Positions 1 through 64,000 of a stretch of 64,000 nt of DNA are shown piece by piece. The stretch's first letter is position 1. Each line of letters opens with the position of its first letter. The stretch comes from Conchocele bisecta (taxonomy: Eukaryota; Mollusca; Bivalvia; Lucinida; Thyasiridae). The stretch covers positions 11,869,043 through 11,933,042 of the forward strand of contig CM055267.1 of NCBI GenBank assembly GCA_029237695.1, in the 5' to 3' direction. The notes beneath the pieces were generated by a model, which searched no databases, was not told where the DNA came from, and saw only the letters and a list, made by a program, of their open reading frames with translations. The position numbers were made by a program, and so were the translations under genes.

Positions 1-1
1 A

Positions 2-3000
2 ATGAAATTAACGTCAACAATAGGTTCCATTAAACATAGTTATTTGAACATTATTAAAATATTTAATTACATGTATTACATAATGCTAAATCAAACATTT
101 GTTCTCTTGCAGCGCTGGGGAGTGAACATTTGTCCATCTGCCAGTGGTTATTATAAGTATTACTGTCTTTTTTTTCAATAACCACGTGCAAAGGTTTTTT
201 ATTGACAATGTTTCTGGTCTCTCTCAACATTAATGACGATTCTAAATGTACCACTCAACCATTGAAGACCTTAATAGAATAACAAGTTGATTTCTACCCC
301 AGTACTGCAAGAACAAAAAGAGGGTAAAATTAATCTGTAATTGTTAATAATTTTTGTATTTGAAAATCTGACAATTACATGTATATTATTCTTTACGGAT
401 TTGTAATCTGACCCTATGGAAGTGGCAACTAGTATAGACCCTGGAAAGAGCAACCTAGTATTGACCCTAGGAAGTTGCAACTAGTAATAGACCCTGGAAG
501 GTGCAAACTAGTAGTTGAACCCTGGTAAGTGCAACTAGTATTGACCCTGGAAGTGCAACTAGTATAAGACCCTGGAAGAGCAACTAGTATAAGACCCTGG
601 GAAAGGTGCAACTAGGATATGACCCTGGAAGTGCAAACCTAGTAATAGACCCTGGAAGTGCAACTAAGTGTAAGACCCTCGTAAGAGCAACTAGTATATA
701 CCCTTGGCAAGTGCAACTAGTTGTAGAAACCAATGGAAGTGCAACTAGTATTAGACCCCTGGACAAGTGCAACTAGAATTTAGACCCTGGTAAGTGCAAA
801 ACTAGGTATTGAACCCTGGTAAGTGCAACTAGTATTGACCCTTGGAAGTTGCAACTAGTATTGACCCTGGAAGTGGGGCACAACTAGTATACCCTGGTCC
901 CAAGGAAGTCAACTAGTATAAAGACCCTGGAAGAGATCAACTTAGTATTGACCCTCCCTGGAAGTGCAACTAGTAATTAGCCCCACCCGTGGAAGTGCAA
1001 CATGTTTATAGACCCTGGAAGTGCAACTATTAGTAGAACCCAGGGAAGTGCAAACATGGTATATGACCCTGGAAGTGCAACTAGTAATAGGACCCTGGAA
1101 GTGCAACTAGTATAGTCCCTGGAAGTTACAACTAGTAATAGACCCTGGAAGTGCAACTAGTATTGACCCGCCGGGAAGTGCAGAACTAAGTAGAAAGACC
1201 CTGGAGGAAGTGGCAACTAGTATTGGACCCCTGGAAAGTGGCAACGAGTGTAGGGCCCTTCATCAGACCTGGCCAGATTGCACAGGCTGGTCCTGGTGAT
1301 ACAACTGGTCGCAAAATTTCATAAGGTCCCTGTCAGACTAATGTGGTAATGTGTCCCACATTCCAGAAAAATAATAAAGTTTACTCACTTTCAACGTTGA
1401 ATAACTTCATTAAGTCATTTTTACTGATGTCAGTTTAAATTGGTATGCCCCGACAAATCGAGTGGTCTAATTATTGCTCAGTGGTAAATGAAAATGGGCT
1501 TGCCATCTCAACTAACTATTCCTCCCAATGTTTATCCAAGTTTATTATACTAATAACAAAACAATATGTTACAATATGAAATAAAATGGGACAAATAAAT
1601 AAGCAAGTGTGGCAAAATGATAAATGCCAAAAGTGATGCAGATTTCATGGCCCGTTCCATTAATTTCTTGCCATCCAACCCATATTTGTTGGGGTATTTC
1701 CACCATGTTAACGAATAAAATATGCTGTTTAAATGGGATGTATTTATTTGTTTGAGTTTGATTTCCACCAGCAGTGAAGTGACATGTTGTTGTGTAAAGT
1801 CAACCAGGCGGACAGCTAACTTAGCCTTCTGTGCTAAAACTCCCGTGCAGTTTTGCCACAAAATAAAATTTAGGGCACAGAACAGACAGCAGTTGATCAT
1901 GTAAACATTTATATTACCATCGGAAAAATAAATAACATGGAACCACACCCATCCGATAACGATTTTTAATTATTTTATTTTTTATTCTTTTTAATATTCA
2001 TTAATAGCAACATCATTTTTAAGCAATATGACACCACCAAAAATAATCAATGCAATCCTCCCGATCGAGTTTTAATTTTACAAGTAATTGTTTTTCTTTA
2101 TGACGAATGTAGCTCAATGAAATGCCCGAAAAAAACGAAACAAATTTTTAACCAATGCCATGTGGTGCTTATTTGCAATGCGTAACTGTTGCATTTTTTT
2201 TTACAATTTTTATGTTGCAGAACAATTGCATAAACATTAATATTGACAAACACCACATTTATTCCGGAACCCAATTTTTTAAAACGTCTTGGATAAATTT
2301 GCAAAAACCCAAATTATTAATTCCGTTTTGTTTTTTGCCATTTGATTTTTACCCCCAATAATGGGACGTTCTAAATGAAGTAAATATTCCTTTCCAACCA
2401 ATCTTGTTAATTTAAGGTGTTGGATTTACTGAACTCAAGACCGTTATTTTCGCGAAAATAAAAGGAACGGAAAATAATGTTTAAACCAAATTGGAGAAAT
2501 GGAAAACCTGTGCCCGTGGATCACTTTTTCGCACCTATAACCTTTGGTCAAAAACAAATGAATTTGGCCGCACAACTTTGTTGCTTGTTGGGGCTTGGGG
2601 CCTAATTTTCTGGGGATTTATTTCCCAAAAAACGGGAAAATCCCATTTACAACCCGAACCAACCAAATTTTAAATTACAATTTAAAATTATTAGTAGGAA
2701 GGTAATGTTATTCTAAAGTAAAAATATCTGGGCGGCTCAACCTCAACTTGGTGTTCCCCGGGCTACCATCGCTTATCCAAAGGCCGGCTTGTAGCGAAGG
2801 CAAGTTACAAATGTTTTTAAATTATTCCCTACCTATGCCGTTTACTACAATGTACTTAACAAATTTCCCTCCTTTCCTACCAATAAGAACAGCTGTTTCT
2901 CAAATGGTCGTTCCAGTTTTCCTTTCAAATAGAACTTTCCTAGTTCATTTTTTCTGTAAGGAAGACAATCATACAATAATCCTGACTTCGCCCTATTGGC

Positions 3001-4108
3001 TCGAAGAGAACAATATCGGACATATAAAACGTCTGGATTAAAAGCAACATATTATTAATTCGTGTGCATGGAATTTTTTAAACCCAATAATGGACCCCGT
3101 CTAAATGAACGTAAATATTGCATTTCCCCAACATCTGTTAACTAGGGGAAGTGAATTTTACCCTGAACTCCAAGAACGTAATTTTCGCCCGAAAATAAAA
3201 GACCCGGAATAAAAATGATAAACTTTGGGAGAATGGAAAACCCAAGTCTTGTGGAATCACGCAACTATTAACTGGGTCCCATGGAAGGCCCAAGCCGCAA
3301 CACCCTTTTGTTGCTTGTGGCTGCCCAATTTTCCTTGAATAAAAAACCCCAACGAATCCCAATAAAACAACCCCCGGGAAACCAACCAAATTTTAATCAC
3401 CCATATGGTCTGTAGTATGAAGGAAATGTTATCGTTTAAAGTTGAAAAAAATATCTGGGGCCCCCGGCTCACTCCAAATGGTGTCCCCCGCTACATCCGG
3501 CTATCAAAGCCGGCTGTAGAAAAGCGGAAGGCAGTAACATGTTTTGAATATTCTTAATTATGGGCCGTAACTTTTTATATGTATTAACCATCCCTCCTCC
3601 CTTTTACAAAATAGACCATGTTTCTCAAAATTGGTCCCTCCAGGGTTTTTTCCCTTTCAATAGACCTCCCCTAAGAATCATTCCCTGTTTTATGGAAGAC
3701 ATCATAAACATTTTATCTGACTCCGCTAATTGGCTCGAAGAGTAATTTCCTTTTATCCTGTTTTCATGGCACCCACACTGTTAGTAGGAGGGGAATGTTT
3801 TGTCAAAATTTAGTGGAAAAATTCTTTGGGTCGGCGGCTGGGGTGAAACCCCAAGTCCCAGCCCGGCATGTGAGGCAAAACACTCTAAACCAACGTCACT
3901 ATAGGGCCCGCTGTAACCGCAAAGCCAATCACATGTTTTTCGAATAATTCCTTATTTCCCTGAAAATTTTTTTAATTTTACATTGGGGTGGATTGCATTT
4001 TAATAACCCAGTCCCCCCCAATGGATGTTTTTTTTTTAATTTTTTAAAATCCAAGAGGTATTGTGGGCGCCAAATGTAAATGCTATGTCATATATGTCAC
4101 ATATTGAA
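2..4108. other. Insertion-laden segment, probably unpolished long-read consensus
   Basis: This segment is 4107 bases long but its counterpart in copy 2 (9114-11923) is only 2810. The excess is one- to few-base insertions every few bases, often repeating a neighbouring base, in single-copy and repeat sequence alike. That resembles insertion-rich single-molecule read error more than evolutionary divergence. Short open frames here are unreliable. Apart from the minisatellite (405-1260) and a tRNA-like retroposon remnant near 3780-3960, no gene is visible. Confidence 0.75.
405..1260. repeat. 24-base minisatellite (noisy copy)
   Basis: Tandem units of the form GACCCTGGAAGTGCAACTAG plus TATT or TATA, 24 bases each, heavily disturbed by small insertions here. 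The same array is clean at 9467-10183. The period is a multiple of three, so it yields spurious open frames. Confidence 0.88.
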
Positions 4109-5200
4109 TTTTTATGCCCCCCGCCACCACCGAATTGTGAGGGGGGCATATAGTGTCACCGGCGTCCGTACGTACGTAACGTACGTAACGTACGTCCCAA
4201 AACCTTAACGCTCGGGTAAATGGCTTATAGTTTCTGTTTCCTTGCTCGGATCTGCTTCTCATTTCACACACGCATTGCTCCAATGGTCCTCCACCGCCCT
4301 GTGACAAATCCACATTCGTCCCGCCCCCGCTAAGCCCAGGGTCAAGGTCACAGACTTGGTGCGTTCGAAACCTTAACGCTCAGGTAAATGGCTTATAATT
4401 TCTGTTTCCTTGCTCGGATCTGCTACACATTTCACACACGCATTGCTCCAATGCTCCTCCTACTCCGCCCTGTGACAAATCCACATTCGTCCTGCCCCCG
4501 CTAAGCCCAGGGTCAAGGTCACAGACTTGGTGCGTTCGAAACATTAACGCTTGTGTAAATGGCTTATAATTTCTCTGTTTCCTTGCTCGGATCTGCTTCA
4601 CATTTCACACACGCATTGCTCCAATGGTCCTCCACCGCCCTGATTCAAATCCACATTCGTCCCACCCCCGCTAAGCCCAGGGTCAAGGTCACAGACTTGT
4701 GTGTTCAAAACCTTAACGCTCGGGTAAATGGCTTATAATTTCTGTTTCCTTGCTCGGATCTGCTACACATTTCACACACGCATTGCTCCAATGCTCCTCT
4801 ACCGCCCTGTGACAAATCCACATTCGTCCTGCCCCCGCTAAGCCCAGGGTCAAGGTCACAGACTTGGTGCGTTCGAAACCTTAACGCTTGTGTAAATGGC
4901 TTATAATTTCTCTGTTTCCTTGCTCGGATCTGCTTCACATTTCACACACGCATTGCTCCAATGGTCCTCCACCGCCCTGATTCAAATCCACATTCGTCCC
5001 ACCCCCGCTAAGCCCAGGGTCAAGGTCACAGACTTGTGTGTTCAAAACCTTAACGCTCGGGTAAATGGCTTATAATTTCTGTTTCCTTGCTCGGATCTGC
5101 TACACATTTCACACACGCATTGCTCCAATGCTCCTCTACCGCCCTGTGATGAATCCACATTCGTCCTGCCCCCGCTAAGCCCAGGGTCAAGGTCACAGAC
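4109..5200. repeat. 168-base satellite-like array with 5' hairpin leader (copy 1)
   Basis: Starts with TTTATGCCCC, whose reverse complement (GGGGCATA) follows within about 35 bases, giving a small hairpin. ACGTACGT-rich sequence comes next, then about six units of 168-171 bases. Each unit contains CGGGTAAATGGCTTATA, CTCGGATCTGCT and CCCAGGGTCAAGGTCACAGA. Related leaders occur at 19724, 32391, 49538 and 49779, so this is a dispersed mobile family. Minus-strand frames such as MKQIRARKQ are by-products of the repeats. Confidence 0.85.
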
Positions 5201-5248
5201 AAAAGTTATTGCAAGAGAAAGAACCCTATTGATTTAAAAAAATAACCA

Positions 5249-5504
5249 GGGGGCCGTTTCACTAAACTTCGTAAGACTAAAATGTGCGTAAGTGCAGCAG
5301 CTATGATAGTCTGTAAAATTTCACATTAAACCACATTAACAATGTTTTTTCTTGTAGAACATTATTGATTTACATTTATTGAGCATAGGCTTCATATGCA
5401 TGCTATGCTCAATAAATGTAAATCCATCAATTGAAATTTGCAGATGATCCTATATTTGCACTTACGAACATTTTAGTCGTACGAAGTTTAGTGAAACGGG
5501 CCCC
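5249..5504. mobile_element. Palindromic MITE, family P
   Basis: About 256 bases bounded by inverted ends GGGGGCCGTTTCACTAAACT and its complement ending in GGGCCCC. The centre is a near-perfect palindrome (ATTTACATTTATTGAGCATA and its complement). The whole element can fold on itself and has no coding capacity. Other copies in the window: 13055-13306, 26943-27158, 31053-31298, 53762-53983, 54451-54701, 63351-63690, and a core at 51342-51405. Confidence 0.88.
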
Positions 5505-5694
5505 AGTTAATTATCTCAGTACGATCATGCCTCAGCTGGCTATATAGTTTGTTGTGAGTGGGGAATGGGGGACACAGAAGATACAGAAACAAAATTATAT
5601 ATCAATTATAGTGTAACATATATTTAACATGATAAGACAAACATAATTACATGTAAGTACAAACATCAGATTCAGCACTATATCAATGCCATCA

Positions 5695-7115
5695 TTACGT
5701 GGACTTAAATACTAAAAGCATTGGCCTTTGGATGACGTAATTAATCCGATCCGATAGTCCATGTCGCAATTTGGACTTCGCCAGCAAATTGTCTTCCTGA
5801 CAACTCGCGTCTAGCTGTCCCTGTAGAACTCGCAGAAAGCACTGGTCCACCTCGTCGGCCCGCCCTGTCTCCACTGGTGCTACCCCCTGCTGGGTGACCT
5901 CTGGCGCGACCTGCCTGACCTCTGTCCGGGTCGTCTGCTGCCCCTCTGGTGTTTCAACCGCCATGGATTCTGTGATAGACTGTGCTACCTCTTGGACCTA
6001 AAAATAGGAGCCAATTCATTTTAATTGCATGTAATTTTCACAGACATCAATCATGAACGATGACAAGTGAATCTACATAATAGCATGTGACTTTTCATGA
6101 TAACTATTTACAAACTTTATGAAACTTTTTGTAAATGACGTCAACAGTTTGGCAAAATTTTCTGAGCTATAATTTTCACGATCTAAAAATCAATAACAGT
6201 ATTTGTAAATATTTTTACATGAAAATTGCACATCACATGGAGCAAAATCAGATGTCTTGTCTTAATCATGTAGGGCTCAACAGTCTTTATTATGATAAAA
6301 CCTTAATCATGCTGAGGATACGCTATTTTGTTTGTAGAAAATCATATATGTTTTCTTTATATGTCGTGACCACCATTTGAACCGTCTCATTGAGACGGTT
6401 CAAATGAGTGGTCACAACATATACTTTCATTGAGAAAATAACAAAAACAAAAATAAAATTAAATTATAACAGTAGGTGTATTCAGAATATAATTGGTTAA
6501 ATACAAGTAACTAATATCAGAATAATCTGCTTGAAATATATTTATATATCAGCATGTTTCATCTACCATGCCACAAGCGGATTTATTGGCAACTTAGTCT
6601 GAGTGCGAATCTCCTTCCACCTGGCCTGCCATTTTGCTGTCTGGTACTGCCCCTATACATGTGACGTACGCCCTCGTGGACGGACAGACCGGAGGACGGT
6701 GTGGAAGTCACGTGACACGGCCCCCCCGTCCAGCGCGGCGGTCTCAGCAGTTGGCGACTCAGGGGGGCACGATCTGGGTATCTGGAATGGAGATTGGTGA
6801 AATGTAGCACATGGGAAAGAAAATGAAAATGACTACTTCGTCTAATGGAAATGTTTCTAGTTCTTCTAAAACATTATTCTATGTATTCTTGACACTTTCA
6901 ACAAACTATCCCGTGATATAGAGCCAGATGACTATCCAGGACATATGACTCACACCTGCTAGTTTTATCTTAAATTCCAACTATATCAACGATTTTACAG
7001 TGTGATAGCTCATTATCTATCAAGTAACTTACCTAATGTAGACACCTGTCTGTCAGCGTTGTCCATGGGCAACCAGCAGGTCACGGAGTCCAGCAGCAGC
7101 GGTAACAGCGTCCAT
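5695..7115 (-). pseudogene. Frameshifted duplicate of the 175-aa unknown gene
   Basis: Counterpart of the gene at 13502-14912. Exon 1 (7115-7033) has one extra base after the GCCCATG motif, giving an early stop. Exon 2 (6781-6621) has about 12 extra bases, and its donor GTAAGG is altered to GTGGAAGG. Exon 3 (5997-5695) is open from the splice acceptor to a stop (VQEVAQSITESM start, conserved KSKLRHGLSDR) but uses a different frame in the middle and at the end. Either this copy is decaying or the consensus here contains sequencing errors; nearby error-like insertions favour the second. Confidence 0.55.
6359..6422. repeat. Hairpin-forming inverted repeat (copy 1)
   Basis: TTTGAACCGTCTCA is followed at once by TGAGACGGTTCAAA, with matching GTGACCAC and GTGGTCAC outside, giving a near-perfect stem of about 25 pairs with almost no loop. 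It lies in the intron between exons 3 and 2 of the unknown gene and is probably the core of a palindromic MITE. Confidence 0.8.
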
Positions 7116-7910
7116 GTTTAAATATGGCTGGTATTGAAATAGAAATGTGGTGGACTAATACAACTGTCTGGGTTAGAGTAGCAGGAATGGTGACAAAATC
7201 CGGGAATCTGCTGTTTATATACCTGCCATTTTGGTCATCCTGATAATTAGCACTAATTAGGAAGTAATCACCTGAGCTTTGGTCACATTAGCTATGCCTT
7301 TGATCTTATAATAGGTGAACAACATAATGTTGCTAATTAGTATCTTTAAGTGTTAATTACCAATTAAATGTTTTTGTAATGACTTGAAGGCATATTCATT
7401 ACTAATTGTACTGGTACTTGTGATCAAAAGGTTTTCTTTTTAAATGATTTAACTTTTCCATTAATGACTTTGTGTATAACTGAATGCCTAAACAAGACAT
7501 ATACCATCAAAGGAGAAAATTAATTGGTGCCTGAAGTGCGGTTAATTGGTTATTTGGCATGGTTCCAAAAGAAATCTTCCCTGAAAGTGATCTAGTGTGA
7601 AAACAGCATAATGATTGATTTTAAAATTCATAAAACAATTTGTTTTCGTACATAAATTAAAATCTTTCCCATAATTAACTGTAATTGAAGACCAGCTAAT
7701 ATCTATTTTGTTCATTATTTTTGTTTTTGCTCAACCATTTGAACAAAAGAGACACATTATGTCTACTTTGTATGAGCGAGTGGGCACAGTTTTCCTCATA
7801 ATAACTCAAGTTCTACTTGGCGGATCTTACCCAAATACGGCATAATTGTTTATCCTTAATGAGGAAGAAACTTATTGAATTTATAAGATTTCAGATGATT
7901 AATCTCCTCA
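7116..7910. other. Upstream region of the duplicated unknown gene, nothing defined
   Basis: Near-identical to 14913-15690. No gene or known element is recognised. A short plus-strand frame (7817-8074) with a hydrophobic patch also exists in the other copy but runs into the AAGATGG repeat and is not supported as a gene. Confidence 0.4.
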
Positions 7911-8397
7911 TGGTGGCCATTTTTGTCGCGCTTTCGTTTGCAAAATGCGACTCTAGTCCACACTTTTTCTGTTGCCGCCGTCATCGTCAAATGATCACTC
8001 TGGACCATTTCTTGTTGAAATCGGATGACTACGTCATCCAAGATGGCTGTCAAAAGGCCATCCTTTTAATATAGATTTCAAATGTCTTCTTCTTGTGAAC
8101 CACTTGGCCGTATCCTGATCAAACTTTACTGTTAGGGTGCGTGGGTGAAGACTTTTCATAGTTGTTACGATGGAGGATGTCGCATAATCCAAGATGGCCA
8201 CCATAGAAAAGTAGGTCAAATTCTTCAAATATTTTCTTCTCGACGAAATTTGGCAGGAATGATCGCATTGTCAATGTTCTTTCAGATTTGTTTTTTACAA
8301 GTATGATGCTGGGATCAAAACGGTGCGGGCCTGGGGGCTCGTTTTCTTTGGCTGCCAGCCGGGGCATTCGTGTGCCGACAGGCCACATTTCTAGTTA
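7911..8397 (+). repeat. AAGATGG-type dispersed repeat with terminal GGCCACATTTCTAGTTA (copy 1)
   Basis: Contains ATCCAAGATGGCTGTC and ATCCAAGATGGCCACC, AATTTGGCAGGAATGATCG and CTTTCAGATTTG, all shared with 23392-24290. It ends in GGGGCATTCGTGTGCCGACA and GGCCACATTTCTAGTTA, which is also the end of the elements near 20747 and 33107 and, on the minus strand, 60717. It is a dispersed element end with no gene. Confidence 0.7.
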
Positions 8398-8504
8398 ATA
8401 AATTAGTTTATTAAAAATTCATAATGTGAAGTAAAACTGTCTGATTAATTTTTGGCCCTTTTTGCCCCATCACATGCACATATACGGTTCGAAAATATCC
8501 AACT

Positions 8505-8607
8505 GTGGGTAATCGTTTGCCGTGGCACGAGGGAACTGTTTGAATCCCAAGGCCGCAGGCCGCTGGTTCAAACAGTTCCCTCGTGCCACGGCAAACAATT
8601 TACCCAC
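8505..8607. repeat. Long hairpin, about 40-base arms (copy 1)
   Basis: The left arm (8505-8544) contains TTGCCGTGGCACGAGGGAAC and the right arm (8567-8607) is its reverse complement with one mismatch or indel. The loop is about 22 bases and contains GGCCGCAGGCC, itself palindromic. The stem is long and GC-rich in an AT-rich setting. It could be the core of a foldback element or, if transcribed, a structured RNA. Confidence 0.85.
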
Positions 8608-9113
8608 GGCCGGTACATGGTCGAACGTTATTGCTACATTTCCGTCGGCAATATCATGCAATTTAAGTATATATATGTAGTTACTTTTCGGTACTTTAAT
8701 AATCTGCTCCATTCAACTGCTGATTTACACATGCATATTCCGGGGCAGTAGTACACGTCGCGTGATGCAGCCCCGACCGCGCCAATTTCAAAGTTCAGTG
8801 TGCGACCGATTGATGAACTGGTCTGATGACGTAATGGCGGCGTTCTAGTAACGTCATGATACACATGCATTACGTAGTGATAGCTTGGCCCCCCCGAAAT
8901 GGCAGCATTGCCTGCAGCCATGGTCAAACAGCACTCGCTGTATGTTTGAACACTGCTGTGGAGCGGTGCAAACAACAGCAGTCCTGTAACCAATGTAGTT
9001 TGAGAGAAGCCGCGTCATAAATTTAAATTCGCTTTCAAATTAAGATGCCATTATGTGATGGTGGTTTGACACCGAATCGATCATGCACACCGCAGTAACA
9101 TGTGTTGCTTCAC
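8608..9113. other. No gene seen
   Basis: Sequence between the hairpin and the duplication junction, repeated at 16388-16870. Short frames differ between the two copies, so none is supported. Confidence 0.5.
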
Positions 9114-9466
9114 ATGAAATTACGTCAACAATGGTTCTAAACATAGTTTTTTTGAACTTATAAAATATTTAATTACATGTATTACATATGCTAAATCAAA
9201 CTTTGGCTCTTGCAGCGCTGGGAGTGACATTGTCAATCTGCAGGTTTATTATAAGTATTACTGTCTTTTTTCAATAACACGTGCAAGTTTTTTATTGACA
9301 ATTCTGGTCTCTCATTAATGACGATTCTAATGTACCACTCAACCATGAAGTCTTAATAGAACAGTGATTTCTACCCAGTACTGCAAGAACAAAAGAGGGT
9401 AAATATCTGTAATTGTATATTTTGTGTTTGTATCTGACTATTACATGTATATTATGTACGGTTTGT

Positions 9467-10183
9467 ATTGACCCTGGAAGTGCAACTAGTATAGACCCTG
9501 GAAGTGCAACTAGTATTGACCCTGGAAGTGCAACTAGTATAGACCAGGAACAACTAAGTATGGAACCCGGAAGTGCAACTATATTGACCCTAAGTGCAAC
9601 AGTAGGAAGACCCTTTAATGCAACTAGTAATAAGACCCTGGAAGTGCAACTTAATAACCCGGAAGTAAACAGATAGACCCTGGAAGTGCAACAAGTGTAG
9701 ACCCTGTAAGTGCAACTAGTAAGATACCCTGAAGTGCAACTAGTATAGACCCATGGAAGTGCAACTAGTATAAACCCTGGAAGTGCAACTAGTAAGTAGA
9801 CCCAGGTAAGTCAACTAGTTGACCCTGGAAGTGCAACTAAGTATTGACCCTGGAGCACTATATGAACCCTGAATGCAACTAGTATAGCCCTGGAAGTGCA
9901 ACTTGTATTGACCCTGGAGTCCCAACAAAGTATGACCCTGGAAGTGCAACTGTATGGAGACTGGAGTTGCAACTAGTAGAGGAACCCTGGAAGTGCAAAA
10001 CCCTGGTAGACCCTGGGAAGTGCAACTAGTATTGACCCTGGAAGTGCAACTAGTATAGTCCCTGGAAGTACAACTAGTATAGACCCTGGAAGTGCAACTA
10101 GTATTGACCCTGGAAGTGCAACTAGTATAGACCCTGGAAGTGCAACTAGTATTGACCCTGGAAGTGCAACTAGTGTGGGCCCT
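9467..10183. repeat. 24-base minisatellite (clean copy)
   Basis: About 29 tandem units built on GACCCTGGAAGTGCAACTAG followed by TATT or TATA. Outer units are regular and central units are decayed. Because 24 is divisible by three, the minus strand shows a long repetitive frame (TSCTSRV-type repeats), which I do not regard as a gene. Confidence 0.92.
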
Positions 10184-11340
10184 CATCAGCCTGCCAGATG
10201 CACAGGCTGGTCTGGTGATACACTGGTCGCAAATTTCATAAGGTCCCTGTCAGACTATGTGGTAATGTGTCCGTATCAGAAAATAATAAAGTTACTCACT
10301 TTCACGTTGATAACTTCTATTGTCATTTTACTGATGTCAGTTTAAATTGTATGCCCCGTCAAATCGTGTGTCTAATATTGCTCAGTGGTAAATGAAATGG
10401 CTGCCATCTAACTAACTATTCCTCCCAATGTATCAAGTTTATATACTAATAACACATATGTACAATATGATATATGGACAAATAAAGCAAGTGTGGCAAA
10501 ATGATATGCAAAAGTGATGCAGATTTCATGCCGTTCCATTAGATTCTGCCATCCAACCATATTTGTGTGTATTTCTCCATGTTACATATAATATGCTGTA
10601 ATGGGATGTATTTGTGTTGAGTTGACCAGCAGTGAGTGACATGTGTGTGTAAGTATCAGGCGGACAGCTACTTAGCCTTCTGTGCTAAATCGTGCAGTTT
10701 TGCCACAAAATTTGGCACAGAACAGACAGCAGTGATCATGTAAACATTTATATTACACGGAAAATATATACATGAGCCACACCATCCGATAACATATTTA
10801 TTATTTTCTTTTTTACATATTCTTAATAGCACATCTTTTTAAGCAATATGACACCAAAAATATCAATGCATCCCGATTAGTTTTAATTTTACAAGTATTT
10901 TCTTTATGACGTTGTAGCTCAATGATGCCGAAACGAAACGTTTTTTTATCAATGCCATGTGTGCTTATGCATGCGTAACTGTGCAGATTTTTATGTTGCA
11001 GAACAATGCATACATTAATAGTTGACAAACACCACATATCGGACATATTTTTAAAACGTCTTGGATAAATGCAACATTATTTATCGTGTGCATGATTTTT
11101 ACCCAATAATGACGTCTAAATGACGTAAATATTGCATTCAACATCTGTTAATAAGGTGTTGATTTACTGAACTCAAGACGTTATTTTCGCGAAAATAAAA
11201 GACGGAATAATGATTAAACTTTGGAGATGGAAACCTGTCTGTGATCATCGCACTATTAACTTTGGTCACATGAATGGCCGCACAACTTTGTGCTTGTGCT
11301 TGCAATTTTCTGAATTATCCCACGGGATCATAACCCGAAC
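10184..11340. other. No gene seen
   Basis: AT-rich DNA between the minisatellite and the tRNA-like retroposons. Both strands are closed by frequent stops and I recognise no repeat family. The corresponding copy-1 stretch is 1261-2700. Confidence 0.6.
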
Positions 11341-11364
11341 CACCAAATTTTAATACATATTTAT

Positions 11365-11482
11365 GTAGTAGGAAGGAAATGTATCGTAAAGTGAAAAATA
11401 TCTGGGCGGCTCACTCACTGGTGTCGCTACATCGCTATCAAAGCCGGCTTGTAGCGGAAGGCAGTACAAATGTTTGATTATC
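11365..11482 (-). mobile_element. Related retroposon remnant lacking the tRNA-like part
   Basis: Shares the GTAGTAGGA start, the AGTGAAAAATATCT motif and the AAGCCGGCTTGTAGCG end with the element at 11663-11810 but has lost the central tRNA-like region. It is probably an older deleted copy. Confidence 0.45.
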
Positions 11483-11662
11483 CTACTATGGCCGTACTAC
11501 ATGTACTACATCCCTCCTTCCTACAAATAGACATTTGTTTCTCAAATGTCTCCAGGTCCTTTCATAGACTCCCTAGTTCATTCTGTATGGAAGACATCAT
11601 ACATAATCTGACTTCGCCTATTGGCTCGAAGAGTAATCTATCCTGGTTCATTGGCACCACTG

Positions 11663-11810
11663 TAGTAGGAGGGGAATGTGTCATAAAGTGAAAAATATCT
11701 TGTCGGCGGCTGGGGTTGAACCCAGTCTGCCTGCATGTGAGGCAAACACTCTACCACGTCACTATAAAAGCCGGCTTGTACCGCAAGGCAGTACAAATGT
11801 TCGATTATCC
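11663..11810 (-). mobile_element. SINE-like retroposon with tRNA-Val-like head
   Basis: Read on the minus strand, 11768 to 11708 resembles a tRNA. It has an A-box-like GTGGTAGAGTG, an anticodon region GCCTCACATGC (CAC, valine-like) and a B-box-like GGGTTCAACCCC. Flanking sequences (AAGCCGGCTTGTA, AGTGAAAAATATCT) recur at 11365-11482 in a related copy that lacks the tRNA-like part. A noisy copy lies near 3780-3960. It is too degenerate to be a functional tRNA gene. Confidence 0.6.
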
Positions 11811-11923
11811 TTATCCTGAAAATTTTATTTCATGTGATGCATATAACAGTCAATGATGTTTAATCTAGAGTAATGTGGGCGGCCATGTAATGCTATGTAA
11901 TAGTTTTGTTCACATATTGAATT

Positions 11924-13006
11924 TTTATGCCCCCGCCACCGAATTGTGAGGGGGGCATATAGTGTCACCGGCGTCCGTACGTACGTAACGTACGTAACGT
12001 ACGTCCCAAAACCTTAACGCTCGGGTAAATGGCTTATAGTTTCTGTTTCCTTGCTCGGATCTGCTTCTCATTTCACACACGCATTGCTCCAATGGTCCTC
12101 CACCGCCCTGTGACAAATCCACATTCGTCCCGCCCCCGCTAAGCCCAGGGTCAAGGTCACAGACTTGGTGCGTTCGAAACCTTAACGCTCAGGTAAATGG
12201 CTTATAATTTCTGTTTCCTTGCTCGGATCTGCTACACATTTCACACACGCATTGCTCCAATGCTCCTCTACCGCCCTGTGACAAATCCACATTCGTCCTG
12301 CCCCCGCTAAGCCCAGGGTCAAGGTCACAGACTTGGTGCGTTCGAAACATTAACGCTTGTGTAAATGGCTTATAATTTCTCTGTTTCCTTGCTCGGATCT
12401 GCTTCACATTTCACACACGCATTGCTCCAATGGTCCTCCACCGCCCTGATTCAAATCCACATTCGTCCCACCCCCGCTAAGCCCAGGGTCAAGGTCACAG
12501 ACTTGTGTGTTCAAAACCTTAACGCTCGGGTAAATGGCTTATAATTTCTGTTTCCTTGCTCGGATCTGCTACACATTTCACACACGCATTGCTCCAATGC
12601 TCCTCTACCGCCCTGTGACAAATCCACATTCGTCCTGCCCCCGCTAAGCCCAGGGTCAAGGTCACAGACTTGGTGCGTTCGAAACCTTAACGCTTGTGTA
12701 AATGGCTTATAATTTCTCTGTTTCCTTGCTCGGATCTGCTTCACATTTCACACACGCATTGCTCCAATGGTCCTCCACCGCCCTGATTCAAATCCACATT
12801 CGTCCCACCCCCGCTAAGCCCAGGGTCAAGGTCACAGACTTGTGTGTTCAAAACCTTAACGCTCGGGTAAATGGCTTATAATTTCTGTTTCCTTGCTCGG
12901 ATCTGCTACACATTTCACACACGCATTGCTCCAATGCTCCTCTACCGCCCTGTGATGAATCCACATTCGTCCTGCCCCCGCTAAGCCCAGGGTCAAGGTC
13001 ACAGAC
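11924..13006. repeat. 168-base satellite-like array with 5' hairpin leader (copy 2)
   Basis: Direct counterpart of 4109-5200, nearly identical: the same TATGCCCC leader, the same number of units, and TCAAGGTCAC once per unit. Confidence 0.87.
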
Positions 13007-13054
13007 AAAAGTTATTGCAAGAGAAAGAACCCTATTGATTTAAAAAAATAACCA

Positions 13055-13306
13055 GGGGGCCGTTTCACTAAACTTCGTAAGACTAAAATGTGCGTAAGTG
13101 CAAAGCTATGATAGTCTGTAAATTTCACATTAACCACATTAACAATGTTTTCTTGTAGAACATTATTGGATTTACATTTATTGAGCATAGGCTTCATATG
13201 CATGCTATGCTCAATAAATGTAAATCCATCAATTGAAATTTGCAGATGATCCTATATTTGCACTTACGAACATTTTAGTCGTACGAAGTTTAGTGAAACG
13301 GGCCCC
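13055..13306. mobile_element. Palindromic MITE, family P (duplicate)
   Basis: Counterpart of 5249-5504 in the second tandem copy, with the same flanking bases. It was therefore present before the large duplication. Confidence 0.88.
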
Positions 13307-13501
13307 AGTTAATTATCTCAGTACGATCATGCCTCAGCTGGCTATATAGTTGTGGAGTGGGGAATGGGACACAGAAGATACAGAAACAAAATTATATATC
13401 AATTATAGTGTAACATATATTTAACATGATAAGACAAACATAATTACATGTAAGTACAAACATCAGATTCAGCACTATATCAATGCCATCATTACGTGGA
13501 C

Positions 13502-14912
13502 TTAAATACTAAAAGCATGGCCTTTGGATGACGTAATTATCCGATCCGATAGTCCATGTCGCAATTTGGACTTCGCCAGCAAATTGTCTTCCGACCAACT
13601 CGCGTCTAGCTGTCCCTGTAGAACTCGCAGAAAGACAAAGGCAGCTGGTCCACCTGTCGGCCGCCCTGTCTCCACTGGTGCTACCCCCCTGCTGGTGACC
13701 TTCTGGCGCGACCTGCCTGACCTCTGTCGGGTCGTCTGCTGCCCCTCTGGTGTTTCAACCGCCATGGATTCTGTGATAGACTGTGCTACCTCTTGGACCT
13801 AAAAATAGGAGCCAACTTCATTTTAAATTGCATGTTAATTTTCACAGACATCAATCGATGAACGATGACAAGTGTAATCTACATAATAGCATGTGACTTT
13901 TCATGATAACTATTTACAAACTTTATGAAACTTTGTAAATGACGTCAACAGTTTGGCAAAATTTTCTGAGCTATAATTTTCACGATCTAAAAATCAATAA
14001 CAGTATTTGTAAATATTTTTACATGAAAATTGCACATCACATGGAGCAAAATCAGATGTCTTGTCTTAATCATGTAGGGCTCAACAGTCTTTATTATGAT
14101 AAACCCATTTCATGCTGGAGGATACGCTATTTTGTTTGTAGAAAAATCAATATATGTTTTCTTTATATGTCGTGACCACCATTTGAACCGTCTCATTGAG
14201 ACGGTTCAAATGAGTGGTCACAACATATACTTTCATTGAGAAATAACAAAAATAAAATTAAATTATAACAGTAGGTGTATTCAGAATATAATTGGTTAAA
14301 TACAAGTAACTTAATATCAGAAATAATCTGCTTGAAATATATTTATATCATGCAGATGTTTCATCTACCATGCCACAAGCGGATTTATTGGCAACTTAGT
14401 CTGAGTGCTAATCTCCTTACCTGGTGCCATTTGCTGGTCTGGTACTGCCTATACATGTGACGTACGCCCTCGTGGACGGACAGACGGAGGACGGTGTGGA
14501 AGTCACGTGACTCGGCCCCGTCCAGCGCGGCGGTCAGCAGTTGGCGACTCAGGGGCACGATCTGGGTATCTGGAAGGAGATTGGTGAAATGGTAGCACAT
14601 GGGAAGAAAATAAAAGAAATGACTACTTGTCTAATGGTAAATGTTTCTAGTTCTTCTAAAAACATTATTCTTTATGTATTCTTGACACTTTCACAAAAAA
14701 ACTATCCGTTGCCCATTATAGAGCCAGATGACTATCCAGGACATATGACTCACACCTGCTAGTTTTATCTTAAATTCAATATTCAACGATTTTTACAGTG
14801 TGATAGCTCATTATCTATCAAGTAACTTACCTAATGTAGACACCTGTCTGTCAGCGTTGTCATGGGCAACCAGCAGGTCACGGAGTCCAGCAGCAGCGGT
14901 AACAGCGTCCAT
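13502..14912 (-). CDS. Unknown three-exon gene, 175 aa, intact copy
   Basis: I built this model from splice sites and frame. Exon 1 (14912-14831) starts at ATG with good context (AAACATGG) and ends at donor GTAAGTT after 27 codons plus one base. Exon 2 (14569-14421) follows acceptor TCTCCTTCCAG, begins with two bases (completing Asp28), holds 49 codons and ends at GTAAGG. Exon 3 (13798-13502) follows acceptor ATTTTTAG and adds 98 codons to TAA. All phases agree and the total is 528 bases. The protein has no signal peptide or membrane segment and is mostly charged/polar. It opens MDAVTAAAGLRDLLVAHDN; exon 2 contains PLSRQLLTAALDG and LRLSVHEGVRHMYRQY; exon 3 includes FLRVLQGQLDAS and NLLAKSKLRHGLSDR. 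I do not recognise the family. Exon 3 differs from copy 1 by several indels, so its middle residues are uncertain. More 5' exons are possible. Confidence 0.6.
14165..14228. repeat. Hairpin-forming inverted repeat (copy 2)
   Basis: Identical counterpart of 6359-6422, again inside the intron of the minus-strand gene. The arms are preserved base for base. Confidence 0.8.
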
Positions 14913-15690
14913 GTTTAAATATGGCTGGTATTGAAATAGAAATGTGGTGGACTAATACAACTGTCTGGGTTAGAGTAGCAGGAATGGTGACAAAATCCGG
15001 GAATCTGCTGTTTATATACCTGCCATTTTGGTCATCCTGATAATTAGCACTAATTAGGAAGTAATCACCTGAGCTTTGGTCACATTAGCTATGCCTTTGA
15101 TCTTATAATAGGTGAACAACATAAGTGTTGCTAATTAGTATCTTTAAGTGTTAATTACCAATTTAAATGTTTGTAATGACTTGAAGGCATATTCATTACT
15201 AATTGTACTGGTACTTGTGATCAAAAGGTTTTCTTTTTAAATGATTTAACTTTTCCATTAATGACTTGTGTATACTGATTGCCTTAAACAAGACATATAC
15301 CATCAAAGGAGAAAATTAATTGGTGCCTGAAGTGCGGTTAATTGGTTATTTGGCATGGTTCCAAAAGAATCTTCCCTGAAAGTGATCTAGTGTGAAAACA
15401 GCATAATGGATTTTAAAATTCATAAAACAATTTCTTTCGTACATAAATTAAAATCTTTCCCATAAATAACTGTAATTGAAGACCAGCTAATATCTATTTT
15501 GTTCATTATTTTTGCTCAACCATTTGAACAAAAGAGACACATTATGTCTACTTTGTATGAGCGAGTGGGCACAGTTTTCCTCATAATAACTCAAGTTCTA
15601 CTTGGCAGATCTTACCCAAATACGGCATAATTGTTTATCCTTAATGAGGAAGAAACTTATTGAATTTATAAGATTTCAGATGATTAATCT
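14913..15690. other. Upstream region of the unknown gene, nothing defined
   Basis: AT-rich sequence upstream (minus strand) of the ATG at 14912. I see no confident TATA box, CpG island or further exon, though the promoter or 5' noncoding exons should lie here. The counterpart in copy 1 is 7116-7910. Confidence 0.45.
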
Positions 15691-16190
15691 CCTCATGGTG
15701 GCCATTTTTGTCGCGCTTTCGTTTGCAAAATGCGACTCTAGTCCACACTTTTTCTGTTGCCGCCGTCATCGTCAAATCAAAGAAATGATCACTCTGGACC
15801 ATTTCTTGTTGAAATCGGATGACTACGTCATCCAAGATGGCTGTCAAAAGGCCATCCTTTTAATATAGATTTCAAATGTCTTCTTCTTGTGAACCACTTG
15901 GCCGATCCTAATCAAACTTTACTGTTAGGGTGCGTGGGTGAAGACTTTTCATAGTTGTTACGATGGAGGATGTCGCATAATCCAAGATGGCCACCATAGA
16001 AAAGTAGGTCAAATTCTTCAAATATTTTCTTCTCGACGAAATTTGGCAGGAATGATCGATAGTCAATGTTCTTTCAGATTTGTTACAAGTATGATGCTGG
16101 GATCAAAACTGGGCGGGGCCTGGGGGCTCGTTTTCTTTGGCTGCCAGCGGGGGCATTCGTGTGCCGACAGGCCACATTTCTAGTTAATAA
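15690..16190 (+). repeat. AAGATGG-type dispersed repeat (copy 2)
   Basis: Counterpart of 7911-8397, with the same AAGATGG motifs and the same GGCCACATTTCTAGTTA end. A nine-base insertion (ATCAAAGAA-like) at about 15777 distinguishes it. Confidence 0.7.
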
Positions 16191-16285
16191 ATTAGTTTAT
16201 TAAAAATTCAATATGTGAAGTAAAACTGTCTGATTGTTTGGCCCGCCCCATCACATGCACATATACGGTTCGAAAATATCCAACT

Positions 16286-16387
16286 GTGGGTAATCGTTTG
16301 CCGTGGCACGAGGGAACTGTTTGAATCCCAAGGCCGCAGGCCGCGGGTTCAAACAGTTCCCTCGTGCCACGGCAAACATTTACCCAC
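16286..16387. repeat. Long hairpin, about 40-base arms (copy 2)
   Basis: Counterpart of 8505-8607 with the same arms. The loop differs by one base (CCGCGGG instead of CCGCTGG), and the arms still pair. Confidence 0.85.
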
Positions 16388-16870
16388 GGCCGGACATGGT
16401 CGAACGTTATTGCTACATTTCCGTCGGCAATATCATGCAATTTAAGTATATATATGTAGTACTTTCGGTACTTTAATAATCTGCTCCATTCAACTGCTGA
16501 TTTACACATGCATATTCCGGGGCAGTAGTACACGTCGCGTGATGCAGCCGCGCCAATTTCAAAGTTCAGTGCGACCGTTGATAACTGGTCTGATGACGTA
16601 ATGGCGCGTTCTAGTAACGTCATGATACACATGCATTACGTAGGTGATAGCTTGGCCCCGAAATGAGCATTGCCTGCAGCCATGGTCAAACAGCACTCGC
16701 TGTATGTTTGAACACTGCTGTGAGCGGTGTCAAACAACAGCAGTCCTGTAACAATGTTAGTTTGAGAGAAGCGCCGTTCATAAATTCGCTTTCAAATTAA
16801 GATGCCATTATGTGATTGGTGGTTTGACACCGAATCGATCATGCACACGCAGTAACATGGTGTGCTTCAC

Positions 16871-17221
16871 ATGAAATTACGTCAACAATGGTTCTAAACA
16901 TAGTTTTGAACTTATTAAAATATTTAATTACATGTATTACATATGCTAAATCAAACTTTGGCTCTTGCAGCGCTGGGGAGTGACATTGTCATCTGCAGGT
17001 TTATTATAAGTATTACTGTCTTTTTTCAATAACACGTGCAAGTTTTTTATTGACAATTCTGGTCTCTCATTAATGACGATTCTAATGTACCACTCAACCA
17101 TGAAGTCTTAATAGAACAGTGATTTCTACCCAGTACTGCAAGAACAAAAGAGGGTAAATATCTGTAATTGTATATTTTGTGTTTGTATCTGACTATTACA
17201 TGTATATTATGTACGGTTTGT
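16871..17221. repeat. Large tandem duplication, truncated copy 3
   Basis: The first 351 bases of the unit recur here, matching 9114-9465 almost base for base. Similarity stops at the point where the 24-base minisatellite starts in the other copies and runs into unrelated sequence (GGGAGATGGCCCC). The array therefore ends at a minisatellite boundary. Confidence 0.88.
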
Positions 17222-17640
17222 GGGAGATGGCCCCGACCCACCACAAACATATTGATACGGGGAAAATAAATATAAAGAAGATATTTATATTTAATGATTA
17301 ATTTAATCGATATTGGCGAAAGCATCGCACTGTGCAGTTAATTGAGATGAAATGTTAATTGAGATGAAATGTTAATTGAGATGAAATGCTGTGCTTTCAT
17401 AAGTTGAGAAAATAGGGCCAAAAATAAGGAAATTTCATGAAATATTGGTTTTATTGCGAAACACAATTATTCTATGGGATTTTAACATTGGGCTAAATGA
17501 GATTTTTAAAAATATTTTTAGAATTTGTGCTCTTTGATCATTTGCCAATTTGTTGACTATATATATATCACTCGGCCATTTAAATTTGAATTTAAAAAAA
17601 ATCACAATAAAATGCTTATTTCAGGGAATTTTAACAAATA
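17222..17640. repeat. Single-copy AT-rich DNA with a small 17-base triplication
   Basis: Follows the end of the truncated third duplication copy. TTAATTGAGATGAAATG is repeated three times head to tail at about 17338-17390. Nothing else is recognisable. Confidence 0.6.
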
Positions 17641-18870
17641 AAATATTTAATGAGGGTGTATTTTTTATCTCGCCCGAGTCGGCGGTGGCGTCGGTGGCGG
17701 CGTCATCATTCAATGTTAAGTTTTCGTGTTACGGTCATTACTTCAACACTTTATCAGCTACAGTCATCAAACTTTATACATACCTTTACTATGATATGTA
17801 GATGAATATAGGACTATTCTCGGGACCCCAGGGTCAAGGTCAAGGCGGAACAAGGCGAGACATTTGATTCCGCCGAATTCTTGTTTAAATATTTATCATT
17901 AATGAATAAATATGTACCGGTATACATACATGTATTTAAATATTATTTTTAGCAAGGTTTTTTGAAAAAAAATCCAGGCTATTGGATTGGCGAAAGCCGG
18001 GTGGGCGGGCAGGCGGCGGGCGGGCGGGCGGCGTCCACAATCAATGTTAAGTTTTCGTGTTTGAGTCCATTTCTTTGTTACTGTACCACCTAGGACCACC
18101 AAACTTTCACAGCTTCATAATCAAGGGGTGCCCACCACATATCACTATCCAACATGTTACTTTTTTTTTTAACTTCACCCATTTTTTCCGCGCAGTCGAC
18201 TTAGCCATTTTCAATGTTAAGTTTTCGCGTTTTCAATGTTAAGTTTTCGTGTTTAAGTTCATTTCTTTGGTACTGTACCACCTAGGACCACCAAACTTTC
18301 ACAGCTTTATAATCAAGGGGTGCCTACCACATACAACTATCCAACATGTGACCATTTTTTTACCTTCACCTATTATTTCTACGTAATTGACTTAGCCATT
18401 TTCAACGTTAACTTTTCTGGTTAAATTTTTGGTTAAAACTTTTTTGTTATACTATATCTCTGCAACTGCTTCGCCCATTACCTTGAAACTTCACATGGGT
18501 GTTTATCATCGTCCATATTTTAATTCTAACCCCCAACCGTGCGGCCCCTGTGCGCAATGTCAAGGTCAAATTACTTTGAATTTATTTGTTAAAGTTTTTT
18601 CCTGTACTATATCTCTGCAACTGCTTCACCCATTACCTTGATACTTCACATGAGTGTTTATCATCATTGTCGCACCCGCTTGCGGAAAGCGCGATATCGT
18701 CGGCATTTTGGCATACGTCCGTCCGTCCTTTCGTCCGTGTGTCCGGTTAAAGTTTTTTGGTTAAAGTTTTTCCATCTACTATATCTATTTTTTTAGTGTC
18801 CATGCCTCGCCCCAAGGCGCGACATGCAGGCCATGGCCATCTAGTCTACAAAAAGTGGGTATAATTATGT
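17640..18870 (+). repeat. Dispersed low-copy repeats (AAGTTTTCGTGTT type and TGTCGCACCCGC type)
   Basis: Repeated blocks with AATGTTAAGTTTTCGTGTT, TACTGTACCACCTAGGACCA and ACTATATCTCTGCAACTGCT, spaced 100-200 bases, with G-rich (GGCGGGCGGGC) stretches and one GGTCAAGGTCAAGG. A second leader (TGTCGCACCCGCTTGCGG, then GTCCGTCC runs) starts near 18671 and ends at AAAGTGGGTATA. No coding frame is supported. Confidence 0.55.
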
Positions 18871-19723
18871 TATCCAAGTGTCCATGCTTGGAAAAAAACA
18901 CGACGTCGGTACGACGTCGGATCTAGGTCGGATCCAGGTCGCGACGTCTGCGACTCAAATCCAACGTCAGCCCGACGTCGAAACCCCGACGTCGTAATCC
19001 GTACTGACGTTGTTTGCTAGGCGTAGTTCGTCGCGACACAAACACAATGTCGGGTTGACGTCGGAATCACGACGTCGGATCAACGTCCGTTTCCGATGTC
19101 GAATAGACGTCTGGTCCAGGTCGTGATTGGTATACATTAAATGGTGACTCACTGTCAGCAGATCTATCTCTACGTTAGCCTATAGATACGCCAATGGAAG
19201 AGCAGCTGATCTGATTTCCACACCAACTTAATTCAGTTTAACCTTTATTTGCGACATGTTTAGGCCTATGTAATTAATCATTTATCCTAGACGATCAATT
19301 TTGTATTTAGGTTGGGCTGGGCGTACTTGCAATTTCATTAACATCGCAGAATTCTAGGTCAAGATTCTCGTGCGCGTGCGTAGTGTTGACAACTGTCATG
19401 CTTTATTAGCGTCCGTGTCAAATCCCACTGGACCTGGTTCCCGCGTTGCTGCATAGCGGTAGCCACAGATACAGTAATATTCTGGTAAATAGCCGACCTG
19501 ACTCATTCGGAACTATCTCGGATCTTTTTGCCAAAGCGGAGGTCTGGTTATGCTCTAATCCCCAAGGTGCTCTGATTGTCTTTAGGTTATCCCGCCATTT
19601 CCGTTTTCTCTTTGTGATTTTAATTTGAAATTGGGGAAAGATCGACGTAATCTTGAAGAAATCAACGTTCTTATGTAAGTATATTGATGCATGCGTGTTA
19701 GCTAACATGTTTTCAATAACATT

Positions 19724-20747
19724 TGTATGCCCCACCACGATAGTGGAGGGGGCATTGGGGGCATTTAGTGTTACCCTTGTCCGTCCCGTCCGTCCCGTCC
19801 GTCCGTCACAAAACTTTAACGCTCGGGTAAATGTCTCATAATTTCTTCATCCTTCGACCGATCTGCTTCATATTTCATATACACATTGCTCTAATGGTCC
19901 TCTACCGTCCTGTGCCAAATCCACGTTTGTCCTGCCCCCGCCAAGCCCAGGGTCAAGGTCACATACTTAATGCTTCAAAAACTTTAACGCTCAGGTAAAT
20001 ATCTGATAATTTCTGTTTTCTTTCACGGATCAGCTTCATATTTCATATACGCATTGCTCTAATGGTCCTCTACCGCCCTGTGCCAAATCCACGTTCGTCC
20101 TGCCCTTGCCAAGCCCAGGGTCAAGGTCACATACTTGGTGCTTCAAAAACTTTAAAGCTCGTGTAAATATCTTATAATTTCTGTTTCCTTTCACGGATCA
20201 GCTTCATACTTCATATACGCATTGCTCTAATTGTCCTCTACTGTCCTATGCCAAATCCACGTTCGTCCTGCCCCCGCCAAGCCCAGGGTCAAGGTCAGTG
20301 CTTCAAAAACTTGACACTCTGGTAAATATCTTATATTTTCTGTTTTCTTTCACGGATCAGCTTCATACTTCATATACGCATTGCTCTAATGGTCCTCAAC
20401 TGTCCTGTGCCAAATCCACGTTCGTCCTGCCCCCGCCAAGCCCAGGGTCAAGGTCACATACTTGGTGCTTCAAAAACTTTAACGCTTGGGTAAATATCTT
20501 ATAAGTTTTGTTCCCTTTCACGGATCAGCTTCATACTTCATATACGCATTGCTCTAATGGTCCTCTACCGCCCTGTGCTAAATCCACGTTCGTCCTGCCC
20601 CCGCCAAGCCCAGGGTCAAGGTCACATACTTGGTGCTTCAAAAACTTTAACGCTCAGGTAAAAAATAATTTCACTTGGAATTTGGCCTCATTTATTATCA
20701 AAGCGATATGTGGGGCATCCGTGTTCTATGAACACATTTTCTAGTTA
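19724..20747 (+). mobile_element. TATGCCCC...CTAGTTA element with internal tandem units
   Basis: Starts TATGCCCC with GGGGGCAT just downstream, then GTCCGTCC repeats. About five units of roughly 165 bases follow (ACTTTAACGCTC, ACGGATCAGCTTCATA, CCCAGGGTCAAGGTCACATA). It ends TGTGGGGCATCC then ACACATTTTCTAGTTA. It is noncoding and appears complete, so it helps define the family ends. Confidence 0.75.
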
Positions 20748-21160
20748 ATACAAAAATACATGACAATGCCGTGATCAGTTGATTCACGTTTCAATTCGTG
20801 AAATTATTTCGCCCCGTTTCACTTCGCACATTCCTGTTCATGTGTTGTTAATATATTGTCACTATTTTATTCACCATTTACAAACTGCATGCATTATCAT
20901 ATAATTGTGCCTTTAATGGAGGTCTATGCGGTCGCGTTTTCTCAAAACTTGTAGGACAGCTACAGTAATTATAGATTTTGTCATCGTTACATACTGTCTT
21001 TGTGAAACTATTCGCCTTATATAATGGCGCATAAAAGTTTATTCGAATTGGACATCACACTACATGTACGGAGCCCCCCAGGGGACGTAAACAATTTTTA
21101 TATTTAATTTGGTCCCACGAAATAACAATTCGTTCCCTCAATTTAGTAATTCGTTCCCAG

Positions 21161-21397
21161 GATCTTTTCGAAGAACTGCTGAAGCGACGAATGAAGCACG
21201 ATGCTAAGATGAAAAATAATCAGAAACAAGCTCGCCTCAAGACATCGCCGGCGACGCTTCAGGATGCCAATTCATGCATTCGTAGAACCGACGCGGACTC
21301 GGAACCCGAGGTGGAAATGGACGATACGTTTATGGTCGACCATCGATGCACCAGTGGGAGCATTCGTGTCCGCGGACACAGTTCCAGTTCTCCATGA
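21161..21397 (+). CDS. Possible terminal exon, unknown product
   Basis: An open frame of 78 codons directly follows a splice-acceptor-like TCGTTCCCAG and ends at TGA. The peptide begins DLFEELLKRRMKHDAKMKNN, is basic at first, then acidic (DADSEPEVEMDD) and serine-rich at the end. GC content is higher than the surroundings. It sits inside the element with ACGTC-rich ends, so it could be a remnant of a transposon gene. I do not recognise it, and no upstream exon with matching phase was found. Confidence 0.3.
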   Translation, partial: DLFEELLKRRMKHDAKMKNNQKQARLKTSPATLQDANSCIRRTDADSEPEVEMDDTFMVDHRCTSGSIRVRGHSSSSP

Positions 21398-21410
21398 AAA
21401 GATTACTTGA

Positions 21411-21464
21411 CATTTCATTAGAATTGTCTCGTGAATTGTCTCGTGAGACAATTCCAATGAAATG
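21411..21464. repeat. Short palindrome
   Basis: CATTTCATTAGAATTGTCTC pairs with GAGACAATTCCAATGAAATG across a short spacer. The arms resemble the palindrome at 26564-26624 (TTTCATTAGAATTG), suggesting a shared MITE core. Confidence 0.7.
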
Positions 21465-22094
21465 CCAAGGTATGTTTTTATCGCGAAATGATCGAATATT
21501 CAGAAATTTCCATCCGCATGATTGTCGTCTGCAGCAGGATAACGGTTAAAGTGAATGAAGTCCCTGCTATATGATGCCATCGAGTAACGAATTGCACCAT
21601 AAATGTATGGCAAAAATATATGTGAAAGTATAATAAAATACATTTGCCAGCCAAAATATGTGTTTATTACTGACCAGGTACCAAACCAGGATATTGATTA
21701 GTTGATCCAGAGTGAAACTGCAGATCAAGTAATCAATGCAAAATAAAGTTTTCTAGACGATAAAACCCGACATTGAATTGATGTCTGATCCAGACGTTCA
21801 ACTGATGTCAGAACCAGACGTTGGATAAAGGTTGTTTTCTGACGTCGGATAGACGTTGGATTATATTTGAAAATGAAAGTTTTTTTTTGACGTTGAAATG
21901 ACGTCAGATTTAGACGTCTATCCAACATCGGATTCTGACGTCCGTTCGACGTCGGATTCTGACGTCCATTCGACGTCGGATTGCGACGTCCGTTCGACTT
22001 CGGATTCTGACGTCTAAAAAACTTTAATTTTTTAACATAATCCAACGTCGGAAACCGACGTCAGTCCGACGTCTATCTGACGTCGTGTGCCCAC

Positions 22095-22489
22095 TGGGTA
22101 GGTAGTTCGCTAGAAAATTTGGAACGAAACAGACAGTAGTGATCATGCATGTAAGCCTTTATATTACATGGAAATTATATATATTATATTTATTTTAGAT
22201 TAGTAATGTCAGATTATAGCCAATTTTACATAACACGCTGACCACTGCATAGCTGATGAAATTGACTTTACAGTATTTGTGGTCAATGTATATCCTAATC
22301 ATTGCATGTACTCGACCGATTGGTTGAAAATAAACACATTTTGAAGTACTGAAAAAACTTAAACTATCGCCAGAAACGAAAAGTAGGAAAGTGTGCCTGC
22401 CCCCACTGATGATGCCCCCATTGGCAGCCTTTATAACGATATTGATCTGGTGTGGGTTGCCCTAAAACACACCAGATCACTTAGCCCAT
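22095..22489. other. No gene; small hairpin
   Basis: No coding frame. TGATCTGGTGTG (22443-22454) pairs with CACACCAGATCA (22468-22479) across a 13-base loop, a possible MITE or structured-RNA remnant. Confidence 0.5.
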
Positions 22490-23030
22490 AAGGGGCATAA
22501 CTAGATCCAACTCTCGGACACACTTTACAAATCCCGGAGGGTCAGACCAGGTGCAAAATAGAGAACCGTAAAGAATGAATCCCATCGTAAATTTTTCCCT
22601 TCCCAATTTGAAGTTGGTAATAAAAGAATGACCTTTACATGAACCACGGGTCACCATTTTAACACATCTCAAAGAGCATCAGTGGTTGATCAATTTTGTA
22701 AAGTTTTGTTCAGATCGGCTTGTCAGTTCATGAGAAAATAGTTGAGAAATTGACCCACTTTTGGGATGGCGGCCATCTTGGATTGTGTGGCGCCACCATG
22801 TGGTATTACATTTGAAAAGGCTTAAAAAAATAATTGTATCTGTAACATTTGGCCTAACATCCGCTAAGCGGTTCATGAGATATAGCAAATTGAAGTTGGT
22901 AACTGAGGAATGATCCTTTTATCTCTCCGCTGCGCTGCCATCTTGGATGACCTATAATTATACGATTGCAATAAAAATAAAAAATGGAGACGGTGAGTTT
23001 TTTGTCCTTGATGAAAATGAAAAAAAATAG
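22490..23030 (-). repeat. AAGATGG-type repeat, minus orientation
   Basis: Contains GATGGCGGCCATCTTGGAT (22767) and GCTGCCATCTTGGATGACC (22933), the reverse complement of the ATCCAAGATGGC motif. With 23392-24290 it forms an inverted pair around the MITE at 23031. Confidence 0.6.
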
Positions 23031-23254
23031 TTAAAGGTACTGTGTCTCAGATGTTGGTCTTTCCAGATACTGCCAAGTTAAACTGAGCATAGAATTTCTT
23101 CGACTTAATATGCAAATGAGATAATTAACCGACAAATGCATGTTTATCTCCAAGAACAAGTTGCGACTGTATTCATACAATATATAGTGATATATCTCAA
23201 GTGTTTTTGGGAAATGCTTATTTTGAGGTACCATCTGAGACACAGTACCTTTAA
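23031..23254. mobile_element. TTAA-flanked MITE
   Basis: Bounded by TTAA on both sides, with inverted ends AGGTACTGTGTCTCAGATG and CATCTGAGACACAGTACCT. It is 224 bases long and noncoding. The TTAA flank is the target duplication used by piggyBac-type transposases, so it is probably mobilised in trans by such an element. No transposase is present. Confidence 0.75.
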
Positions 23255-23391
23255 CTCCAAGCATGTCGATGAAAATCTGGAGACAAACTTCTAAAACAAA
23301 AAAAGATATATTAAAAAATCCGCCCTCCTGCGTCACATTCCAAAAACCATGTGTCTAAGAACCAATTAAGTCCTTTTCTTTCTTTTTTTAG

Positions 23392-24290
23392 CTCAGGTGA
23401 GCTATTGTTACTGCTTTTCGTCTATCATCCGTCCGTCGTCCATCAACACTTACAAACCACTGGGCCAATGTTGATCTATGGGTGGGGGCATGTCAGATTT
23501 GTAAAATTGGAGGTCGTCGCATAATCCAAGATGGCTGCCATGGAAAGTAGCTCAAATTCTTAAAAAAAAATTCTTCTCACTAACTGCCGGGCCAATTTCA
23601 ATGAAACGTGTCAGGAATGATCGATAGTCAATGCTGTTTCACTGATTGTTAAAATCACATCATCCAAGATGGCCGCCAAAAGGTCAACAGGTCATCCTTC
23701 TCGTGAACCACTGGGCCAATGTTGGTCAAACTTCACAGGGATGATCTATGGGCGGGGGCATGTCAGATTTGTAAATTTGGAGTTGCTGAATCCAAGATGG
23801 CCGCCGTGGAAAAGTAGGTAAATTTCTTAAAAAATCTCACAACTGCCAAACAGAGTGCGACAAAACTTGATAGGAATGATTGAAAGTCAATGCTCTTTCA
23901 GATTTGTAAATGGTGACCCAGGGGTCAAAAATGGGTGGGACCGGGTGGGGGGGGTGGTGTTGTGGGGATCAAAAGGTCATCCTTTCAAATGAGAGTTCAA
24001 ATGTCTTCCTCGTGAACCGCTTAGCCAGTGTTGGTCTAATTTCACAGGGATGATCTATGGGTGGAGACGTGTTGTAAATTTGGAGGTAGTCGCCTAATCC
24101 AAGATGGCCTCCATGGAAAAGTAGGTCAAATTCTTAAAAAATCTTCTTATCATGAACCGTCGGACAGATTTCAACGAAACTTGACAGGAATGATCGTCAG
24201 TCAATGCTCTTTCAGATTTGTGAAAATGATGACCCAGGGGTCAATAATGGGTGGTGCCCGGGGGTTAACTAGGTGTAACATTTCACACTT
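23392..24290 (+). repeat. AAGATGG-type dispersed repeat, about four units
   Basis: Starts with the leader AGCTCAGGTGAGCTATTGTT and GTCCGTCGTCC. Units follow with ATCCAAGATGGCCGCC, CATGTCAGATTTG, AGGAATGATCG and TGACCCAGGGGTC. The CAAGATGGCCGCC core resembles the vertebrate YY1 consensus, a resemblance only. No gene. Confidence 0.65.
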
Positions 24291-24357
24291 GTTTATGGTG
24301 TTAGATAACTAACCACAATTTATATCACAGTCCACGAAATCTGCGAAATCACTATTG

Positions 24358-24560
24358 CATTTCCTGAGTGTTTGTACAGTGGAACTTTTCTAGACTGGAA
24401 ACCCTATGATGTGCCCAGCGTGTCTGGTGTAGAGAGCTACTCATGTGTCTGTATCAAATGTCACCATTGTCAAATGCTACAAATTGTTTGTACAATGGAA
24501 CCTCTTTAGAGCAAACACCCTGGGAATTCCCTGAGTTCCGGTTTAGAGAGCTACTCGTGT
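24358..24560. mobile_element. Divergent TA-type MITE end fragments
   Basis: Two stretches contain TACAGTGGAACTTTTCTAGA and ACAATGGAACCTCTTTAGAG followed by GTTTAGAGAGCTACTCGTGT. They resemble the ends of the better-preserved element at 24604-24730. Confidence 0.45.
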
Positions 24561-24603
24561 GTCTATATCACATGTCGCCATCGTCAAATTCAACAACTAT
24601 CTG

Positions 24604-24730
24604 TATAGTAGAACCTCTCTAAACCATACACTCTGGGATATTCCCAGGGTGTACGATATTCACAGGGTGTATGATATTCCCAGGGTGTATGATATTCCCA
24701 GGGTGTATGGTTTAGAGAGGTTTCACTGTA
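24604..24730. mobile_element. TA-flanked MITE with internal 18-base repeats
   Basis: Inverted ends TATAGTAGAACCTCTCTAAA and TTTAGAGAGGTTTCACTGTA, starting and ending with TA, resemble pogo/Tc1-mariner-type ends. The interior is four near-copies of GATATTCCCAGGGTGTAT. It ends only 16 bases from the stop codon of the minus-strand gene, so it probably lies in that gene's 3' untranslated region. Confidence 0.7.
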
Positions 24731-24746
24731 TCATATATCGCCGATG

Positions 24747-25949
24747 TCATGGATCTGGTGCACAGTCTCGCTGGTGGTAATCGCGCGATTGCATTGTCGA
24801 GAACGTCACATCATCGTCAAATGCCACGACTGTCTGTAATGCACACCATGCTGCCTTGGTCTCGTAAGACTTACAGTCCGTATAGTTCAGGCAATTCTCA
24901 TGACATTTTAATTCATTCTCAATGGTATGGTAAATCTGGACATCATTAAACAGGATCACCATTTTTTCCACGTACTGGAACGTGTTTCCGTACACGGAGC
25001 AGTGTGTGACACAGCTGTTATTAGACGGTGAGTAACTGAGGCCCGGTTGACACCAGCATTCCTCATCGCGACACTCCGAGTCCATGACGAGACAGTCGTT
25101 GTCGTTCTTACACGCGGCAAACATGGTGATGGTAGGTCCGGCGTGACAGGTTTGGGTCTGTGTCCAGGACCCATTGGTGCACGTTGTAGTGTTGGGGCCC
25201 ACCATCTGGGAGTCGCCCGAGCATGTGTAGGTGAGATGGGAACCCGGCAGGATGTCCAGTCCTACAACCGGGCTTAGGTCGCTGTGCTGGCCCAGCATGG
25301 TCATTCCCATGGAGGTGTATATGGTGCCCGCCCAGACCTCCATCCCAGGGACAACAGGGGGAAGTCCGCACGTCACTAAACACTCGCCGAGCTGGCTCCA
25401 TTTACCGACCTCCTGGCACGTGGCCGTCCGCGGGCCGGTCAGTGCCACCCCCGCCCCACACTCGACCGACACCCGCGCGCCGATCTGTCTCCTGTTGCCC
25501 AGCAGTAGTCCAGTGGCTGGAGCTGCCAGAGCTTCACATATTGCGTACTCACATGTCGTCCCATTTGATCCCACCTGGCGACACCGCGTCCTGTCTGTGC
25601 AGGTGTGTGCCACACACAGTCCGAGGTGCGGGGACGGTAGCTGGCTCCACATGGCCAGGTACACCCACCCCCGACACACAGCCACGGTACCCCCTGTCGT
25701 CTCGTCCCCGTCATTGAGCTCACAACGCTGGCTCCGTACCGCGTAGTTCACAGACCTACACCGAGTCTGTCGCTGACACTCGTCCACACAGCCTCCCAGA
25801 GACAGACTGTACTCATGGATGGCCAGGGTGCCCTGCAGGCATGTATGGAACCGCATACCCCCGCTGGCTGCCAACTGACCCCACACCGCACGTAGGCCGG
25901 CCACGAACATACACACCAGGATCACTGGCAGGACACGCAGGCTGCTCAT
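24747..25949 (-). CDS. Secreted PAN/sushi-domain protein, intronless, 400 aa
   Basis: One uninterrupted frame. I chose the ATG at 25949 because it gives a clean signal peptide (basic start, hydrophobic PVILVCMFVAGL, small residues near position 24); an upstream in-frame ATG at 26021 would add 24 polar residues. Domain order (residues): PAN/apple-like 34-102 (Cys37, 54, 58, 64, 76, 92); sushi/CCP 138-190 (Cys138, 164, 178, 190, Trp184); sushi/CCP 194-268 (Cys194, 243, 257, 268, Trp262); a short EB/EGF-like cysteine module 280-313; second PAN-like 317-396. Several N-glycosylation sequons (NGT, NTT, NGS) are present and there is no membrane segment or GPI tail. The product is probably an extracellular adhesion or recognition protein; PAN and sushi folds bind proteins or carbohydrates, but the ligand is unknown. 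GC content is far above the flanks. Lack of introns suggests retrotransposed origin or a single large exon. Confidence 0.82.
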   Translation of the reverse strand: MSSLRVLPVILVCMFVAGLRAVWGQLAASGGMRFHTCLQGTLAIHEYSLSLGGCVDECQRQTRCRSVNYAVRSQRCELNDGDETTGGTVAVCRGWVYLAMWSQLPSPHLGLCVAHTCTDRTRCRQVGSNGTTCEYAICEALAAPATGLLLGNRRQIGARVSVECGAGVALTGPRTATCQEVGKWSQLGECLVTCGLPPVVPGMEVWAGTIYTSMGMTMLGQHSDLSPVVGLDILPGSHLTYTCSGDSQMVGPNTTTCTNGSWTQTQTCHAGPTITMFAACKNDNDCLVMDSECRDEECWCQPGLSYSPSNNSCVTHCSVYGNTFQYVEKMVILFNDVQIYHTIENELKCHENCLNYTDCKSYETKAAWCALQTVVAFDDDVTFSTMQSRDYHQRDCAPDP

Positions 25950-26056
25950 GTTGTAGACACTGTATATACACGTGGTGTCATGTGAGACTTCCGACCAGTG
26001 AATGACTCGTATCTGTGACATAATGAAAAGATGCCAATGGAAAAAAATCTGATTAC

Positions 26057-26104
26057 ACCACCCACCTGCTGTCGAACTGCCAGTACGACAACAGGTGGGT
26101 GGGT
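26057..26104. repeat. Inverted repeat upstream of the PAN/sushi gene
   Basis: CACCCACCTGCTGTCG pairs with CGACAACAGGTGGGTG across an 11-base loop (one bulge). It lies about 40 bases upstream of the outer ATG (26021) on the minus strand, so it could be in the 5' UTR or promoter. The arms include CACCTG E-box-like sites. Confidence 0.7.
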
Positions 26105-26495
26105 TGATGCGATTTTTTTATGTGGCATTTGTTTACAGTGGCGTTGTCAGAGGAGGTGCAAGGGTACGAACAAACTCCTTCAAATGTCAGGTGTGTCTTT
26201 TGGCTTTAAATTATGTTTTTCTGAGGGAAAACGACTATAATATATGTGATAAGTATAGCTAAACGCACTACAATCAAGGAATTTTCATGTAGAAGCTCCC
26301 GCACCCCTTTAAAAACTTGATCCACAATTCACACCCCCCTCGGCAAGAACCTGGCTGCACCATTGTTTTATGTCACAGTTTCGAGTCTTTCACCTGTGAG
26401 ATTTCCTGGCCACTGTACTCGGCCATTGTATCCGTAATATTCCACTATAGCCATGGTTCACATTCCATATTGGACGTCATTTGAATCATGATATG

Positions 26496-26724
26496 TTAAC
26501 TCTTTGCATGCTAGCGGTGAAAATAACATCCAACAAGTTTCTTATTTCCGTCTGTAAATATGTCTTGGATTTTCATTAGAATTGCGTCAGGATGACGCAA
26601 TTCTAATGAAATTCCAAGACATATTCATGATATTGATAACTAGAAATAAAAGAAAATATGAATTGTCATCTGCTATTTTTGAACTACTAATAATCCACAA
26701 ATTTCCCAGCTTGCAAAGAGTTAA
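26496..26724. mobile_element. TTAA-flanked MITE, piggyBac-like ends
   Basis: TTAA then CTCTTTGCATGCTAGC on the left and GCTTGCAAAGAG then TTAA on the right, with a central palindrome (TTCATTAGAATTGCGTCA and its complement, 26564-26624). It is noncoding and about 229 bases long. Confidence 0.78.
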
Positions 26725-26942
26725 TAAATTTATCTTGATGATCAAGTATCTTGATACATATAATTATGTTTTCAATGAAGTAAATTTACATGAAAATCAA
26801 ATTGTTCACAAGCTGTCATCGCAAACTAAATATGGAAGTTTTTGTTTGTTATATTTATGACTGTATTGGGTGAAATTACACCTCATTCACAACCGAGCAT
26901 TCCATTATATTCCTGGTCAAGCCTTTTGATTTCTGTGCCAGC

Positions 26943-27158
26943 GGGCCGTTTCACTAAACTTTGTACGACTAAAATGTTTGTATGTAAATATCACATTAAC
27001 AGTGTTTTCTTGTAAACAATTATTGGATTTACATTTATTGAGCATAGGCTGCATATGCAGCCTATGCTCAATAAATGTAAATCCATTAATTGAAATTTCC
27101 AGACGATCCTAAAGATGCACTTACGAACATTTTAGTCGTACGAAGTGAAACGGGCACC
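26943..27158. mobile_element. Palindromic MITE, family P
   Basis: GGGCCGTTTCACTAAACTTT at the left and GAAGTGAAACGGGCACC at the right. The perfect central palindrome around GGCTGCATATGCAGCC is retained. The right end has a short deletion relative to other copies. Confidence 0.85.
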
Positions 27159-27608
27159 AGTTTTGTTGCATGCTGTTGCTCCATCATTGTTACATGGTGC
27201 TCCATCACCAATACACGATGTCCCAGCACATTGAACACCCTACCTCAGAGAATATCTATCCTCATTATTCCACTGCAGTAATGTGATGGTAAATCGAGTT
27301 GTCCTCTATGTACATATGTTACAGTGACTGGGGAAATGTGGCAGTTCAACACTTAGTGAAACAATAGCTTCTAGCAAATGGTACGTGTATGACACTGCAT
27401 GTGTCATTATCAGGCTACACCAGCATTGTGTACTTGCTGGTCAGCAGATGCATGGCTACACAACCTCCCTTCTCCAACCATTCAATCAGTGAAATATCCA
27501 TGATGCATCAAACAAACAGTACAGATCACTCTGCAGCCTCGTGCTTGTGAGCAGACATATAAGGGTCTACACTGGTATTAAAGTTTATACCGGTAGTCAG
27601 CATTATGG
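27159..27608. other. No gene; remnant of family D palindromic repeat
   Basis: 27300-27470 contains GTGACTGGGGAAATGTGGC and TACTTGCTGGTCAG, weakly matching the MITE family seen at 35935 and 60360. No coding frame. Confidence 0.4.
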
Positions 27609-28611
27609 ACCATATATGAGACAATCTGTGTGATTTTGTACCTTCAGAAATCTGTTTGCAAATTTACAATATTTTCCGTATTAAATGGCGTCAAAAGTTA
27701 ACAAAATTTTCAGAGAACATGTATGTACATTTTTTCAACTTTTGACTTTATTTATTAAAAATATTGTAAATTTTGTACACGTATTTAATGAAATTACGCA
27801 GATGTCCGAAGGTACAGTAAAGTTCCGCTATTAAGACTGCTTGTGGGACTGAAGAAAAGTGGTCTTATTAGCAAGTCGGTCTTATTAGCGGACCTCATTA
27901 AAATACCACAACTTAATATGACCATGGGCTACTGGTCCTTAATATGGTTATGGAATAAAATATGGACACAATACAGTGTATCTCCTGAAGACCGTTCACA
28001 AATGTCAGTAACCCTGTTTTCCCCATGACCGTCGCAAATTAATTGACAATTTTCTTATTGTCCGAGTACTTACCCACACGAATAACCCGATAATTGGCGA
28101 AAAATAATTGACACCGGTCGACTTTAATCACACGCTAATCGATTGGACTAATTTCAATCACCAACATCTTAATTAACCAGTGCAATATCGGCACACGCTT
28201 CTTTAAAATAACAATTAAATGCACTAATCTGTCGAAATTGTCACGTTTGTTTATTGAGTGTCATAAATCGGTCTGTGTATTGTCGTAAAACTTTCACGCT
28301 AATTTTATCCACGGGTGTAGTCGAATTGGCGAGCGCAAAGACAACAAACAAATTTTGACAGGATCGCCGAAGGTGGTCGTTATGACGGGCCTAAAAACAA
28401 CACATTTTGACACATCGGGTCTGCCAAAGGTGGTCGTATTACGGAATAGCGGGGTGGTCGTAGAATCGGAACCTGCGACCATGTAATTATTTAGTAAAAA
28501 GAACGGTTCTTTGAAAAAGTGGTCGTAATAGCGGGGCGGTCTCATTAGCGGGGTGGTCATAACATGGAACTTTACTGTAGAAAATCACATGTCGTGTCTC
28601 ATATTTGGCTG
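27609..28611. mobile_element. MITE family F interrupted by another MITE
   Basis: Left half 27609-27812 and right end 28580-28611 together make one palindromic element. CATATATGAGACA and GTGATTTTGTACCTTC on the left mirror AAAATCACATG and GTGTCTCATATTTGG on the right, and GTCCGAAGGTACA lies just left of the insertion. The same family is uninterrupted at 35470-35708. The insert is 27813-28579. Confidence 0.75.
27813..28579. mobile_element. TA-flanked MITE nested in family F
   Basis: Inverted ends TACAGTAAAGTTCCGCTATT and CATAACATGGAACTTTACTG followed by TA. Inside are many GTGGTCGTAATAGCGGGG-like motifs. It is about 767 bases with no transposase frame. The ends and the TA duplication point to a pogo/Tc1-mariner type. 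Confidence 0.78.
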
Positions 28612-28675
28612 TGTCTTGTGCTTATCGCATTTGTGCCCGGTCTGGCTTCTGTCTGATAATACACTCCTGCAGCCA

Positions 28676-29075
28676 GGTATGGATCTAGACTATTTGTCTG
28701 AAGCATAACGGGTGTTTTGCTGACTGGGTGATGAACAATGGAGATCCTGACCTGATTCGATCTACACTGGTCCCAAATGCTGTATGCCCCATTTCACCAG
28801 TCACAGCCAGATATGCATGTGACAGGAGAATGGGACTTGTGGGTTTTGCAACCAGTGTAGATCTAGATCAGCCTGTGCATCCGCACAGTCTGATCAAGAT
28901 CTGCTCTGTTCGCCATTTCATCAATGAAACACCCTTCATGCTTCTAACAAGCAATATAGATTGTTATCAGGTTACCATAGTGTGCTATTTGATCAGGAGG
29001 TACACTGGTCACAGATGCCATATTAGCGGCATTTCTCCAGCCACAGCCACATATTATACCCATTTCAGTTTCTCC
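28676..29075. mobile_element. Family D palindromic repeats
   Basis: Two adjoining copies with CCAGTGTAGATCTAGATCAG, GATCAAGATCTGC, TACACTGGTCACAG and TTTCTCCAGCCACAGCCACA. The same motifs occur at 35935-36155, 52925-53110 and 60360-60570. Ends TGTGGCTGTGACTGGAGAAA and complement define the family. Long frames here are by-products. Confidence 0.6.
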
Positions 29076-29161
29076 ATTGTCTCCAACGTCAATATTTGCA
29101 CTCTGGCAATTGGTGAAAAATAGTCCGTTATCTAACAATTACTACCACTTTGTGCACAACA

Positions 29162-29319
29162 TTAACCCTTACAATTGTTTATGGGTTGACAGCACTTTAG
29201 AATCATTCCCAATGGAAATGATTCTAAAGTGCTGTCAAGCCATGCATTTATTGAGAAAGAAGACAAAAGATAAAACAACAGGAGAGAACATTTTTTGTTT
29301 CCCGTATTGTAAGGGTTAA
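29162..29319. mobile_element. TTAA-flanked MITE, piggyBac-like ends
   Basis: TTAACCCTTACAAT on the left and ATTGTAAGGGTTAA on the right. The centre TGACAGCACTTTAGAATCAT and its complement form a perfect palindrome. It is 158 bases and noncoding. The same core recurs in the TTAA element at 61463-61705. Confidence 0.8.
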
Positions 29320-30217
29320 AATATTGATGATTTTTCCCCCTTTTTTTTTTAAATATTTTTTACAGTAGATTAGAAATATCATCAATGAATGTGATTCTCA
29401 TGTGCTACCAAACATATTTAGTATGAAATCAAATATATACAGTAGCGTAACCATTTGTCGGGATTACCCCCGCGTCGGGAATTTTCGTAAACCGCATTTG
29501 TCTCTTATCACGGAAACTTTCACAGTCAGTTTCCCAGACATTTTTTGCAGAAGACGCCTATCTGTCAAATGGAGAAAAATATTCCACATCGCCCTTGGTC
29601 ATGTAAGGTTTTAATAAAAATTGTTAGAATACCTTCAAAATGTTGTATTTCAGCTATTCCCACTTTTGTCCACTCATAAACATCATTATTGAAAAATATT
29701 TACAAAGCATGGTTCTGTCAGTCTGCGTCACTGGATTCTTTCGCCATTTTGAGCAGTCAATGTCATATAAACACAGACTGGTAGCTGTCAAATTACCAGA
29801 ATAGAGCTTCTCATTATACTGGGGGTCTTACATGAAAAACAATACAAAAAACTAACACAGAATTATATTTGATTACACAGATGTAGATATCAATTCTGTG
29901 TTTTTAATAGAATTTATTGTTCTGTTGATTATAAAAATGCTCAGAATAATAGTCTACAGTTTGTAGATTGTTATTATATTGTTGCTGGTATAAATCCTGC
30001 CTGTAGTGTGCACTATAATGAATATGGTAAAATAGCATGTACCACAAATGAAAATTAAACGTGATCTGAAAGCATCTTGCATTATGATTATTAGCCTTCT
30101 GATAATATTATTGTCATTTATGACTGGCAAAGGAAATGGTGGAAAATTGTTTACTGTACACTCCTCTGATAATTTAGACCATTTTTTACTCTGACCCGAT
30201 GGTGCGCCACACTACAG
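29320..30217. other. No gene seen
   Basis: AT-rich DNA. A short acceptor/donor-bounded stretch at 29551-29602 is discussed among rejected items. No repeat family recognised. Confidence 0.4.
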
Positions 30218-30364
30218 GATGAGAATAACCCAACAACAAAAATCCAGATTCTACGGTCACAGTCTATTTTCTACAAGCGCCTGGATGATACGTTAACAAA
30301 ATGGACGACATGGAAACAAGCAGGGCTTTTAGATAAATCTGGTTTCACAGCACTTTTACGATAA
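30218..30364 (+). CDS. Possible terminal exon, unknown product
   Basis: A 48-codon frame follows the acceptor-like CACACTACAG and ends at TAA. The peptide begins DENNPTTKIQILRSQSIFYK and ends with SGFTALLR. Codon composition looks more protein-like than the flanks, but there is no recognised domain, the polypyrimidine tract is poor, and no partner exon was found. Confidence 0.2.
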   Translation, partial: DENNPTTKIQILRSQSIFYKRLDDTLTKWTTWKQAGLLDKSGFTALLR

Positions 30365-30782
30365 GTTTATTGTTTTAAAAAGTTTTGAATAATTGTTTTT
30401 GTATGCTTATAGCTCTAGTAACTGGCCAACGAAGGCTTATTATCCAGAACCTAGGTATATCCACTGTAGCAGCGACAATATGTTCACTTTAAACTGTTGA
30501 GTGAAGATGAAGATAAGGTTGATTTTCATTCACCAAAATAATGAATCGGCCTTGTATTATGTAGCACACCTTTATGTTCAACAAACTGAATATCAATTCA
30601 TTTAGACTGTTGAACTTTTATTGGAATTCACACATTAACTGCTGACAAAGTCAATGTGTTTTTGTTGCGGTAAAAGCCTTTATTGTTGCAGATATTACTG
30701 GTGGGCTAGTACGAGGCTGCAGTGTATTCCATATGGTGTACATATATGTCGCTCTGAGTGGGTGGCAGCTGATTAATTTAAC

Positions 30783-30965
30783 GATCAGGATTCATCCTTA
30801 GCGGAATTCCGACATGAGACCTGGTTTGGCCCTCAGATACGTCTTTGGTGTGCCAAGTGACTTTGGTGTGGTATGCACCAGGTTGGGTTATTCTAATTTC
30901 AGGGCTGAATATTTATTTATTTTTATGCAAATATTCCGTTCTGATTTTGTGATATTGCAGACTGA
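30783..30965 (+). mobile_element. (AAAC)-tail retroposon, 5' part
   Basis: Shares GAGACCTGGTTTGGCCCTCA, CAAGTGACTTTGGTGTGGTA, TTCAGGGCTGAATAT and AAATATTCCGTTCTGATTTT with the full-length element at 59247-59582. The 3' end with the tail is missing. Confidence 0.65.
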
Positions 30966-31052
30966 TCTGGGGCTACAATGGTCACATAACACTTTTCTCC
31001 AATCACAGCCGCATGTTACTGTTGGAGTAAAAGGGTAAAGCCAGAAAAAAAA

Positions 31053-31298
31053 CTGGGGGCCGTTTCACTAAACTTTGTATGACGAAAATGTTCGTAAGTG
31101 CAAATTTAGGATCGTCTGGAAATTTCAATTGATGAATTTACATTTATTGAACATAGGCTGCAAATAGCCTATGCTCAATAAATGTAAATCCAATAATTGT
31201 TTACAAGAAATCATTGTTAATGTGAAATTTACAGACTTATCATAATTTTGCACTTTCAAACATTTTATTTGTACGAAGTTTAGTGTAACGGCCCCCAG
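31053..31298. mobile_element. Palindromic MITE, family P
   Basis: CTGGGGGCCGTTTCACTAAA on the left and TTTAGTGTAACGGCCCCCAG on the right. The central arms TTTATTGAACATAGGCT and AGCCTATGCTCAATAAA are retained. Confidence 0.85.
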
Positions 31299-32197
31299 AT
31301 TCTCATCCCATCCGCCCCTACAATAAATTGCCCTATTATTTTGCAATCAATTTTAATAAAAAAAAAACAACAAAAAAAACACCCTCACAATTTTATTCCA
31401 AAATTTGGATAGGAATTTGTTACTTAATTTTCTATGGCCTAACTAACACTGTATGCCTATTACTGTGTATTGTTGCTTTACTGTTGCTCCACTAACTCAT
31501 GTGTAAACAAAGCTAAAGTACATTGGAGTTTGATTGAATCAATGCCATTATTTATATACTAAAGTGTTCATAAATATAAGGCATTGTGCTTGACCATCAG
31601 AATGTAGACTGTGTCCGTCTATATTTAGGAAAGCCTATATATGGGAAAATACTGCACAGCAAGAGATATTAAGGACTGACTATAGAATATGACCTTTTGT
31701 TTCATATGTAGTAGAATCATACATGCGACTGAATATCTATATAAATTATATCTGACCCTGTTCTTCTTAGAGTATATTATACAGAACATTGAGTTGCTAT
31801 CTCCGCCATATTAGTTTGTACATGCTATTGGACAGTTTCACCACTTGGAGCGTTTGACACGTACAGCCAATAATATGGCAGCAAATCTAATACAATTTGG
31901 TGAAATACGTCCCAGATATATAGAACGACAGCGTCCTATAAATATTATTTCAGCAGACCACACAAAACGCTAGATATCTGAGCTTTTCTACCATCACAGG
32001 CCCGTAACGGTGTGTAAAATAATGCCACAGCAGCCTTTTTTAGCGGGAAAAATTCCACTTAGACCCTCAAAATCGCATTTCCTACATTCTAAAGTCACCG
32101 TCGGAGCATGGATTATGCTTACATTTAAATACATAACTTCTGTTATACCGAATAAAAGACGGACGATGATTATAAATAGAGTTGGATAGGCTACGAA
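31299..32197. other. No gene seen
   Basis: AT-rich single-copy sequence with a poly-A/CAAA run near 31350. No supported frame or repeat. Confidence 0.45.
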
Positions 32198-33627
32198 TGT
32201 ACGGTGGCTGTGAAGGGACATGAGTGAAAAAAAAATAAATTAAAATCGGGAAATTTCGTTCTAACGAAAAATAAAATCGTTCAAACGCATAATAAAATCT
32301 TTTTTCGTTCAAATGCAAAAAAAATTGTTCAAACGCAAAATAAAATCGTTCAAACGAAAATAAAACGCAAAATACCATCCTGGGTCTTATTTTTATGCCC
32401 CCGATACCGAAAGGTACATATAGCCTTAGCCATGTCCGTACGTCCCAATATTTCAGTATCTTCAATAACTTCTCTATGGCTTTACAGATTACACCAAAAT
32501 TCAGATACTTGATACATATGAACATGCCTTATACACTCCACCCACCATTCGTTCATATTCTATATGACATTGACCTTCGACGTTGACCTTTTCACCTTTA
32601 AATGTTTACTTAGCAGTTTGGGACAAATACCGTATACGTGGAAGTTTCTCAATCCTATAATAACATCTCAATGGCTTTGCCAATTACTTCAATGTTTATA
32701 CACATGATACATATGCAAATTTCTTACACACTCCACCCACCAATACTACAACCTTGACATTCGACCTTAACCTTTTCGCCTTTGAATGTTTACTTTGCAG
32801 TTTGGGACAAATCTACGTGCAAGTTTCTCAATCCTTCAATAACTTCTCAATGGCTTAGCCAATTACTTCAATATTTATACACTTAATACATATATAAATG
32901 TCTCACACCCTCCACTCACCAATACTGCGATCTTGACCTTTTCGCCTTTATTTGTATACTTGACAATTTGGGATCAATCTACCTGCAGGTTTCTCAATCC
33001 TACATTACCTTCTCAATTGCTTCAACTTGATACAAATGAACATGCCTTACATGCCCACGCTCAAGATCAAGGCTGCCAGCGGGGGCACAGGCCACATTTA
33101 TAGTTATTCGCATTTATTTGTCAAAAATATGAACAAAACTGTTAACAGCACACATTTCAGCATGTACCAATTCTTTTTGTGTTTGAACAATTTTATTTTT
33201 TGTTCAAACGATTTTAATTTGCGTTTGAACGATTATTTTGTTTTCGTTTGAACAATTTTGTTTGCGTTTGAACGAGAAAAAAAATTGCGTTTGAACGATT
33301 TTTGTTTTCGTTTCAACGATTTTATTTTGCATTTGAACGATAATTTTTTTTTCGTTTCAACAATTTTATTTTTCGTTGAACGATTTTATTTTGCGTTTGA
33401 ACAATTTTATTTTGCGTTTTTTTTGTTATTTTGTTTTTCGTTTGAACGATTTTATTTTGCGTTTGAACGTTGTTTTTTTCGTTTGAAAATTATTTGTGTT
33501 TGAACAATTTTTTTTTTTCGTTTGAACGATTTTATTATGCGTTTGAACAATTTTATTTTTCGTTAGAACAAAATTTCATGATTTTAATATATTTTTTTCA
33601 CTCATGTCCCTTCACAGCCACCGTAAC
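32198..33627. mobile_element. Foldback element with CGTTTGAACGATTTTATTTT arms
   Basis: The outer ends are inverted: CGGTGGCTGTGAAGGGACAT at 32200 and its complement ending at 33624. Inside, the left arm (to about 32385) carries AAAATCGTTCAAACG units and the right arm (33160-33590) carries many CGTTTGAACGATTTTATTTT units, about 20-23 bases each, on the opposite strand. The right arm is longer. A TATGCCCC-type element (32391-33107) sits between the arms. Phe-rich frames (NDFILHLND type) are by-products. Confidence 0.75.
32391..33107 (+). mobile_element. TATGCCCC...TAGTTA element inside the foldback
   Basis: Starts TTTTATGCCCCCGATACCG with GGTACATATAG, then GTCCGTACGTCCC. It contains about three diverged units of 140-160 bases (CAATAACTTCTCAATGGCTT, TTTGGGACAAATC, GACCTTTTCGCCTTT) and ends GCGGGGGCACAGGCCACATT then TAGTTA. 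It is noncoding and complete at both ends. Confidence 0.7.
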
Positions 33628-33941
33628 GAATGGAATAACAAAAAAAAAAAAGCAGGCCGAAATAATGCCACGGCAGCTCCGTGCTGCCGTGGTGGCCGCT
33701 ACGGCCCTGCATCACTCCCAAAATATACATTGGACACTTTTTCTATGTGTAAAATGTCAAACTGTCTATTATTAGAAGTACATCTGGCACTGGTAAAAGT
33801 CGTATTTACTCGCATAACAGGAAAGCAGACAGTAATAACAATACACTCAGATAACTGCTTACAAGTCACTGGAATCGATACAGTATGTATGGTAGTAGTA
33901 ATACAGGTATAATATGGTATATATCTACAGCACTGTGTATT
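33628..33941. other. No gene; short inverted GCCACGGCAGC
   Basis: GCCACGGCAGC...GCTGCCGTGG at 33668-33693 forms a small GC-rich hairpin with a four-base loop. Nothing else is recognised. Confidence 0.45.
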
Positions 33942-34209
33942 ATTATACCCACTTTTTTTGGGAAAAAAAATGGGTATATTGTTTTCGTCACGGGTGTCCG
34001 TCCGTCCGTCCGTCCGTCCGTCCGTACGGACATTATACCCACTTTTTTTGGAGAAAAAAAATGGGTATATTGTTTTCGTCACGGGTGTCCGTCCGTCCGT
34101 CCGTCCGTACGGACATTATACCCACTTTTTTTGGAGAAAAAAAATGGGTATATTGTTTTCGTCACGGGTGTCCGTCCGTCCGTACGTCCGTACGTCCGTC
34201 GCGTTTCTT
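33942..34209 (+). repeat. Triplicated element leader with TCCG microsatellites
   Basis: Three copies of ATTATACCCACTTTTTTTGG...AAAAAATGGGTATATTG followed by (TCCG)n start at 33942, 34032 and 34115. Length differences come from the TCCG runs. The leader contains the inverted pair TATACCCA/TGGGTATA. Confidence 0.8.
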
Positions 34210-34862
34210 GTAACTCGAAAAACTTTTTCACCTTCATACCTACGCGCCTGATATTTGGTATGTAGCTTCGTTATCATGTGCAGATGCGCAAAGTGAATTC
34301 GGATTTTTGATCCGACCCTCCATCATGGATTATCTCCCCCTTTCGGACTCAGAATTTCCCATTTTTTCCGTGTAACTCGAAAAACTTTTTCACCTTCATA
34401 CCTACGCGCCTGATATTTGGTATGTAGCTTCGTTATCATGTGCAGATGCGCAAAGTGAATTCGGATTTTTGATCCGACCCTCCATCATGGATTATCTCCC
34501 CCTTTCGGACTCAGAATTTCCCATTTTTTCCTTGTAACTCGAAAAACTTTTTCTCCTTCATACCTACGCGCCTCATATTTGCTATGTAGCTTCGTTATCA
34601 TGTGCACATGCGCAAAGTGAATTCGGATTTTTCATCCGACCCTCCATCATGGATTATCTCCCCCTTTCGGACTCAGAATTTCCCATTTTATCCTTGTAAC
34701 TCGAAAAACTTTTTCACCTTAATACCTACGCGTCTGATATTTGGTTCGTAGCTTCGTTTTGATGTGCTGATGCGCAAAGTGAATTCAGATTTTTTATCCG
34801 ACCCTCCATCATGGATTACCTCCCCCTTTCGGACTTAGCATTTGGGGAAAGTGGGTATATTG
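34210..34862 (+). repeat. 162-base tandem array, four units
   Basis: Units starting GTAACTCGAAAAACTTTTTC at 34210, 34372, 34534 and 34696, an exact 162-base period. The block ends AAAGTGGGTATATTGCGATG, which mirrors the TATACCCACTT leader at 33942, so 33942-34862 is probably one element with inverted ends and amplified interior. Confidence 0.85.
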
Positions 34863-35469
34863 CGATGGCGCGCCATCGACTTTTTCTAGTTCTTACTATT
34901 ACACAGTCTTTACTGAATTCTCAAACATTTTAACAAACGGTCAACAAACCCTACATATATCAGACTTTGTATATAAATTTGATGAAAACAAGGCATAGCA
35001 CGCTGTTGTCTGATGTATCCCCATCATGTTGCATCAAATTTTATTCATTTATTTGTCATATTATTAGAGGTATGTGTCAAATGCAGGTAAGAGGTAAAAC
35101 TGGCTGATGGCTTGTACACACTAAGATGGCCGACATGGCAACTCCATGCACTGTGTGGGATATAGTAAGAAGAAAATATTCACATGTATACTATGCATAT
35201 ATCCCTTCACATTTACGAAGCAATTATGCATGAATAATTGGATTATCAGGGACACCACGGGTCCTTGATGCCAGTATTATCAGGATGGCAATCGGGGATT
35301 CGGTCCTTAAACATGCCACATATCTTGTGAATTTCTCACCTGTTCTCACCCACAAGACAATACACACTGGCTGTTGTAGAGAGATGGCTGTTGTAGAGTG
35401 GTGACCATTCTGGAGGTTTTATAGCATGTATTTGTCTGACTCGGCCATCACAATTTCATGTCTACAATT
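34863..35469. other. No gene seen
   Basis: AT-rich, no repeat family recognised, no supported open frame. Confidence 0.45.
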
Positions 35470-35708
35470 GAGAAACACCATGTGAATATGTACCTTCGGA
35501 CATCTGCATAATTTCATAAAATTTACAATATTTTTCATAAATAAAGTCAAAAGTTGACAAAATGTTCAGAGTACATGCGGAATTCCACATGTACTCTGAA
35601 ATTTGTTTTCAACTTTTGATGCCATTTCTAGCAAATATTGTAAAATTTGTAAACGTATTTCATGAAATTACGCAGAGGTCCGAAGGTACAAAATCACATG
35701 GCGTATCT
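35470..35708. mobile_element. Palindromic MITE, family F (uninterrupted)
   Basis: ATGTGAATATGTACCTTCGG at the left mirrors GTCCGAAGGTACAAAATCAC at the right. The centre AGAGTACATG/CATGTACTCT is palindromic. This copy shows what 27609-28611 looked like before it was interrupted. Confidence 0.78.
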
Positions 35709-35934
35709 GAATTGCCCATAGAACAGTACTGTTAGGTAGTTATATTAAAAAGCAGTCAAACCATTGTCTCATGTTAACTAAATTTATGCCAGATCAAATT
35801 CAGTAAATTTCTCTCATTTCTTCAGGAAAGTACCGTATGTTGTGGCACTCATTTGAATGTTCACTTTTATGGGAAAACAATAGAAATGCTTTGAAATTGT
35901 TACCAAACAGTCTCTACCTGTATATGTGTTTGTG

Positions 35935-36155
35935 AGTGGAGAAATGTGGCTTATGTTGTTTTGCGACCAGTGTAGATCCAGATCAGCTAATGCATCTGCA
36001 CAGTCTGATCAGGATCTGCACTGTTAGCTATTCCATCAACAATAAATAAGAAATATAGAACGTTATCAGGCTACAGGAGTGTACCGTACTATTTGATCAG
36101 GAGCTACACTGGTCAAAAATCACATAAGCCCATTTCTTCAGTCACAGCCACGTGT
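35935..36155. mobile_element. Palindromic MITE, family D
   Basis: GTGGAGAAATGTGGCTTATG and CATAAGCCCATTTCTTCAGT ends. CCAGTGTAGATCCAGATCAG and GATCAGGAGCTACACTGG form the inner arms. It lies about 60 bases upstream of the first visible FAM234-like exon. Confidence 0.7.
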
Positions 36156-36214
36156 GATAAGTTTGTTAATTTTACACAAAATACCATTCAGTCCATCCAT
36201 CCATTGACCCCCAG

Positions 36215-36406
36215 GTGACGATATTGAGTGGCAAAGACGGCAGTGTGCTGTGGACCCTCGAGTCGACAAACTGCCAGATGGTGTCCGACCTCACGATAAA
36301 AACAGCCGACCCCCACAGGGACATGTTCCTCTACAGGGTTAAAGGTCGCGAGTTCAAGTTCAAGTTCAATGCCAACGGAACAATCACAAGGCTCGGGGAT
36401 AAACAG
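36215..36406 (+). CDS. FAM234-like exon a (64 codons)
   Basis: Acceptor TTGACCCCCAG, donor CAG|GTACAA. Reads VTILSGKDGSVLW through RLGDKQ in phase 0 at both ends. Clearly coding composition against an AT-rich background. Confidence 0.75.
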
Positions 36407-39400
36407 GTACAATATATACAAGGTTTAAATGCTCATTAAAAAGATTTAGTACAAGAAAAATAACTTCCATGTACATGGCACAAACTTTATTACACATTTA
36501 AAAATCGGTAGATAATTTATTTTTAGAGCGCCTGCCAAAGGAAGGAGTGCTTATGTCCTACCCTCGGCGGTGTAGTCCGTGTCTGTCCGTCCATCCGTCT
36601 GTCCATCTTCCAAAATTTGAAAACTTAACGTTGGGGGAAATTTGTTATAATTTCTATTCCCTTTCACACAATTTCTTGATATTTCACACAGTCAAGGTCA
36701 CAATTTTGGTGCGTTTACATAAGGAAAAATTGATTTTAATTTTATTCCCCGGATGGTAGTCAGTGGATTCTTTATACCCCCACAAACAAAGCAACATGAT
36801 GGGGATACATCAGTCAACTTGTCGGTCGGTCTGTCGGTCGGTCTGTCGGTCTGTTGGAAATTCCCTTCCGTGTTTGAAATTCCCTTCCGCTCTATATCTT
36901 CTACACCCATGCATGGATTTCTCATGATGAGAAGGTGTGTCGCGATCAATAACCATGCACCTACGTCCAAGGTCAAGGTCACAGTTGAAGGTCAAAGGTC
37001 AAACCTATCGAAATTCCCTTCCGCTCTATATCTTCTACACCGATGCATGGATTATCAAATGGCTTGGCACAAATGTTTCTCATGATGAGAAGGTGTGTCA
37101 CGATCAATCCACAGCACCTACGTCCAAGGTCAAGGTCACAGTTGAAGGTCAAAGGTCAAACATATTGAAATTCCCTTCCGCTCTATATCTTCTACACCGA
37201 TGCATGGATTATCAAATGGCTTGGCACAAATGTTTCTCATGATGAGAAGGTGTGTCGCGATCAATAACCACGCACCTACGTCCAAGGTCAAGGTCACAGT
37301 TGAAGGTCAAAGGTCAAACCTATGGAAATTCCCTTCCGCTCTATATCTTCTACACCGATGCATGGATTATCAAATGGCTTGGCACAAATGTTTCTCATGA
37401 TGAGAAGGTGTGTCGCAATCAATAACCACGCACCTACGTCTAAGGTCAAGGTTACAGTTGAAGGTCAAAGGTCAAACCTATCGAAATTCCCTTCTGCTCT
37501 ATATCTTCTACACCGATGCATGGATTATCAAATGGCTTGGTACAAATGTTTCTCATGATGAGAAGGTGTGTTGCGATCAATAACCACGCACCTACGTCCA
37601 AGGTCAAGGTCACAGTTGAAGGTCAAAGGTCAAGCCTATTGAAATTCCCTTCCGCTCTATATCTTCTACACCGATGCATGGATTATCAAATGGCTTGGCA
37701 CAAATGTTTCTCATGATGAGAAGGTGTGTCGCGATAAATAACCACGCACCTACGTCCAAGGTCACAGTTGAAGGTCAAAGGTCAAACCTATTGAAATTCC
37801 CTTCCGCTCTATATCTTCTACACCGATGCATGGATTATCAAATGCCTTGGCACAAATGTTTCTCAGGATGAGAAGGTGTGTCGCGATCAATAACCACGCA
37901 TCTACGTCCAGATAAACTGCATAGTTTGTGTACACAACTCTTCTGAAACCGTTCAGTGGATTGATCTGAAACTATACACACTTTTTATGCCGAACAAATA
38001 TTTTTTTTACAAAAATATCATCCTTTTAACTTAGCCATTTTTTTCTATTTTTATTAAATTGATTTATTGCGTTCTTGACAAACTCGGCACAGAGTTTTTA
38101 ATCAAAATCATATTAATCCATTACTCGTGTAAGATCCTCTATAACTGATGAATGAATTTTCAAATGTTTTCAGATTATCTCATTTTCATTGACCACGTAC
38201 GCAGGTAAAAGGTCAATGTCACACATCTCTAAGACCAGCATTAAATAATGATCATGAAATTTTTATTCAAACCTATATAACTCTTCTAATGTTAAGCTAT
38301 TTGTAAGTCCAACTCTTTGTGGGGGTATTATGATCACTCCTGTGATGGTTCTAGTTGGATTTGACACCGAACATCGTCCGCGTCGGTGTCTGCCGCAGAC
38401 ATTTCTTGTCCGGAGCATAACTCGATTACCGTTTGGAATATTTTCATGAAACTTCACACATGCATAGATCATGACGCAAAGGTGTGTCGTGTGCAAGAAT
38501 AACAACTCTTGCGTCACTAATTTATTAGTTATCTCTCTTTGTTTTTATTGCACACTGATTTCGTGTCCATAGCATAACTCGCACATATCCATAGCATAAC
38601 TCGCACACCCTTTGGAATATTTTCATGAAACTTCACATATGCGTAGACCACAACCCAAAGGTGTGTCACACGCATAATGACAACTCTTGCGTCGCTAATT
38701 TTTTTGTTACCTCCCTTGATTTGTTTGCGCACTTATTTTGTGTCCGGAGCATAACTCACATACCCTTTGGAATATTTTCATGAAACTTCATAGTTGAATC
38801 TGGTTATACCCCTTATGTGAGTATTACGATATTCGTAATCCTATTTTAGAGGAAGGGGCCAAATGACTTTGGTGTGGTATGGACCTGGCACCAGGTCAGG
38901 TTATTCTAATTTCAGGGCTGAATATATTTGTTCTCGATGTAAATATTCCGTTCTGATTTTGGGATTTTCCCCCCAATGCAACAGGTTAAAATGGGATCGA
39001 ACCCGTTTGCCCGGCCTTACATGACCTTAGCTGTTGATAGGCCATTAAACACTAATAAACAAACAAACAAACACATGCATCGACCAAGTGTGTCGCGCAT
39101 ATGACAACTCTTGCCATACTAATATTAACTAAGCATTACTCAAATACTCTTCGGAATTTTTTCACGATACTTATGTGTAGGCCATGACCCAAAGGTGTGT
39201 CGCGTGCAAGAACTCTTGACAACTCTTGCCTGACTAATTTTTGAGTTATCTCTCTTTGTTTTGTTCACATCCTGAATTCTTGTCTTTAGCATAACTTGAA
39301 TACCCTTTGGAATATTTTCATGAAACTTCACACTTGCTAAAACCATGACCAAAAGGTGTGTCTAATGCAAGAAAGACAACTCTCACCTTACTAACATATT

Positions 39401-42400
39401 AGTTATCTCCCTTTTGTTTTTATGGTGGCTGCCTGTAGCTTCAGACGAGCAATATGAAACCATATTGACTTTGTAGAATCACAATAACGTATTTGTCATA
39501 CCGCAGATTCTTTATATTTCTTTATAATTCTCCAGAATTTAGTTTATATGTGTTGGTACATATTTAACGTCCTAGAAATATGGTGCCAACCGGATGTCAT
39601 GCCGACATAAACGAGTAGAAATTTGTTAATAACTTGATAATTTCTGGACCGATTTTCAAAATATAACTTTTGTTTTCTTAGTTAGGTCATTTCCAGCCCA
39701 TATGGCTATGTTTTTGGAGGTGATTTCCATTTTTTCCGTTTTTGATTCGGCCTCGAGAGCTAATATTAGCTCATATTACCCATCAAGCTGACCAATCAAA
39801 ACATGAGAAATTTATCTGCGGTATGACAAATGTACTTACTACTAACCCTGAGATTGATAAGTCGCTGGAGAGCATATTTTACAGCAATGGCTCTTCTACA
39901 TTTCTGTCACAAAATGGGGCTTAACCCTTACAACACTACATACCTATAGCAATGTTTGCAAACAATGTATGTCCGACTGAGCCGGCTCGTAGGGAGCCGT
40001 CTGATCAGGATCTGCACCTTTTGCAATTAATTATCATATTTTTTAAACAAAAACACTCCCCATTTTTAGTGTCCCTTTCGAAGGAAGGAGTGCTTATGTC
40101 GTACCCTGGCGTCGTACGACGTAGTCAGCATCTGTTCGTCCGTCTGTCCGGGTGCACGATCGGGGTCTTGGATGGTGGTTGGATGTGTGGTCTAAGACAA
40201 AAGAAAACAACTTATTCCGTAACAACTTAAGACTATTGTTTCTTAGGTGGTCATTCTTTTGTTTGAAAACAATGGATGTACCATGTGTATCATAGGAGTG
40301 TCCGTCTGTCCGTCTGTCCGAGCTTACAAATGGATACATATGTGGCTAGGAGAACAATAGGTTATGTAATATTCTATTGTTCCGTGATTTTATGTGGCTA
40401 AAAATGGGTTTATGTGGCTACACAATAGGGATGAGCAAAGGAAAAGGTTAGGGTTAGCCACATAAGTATCCATTTGTAGGAACGTCCGTCCGTCCGTCCG
40501 TCCGTCCGTCCGGGCACACATTAGGGTACTTATGTGGCTAGCCCCACAGGGTTATGGACTTGGTAAAGGATAGGGTTGGTTAAAATTAGCCACCTAAAAA
40601 ATCCTTTTATGTGGCTAAAAATCGTTTTATGTGGCTAATATTTAACATGTGATAAGCCACATAAGTATAGTAATGTAAGAACGTCCGTCCATCTGTCCGT
40701 CAGTCTTAAAAAATTTGAAAACTTACCATTGGGGAAAATTTGTTATAATTTCTGTTTCCTTTCACCAAACGTCTAGATATTTCATACATGCCTTTTCTTA
40801 ATGATTCTCTATCGTACTGTGACAAATCTACGACCGTCATACTCCCGCTAACCCCAAGGTCAATGTCACAATCTTAGTGTATTCATAAATTTAACGTTGA
40901 GGGAAATTTGTTATAATTTATGTTTCCTTTCACCCCACTTCATGATATTTCACACATACCTTTCTCTAATGATGCTCTATCATGCTGTGAAAAATCCACA
41001 ACCATCATACCCCCGCTAACCCCAAGGTCGAGGTGACAATCTTAGTGTGTTCATAAATTTAACGTAGAGGGAAATTTGTTATAATTTCTGTTTCCTTTCA
41101 CCAAACGTCATGATATTTCATACATGCTTTTCTCCAATGATTTCTATCATGCTGTGTAAAATCCATGACAGTCATACCCCCGCTAACCCTAAGGTCAAGG
41201 TAATCTTCATAAACTTAACGTTGAGGGAAATTTGGTCTAATTTCTGTTTCCGATCACCAAACGTCTTGATATTTTACACATGCCTATTATGCTGTGACAA
41301 ATCTACGATCGTCTGACCCCCGCTAACCCCAAAGGATTCATAAATTTAACGTTGAGGGAAATTGTTATAATTTCTGTTTCCTTTCACCACACTTCTCGAT
41401 AGTTAAACATTCCTTCTTCTAATGGTTTTCTATCATTCTGTGACAAAGCTACGATCCTCATTCCCTCGCTAATTTCAAGGTCAAGGTCAAGGTCACAATT
41501 TTAGTGTGTTCACAAAATTTACCGTGGGGAAAATTTGTTTCTATTTCTGTTTCCGTTCACGCTGCTTCTTGATATTTCACACATGCCTTGCTCTGAATCC
41601 TCTACCATGCTGTGACAATTCCATGATTCTCTGCTCTCCGCTGATCCCAAGGTCAAGCAACACCAGGCGCGCTTTGTTCTCTTCTGACACTTGTTATTTT
41701 TCCCCTCCGTAAAGTCTTGAGAACTGTTTTGTGACGATTGGAATGGTCGAAAAATTAACTTATCACAGCCTATTTCAGTTATTTAGTGTTGAAAAAAGAG
41801 TTAAAATTCAGTTTTTTCTATTGGCTACTCAACCAGGCAGACTGACTATGATCTCATTATTGAAGCATGCTGATTTTTTTTCAGAAAATTGTTCTCAGAT
41901 TCTGCTTATAAAACTTTTTGAGCCAGTTCTCCAGACCTGTGCTCAAAATCAGGCAGTTTGATTGGCCGAGACTGAACACAGCTCAGTCACGACCAATCCA
42001 ACTTCCTGATTTTGAGCATGTGAACGAAGTAGATTCTCAGACAGTTTGATAATGACTTGCTCAGATCCACATACAGAAGAGTTATTGTCACAGGGCGAGG
42101 AAACCCGGGACCCGGGACCTCTGGTTTACAGGACCATCACTCTAACCGACTGAGCTAGCCGGACATGAATACACACCTCCCTATAGTGAGTTACCGTACC
42201 GTGACATACTTCCCCGCCAAATTGAAATTTGTCCCCGAATTCTATATCTAATTCGTCTCGGAATTCCATATTTGTTGGTACATTTTGGGTAGCATTTATG
42301 AGTCACGGCCCCACTTTGGGCACCAAATGTCACAGGGCGAGAAAAATGTGCATCGGCCCCGGGCTCAAACCCGGGACCTGGTTTACAGGACCATCGCTCT

Positions 42401-45400
42401 AACCGACTGAGCTAGCCGGGCACGAATACACACCTGCCTATAGTAAGTTACGTACCGTGACATAATTGCCCTTGTTACAGCGGCGGCATGGTGGAGATGA
42501 ATCTGGAAGGAAGAACATTGTTCCCATCGTAAACGGATCTCTGGGTGAGTGAATCATTCATTGCCATGGTAATTGTCTGAATACATTGACTGTGAGTATA
42601 TATAAATGATGTGCCTGACATTCTTACTGAGCCATATATTTGAGATATTGTTACCATCGTCTATTAACCATTTCAGAACCACAAGACTAATGCTTGCAAA
42701 CCGCTCAATCATCGTCTATGGGTGAAGAGTTTTCAAAATTGTTATAATGGAAGTCGTCGCTTAATCCAAGATTTAGGTTTAGTGATACTGGTAGCCGAAA
42801 TAGCGATGCTGAGATGTTGGCAACTAAGAGGTTCAGAAGAAATTATTTGTACTACATGTTTGTGTTTATAAATATTGGAGCAAATGTAAAATAGTATTGT
42901 GTGTTTTCGCGTTATCAGTTCATTCTGGTTACTAATTTCAAAATCTTACCGCTAACTTAGAAAATGGCCTTTACATTGAAGTTTGTCCAGGCCACAAGGA
43001 GTCAAATGTCTACAGACTCCAAGGGGCCAAATGTCAAGTTTACTCGGTTGGATATTTTATTGCTGCAGTATAATATGACGTTCTTTCAATATAAACAATA
43101 TTCCACTATATTTCGAGATATCATAGCGGAAAGTGTCACCTGATAAACAAAACAATATACTTTTGTCCTCTGAATCAGCAATAACAGGCTTTGCTCTAAA
43201 ACAGTAGGAATTCCAGGGCAAGCCTCATAATAATTCCTGCACATTTCTTCATCTCAACTCACGTGAGTTGCGTCAGCATGGTATTCTCTATAATATAGAT
43301 GTACATGTGTATGTATTTGTCCAGACGACTCGTTGCGTCTGGACTACCTGCGACACCATGTGGTGTGTGAAGACGACCTGTCCAGTTACCAGAATGAAGT
43401 GTTCCTCATGGACCATGGCAGTCAGGTCCTCCCCTACCACGTGCTAACCCTGCCCTCCACCAGATACTACTACAGTAAGTACTCACAGTGTGGGGGTGAC
43501 CTGTCCAGTTACCAGGATGAAGTGTTCCTCATGGACCATGGCAGTCAGGTCCTCCCCTACAGGGCTTCTAAAATGTTCAGTTTGTCGGTTCTGGACCGAT
43601 TTTTGAACTCTGACTGATGGAGATTTGAAAACTAGTCTTAAAAATCGGTCCGAGAAAAATTGCCAGTTGGCTGCTATTTCGCTATAAACCTTGTAAATTT
43701 ACCGTTTGTGACCACCAAGTAATGTCCATTTTATGACACATATCCGCGGGCCATATCCGTCGGGTGTAAAACTCGCTGTGTATTCAGTTTCTCCTAGTAT
43801 CGATTTTCTTAACACACGCGTGATAATTGGGACAGGTGTATAGCAGCTTAGTGACTTAAATACACTGGCTTCAGCGTAAAGATACGAGAGTTCCTAGACT
43901 CGACATTTCTGATGATGTTAAAATATAATAAAGAAACCATGCACTGTGTTTATCTGTGTTCGTAATATTTAACCGCAAGTAACTGACACGGACTATCGGC
44001 CCGAGCTATTCCATATTAAGTTAGGAACTGTTACATTACGCTGTATTAGGGGTCATTTTTGTGTATATAAAATGTACATGTACGTAGGAATGCCGCAGAT
44101 CCTGATGAGCCGGCTCACGTGATCTACAATTCGCAAACATTTTGATAAATGACAAGGTACATCTGTCGTGTTAAAAGCGTGACTCATCAGGGATTAGGGA
44201 TCAATGGAAGTCCTAAATCACACCGCCGATTTACTTTGAACTCGATCTGAGAGTTAAAGAAACACTGAATGTTAATTAAATTGTACAATTAATTGTTTAA
44301 CACATAATTCAATTAAATTGATGCGTTTGCAGCTAGCCAAATTAGGCCGACAATTTATTTTGAAGTCTGTGTGAACAGTGATAATAGCATACTTAGCAAT
44401 GAATCACGAGTTGGGTATATAACGCATTTTTTTTCTATGTAGTCCGGCATTCAATTATTATTGAAATGGCACAACAAACTATTTTGTTGTTATTCACAAA
44501 GACAACTTACCGGCTTGGTAACCCGGCAGAGAGTAGAGATCGGGCCGACACCCCGAACGTGAAAGAAAACCGGAGTGGCGACCCGGTTAGGGCTGGCAAC
44601 CCAAATGTATATATATCGGGCTGGCAACCCAAGGGAGAATGAAAACCGGTGTGGCGACCCGGTTCTAAGCGATTCTGACGGGACTCTACTCGCAAACGTA
44701 GTGGCTAGCTGCAGTACAACGCAATTTTATTTAAAACACGACACACACCTCAACAATAAATAAATAAAAGACGAAACAAGAAACAGATTTGTAAATTTTT
44801 TATTTATTTTAGTCTACCGAAAATGTACCGGCAATCAATCGGCATCACGTCACAATTAGTCTCTGTCGTTTCGCATTTTTTCCGTCTTTGTGCTATTTAG
44901 GTACACCACGTCACCCGGTGCATACACAATTTTGTCCACTTTTGTTGTTTATAAACACGACTTATTTATCCCAATACAACATTTATCCCATTATTTCTAG
45001 TACTTTGTTTGAACGTCGAAATTTCAGTTAAAGTTTTAATAGAGCGGGATGGGGAGAGGGGGAGGGTTTGCTCCATCAGCTTCAGGCCGACAATGGCCGA
45101 CAGTGTTACGTCTGCACTCTGGACCGATTGGCATTCTGAAATTTTAGAAGCCCTGCTCCCCTACCACGTGGTCACCCTGCCCTCCACCAGATACTACTAC
45201 AGTAAGTACACACAGTGTAGGGGTGACCTGTCCAGTTACCAGGGTGGGGTGTTCCTCATGGACGATGGCAGTCAGGTCCTCCCCTACCACGTGGTCACCC
45301 TGCCCTCCACCAGATACTACTACAGTAAGTACCCACAGTGTAGGGGTGACCTGTCCAGTTACCAGGGTGGGGTGTTCCTCATGGACGATGGCAGTCAGGT

Positions 45401-48400
45401 CCTCCCCTACCACGTGGTCACCCTGCCCTCCACCAGATACTACTACAGTAAGTACACACAGTGTAGGGGTGACCTGTCCAGTTACTAGGGTGGGGTGTTC
45501 CTCATGGACGATGGCAGTCAGGTCCTCCCCTACCACGTGGTCACCCTGCCCTCCACCAGATACTACTACAGTAAGTACCCACAGTTTTGGGGTGACCTGC
45601 CCAGCTACCAGGGTGGGGTGTTCCTCATGGACCATGGCAGTCAGGTCCTCTCCTACCACGTGGTCACCCTGCCCTCCACCAGATACTACTACAGTAAGTA
45701 CCCACAGTTTTGGGGTGACCTGCCCAGCTACCAGGGTGGGGTGTTCCTCATGGACCATGGCAGTCAGGTCCTCTCCTACCACGTGGTCACCCTGCCCTCC
45801 ACCAGATACTACTACAGTAAGTACCCACAGTGTGGGTGTGACCTGTCCAGTTACCAGGGTGGGGTGTTCCTCATGGACCATGGCAGTCAGGTCCTCTCCT
45901 ACCACGTGGTCACCCTGCCCTCCACCACATACTACTACAGTAAGTACACACAGTGTGGGTGTGACCTGTCCAGTTACCAGGGTGGTGTTCCTCATGGACC
46001 ATGGCAGTCAGGTCCTCTCCTACCACGTGGTCACCCTGCCCTCCACCACATACTACTACAGTAAGTACACACAGTGTGGGTGTGACCTGTCCAATTACCA
46101 GGGTGGTGTTCCTCATGGAACGTGTCAGTCAGGTCATCACCTACCACATGGTCACCCTGCCCTCCACCACATACTACTACAGTAAGTACACACAGTGTGG
46201 GTGTGACCTGTCCAATTACCAGGGTGGTGTTCCTCATGGAACGTGTCAGTCAGGTCATCACCTACCACATGGTCACCCTGCCCTCCACCAGATACTACTA
46301 CAGTAAATACCCACAGTGTGGGTGTGACCTGTCCAGTTACCAGGGTGGTGTTCCTCATGGACCGTGGCAGTCAGGTCCTCCCCTACCACGTGGTCACCCT
46401 GCCCTCCACCACATACTACTACAGTAAGTACCCACAGTGTGTGTGTTATCTCTCGCATATATGCCATGTTAAGGTCAGGTGATTTAGAAATACAGTAAAA
46501 CCTCACTAAACCCAGAACAGCTCCTCGTTTTTAATGTTGATAGATTTTATTACAATTGATCTGTAAAGACAATGTATGTTCATGATTGCATAGGACATAT
46601 TACTGTCTTAAAAACAATTTTTCTGCAGACATATATCAAATTAACTTGAAATGTTTGTTATCACCAAGTATTTAGGAATGTTCATTTCTGCTAAATTCAT
46701 ACAATTTTGTGTTTGTTTTAAAAGATGGAAGCATTGCTGTACAATATACAAAAAATCAATATTGCCACTATTTCACCAATATTTATGTCACCCGACTGTA
46801 TATCCGACCTATATTGTTCTGCACAGATATCAGTAAGCCGTCCGATGTGGAAACCAATGACGTCCCGCTGGAGAGTGACCACCATGTAGGTCACACCGAC
46901 ACCGCCTCCGTTCCAACGATTCCAGACACCGCCGCTGATCCCACAGCACAGGGCCACGGTGAGGAGCAGACATGGCAGCAGGTCTGTAGTGTGATGGAAG
47001 CAGACGACCATTCCACAGGTACGGTAAACACAATATCTTCACTGTTTGGAGAATGTTAGTTTAAACATATTTTATTTGCATATTGTTTACAAGTTCATTG
47101 TCAATGTCAATGTTACTATATACAGTACTATACAAATGGGATTGAATTGAAAGCAAGCTTATTTAAATCCTCTCCCTTACATGTGACTTAGATATCATAG
47201 GATGCCGAAACCAAGACATTCCTGCCATCAGCTTTAGAGTAGTTTATATTCTGTGATAATTGATATTTTCTGGATTATAAGTTGTTCTGGTTTCAGCATC
47301 CTTTGATACACGGCAATTACATTAAAGCAATTAAATTTAAAATTTCTGAAAAATATAGTGTTGACACAAATGTACAGGCAATAGGTTCTATATAATCAAT
47401 TATGTGATACACAATGTACATGAAATGGAAAAAAATAAGGAAAGAAGCAAGCGACAATAGGAGTTGGAGTCTTGTTCCCACACCAAGCCCAGTTATCGCC
47501 ACAACCAAGTCAGTTAGTGATGAGTATGTGCACACGCAGGCATCATTATATGGTGCATTAAAAACGACCGGTTTTTTGTATGAATAGTCTAACTGATGTG
47601 AAAATGGCTTCATTGGAGTTATTGTCAAGTTGTCTGTTACCATAGAGTATAGTGTGGAGGGTGGGTTGGCAAAACGTTCGTATGTCGTCTATTAGTTGGG
47701 CTCTATGTGCTCCATATTGAGTGCAGTGGAAACAGAAATGGGTGGTATCTTCAACTTGTCCACAGTTACAGTTGAGCGAGTCAATAATGTTCTTACGATA
47801 TAAATCATGATTGAGATAACTGCATTTCGTTCGAAGACGTGTGTGTAATACCTGGACATACCTAATACCACTGTAGTAGTAGGTTGGGACCTCTCCGGTA
47901 TTTGTTTTTATTTTGGTTTTAAAACAATTAAGTGATGGTGCGTTCCGTGTGTCATCTGGAAGAGAGTTCCACTCCCGGATAGTGGATGGTAGAAACGAGT
48001 TATAATAAAGGGTGGTTCTGGACCATAAACTCTGTATATTCTCAGGGTTTCGTAAATTGTAACGGGACGTATCTATTTCTGGTGGAAGCACATCGACCAA
48101 GTAACTGGGTGAGATGCCATTTTTATACGACCGTTTTTAAAAAACGGTACGTATTATGTTTTACCGCATGGCGGGCGGGCGGCTGAAGAAAAAGTGCATA
48201 GTTCGTGTACACTACTCCTCCGAAACCGTTCAGTCGATCGATGTGAAACTATACACACGTCTTCTACACATATTGAAGATGTGCACCTTGGTGTTTTTAT
48301 GCCGAAAAAATATATTTTAACAAAAATATCGCCTTTTTAACTTAGCCATTTTTTCTTCTACATTTTTCTATACAATTCTATATACGGTACAGAGTTTGTG

Positions 48401-50436
48401 TACACAACTCATCCGAAACTGTTCAGTTGATCGTTCTGAAACTATACACACGTCTTCTACACATATTGAAGATGTGCACCTTGGTGTTTTTATGCCGAAA
48501 AAATATTGTTTAACAAAAATATCACCTTTTTACCTTAGCCATTTTTTCTACATTATTGTATCCAATTCCCTATCATTTCTACTTTACACTCTACTTTTCT
48601 ATCTCTGCCTACATTAGTATACATGTTTAACACAACGAGATGAAGAAATAATGCTATAGACTTTCAAATTCTCATTAATGTTTCTTGCCTTGGTGACAGC
48701 TTCACATTTCTGCATCTTCGCTGTCTGGCCCATATTTGACGGTCGTATTTTGTGACTTGCGGCACTGTTGTTCATTTTGTAAAATAGGGACAATTTATGG
48801 GAGTGACGTCTATTTTCTAATGTTTCCCAGCAGGTTTCTATATATAAGGACTTGATTGAAACAAGCCGAGTGGCACCTGTAGCGATACGTGCTGGACAAT
48901 GTTTACAAGGGGTGTTCGAAACGTTTGCTGCAAAGTGTTACACAACCATTTTAAAGTACATTTCCATTTGAACCCTTTCACCCCAAAGTAACTGGAATGG
49001 ACTGTGATATGTTAATTTTTTTACCAATCCAATCGTCACAAAATGATTTTCAGACGAGTCCATTTATGAAAAGGGGGTGGATTTTTTTCTCAAAAATGTG
49101 AAAATTACTTTAAAAAAGTGCAGATCCTGATGAGACGGCTCGTCACGGCTCATCTGGATCTACACTTTTTACCCATGCCACCGTACAGGCATGTTGTGTT
49201 GAAAGTGTTAAGGTGTATCTATATGTCTGATTCTTGCCATAGCCACTGATTTTATCATTTTTCCAAGGCAAACTCGGCTGGGTGTCTACTGATCACTGCT
49301 TCAATTTTCAGCCCAGTTCTTTGAAATTCATTCCATTTTCAAGATTATGATTACATTACAGCAAAAATCAACTTAATATGGTAGTAGAATTATGGTGATA
49401 CTGATTTACCAGTGTGATGTTAATTACAACGTCATCGTGTCATTATTCTTGTGATTGTAGCTATCACAAGTAAGTGATTACCACACATTTACAACTGCAG
49501 TACAAACTACCAGCTTGTGTTGCTGAAAATATCTTTTTATGCCCCTAATCTCAGTAGAGCTGGGAGGCATATAGCATTTGGACTGTGTGTCCGTGAGTTA
49601 GGGTAAGACGTTTGCTGGAGTTTCTACATACTACCACCGGGGCCATTTGGCTTCCGACAGACAGGCCACATTTTCGTGTTGAAGGTAGATGCCCACAGAT
49701 TTGTTAAAACAAATCTTTGTAATTATTAAACGAATAATGTAATGTAAACAATATTTGTGTAACTAATCCACCCTTTTTATGCTCCCGCCACCGAATGTTG
49801 AGGCGGTCATATAGTGTTAGCGGAGTCGGTACGTCCGTACGTCCCTAAACCTTAACGCTCGGGTAAATGGCTTATAATTTCTGTTTCCTTACTCGGATCT
49901 GCTTCACATTTCGCAAATGCGGAATTGAATTTGCTATGAAATTTTGTTGACTTTCGACGTCATTTACAGAAACTATAGTAAAATTTGTAGATATTTTTCA
50001 CGAAATATCGCACATGTTCGTCGGTTTATTTTTTGTAATTAAATATATTTTTTTTAACAAATCCGTGTGCATGGGGTGTGTCATATTTCACTGCTGTTGA
50101 GCAGGTGCTATAGGGGATGTGGACGGGGATGGCACCTTGGACTACGTCTCGATCAGCGAGTACCATGCAGCCCTGTATGGGGAGGGCTACAGCTACTGGA
50201 GGTCCAAGTACCGGATCATGCTCAACAAGGTGAACCTGTGGTCTATCGACCCCGGGCAGCGGCTGCAGCCACTGACCATCCAGGCATGGTCCAGCCTGGC
50301 AGACAACCGTGACAACGAACACACTGATACAGCTCAATCTGCACGCTATGCAAACTCGGCGGTACCAGTGAACCGTCAGCCATGGACACAATACATGGGC
50401 CGGCGCGGAAACAGCATCTACAACAACGATGTATAG
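36215..50436 (+). CDS. FAM234 (ITFG3)-like gene, last five exons, 309 aa visible
   Basis: Five exons join without a stop: 36215-36406 (phase 0 to 0), 42481-42544 (0 to 1), 43325-43474 (1 to 1), 46827-47018 (1 to 1), 50105-50436 with TAG. The first exon encodes a beta-propeller-like strand pair (ILSGKDGSVLW) and FLYRVKGREFKFKFNANGT. The last encodes an FG-GAP/calcium-loop-like IGDVDGDGTLDYV. FAM234 proteins are single-pass type II membrane proteins with such an ectodomain; the N-terminus and membrane segment are not in the exons found, so 5' exons must lie upstream or outside the window. The fourth exon is a low-complexity Asp/Thr/Pro-rich spacer. The third exon (LSSYQNEVFLMDHGSQVLPY) has been amplified downstream into a tandem array. 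Introns total over 13 kb and are full of repeats. The family assignment rests on motif order and is moderately sure; the exon chain is more secure. Confidence 0.65.
36527..37915 (+). mobile_element. Element with 158-base tandem units, in FAM234-like intron
   Basis: A fragment of the AAGGAAGGAGTGCTTATGTC family (36535-36745) is followed by an element starting TATACCCCCACAAACAAAG at about 36772 with (GTCGGTCGGTCT)n. About six units of 158 bases then run to 37915, each with ATTCCCTTCCGCTCTATATC, GATGCATGGATTATCAAATG and CAAGGTCAAGGTCACAGTTG. The minus-strand twin lies at 60717-61435. Frames starting MHGLSNGLAQMFL are repeat by-products. Confidence 0.82.
37916..39420 (+). repeat. Diverged tandem repeats interrupted by a retroposon
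   Basis: 38200-38790 and 39080-39420 share CCTTTGGAATATTTTCATGA, ACTTCACACATGC and CAAAGGTGTGTCGCGTGCAA, in units of roughly 155-180 bases. The retroposon at 38791-39073 splits the array. 37917-38040 (CATAGTTTGTGTACACAACT) also occurs near 48200 and 48390. Confidence 0.65.
38791..39073 (+). mobile_element. (AAAC)-tail retroposon, 5'-truncated, inserted in array
   Basis: Begins at GTTGAATCTGGTTATACCCC and ends GGCCATTAAACACTAATAAA followed by CAAACAAACAAAC. It interrupts ...CATGAAACTTCA / ACACATGCAT..., which is continuous in neighbouring units, so the insertion point is clear. Confidence 0.75.
39421..40077. other. No exon; lone TTAA MITE end
   Basis: TTAACCCTTACAACACTACA at 39921 looks like the left end of a TTAA-type MITE (compare 29162). 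It is followed by GAGCCGGCTC and GATCAGGATCTGCACC, but no matching right end is present before the next element starts. Confidence 0.4.
40078..41720 (+). mobile_element. GGAAGGAGTGCTTATGTC element with about 170-base units, interrupted
   Basis: The leader AAGGAAGGAGTGCTTATGTC and GTCCGTCTGTCCG run into an insert at about 40165-40680 rich in TTATGTGGCTAAAAA and its complement TAGCCACATAAG, then resume at 40685. About six diverged units follow (TTAACGTTGAGGGAAATTTG, CACCAAACGTC, CCCCGCTAACCCCAAGGTCA). It ends CGCGCTTTGTTCTCTTCTGA. Confidence 0.65.
41721..42086. repeat. Palindromic repeat GCTCAAAATCAGG
   Basis: GTGCTCAAAATCAGGCAGTT (41940) and AACTTCCTGATTTTGAGCAT (41999) are inverted about a centre containing CAGCTCAGTC. 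Relatives lie at 62805 and 63240 (GGAAGTTTGATTGGACGAGG). No exon. Confidence 0.55.
42087..42214 (-). mobile_element. tRNA-Thr-like element with TGTCAC ends, copy 1
   Basis: On the minus strand it reads GCTAGCTCAGTCGGTTAGAG (A box), CTGTAAA anticodon loop (TGT, threonine-like) and a degenerate GGTCCCGGGTTT (B box). The element starts TGTCACAGGGCGAG and ends TACCGTGACA, so its termini are short inverted repeats. A duplicated GGGACCCGGGACC disrupts the T arm. Confidence 0.6.
42330..42463 (-). mobile_element. tRNA-Thr-like element with TGTCAC ends, copy 2
   Basis: Better preserved: A box, TGT anticodon loop and T arm CCCGGGTTTGAGCCCGGG all pair, but no matching acceptor stem is evident. The termini are the same, TGTCACAGGG...CCGTGACA. 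It stands 242 bases from copy 1 and ends about 18 bases before the acceptor of exon b, so it may contribute intron signals. Confidence 0.62.
42481..42544 (+). CDS. FAM234-like exon b (21 codons plus one base)
   Basis: Acceptor CCCTTGTTACAG, donor CTGG|GTGAGT. Reads RRHGGDESGRKNIVPIVNGS then Leu. Its leftover G joins AC of the next exon to give Asp. A tRNA-like element ends about 18 bases upstream of the acceptor. Confidence 0.65.
42545..43324. other. Intron sequence, no gene
   Basis: A short AAGATGG-type remnant (TCTATGGGTGAAGAGTTTTC, TTAATCCAAGATTTAGG, 42713-42780). Otherwise unremarkable AT-rich intron. Confidence 0.5.
43325..43474 (+). CDS. FAM234-like exon c (source of the tandem array)
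   Basis: Acceptor TATTTGTCCAG, donor TACTACA|GTAAGTAC. Reads DSLRLDYLRHHVV through LTLPSTRYYY. The 3' two-thirds plus the donor and about 20 intron bases form the repeated unit that follows. Both boundaries are phase 1. Confidence 0.75.
43475..46440 (+). repeat. Exon-derived tandem array, 123/121-base units with splice donors
   Basis: Starts immediately after exon c. The first extra unit (43475-43559) is cut by a transposon (43560-45155) and resumes at 45156. Donor-like ACA|GTAAGT sites fall at 43475 (real), 45202, 45325, 45448, 45571, 45694, 45817, 45940, 46061, 46182, 46303 (GTAAAT) and 46424. The spacing is exactly 123 bases up to 45940, then 121 because each later unit lost two bases (GGTGGGGTG to GGTGGTG). 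A 123-base unit is 41 codons, so read-through keeps frame and every donor has phase 1. One unit has an in-frame TAG at 45486. Adjacent identical unit pairs show local re-duplication. Confidence 0.92.
43560..45155. mobile_element. hAT-like nonautonomous transposon with 8-base target duplication
   Basis: Inverted ends CAGGGCTTCTAAAAT and ATTTTAGAAGCCCTG are flanked by CTCCCCTA on both sides (43552-43559 and 45156-45163). CAGGG-type ends and an 8-base target duplication are hallmarks of hAT elements. The 1596-base interior has no transposase frame. It contains GGTTCTGGACCGATTTTT/AAAAATCGGTCC inverted motifs and a cluster of GGCTGGCAACCC / GTGGCGACCCGG repeats at 44510-44670. It inserted inside a unit of the exon-derived array. 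Confidence 0.85.
46827..47018 (+). CDS. FAM234-like exon d (Asp/Thr-rich spacer)
   Basis: Acceptor TTCTGCACAG, donor ACAG|GTACGG. Reads ISKPSDVETNDVPLESDHHV and on to MEADDHST. Phase 1 at both ends, so it can be skipped or joined without frameshift. Confidence 0.7.
47019..47557. other. Intron with LINE 3' tail
   Basis: The part from about 47340 to 47557 continues the minus-strand LINE remnant as its 3' noncoding tail, with hydrophobic by-product frames. The rest is plain intron. Confidence 0.45.
47558..48118 (-). pseudogene. Non-LTR retrotransposon (LINE) reverse-transcriptase C-terminal fragment
   Basis: An open frame of about 187 codons ends at 47558 and extends upstream of 48100 as SPSYLVDVLPPEIDTSRYNL, the SYLxDLLPP-type motif common near the C-terminus of LINE polymerases. 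It then reads SFLPSTIREWNSLPDD, RYVQVLHTRLRTKCSYLN, and a Cys/His cluster (CNCGQVEDTTHFCFHC) like a terminal zinc knuckle. The catalytic core is missing because the 5' part is cut off at 48118 by another repeat. It lies antisense in the last intron of the FAM234-like gene. Intact frame suggests a fairly recent insertion. Confidence 0.75.
48119..48640 (+). repeat. Two tandem units of a dispersed repeat with hairpin leader
   Basis: Leader ACGACCGTTTTTAAAAAACG is self-complementary. Two units of about 185 bases follow, with ACTATACACACGTCTTCTAC, ATTGAAGATGTGCACCTTGG and TTTTATGCCGAAAAAATAT. The units resemble 37917-38040. Confidence 0.6.
48968..49211. mobile_element. MITE with CCCTTTCACCCC ends
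   Basis: TTGAACCCTTTCACC on the left, TTGAAAGTGTTAA on the right, with internal GCAGATCCTGATGAGACGGC and its partial complement GGCTCATCTGGATCTACAC as a hairpin. A half copy in the opposite direction lies at 62409-62570. Confidence 0.55.
49538..50045 (+). repeat. Two TATGCCCC-type leaders and a family F MITE arm
   Basis: TTTTTATGCCCCTAATCTCA at 49538 runs to GACAGGCCACATTTTCGTG near 49675, a short internally deleted element. A second leader (TTTTTATGCTCCCGCCACC) starts at 49774 and is cut at about 49922, where sequence resembling a MITE arm (GACTTTCGACGTCATTTACA) begins. Confidence 0.55.
50105..50436 (+). CDS. FAM234-like terminal exon e
   Basis: Acceptor GCTGTTGAGCAG. Joins as Gly then AIGDVDGDGTLDYVSISEY, and ends NSIYNNDV then TAG at 50434. 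The DVDGDGTLD loop is typical of FG-GAP repeats. GC content and codon use stand out from both flanks. Sequence just after the stop (ATGAGACATG, GTGATTTTGTAC) resembles one arm of MITE family F. Confidence 0.8.
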
Positions 50437-50894
50437 TGCACTTCTATATGAGACATGCCATGTGATTTTGTACTGAAGAAGATGAAAAATATTTACAGAA
50501 ACTGTGATATTTGAATTCGCTTTAATTTGATAGGTAGTTTATTATTTCTGATAAAGTAGTTAATTCAGGAAGTTGTTGGTGTGTCACACCCATGTTATAT
50601 TGCGTGGATAAGCATATCAATATACTGTGGATTTGTTGGTGCTCTAGCCCATGGGTGGATATTTGAGTGTCGGTCAATATGGTAGCTGATAACAAATCTC
50701 TTGTTTATGGCATCACATGGTTGGATTCTCTGTCTGTATTGTTATTTGAATATATGTAGAGATGCTGGCACCACACTTATAGGTCATGTTAAAGGTATAG
50801 TTGTATGATTTATGTCAATTTCAGCATTGTAACATATAAATTTGTGCAAATTGTCTAGTAATATATGAGGCAGGCTTTCAACAAGGCATATATA
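50437..50894. other. 3' flank of FAM234-like gene
   Basis: A family-F-like arm lies just after the stop codon and would be in the 3' UTR. I see no canonical AATAAA close to the stop; poly(A) signals further out cannot be assigned. Confidence 0.4.
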
Positions 50895-51073
50895 GGGATG
50901 GGCCGTGGCCGAGGGGATATGGCATTGGACTTCCATAACGAAGGTTGTGAGTTCAATCCTCACCCTTGTTGTGAAAAATACTTTCATAGTATTTCCATTC
51001 CACTGGTCTGTTGGATGAGACTTTAAACTGTGGTCCCGTCTATATAGCACCTCAGGCATTAAACCAATTCACT
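50895..51073 (+). mobile_element. tRNA-derived SINE
   Basis: Head GGGCCGTGGCCGAGGGGATA (A box of a class II, Leu/Ser-like tRNA) followed by GGTTGTGAGTTCAATCC (B box), then a body with GATGAGACTTTAAACTGTGG and a TTAAACC end. Spacing of the boxes suits an RNA polymerase III internal promoter. A decayed relative lies at 59826-59925. Confidence 0.75.
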
Positions 51074-51341
51074 TTTCATTTTTCAACTATAATAATATGA
51101 TTTTCTAAACTCGAAGGAAGATATGTTTGGATCTATGTTTGAACCATGTTTGAATTGACCACCATTTTCGAAGTGTATGTTTTCAATGTTACAATGGTAT
51201 GTCAAATGTTTTTTAATGCTCAGAAAATGACTCGCCATGAATACAAATAGAATCAAAGAAAATGAAATAGCCACCAACACGTGATTTACTAGATCAGACC
51301 TTGACCCAATCAACACACATACATGTACTTTCAAGCCACCT

Positions 51342-51405
51342 AATTGATGGATTTACATTTATTGAGCATAGGCTGCATATGCTCAATAAATGTAAATCCT
51401 ATCAA
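51342..51405. repeat. Solo core of palindromic MITE family P
   Basis: TTGATGGATTTACATTTATT and its complement around GCATAGGCTGCATATGC. The outer arms and terminal GGGGGCC ends are absent. Confidence 0.75.
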
Positions 51406-51684
51406 TCCTGAATTACTTGTAATTCAAGTACTTGGTCGCATTATATTCTTTCATTTTTCCAACACGGTTTATGATCATACAATATATGTTTTTGACATTA
51501 TAATAATGGCGAGGAAACATTGTAAAATGCACCTTTAGTGTATATATGTAATATGTGTGACAAAGTTATGCAGTTCATGGGACCAGTTGCTTATATAATT
51601 AGTTTGCAGCATGTAAATAGCATGAATCAAAGTGCCAATATCCTGGAAATTGTGCGCATGAGTGTGTTAACTGTCTTGTTACTC

Positions 51685-52150
51685 CACGGGGCGGGATCAA
51701 CTGATCCTGAGAATAGTGCTGCAGTAGCCATTACTTGTCGTAAAAGGCGACTAAACTGGCTTAACGATTGGGTTCATACTTTCCGGAACCCACTATACCG
51801 GATTTGGCCCTCATGTACATTTTTGGCTTTCTTGTATGTGAGAGTTGAGTCAGGCTATGCCCCATATATAAAAGTAAGATTAGCGCTAATCCTATTACTT
51901 TTAGGTGATGGGATAAATGATGCTGGTGTGGCGAGGGCCTGGCACCAGATCAGGTTGTTCTATTTTCAGGACTGAATATATATTTTGATTGTAAATATTG
52001 AGTTCTGAAGTTGGGATTTACCCCCCTCGGACAGGTGGATACGTGACACGACCCCGTTGACCCGTCTGCGTGTAGACTCCCTGAGGCTTGTACCTCTATG
52101 TCAGAAAAGCGGACGTTAAACCCTATTCACTCACTCACTCACTCACTGTT
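51685..52150 (+). mobile_element. Retroposon with (ACTC)n tail
   Basis: Contains ACTTGTCGTAAAAGGCGACT, then GCTGGTGTGGCGAGGGCCTG, CAGGACTGAATATATATT and TTAAACCCTATTCACTCACT with repeated CACT. The middle resembles the (AAAC)-tail family but the tail differs, so it is a related subfamily. Confidence 0.65.
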
Positions 52151-52611
52151 ACTCCACAACATTGTGATTCGTAATTGTTGAAATTGTTGGGATGACTATG
52201 TCGGGTGATGAAGGGAGAATATCAGCTCCGAGCTGACAAGAAACACCTCATATTGTTGGTAACCAACGTATTTCCAGATCAGCCAGAAATGCCGTCTGCC
52301 AGGGACTATGTTGCTTACTATTCAACACAAACATATATGTACTAGTGATAACTTCTTATTGTGTGAATATGCAAGATATTTCAATATGTTGTATTATTTT
52401 TTTAAGAACATATATTCGCCATCCTGTCCGTCTATCCATCTGTTCGTGTCTGTGTGTTAAAGTTTTCATCTACCTACTATTTCTGTTGCTGTAAGTCAAA
52501 TTGATTTGAAACTGAATATGCTTATTTTCGTCATTCATATTTTCATTCTATATCCCACCCATGTTTAAGGTCAAATGACTTGGGAGATTTACGTTTTTGG
52601 GAGTACATCTA

Positions 52612-52757
52612 ACAGTGTTACAGGAAGAGAAAAATAGGCACCCGACCTGGGATGCAAACCCGGCACCTCCCACTTACAAGATGGTCGCTCTACCGACTGA
52701 GCTAATCGGGCACAGACACATATCTTCTCTCCTGAGTTACAGATCTGTAACGTGACA
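52612..52757 (-). mobile_element. tRNA-Thr-like element, copy 3, with acceptor stem
   Basis: Minus strand 52711-52640 folds as a cloverleaf: GCCCGAT pairs with the 3' GTCGGGT, TAGCTCAGTCGGTAGAGC forms the D arm, loop CTTGTAA has anticodon TGT between CCAT and GTGG, and GTGCCGGGTTTGCATCCC is a mismatched T arm. Termini TGTTACAGG...CGTGACA match the copies at 42087 and 42330, so it is part of a mobile element rather than a lone tRNA gene. Confidence 0.6.
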
Positions 52758-52924
52758 TTACTGTCAGATTTCTTGCTGTCAGCTGACAGTCCAAATATGT
52801 GACACAGTGTAACAAAATGTGGTTTATGGAGCCGTGTCATTTGAAATGTCATGCCAACCAGATCAGCCAGTCACTGTGGCGAGTCAGGTCTCCATAGTTG
52901 TGTGTATCTTCAGCTGTGTCCATG

Positions 52925-53110
52925 ATTGCTGTGTCGCTATATCTCCACCATCTTGTTTATGCATGGGAAGTCCCATTTTCTCATAGAATTTCAATGAGAT
53001 GTGACTGGAGGAATTTGGATTATGGCATATGCCACCAGTGTAGACCAAGATCATCTGCGCAGTCTGATCCCGGTCTACATTGTTTTCCATTCAATCAGTG
53101 AAACACCTGT
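52925..53110. mobile_element. Family D MITE fragment
   Basis: GTGACTGGAGGAATTTGG, CCACCAGTGTAGACCAAGAT and CAGTCTGATCCCGGTCTACA match the family at 35935 and 60360; the ends are partly lost. Confidence 0.5.
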
Positions 53111-53150
53111 TAACAAATGTTATGTATTGTTAGTAAACTCCTTATGTGTC

Positions 53151-53361
53151 TTGTGTGTGTGCGTGCGTGTGTGTGTGTGCGTGTGTGTACGTGTGTGTGT
53201 GTGTGTGTGTGTGTAGTACGGGATTGGTGGTGTTTTGTGTTTTGGTGGTTTATTTGAGGTGTTTTTGGTATGTTTAGTTGTGGTGTTTTGTGTTGTTTGT
53301 GTAGATTTGGTTTGTGGGGTTGTGTTTTGTTTGGGTAGACGTTTTATGTTGTAGTTGTTGT

Positions 53362-53393
<32 letters not shown>

Positions 53394-53395
53394 AC
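53151..53395. repeat. TG-rich low-complexity and (TG)n microsatellites
   Basis: (TG)n with occasional C/A at 53151-53215 and 53359-53393, joined by GGTGTTTTGTGTTTTGG-type T/G-only sequence in which A and C are nearly absent on this strand. Compositionally extreme; no gene. Confidence 0.85.
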
Positions 53396-53474
53396 GGATT
53401 GGTGTAGACGGTAGTAAGAGGACTCGAATAATCAATGGGTTTCAAATCCTCCGAGATACTTTCCTTTGTTTTAT

Positions 53475-53537
53475 CCGAGTCCTCAGACAGAATTCCATTC
53501 AGTCCGTACATACTTTACCGATAGACTGAGGACTCGG
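53475..53537. repeat. Short inverted repeat
   Basis: CCGAGTCCTCAG (53475-53486) and CTGAGGACTCGG (53526-53537) pair perfectly across about 39 bases. Related GACTCG and GGAGTCCTCG copies lie on either side. Confidence 0.65.
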
Positions 53538-53761
53538 AACAATGGAGTCCTCGCACAGGTGCTGCGGGGTTGTGTGTGTATAAATAAGCCATTATAAATT
53601 GACGTAACATTTGAAGTCCATTATAGTATACATGTTTAGCCTATGCATTTTATCTAAATTTGAACGCTGGTCACTCAACACACGCAGATCAGACTGTGGA
53701 AATATTCCAATACATGCAAATTATGTATGTTTATTGTAGCTGTATTATACAATTACATACA

Positions 53762-53983
53762 CAGGGGCCCGTTTCACTAAACTGCAACATTATGATAATC
53801 TGTAAATTTTACATTAACAGTGTTTTCTTGTAAACAATTATTAGATTTACATTTATTGAGCATAGGCTGCATATGCAGCCTATGCTCAATAAATGTAAAT
53901 CCATCAATTGAAATTTACAGATGATCCTAAATTTGCACTTGCGAACATTTTAGTCGTACAAAGTTTAGTGAAATGGTCCCCTG
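53762..53983. mobile_element. Palindromic MITE, family P
   Basis: Ends CAGGGGCCCGTTTCACTAAA and TTTAGTGAAATGGTCCCCTG. Intact central palindrome GGCTGCATATGCAGCC. A short deletion follows the left end. Confidence 0.87.
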
Positions 53984-54221
53984 GTGTGTACTCTGTGATG
54001 AGCTAGTCGACTTTTAACTGCATTTATATTGTATATACCTATATATGGATGTTGATGAATATATTTACTCCGCTGGTCGGAGCTCTGCCGGTCAGAGTTT
54101 CTATGCTGTTTTATATGTGTATCTCGCTATATCTCCACCATCATGTTTATGCATGGGAATTATGCAGCAAAATTTGATCACACAAAATGCTTTAATCTAC
54201 AATTACACAATTGCAAAAGCA

Positions 54222-54300
54222 TATATACGCGTTAACCTGGCCTAGCATGACCATAGCTATTGGCAGGCCGTTAAACACTATTAAATAATAAGTAAATAAA
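54222..54300 (+). mobile_element. (AAAC)-tail retroposon, 3' end only
   Basis: GGCCTAGCATGACCATAGCT, TGGCAGGCCGTTAAACACTA and an A-rich tail match the 3' end of the family at 59247-59582. Confidence 0.55.
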
Positions 54301-54450
54301 GTATAATATTTATACGGCTTACCGTATGCTACAACCATTCAATTATACGTCGGCTGTTTAAAAGTAGTTTGTATTTTTTAGTTTGGAGTAACTGATAAAT
54401 AATATCAGCATCAATGCTGGATACAACTGTGTTTGTCAGTCAGCGTGTAC

Positions 54451-54701
54451 CTGGGGCCGTTTCACTAAACTTTGTACGACTAAAATGTTCGTATTTAAAG
54501 TGCAACGTTATGATCGTCTGGAAATTTCAATTGATGGATTTACATTCATTGAGCATAGGCTGCATATGCAGCCTATGCTCAATAAATGTAAATCCAATAG
54601 TTGTTTACAAGAAAACATTGTTAATGTGAAATTTACGGACTATCATAAGTTTGCACTTACGAAAATTTTAGTTGTACGAAGTTTAGTGAAATGGACCCCT
54701 G
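54451..54701. mobile_element. Palindromic MITE, family P
   Basis: Ends CTGGGGCCGTTTCACTAAAC and GTTTAGTGAAATGGACCCCTG-like. Orientation of the spacer is opposite to the copy at 53762, only 470 bases away. Confidence 0.87.
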
Positions 54702-54906
54702 GTCCATGTCTGGCTACCTGATGCTGTCACATTTCCCATGCTAGGAGCAGAATCTTTTAAAATACATGTGCTTATACATTTGTGTTGTGTGTGTTTTACT
54801 TTAAAAGGTGATTCAATTCTATTTATAACATTTGTATTTTTATAATCAAATGTAATGATTAGTAATAAACGAATGTTTTGAATGAAGTTATCTGTTACGT
54901 TTGCAG

Positions 54907-54938
54907 AGTATCACAATCCCCCTGTGTTCAGGAGAACA
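54907..54938 (+). CDS. Putative 32-base microexon, unidentified gene
   Basis: Acceptor TCTGTTACGTTTGCAG and donor GAGAACA|GTAAGTTA, both strong, enclose 32 bases. With two bases completing an upstream codon it reads YHNPPVFRRT and ends in phase 0. That phase matches the start of the putative exon at 60278-60336, giving YHNPPVFRRT-RNVWPPANK. The rest of the gene is not found. Confidence 0.35.
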
Positions 54939-55185
54939 GTAAGTTAATTTATTACACTCTTGCAAATTATTTGCACATGTTTCGCTGTGAGAGAAAACCC
55001 GTAATCAACTCCTTACAAATAATACACCGTGAAGAGAACACCCGTAATTACAGTCAAAATAAAGTTATTTGAAAATTTGGAAAGGGTCTCAACTAATCTA
55101 GAATGTTAATGTGATTGAACACATTCCAAACATGCACTCAAATATATCTGGCTCACAGAAACAGCTGCGTAATTTGGAGTTTACA

Positions 55186-55205
55186 TGACGTCACATTTGA
55201 CGTCA
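55186..55205. promoter_or_regulatory. Two palindromic TGACGTCA sites
   Basis: TGACGTCA occurs at 55186-55193 and 55198-55205, 12 bases apart, followed by a related AACGTAACGTCAAAACG. This is the cAMP-response/ATF-type consensus in animals. No transcript start is identified nearby, so function is inference. Confidence 0.35.
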
Positions 55206-55479
55206 CACAACGTAACGTCAAAACGCTGGAAAACATGTCGTATAACTATTTATGCGCACATCAAAGTGAATTATAATCTCAAAAATAGACTAAATGTGCA
55301 TATATATCCGCCGTGGAAGTGTAATAAATAGGATATTCCATCGTACATGTTTGAATAGTGGAAATAATACACGCATGTCCCTCGGCGTCTGTGCAAGCAA
55401 TTCGTTCGCTACGCTCACTCATTTTTAACTCGCCTGCACAAAGTGCAGAAGAGCTTATGGCATACCCCCAGCGTCGTCC

Positions 55480-58400
55480 ACAAACTTAACGTTGGGTAAA
55501 TGTCTTATAACTTCTGTTTCCTTTCATGGAACACCTTGTTATTTCATACATGCATTCCTCAGATGACCCTCTATCATGCTGTAGCAAATCCATGACCCAC
55601 CACCTAGCCCTTACCCCAAGGTCAAGGTCACAAACTTGGCACATTCATAAACTTAACGTTGGGTAAATGTCTTATAACTTCTGTTTCCTTTCATGGAACA
55701 CCTTGTTATTTTATACATGCATTCCTCAGATGACCCTCTATCATGCTGTAGCAAATCCATGACCCACCACCCAGACCTTACCCCAAGGTCAAGGTCACAA
55801 ACTTGGCACATTCATAAACTTAACGTTGGGTAAATGTCTTATAACTTCTGTTTCCTTTCATGGAACACCTTGTTGTTTCATACATGCTTTCCTCAGATGA
55901 CCCTCTATCATGCTGTAGCAAATCCATGACCCACCACCTAGCCCTTACCCCAAGGTCAAGGTCACAAACTTGGCACATTCATAAACTTAACGTTGGGTAA
56001 ATGTCTGATAACTTCTGTTTCCTTTCATGGAACACCTTGTTATTTCATACATGCATTCCTCAGATGACCCTTGGGTAAATGTCTTATAACTTCTGTTTCC
56101 TTTCATGGAACACCTTGTTATTTCATACATGCATTCCTCAGATGACCCTCTATCATGCTGTAGCAAATCCATGACCCACCACCCAGTTTTTACCCCAAGG
56201 TCAAGGTCACAAACTTGGCACATTCATAAACTTAACGTTGGGTAAATGTCTGATAACTTCTGTTTCCTTTCATGGAACACCTTGTTATTTCATACATGCA
56301 TTCCTCAGATGACACTCTATCATGCTGTAGCAAATACATGACCCACCACCCAGCCCTTAACCCAAGGTCAAGGTCACAAACTTGGCACATTTCATAAAAC
56401 TTAAATTAACGTTGGGTAAATGTCTGATAACTTCTGTTTCCTTTCATGGAACACCTTGTTATTTCATACATGCATTCCTCAGATGACCCTCTATCATGCT
56501 GTAGCAAATCCATGACCCACCACCCAGCCCTTACCCAAGGTCAAGGTCACAAACTTGGCACATTCATAAACTTAACGTTGGGTAAATGTCTGATAACTTC
56601 TGTTTCCTTTCATGGAACACCTTGTTATTTCATACATGCATTCCTCAGATGACACTCTATCATGCTGTAGCAAATACATGACCCACCACCCAGCCCTTAA
56701 CCCAAGGTCAAGGTCACAAACTTGGCACATTCATAAACTTAACGTTGGGTAAATGTCTTATAACTTCTGTTTCCTTTCATGGAACACCTTGTTATTTCAT
56801 ACATGCATTCCTCAGATGACCCTCTATCATACTGTAGCAAATACATGACCCACCACCCAGCTCTTAACCCAAGGTCAAGGTCACAAACTTGGCACATTCA
56901 TAAACTTAACGTTGGGTAAATGTCTTATAACTTCTGTTTCCTTTCATGGAACACCTTGTTATTTCATACATGCATTCCTCAGATGACCCTCTATCATACT
57001 GTAGCAAATACATGACCCACCACCCAGCTCTTAACCCAAGGTCAAGGTCACAAACTTGGCACATTCATAAACTTAACGTTGGGTAAATGTCTTATAACTT
57101 CTGTTTCCTTTCATGGAACACCTTGTTATTTCATACATGCATTCCTCAGATGACCCTCTATAATGCTGTAGCAAATCCATGACCCACCACCCAGTCCTTA
57201 CCCCAAGGTCAAGGTTACAAACTTGGCACATTCATAAACTTAACATTGGGGTAAATTTATTATAACTTCTGTTTCCGTTTATGGAACACCTTGTTATTTC
57301 ATACATGCATTCCTCAGATGACCCTGTATCATGCTGTAGCAAATCCATGACCCACCACCCAGCCCTTACCCCAAGATCAAGGTCACAAACTTAGCACATT
57401 CATAAACTTAACGTTGGGGTAAATGTCTTCTAACATCTGTTTTCTTTCATGGAACGCCTTGATATTTCATACATGCATTGATCTGATGATACTCTATCGT
57501 GCTATAGCAAATCCATGACCCACCGCCCACCCAATCGTTACCCAAGGTCAAGGTCACAAACTTAGCATGTTCATAAACTTAATGTTGGGGTAAATGTTGT
57601 GTAACTTCTGTTTATTTACAGGGAACGCCTTCATATTTCATACATGCATTCATCTGATGATACTCTATCGTGCTATAGCAAATCCATGATCAACCCCCAC
57701 CCCTTTCCCCAAGGTCACGGTCACAAACTTAGCACATTCATAAACTTAACGTTGGGGTAAATGTCTGATAACAACTGTTTCCTTTGATGGAACGCCTTGA
57801 TATTTCATACATGCATATCATCTGATGATACTCTATATTGCTATAGCAATTCCATGACCCACCGCCCATCCCTTACCCCAAGGTCAAGGTCACAAACTTG
57901 ACACATTCATAAACTTAACGTTTGGGTAAATGTCTGATAACAACTGTTTCCTTTGATGGAACGCCTTGATATTTCATACATACATTCCTCAGATGACCCT
58001 CTATCATGCTGTAGCAAATCCACAACCCACCACCTAACCCTTACCCCAAGGTCAAGGTCACAAACTTAGCATGTTCTTAAACTTTACATTTGGGTAAATG
58101 TTGTGTAACATCCATTTCTTTACACTTTGAACGCTTTGATATTTCATACATGCATTCATTTGATGATCCTCTATTGTGCTACAGCAAATCCATGACCCAC
58201 CCCACCCCTTTCCCCAAGATCAACATCATAAACTTAACGTTGGAGTAAATGTCTTTTTATAACTTCTGTTTCTTTACAGGGAACACCTTCATATTTCATA
58301 CATGCACTCATCTGATGATACTCTATTGTGCTACAGCAAATCCACAACCCCCCCCCACCCCTTTCGCCAAGGCCAAGGTCACAAACTTTTTAGCACATTT

Positions 58401-58740
58401 ATACATGCATTCCTCATGTGAATAGCTATCATGCTATAGAAAATCACCAACTTAGTGTGTTCATAAACTTAAGCTGGGTTAAATTTTGTTTTCCTTCTCT
58501 TTTCAGGGAGCGCATTGATATTTCATACATGCATTCATCTTAATATGCTATATCATGCTATATCAAATCCATGACCCACCTTCCACCACTGACCTCAATG
58601 TCAAGGTCCACCACACGCCCCTTATCCCAAGGTCAAGTTATATAATATTCATGTCTTTTATACAACTGTGACAAGTTTGAATGAAGGCTGCCAACAGGCG
58701 AGCTTCGTTTTCTTCTGACAACTCTTGTTGGCCCTCCGGT
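55480..58740 (+). repeat. 167-base tandem array, about 18 units
   Basis: Units start ACTTAACGTTGGGTAAATGT at 55484, 55651 and 55818 (period 167). They contain CTTCTGTTTCCTTTCATGGA, TTTCATACATGCATTCCTCA, TGCTGTAGCAAATCCATGAC and CCCCAAGGTCAAGGTCACAA. Early units are almost identical, and units after about 57240 diverge progressively. It ends in GGCGAGCTTCGTTTTCTTCT. No gene. Confidence 0.9.
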
Positions 58741-58784
58741 ATGTTTTTATCTTTGGCTCTTTTGTTACCTGGGAGTTGAATTGG

Positions 58785-59097
58785 GTTATTGCCCATTATA
58801 AAAGTAGTAAGATTATTACTGATCCTTCTGCTTTTGGGAGGGGCCAAGTGATTCTGGTGTGGCGAGGACCTGGGTTCAGATCAGGATTATTCTGATTTCA
58901 GGGCTGAATATATAGTTTTGTTATTGTAAATATTCAGTTCTGATTTTGGGATTTTCCCCCCATTTGTACATGTACTTGAAAATGTATATATGTACTTGTA
59001 CAGGTAATATATGGGATTTAGTACTGAACCCATTGACCCGGCCTTAAATGACCTTAGCTGTTGATAGGCCATTAAACCCCAACAAACAAACAAACAA
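58785..59097 (+). mobile_element. (AAAC)-tail retroposon
   Basis: Starts near GAGTTGAATTGGGTTATTGC and ends GGCCATTAAACCCCAACAAA with CAAACAAACAAAC. Mid-part motifs GGCGAGGACCTGGGTTCAGA and TTCAGGGCTGAATAT are shared with the copy at 59247. It abuts the right arm of the inverted block. Confidence 0.75.
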
Positions 59098-59246
59098 ACG
59101 CTCACTCATTGCTTACGCGGAAGCCGACAGACACTTGTGTATTATTTCCCGCTATTCAAAATGTACGATGGAATATCCTCTATGTCTGTTGCAAAGTAAG
59201 TATCCTATACAGAAAATACTCGTCATAGACAATATTCTGATTGGTA

Positions 59247-59582
59247 AACAGTGGGTGGCAGGTGGGAGACCTGGTTTTGCCCTCACATACGTCTTTGACA
59301 TTTTGTATGTGACAGTTGAATCTGATTATACCCGTTGTGTGTATTGCGTTTATTCGTAATCCCATTTTAGGGGAAGGGGCCAAGTGACATTGGTGTGGTA
59401 TGGACCTACCACCAGGTCAGGTTATTCTAATTTCAGGGCTGAATATATTTTTTCTCCATGTAAATATTCCGTTCTGATTTTGGGATTTTCCCGCCAATGC
59501 AGCAGGTTAAGATGGGATCGAACCCGTTTGCCCGGCCTTACAGGACCATAGTCCGTTAAACACCAATGAACAAACAAACAAA
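59247..59582 (+). mobile_element. (AAAC)-tail retroposon with 10-base target duplication
   Basis: CTGATTGGTA flanks both sides (59237-59246 and 59583-59592), as expected for target-primed insertion. The 336-base body contains GGTGGGAGACCTGGTTTTGC, GGTCAGGTTATTCTAATTTC and ATGGGATCGAACCCGTTTGC, and ends CAATGAACAAACAAACAAA. No coding capacity; probably a LINE-dependent SINE. This copy defines the family ends best. Confidence 0.85.
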
Positions 59583-59592
59583 CTGATTGGTA

Positions 59593-60277
59593 TACATGAA
59601 AAACAGAAGCTGTTACAAATGCCCCAGCTTGTTAAGAAATCAAGTGAGATTTATACCGGTACATACAAAATGACTTGCACACACGTCATCTTTATTACGC
59701 GAAGTAGCCGCAGAAACGGTGAACAAAGTTTACATTGTTTGACCTGTCAATTGTGTATCGTCTTATATGTAGACCGGACACATGTGTCAATTTATTAAAT
59801 AAATTTAAATATTTTCACAAATTGAGGATCTCGAGCACGTTACCAATCCGGAGGTTGTGGGTGGGGCATCAAAAATACTTTCCATTCCATCCATCCCTTT
59901 AATATTACTTGACGGATTGCTTCATTATTTGGACACTTGATACATGTGAGCATTTAGAACACACTTATGCCCCCATCACTATTAGTCACGGACGCTTCTA
60001 ATGAAATTTAAAACATGATGATGTCAACGTCGAAACATTGCTGTGTCGCACCATTAGGGACATCATTTGGAATGTCTTCATTTTGTTTGTTTGGCATAAC
60101 GTTAGCGCATAATATGAATACGTAATTAGGGTGATGCGTACAGCCAAGCAAATTCACTCCAGGTGTTATTACACACGTGACATATCACTCATATGAAATG
60201 GGTTATAGTATATCATAACAAGGTTATGTCACAACATTCTGTTTTCCCACTTTAGTGGCATTTGTATGTTTTTTCAG
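59593..60277. other. No gene; decayed SINE piece
   Basis: 59826-59925 (GGTTGTGGGTGGGGCATC, CTTTCCATTCCATCC) is a decayed relative of the tRNA-derived SINE at 50895. Nothing else is recognised. Confidence 0.4.
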
Positions 60278-60336
60278 AGAAACGTTTGGCCACCAGCTAA
60301 TAAAAAGAGACCTTGCAGCATTGACCACAAATACAG
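60278..60336 (+). CDS. Putative 59-base exon, unidentified gene
   Basis: Acceptor TTTGTATGTTTTTTCAG is excellent; the donor CAG|GTCCTG is weak. The phase-0 reading is RNVWPPANKKRPCSIDHKY with two bases left over. It is basic and proline-containing, with no recognised domain. It could follow the microexon at 54907, with the 3.2-kb array in the intervening intron. Confidence 0.3.
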
Positions 60337-60359
60337 GTCCTGATCATTATATACACCTT

Positions 60360-60570
60360 CATGGCTGTGGAGAAATGGGGCTTATGGGATTTGTGTCCAG
60401 TGTAGCTCCTGAACTAACAGCACACTCCTGTAGCTTGATAATGTTATATTACTAGTAAATATATTGCTTGTTAGAAGCATGACGGGCGTTCCATTGATGG
60501 AATGGTGATCAGACTGTGTGGGTACACAAAACCGGTAAGCCCCATTGCTCCAGACATAGCCACATATCAA
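60360..60570. mobile_element. Palindromic MITE, family D
   Basis: Ends ATGGCTGTGGAGAAATGGGG and CCATTGCTCCAGACATAGCC, with inner GTTAGAAGCATGACGGGCGT and GATGGAATGGTGATCAGACT. It sits just downstream of the putative exon at 60278. Confidence 0.65.
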
Positions 60571-60716
60571 ACACTGTCGCTGATGGCTATAAGTTCAGTC
60601 AAAGGCAAACAACATAGTCCCTGATGAGACTGCGGATGTGCAGACAGATCGGTTGTCAAGCTTGTTGCATTATTGACAAGCCGCGTTTCAAAGCGGATGG
60701 TCAACTTGAAGACAAA

Positions 60717-61435
60717 CTAGAAATGTGGCCTGTCGGCACACGAATACCCCCACTGGCAGCCAAAGAAAACGAGGCATTTTTGATTATAAGCCATTTAGCC
60801 GAGCGTTACGCATCAAGTCTGTGACCTTGACCCTGGGCATAGTGTGATAATCCATGCATCGGTGTAGAAGATATAGAGCAGAAGGGAATTTCAATAGGTT
60901 TGACCTTTGACCTTCAACTGTGACCTTGACCTTGGACGTAGGTGCGTGGTTATTGATCGCGATGCACCTTCTCATCATGAGAAACATTTGTACCAAGCCA
61001 TTTGATAATCCATGCATCAGTGTAGAAGATATAGAGCGGAAGGGAATTTCGATAGGTTTGACCTTCAACTGTGACCTTGACCTTGGACGTAGGTGCATGG
61101 TTATTGATCGCGACACACCTTCTCATCATGAGAAACATTTGTGCCAAGCCATTTGATAATCCATGCATCGGTGTAGAAGATATAGAGCGGAAGGGAATTT
61201 CAATATGTTTGACCTTTGACCTTCAACTGTGACCTTGACCTTGGACGTAGGTGCGTGGTTATTCATCGCGACACACCTTCTCAGCATGAGAAACATTTGT
61301 GCCAAGCCATTTGATAATCCATGCATGGGTGTAGAAGATATAGAGCGGAAGGGAATTTCCAACAGACCGACAGACCGACCGACAAGCTGACTCCTATATA
61401 CCCTCAACAAACTTTGTTTGTGGGGGTATAACAAT
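60717..61435 (-). mobile_element. Element with 158-base tandem units, minus orientation
   Basis: Reverse twin of 36772-37915. It opens at the right with TATACCCCCACAAACAAAG-type sequence (61411-61430), then CCGACAGACCGACC, then about three units with GAAATTCCCTTCCGCTC on the minus strand. The other end (60717) is CTAGAAATGTGGCCTGTCGG, complementary to the GGCCACATTTCTAG terminus found near 8397. Confidence 0.8.
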
Positions 61436-61462
61436 AGTCCATGCAATTAACCCTTTCACCTC

Positions 61463-61705
61463 TTAACCCTTAGACCGCTACACACAACAATAGTCGTCTG
61501 CTATTGCTTTTATATCTTGCCTTATTTCTCAATAAAAACATTGTTCGACAGCACTTCAGAATCATTTCCAATGGAAATGATTCTGAAGTGCTGTCAAAGC
61601 ATGTTGTAAATTATTCTAAAGTGCTGTCAAAGCATGTTTTTGATGATGAAAATGGAAAATAAACAGCTGACGACAAACAAAATAAGATAGCGGTCTAAGG
61701 GTTAA
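61463..61705. mobile_element. TTAA-flanked MITE, piggyBac-like ends
   Basis: TTAACCCTTAGACCGCTA on the left and TAGCGGTCTAAGGGTTAA on the right are perfect 18-base inverted repeats including TTAA. The core TCAGAATCATTTCCAATGGA and complement is shared with 29162-29319. Part of the core (AAAGTGCTGTCAAAGCATG) is duplicated internally. Confidence 0.85.
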
Positions 61706-61984
61706 TATCTGTCAGACATTGATGATCAATTTATTGTCTCACCCATGATAGTGGAAAGAGACATAGCGGTCACAATTTCTGTGTCGTCAACAATGTGGGA
61801 CGTAAATTTTGGACGTAGCCAAATTTCCCATATCTCTTGATCTGTTAGTTGGATCATTACCAAACTTCCTCAATAGCTTCCTCACATTGATAGCTATCCA
61901 TACAGTGTCATTCAGAGGACCTTCACCTTCACATTGGTGACATTAACCTTTGTGGGAGGCTAGCTTTGTGGGACATGCGCGTGG
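61706..61984. other. No gene seen
   Basis: Contains a fragment repeated at 62331-62400 (GGGACGT, TTTTGGAC, TTTCCCATATCTC), so it is probably a dispersed repeat interrupted by the retroposon at 61985. Confidence 0.4.
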
Positions 61985-62330
61985 CAGGTGGGAGTATGTG
62001 ATGGGTAATTTAACGATTGGGATTCATCCTTAACGGAATCATGACCGGAGACCTGGATTGACCCTCAGGTATGTCTTGTATGTGAGAGTTGAATCTCGTT
62101 ACAGCCCTTATAAGAGTAATCTTACCGGTATTAATTAGGCGAAGGGGCCAAGTGACTTTGGTGTGGCAAGTCGGGTTATTCCAATTTCAGGGCTGAATAT
62201 ATATTTATTTTGATGTAAATATTCCATTTTGATTTTGGGATTTCCCCCAATGCAGCAGGTTAAATGCGGGATCGAACCCATTGGCCCGACCTTAAATGAC
62301 CTTAGGCCATTAAACACCAATAAACCAACA
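61985..62330 (+). mobile_element. (AAAC)-tail retroposon, full-length-like
   Basis: Starts GGCAGGTGGGAGTATGTGAT and ends GGCCATTAAACACCAATAAA with CCAAC. It contains GGGCTGAATATATATTTATT and GCGGGATCGAACCCATTGGC. Similar motifs (AATGTGGGACGT) occur on both flanks, consistent with insertion into a repeat. Confidence 0.75.
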
Positions 62331-62408
62331 TTGTGGGACGTTCATTTTGGACATAAACATTTCCCATATCTCGAGACCCATTACGGCATTAGTCGGATCA
62401 TTAAGATC

Positions 62409-62790
62409 TGCACTTTTTTACCATAATTTCCATATTTTTGAGAACAAAACATACCCCCTTTTCATAAATGGACTACCAGTAGTCTGAAAACCAATTTGTG
62501 ACGGTTGGATTGGTTGCAAAATTAACAAATCAAAATCCATTCCAATTACTTGGGGATGAAAGGGTCAATGGACACATTTGGGGTACTGGTCTGGGGGGTC
62601 ACCAGGGTGTCTGGCTTAGAGAGGTTTCACTGTAAATCAGGCATTTGATCATTCTCTGAGCCATAGTTGTGTGCTATGCGATCACAGACATTATCACCGG
62701 GGATAAATGACCAAAAAACTCCTCAAAAATAAGATCACTAGTGTTTTCTTGGTGTTTGGTTCAGAGAGGTTCCACTGTAAAACTTTGTCT
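62409..62790. mobile_element. MITE fragments
   Basis: 62409-62570 is a reversed half of the element at 48968 (CCCTTTTCATAAATGGAC, GATGAAAGGGTCAA). 62608-62635 and 62755-62780 are ends of the TA-type MITE (TTAGAGAGGTTTCACTGTAA, CAGAGAGGTTCCACTGTAAA). Confidence 0.5.
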
Positions 62791-62880
62791 CGCGATAAAA
62801 ATCAAGAAGTTTGATAGGATGAAACCAAGCTGTGCTCAGTCCGAGCATGTACCAGTAGCCTATTTCACCAACATTGCAAT

Positions 62881-63139
62881 GTATACTTTCCTAGCAAAGT
62901 ATACTTTGAGGAAGAAATTATAAATTTTAGGATAAATTTATTAATTTCTATTATACAGAATTTATTACATTATCACAGCCATTTTGGCTGTGATAATGTA
63001 ATAAATTCAGTATAATAATTCTGCATAGTTTTAATCATCAAATATATGCAATCGTTAGTTCTGTATGAAATAATGCATTTCGGAAAAATCAATGATCACT
63101 CCCTCAAAGTATACTTTGCTAGATAAGTATACTTTGCAA
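62881..63139. mobile_element. Palindromic MITE with GTATACTTT ends
   Basis: Left GTATACTTTCCTAGCAAAGT and ATACTTTGAGG mirror CCTCAAAGTATACTTTGCTA and AAGTATACTTTGC on the right. The centre ACATTATCACAGCCATTTTG and its complement are palindromic. Each end holds two copies of the GTATACTTT motif. No coding. Confidence 0.8.
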
Positions 63140-63350
63140 TTTTGATGAAATCGGCTACAGTACTCCACTCTTGGGCTCAAAACCAAGACGTTTGTTGGGC
63201 AAAGCAGAGCTGTGCTCTTTGTGAGCATATACTCCATTCGCATGCTCAAACGCAGGAAGTTTGATTGGACGAGGCTTAGCTGTGCGTGACTTTGAGTAGG
63301 AATATTGAGAAGGTTGTGGGTCCACATCACCTGGGCCCCCGGAACGTATC

Positions 63351-63690
63351 CTGGGGGCTGTTTCACTAAACTTCACACGACTAAAATGTTTGCAAGTGCA
63401 AAATTATGATAGTTTGTAAATTTCACATCAACAATGTTTTCTTGTAATCAATTATTGGATTTACATTTATTGGGCATATGTAGCCTATGCTCAGTAAATG
63501 TAAATCCAATAATTGTTTACAAGAAAACATTGTTAATATGCATTAACATGGGTTGCATATGCAGTCTATGCTCAATAAATGTAAATCCATCAATTAAATC
63601 CATCATGCTCAATAAATGTAAATCCAGACAATCGTAAATTTGCACTTGCGAACATTTTAATCGCACAAAGTTTAGTGAAACGGGTCCCTG
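63351..63690. mobile_element. Palindromic MITE, family P, with duplicated centre
   Basis: Ends CTGGGGGCTGTTTCACTAAA and TTTAGTGAAACGGGTCCCTG. The central TTTACATTTATTG palindrome is present, then a second partial copy (GGTTGCATATGCAGTCTATG, CTCAATAAATGTAAATCCA twice), making this copy about 340 bases rather than 220-256. Confidence 0.82.
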
Positions 63691-64000
63691 GTTCAGCTTT
63701 GGCCTATCAACTTTTCTGATGCTCAATTTAATTCATTGCCTAGGAACACCACCGTCTGTCACTGAAGTTTCCCAGCATGCAAAAGGACAAGACGGGAGCC
63801 AGATATAAAGAACTGACAATCTACAGAAACATAATGGTCATTTCTCCTTTATTGTATAAACTTGCTGTGAAACATACTAAATATCTATTATCAAAATCAG
63901 TTCCACGACACACACACACACGTGATCAGAAAACCTGTTCTGATGTCCAGTGTTTCTGCATTACATGACATGCAGGTGATAAATACATGTAGTCACACCC
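63691..64000. other. Window end, no firm gene
   Basis: A CCTAG acceptor-like site at 63743 is followed by a 20-codon frame (TPPSVTEVSQHAKGQDGSQI then TAA). It could be a terminal exon, but its phase does not fit the exon at 60278 and there is no supporting motif. A (CA)n run lies near 63910. Confidence 0.25.

What the first reader, a model, noticed from the sequence alone, without database searches (positions are those of the whole stretch)
43325..46440. An exon amplified into a frame-preserving array of 5' splice sites
Exon c of the FAM234-like gene, together with its own donor GTAAGT, was duplicated into 11 further units directly downstream. The first units are exactly 123 bases (41 codons) and every donor keeps phase 1, so choosing a later donor would lengthen the ectodomain by multiples of 41 residues without frameshift. 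This would be a length-variable extracellular module controlled by donor choice. Present obstacles are the transposon after the first extra half-unit, a TAG at 45486, and 121-base units from about 45941 onward, so this allele may be a decayed or partly silenced version.
Basis: partly seen in the sequence, partly recalled or inferred. Interest (0 to 1): 0.85.

Follow-up and report, generated by a model that had tools for sequence, protein, structure and literature searches.

The report
Tandem copies of a splice donor
The end of one exon and its splice site were copied eleven more times, probably by ordinary DNA slippage; the copies look like non-coding intron filler and not a protein-length switch, but the same accident is seen in other genes of this genome, which offers natural tests of how cells choose among repeated splice sites.

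Summary
The array is real. Exon c (43325-43474) of a FAM234-type gene, with its donor GTAAGT, is followed by 11 further copies of its 3' end plus donor: 12 donors, spacing 123 bases, later 121. A 1,596-base hAT-like element (15-base terminal repeats, 8-base target duplication) splits the first copy.

The proposed frame-preserving donor switch is not supported. Read past its own donor, exon c meets a stop inside the element. Leaving the element out of the count, a TAG sits in unit 4 and three of the last four donors are out of phase. Changes in the copies are not biased to silent sites (3 of 19). Exon c scores highest of the 12 units against the same exon in a second FAM234 gene (C9), which has the same donor in the same phase and no array.

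The design recurs: an earlier exon of this gene (at least 28 further copies, mostly 68-base units), an alpha/beta-parvin-like exon (mostly 73/74) and an SLC6-transporter-like exon (78/79). None keeps frame throughout.

Best explanation: a minisatellite founded by tandem duplication across an exon-donor boundary, tolerated as intron because the first donor is used. Donor use is inferred; no RNA could be examined.

The parts
36215..36406 (+). exon b of the FAM234-type gene
   Evidence: 46-48% identical to a C9 paralogue exon; CAG|GTACAA donor, phase 0. Its phase does not fit exon c's acceptor; junction unresolved.
43325..43474 (+). exon c, the coding copy and source of the array
   Evidence: open frame; 12 of 39 aligned residues identical to C9 exon c', tblastn E 3.1e-5 over 43 codons, the last few past the donor; same donor position and phase 1
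43475..43480 (+). exon c's own donor GTAAGT, conserved in the paralogue; most likely the one used
43365..43369 (+). GTGTG in exon c; with GTGTG 123 bases downstream in the intron (43488-43492) the likely founding breakpoint
   Evidence: (junction and tail sequences), positions read
43375..46441 (+). tandem array, 12 units U0-U11 (U1 split by the element): 123 bases for U0-U7, 121 for U8-U10, U11 runs out into the intron
43560..45155 (+). hAT-like element, 1,596 bases, 15-base perfect terminal inverted repeats
   Evidence: 3,718 first-look candidates in the genome, 40 scored, the one other copy matched over its full length 86% identical
43552..43559 (+). left target-site duplication CTCCCCTA
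45156..45163 (+). right target-site duplication CTCCCCTA
45486..45488 (+). TAG in unit 4, in the exon frame
46303..46308 (+). weakened donor GTAAAT of unit 10
44999..45000 (+). AG inside the element (TATTTCTAG) that could in principle open symmetric phase-1 exons of 201, 324 and 447 nt ending at the first three donors after the element
   Evidence: the AG is present in the 8 other element copies aligned there; no evidence of use
46827..47018 (+). exon d (phase 1 in, phase 1 out)
   Evidence: C9 counterpart ends in the same ...ACAG|GTACGG context
50105..50436 (+). exon e, last coding exon, FG-GAP-like DVDGDGTLDYV, stop TAG

Best explanation
A segment of 123 bases running from a GTGTG tract in exon c, across the donor, to a GTGTG tract 13 bases into the intron was duplicated in tandem, most likely by slippage or unequal exchange at that short homology (inferred). 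Further rounds made 12 units. One unit lost two bases and that shorter form spread; a hAT-like element inserted into unit 1 (order of these events not determined). All extra units lie in the intron between exon c and exon d. The spliceosome defines exon c from its acceptor to the nearest, ancestral donor at 43475 and removes the array with the intron (inferred, no RNA seen). The array is therefore a non-coding minisatellite that happens to carry a donor in every unit. It is one of at least four exon-3'-end-plus-donor arrays found in this genome, in which tandem arrays were common in the stretches sampled; such arrays are probably tolerated because the first copy leaves the exon intact.
For: Ancestral donor: C9 exon c' ends ...TTTTACA|GTAAGTTCACAG at the same place and phase, with no exon-derived array after it. 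Founding homology: exon GTGTG and intron GTGTG exactly 123 bases apart; the tail after the last unit keeps the unduplicated intron. No coding constraint seen in the copies: 19 distinct changes in the exon part = 15 replacing, 3 silent, 1 stop, neutral expectation 27% silent; minimal changes among U1-U11 by codon position 7, 6, 3. Exon c scores highest of the 12 units against the paralogue exon (54; others 24-52), and 10 of 11 copies lost Glu24. Read-through stops in the element. No AG between donors 1 and 7 is in the phase that would rejoin one of these donors in frame. Sister arrays: exon a of this gene, L055; parvin-like L063; SLC6-like L064. Two identical donors under exon definition gave exclusive upstream use in five of five human minigenes (PMC9225289). 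Introns on either side are long: 6.9 kb to exon b, 3.4 kb from 43475 to exon d (from coordinates).
Against: No transcript data, so donor use is inferred. 11 of the 12 donors have an identical core and equal computed U1 pairing, so later donors are not obviously dead; the columns around the donor vary least, though not significantly (2 variable of 36 columns, P 0.09). In the sister array of exon a, silent changes are in excess (7 of 12, against 25 of 117 possible changes), which a simple neutral model does not explain. PMC9225289 also reports that over all human events, donor strength not matched, the downstream donor is preferred in about 60%, and intron-definition rules would favour the last donor (46424), though its intron of about 400 bases is above the 250-nt limit given there. 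In the shifted part, 24 acceptor-donor combinations ending at donors 8-11 are open and keep phase, so an in-frame array cassette is not formally excluded.
Confidence: 0.85

Rival explanations
1. One reading: a frame-preserving array of alternative donors that lengthens the ectodomain by multiples of 41 residues, now decayed in this allele.
For: With the element left out of the count, donors 0-7 share phase; units 1-3 are open in frame to their donors; donor core nearly invariant.
Against: Unit 4 stop, shifted late units, 1,604-base insertion with stops; silent changes not in excess; the C9 paralogue has one donor there and no exon-derived array; sister arrays have unit lengths that break frame.
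Confidence: 0.04
2. The hAT-like element supplies an acceptor (for example AG at 45000) and the array supplies donors, making a new in-frame cassette of 201, 324 or 447 nt whose length depends on donor choice.
For: These three exons are open and symmetric in phase 1; the AG lies in a TTATTTCTAG-like context also found in other copies of the element.
Against: 6 of the 78 AGs in the element, with 3 donors each, give such open symmetric exons, and 24 more combinations lie inside the array, so such frames are easy to find by chance; acceptor quality was judged only by a crude pyrimidine count; no transcripts.
Confidence: 0.04
3. The extra donors are not used as splice sites but bind U1 and so strengthen or weaken recognition of exon c, or act as decoys.
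For: 10 of 11 extra donors have the same computed U1 pairing energy as the real one.
Against: No significant sign of selection to keep them; nothing tested.
Confidence: 0.07

Closest known systems
Minisatellite / VNTR founded by tandem duplication at short direct repeats
   Same: head-to-tail units, a neighbour is the closest relative of 9 of 12 units, short homology at the founding junction
   Different: every unit carries an exon 3' end and splice donor
[quoted passage not shown]
   Same: a tandem duplication that spans an exon-intron boundary and copies splice signals
   Different: the copied signal here is the 5' splice site, many times over; no evidence of a new intron or of splicing into the array
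Competing identical 5' splice sites (PMC9225289; abstract, first part of Results and passages read)
   Same: several donors of equal strength compete for one exon
   Different: natural, 12 donors instead of two; species not human; outcome not measured
Arrays of duplicated alternative exons (Dscam1 type; recalled, no call)
   Same: tandem copies of exon sequence inside one gene
   Different: no AG between donors 1 and 7 keeps frame to those donors; the units are not separate exons and show no coding constraint

Membership tests
Minisatellite | head-to-tail units of about 10-200 bases, high identity | tested here: met
   10.5 copies of 123 bases after the element, 96% matches
Minisatellite | unit number varies between individuals | not testable with these tools
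   one assembly only; no second place in it carries the donor pattern
FAM234 family (PF23727 Beta-prop_FAM234A_B) | Pfam match of the beta-propeller | tested here: inconclusive
   met for the joined pieces of the C9 paralogue (E 1.5e-20). The window's exons b-d give nothing and the start of exon e only FG-GAP_3 at E 0.0013, below cut-off; upstream exons on C3 match the C9 protein in order. The window gene as a whole was not scanned
hAT-like element | 8-base target-site duplication and short terminal inverted repeats | tested here: met
   CTCCCCTA twice, 15-base perfect terminal repeats
hAT-like element | hAT transposase in the element or an autonomous relative | not tested
   no transposase search was made
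Frame-preserving donor array | every unit keeps the reading frame | tested here: not met
   3 of 12 donors out of phase without the element, TAG in unit 4
Frame-preserving donor array | coding constraint on the copies | tested here: not met
   3 silent of 19 changes against 27% expected, P(at most 3) 0.20, P(at least 3) 0.92
Frame-preserving donor array | transcripts using several donors | not testable with these tools
   no RNA data
Intron gain by tandem duplication | a new intron flanked by the duplicated sites | not testable with these tools
   needs cDNA; AGs between donors 1 and 7 are out of phase, some in the shifted part are not

The most novel reading that the evidence does not exclude
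This genome repeatedly turns exon 3' ends plus their donors into minisatellites of about 12 to 29 competing donor-like sites, in several genes, and the cell reads them in an active way: either the many U1 sites alter definition of the first exon, or, at this locus, an acceptor brought by the hAT-like element joins the donors to make an in-frame extracellular cassette of 67, 108 or 149 codons chosen by donor. If so, a transposon would have rescued a dead donor array as a length-variable module.
Probability: 0.06. Interest if true: 0.8.

Novelty: new variant of a known kind. Interest (0 to 1): 0.4.

Why it matters
Choice among identical donors is usually tested in designed constructs with two sites. 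A genome with natural runs of a dozen or more copies of one donor, in genes such as a parvin and an SLC6 transporter, would show in ordinary RNA-seq whether the first donor always wins in a long-intron animal. It also suggests a simple filter in genome evolution: tandem amplification across an exon's donor end is tolerated because the first copy stays intact and the rest becomes intron.

Tried and rejected
Protein database search with exons b-e joined: 554 candidates, none at E <= 10. PDB sequence search with b-d: none. Donor pattern in viral contigs: none. Literature: (FAM234 names: 82 papers hold a term, 15 listed, none on molluscs or splice-site arrays by title); searches list no natural donor minisatellite by title or abstract start (24, 32 and 78 found no paper at all). 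That is ten searches in one open-access library and no proof of absence. In-frame cassette within the array: no AG between donors 1 and 7 keeps frame to those donors; 24 combinations ending at donors 8-11 do, and one AG between donor 0 and donor 1 has the right phase; I give them little weight because they read other frames or lack a strong acceptor, which was judged crudely. Genome-wide enrichment of donors in arrays: a pattern of three AGGTAAGT 58-88 bases apart has 636 places against 1,672 for the reversed control, so donors are NOT over-represented in tandem arrays by this test; recurrence may be a by-product of many arrays (28 with period >=40 and >=2.5 copies in 186 kb of window and fetched loci, a gene-chosen and not a random sample, in which the exon a array counts twice). 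The same pattern at 98-128 and a CAGTAAGT pattern did not complete. A survey of exon ends through kinase exons gave 135 places but no loci. Age of the element: not estimated.
Full report
What is there. The window lies on contig C3 of an unnamed 1.89-Gb, 1,196-contig assembly. Exon c, 43325-43474, ends ...TACTACTACA|GTAAGTACTCACAG. Eleven further copies of the last 100 bases of the exon plus 23 bases of intron follow (as I cut the units). Donors stand at 43475, 45202, 45325, 45448, 45571, 45694, 45817, 45940, 46061, 46182, 46303 and 46424. Spacing is 1,727, six times 123, and four times 121. The 1,727 is 123 plus a 1,596-base element and its 8-base target duplication CTCCCCTA; the element has 15-base perfect terminal inverted repeats and is hAT-like by these marks. 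The genome holds many relatives: 3,718 first-look candidates, 40 scored, the one other copy matched over its full length 86% identical.

Is it more than chance? Yes. The array scores 2,173 in Tandem Repeats Finder. The pattern TACTACAGTAAGTACNCACAGTGT with one mismatch allowed has 12 places in the whole assembly, all 12 here, none for the reversed control. A DNA search with exon c scored 2 candidate regions and gave 13 matches, all here.

The gene. Exons b-e gave no database relative; exons b-d match nothing in Pfam and the start of exon e gives a sub-threshold FG-GAP_3 match. A second gene in the same genome, at C9:37282747 to about 37299530, settles the family. Its joined pieces match Pfam PF23727 Beta-prop_FAM234A_B with E 1.5e-20. 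Exon b of the window is 46-48% identical to one of its exons. Exon c shares 12 of 39 aligned residues with another (tblastn E 3.1e-5). Searching the genome with the C9 protein finds upstream exons in order on C3 at 11791366, 11794961, 11800786, 11812386 and 11848547, leading to exon b at 11905257 (the second is weak there, E 4.6, but E 6e-8 in the local search). C3:11762905 is weak (E 0.35) and the local search found no match there. So the window most likely holds the 3' part of a long FAM234-type gene. A third relative lies on C6. The junction of exon b (phase 0) to exon c (acceptor needs phase 1) is unresolved; a small exon may be missing.

Which donor is ancestral. The C9 counterpart of exon c ends ...AAGTACTTTTACA|GTAAGTTCACAG: same place, same phase, same hexamer. 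After it there is no array derived from the exon. The donor at 43475 is therefore very likely the old one and the array derived.

How it began. In exon c a GTGTG at 43365-43369 stands exactly 123 bases before a GTGTG at 43488-43492 in the intron, and the sequence after the last unit keeps the unduplicated intron, CACAGTGTGTGTGTTATC. A tandem duplication with breakpoints in these tracts gives the unit. Frame preservation follows from that distance and had one chance in three. For 9 of 12 units the closest relative is a neighbour (matrix), as expected from slippage or unequal exchange (inference).

Does it code? The exon part of the 12 units holds 19 distinct changes: 15 replacing, 3 silent, 1 stop. 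A neutral model with the observed transitions and transversions expects 27% silent; the observed number is not above this (P(sim >= 3) 0.92, P(sim <= 3) 0.20). Minimal changes among U1-U11 by codon position are 7, 6 and 3. Against the C9 exon, exon c scores 54 and the other units 24-52. Of 12 residues shared by exon c and the C9 exon, 11 of 11 copies lost Glu15 and 10 of 11 Glu24; this count leans towards exon c by construction, and Glu15 lies at the duplication junction, so its loss may date from the duplication. With the element left out of the count, donors 0-7 share the phase and the last four are off by 1, 2, 0 and 1; unit 4 has TAG. In the real allele, exon c read past its donor ends at a stop inside the element after 96 codons. 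AGs between donors 1 and 7 are all out of the phase needed to rejoin these donors in frame; in the shifted part, 24 AG-donor combinations ending at donors 8-11 are open and symmetric, so a late cassette is not formally excluded.

The same thing elsewhere. While checking the gene's other exons I found a second array of the same design. Exon a (L055 3630-3723...WPLYTSSN|GTAAGT, phase 0) is followed by at least 28 more copies of its 3' end plus donor-like site, mostly 68-base units. Of the 29 sites the first two are GTAAGT, 23 are GTATGT and four differ otherwise. Reading past the donor meets a stop after five codons. Of nine exons of this gene examined (homologues of p3, p4, p5, p6, then a, b, c, d, e), two carry such an array; the first exons of the gene were not found. 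Of the C9 gene, none of ten exons examined, and of the C6 gene none of six, comparing Tandem Repeats Finder rows with exon positions by eye. A genome-wide pattern search for three AGGTAAGT spaced 58-88 bases listed only its first places, up to C3:45 Mb; among them I read exon-like units by eye at C1:213.5M, C1:106.0M and a family at C1:6.8-7.1M and 43.1M. Two were fetched. L063 holds FHDGVYLVLLLGLLEGYFVPLHSFHLTPTEFDQK|GTAAGT, alpha- and beta-parvin by PDB sequence (E 1.4e-13, 1.1e-12), followed by units of 73/74 bases (once 78); 19 overlapping triple matches imply 21 donors. L064 holds ...LVFLCLIKGVKSIGK|GTAAGT, an SLC6 transporter exon (SNF, E 3.9e-8), followed by steps of 79 and 78 bases. 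The 88-base family was not followed.

What this says. The design recurs in at least three genes. 68, 73, 74 and 79 are not multiples of three (78 is), so none of the three sister arrays keeps frame throughout, and the frame-preserving look of the window's first units is best taken as an accident. Donors are not favoured by the test I could run: the triple pattern has 636 places against 1,672 for its reversal, and of 28 long-period arrays in 186 kb of window and fetched loci only this one has GTRAGT in its consensus unit (not a random sample). The plain reading is a genome rich in tandem arrays, some of which span an exon's donor end and survive because the first copy keeps the exon intact.

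How splicing most likely copes. Carranza and colleagues (PMC9225289; abstract, first part of Results and passages read) report that under exon definition and near-equal strength the donor nearest the acceptor across the exon is preferred, and that in five of five human minigenes with two identical CAG/guaagu donors the upstream one was used exclusively. They also report that over all human events, strength not matched, the downstream donor is preferred in about 60%, and that two weakened donors in larger exons led to skipping. They put the change from intron to exon definition near 250 nt. Here the upstream intron is about 6.9 kb and the downstream one 3.4 kb from the first donor or about 400 bases from the last. 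I therefore expect use of 43475. This is inference; no RNA was available and the species is not human.

What argues the other way. Eleven of 12 donors have the same core and the same computed U1 pairing. The donor region varies least among the units, though not significantly (P 0.09). In the exon a array, 7 of 12 changes in the exon part are silent, against 25 of 117 possible changes; by hand this is about P 0.006, and I have no good explanation, since reading through that array meets a stop at once. An AG inside the element at 45000 could open symmetric in-frame exons of 201, 324 and 447 nt with the first three donors after it; 6 of the 78 AGs in the element do so, so I give this little weight.

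Verdict. The proposed module is unlikely. The better finding is a recurrent class of exon-end-plus-donor minisatellites in one genome, which makes donor competition testable from ordinary RNA-seq.

Noticed in passing
L055 3630-5720 (C3:11848630-11850720): Exon a of the same gene is followed by at least 28 more copies of its 3' end and donor-like site, mostly 68-base units; 7 of 12 distinct changes in the exon part are silent, unexplained.
   Followed up: partly
L063 1218-1600 and on (C1:213516018-213517563): Parvin-like exon end plus donor AAG|GTAAGT repeated with mostly 73/74-base spacing, 21 donors by the listed matches.
   Followed up: partly
L064, minus strand (C1:106045754 downwards): SLC6-transporter-like exon end plus donor repeated with 78/79-base spacing.
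   Followed up: partly
C1:6769407-6771080, 6881598-6887591, 7148379-7149090, 43120025-43122056: A family of mostly 88-base units containing AGGTAAGT that reads like an exon end (TIVGITIYCCLGKYRGCGRDDG) at four places.
   Followed up: no
window 4054-9466 and 11867-17221: A segmental duplication of about 5.4 kb at 96% identity, with flanking more diverged copies.
   Followed up: no
window 24750-26117, minus strand: A 456-codon open frame with a signal-like stretch that looks by eye like sushi/apple-type extracellular domains (resemblance recalled, not checked against Pfam).
   Followed up: no
window 44534-44758: Stretch 975-1199 of this hAT-like copy, with a 55-base direct repeat, is missing from the alignments of several other copies.
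   Followed up: no
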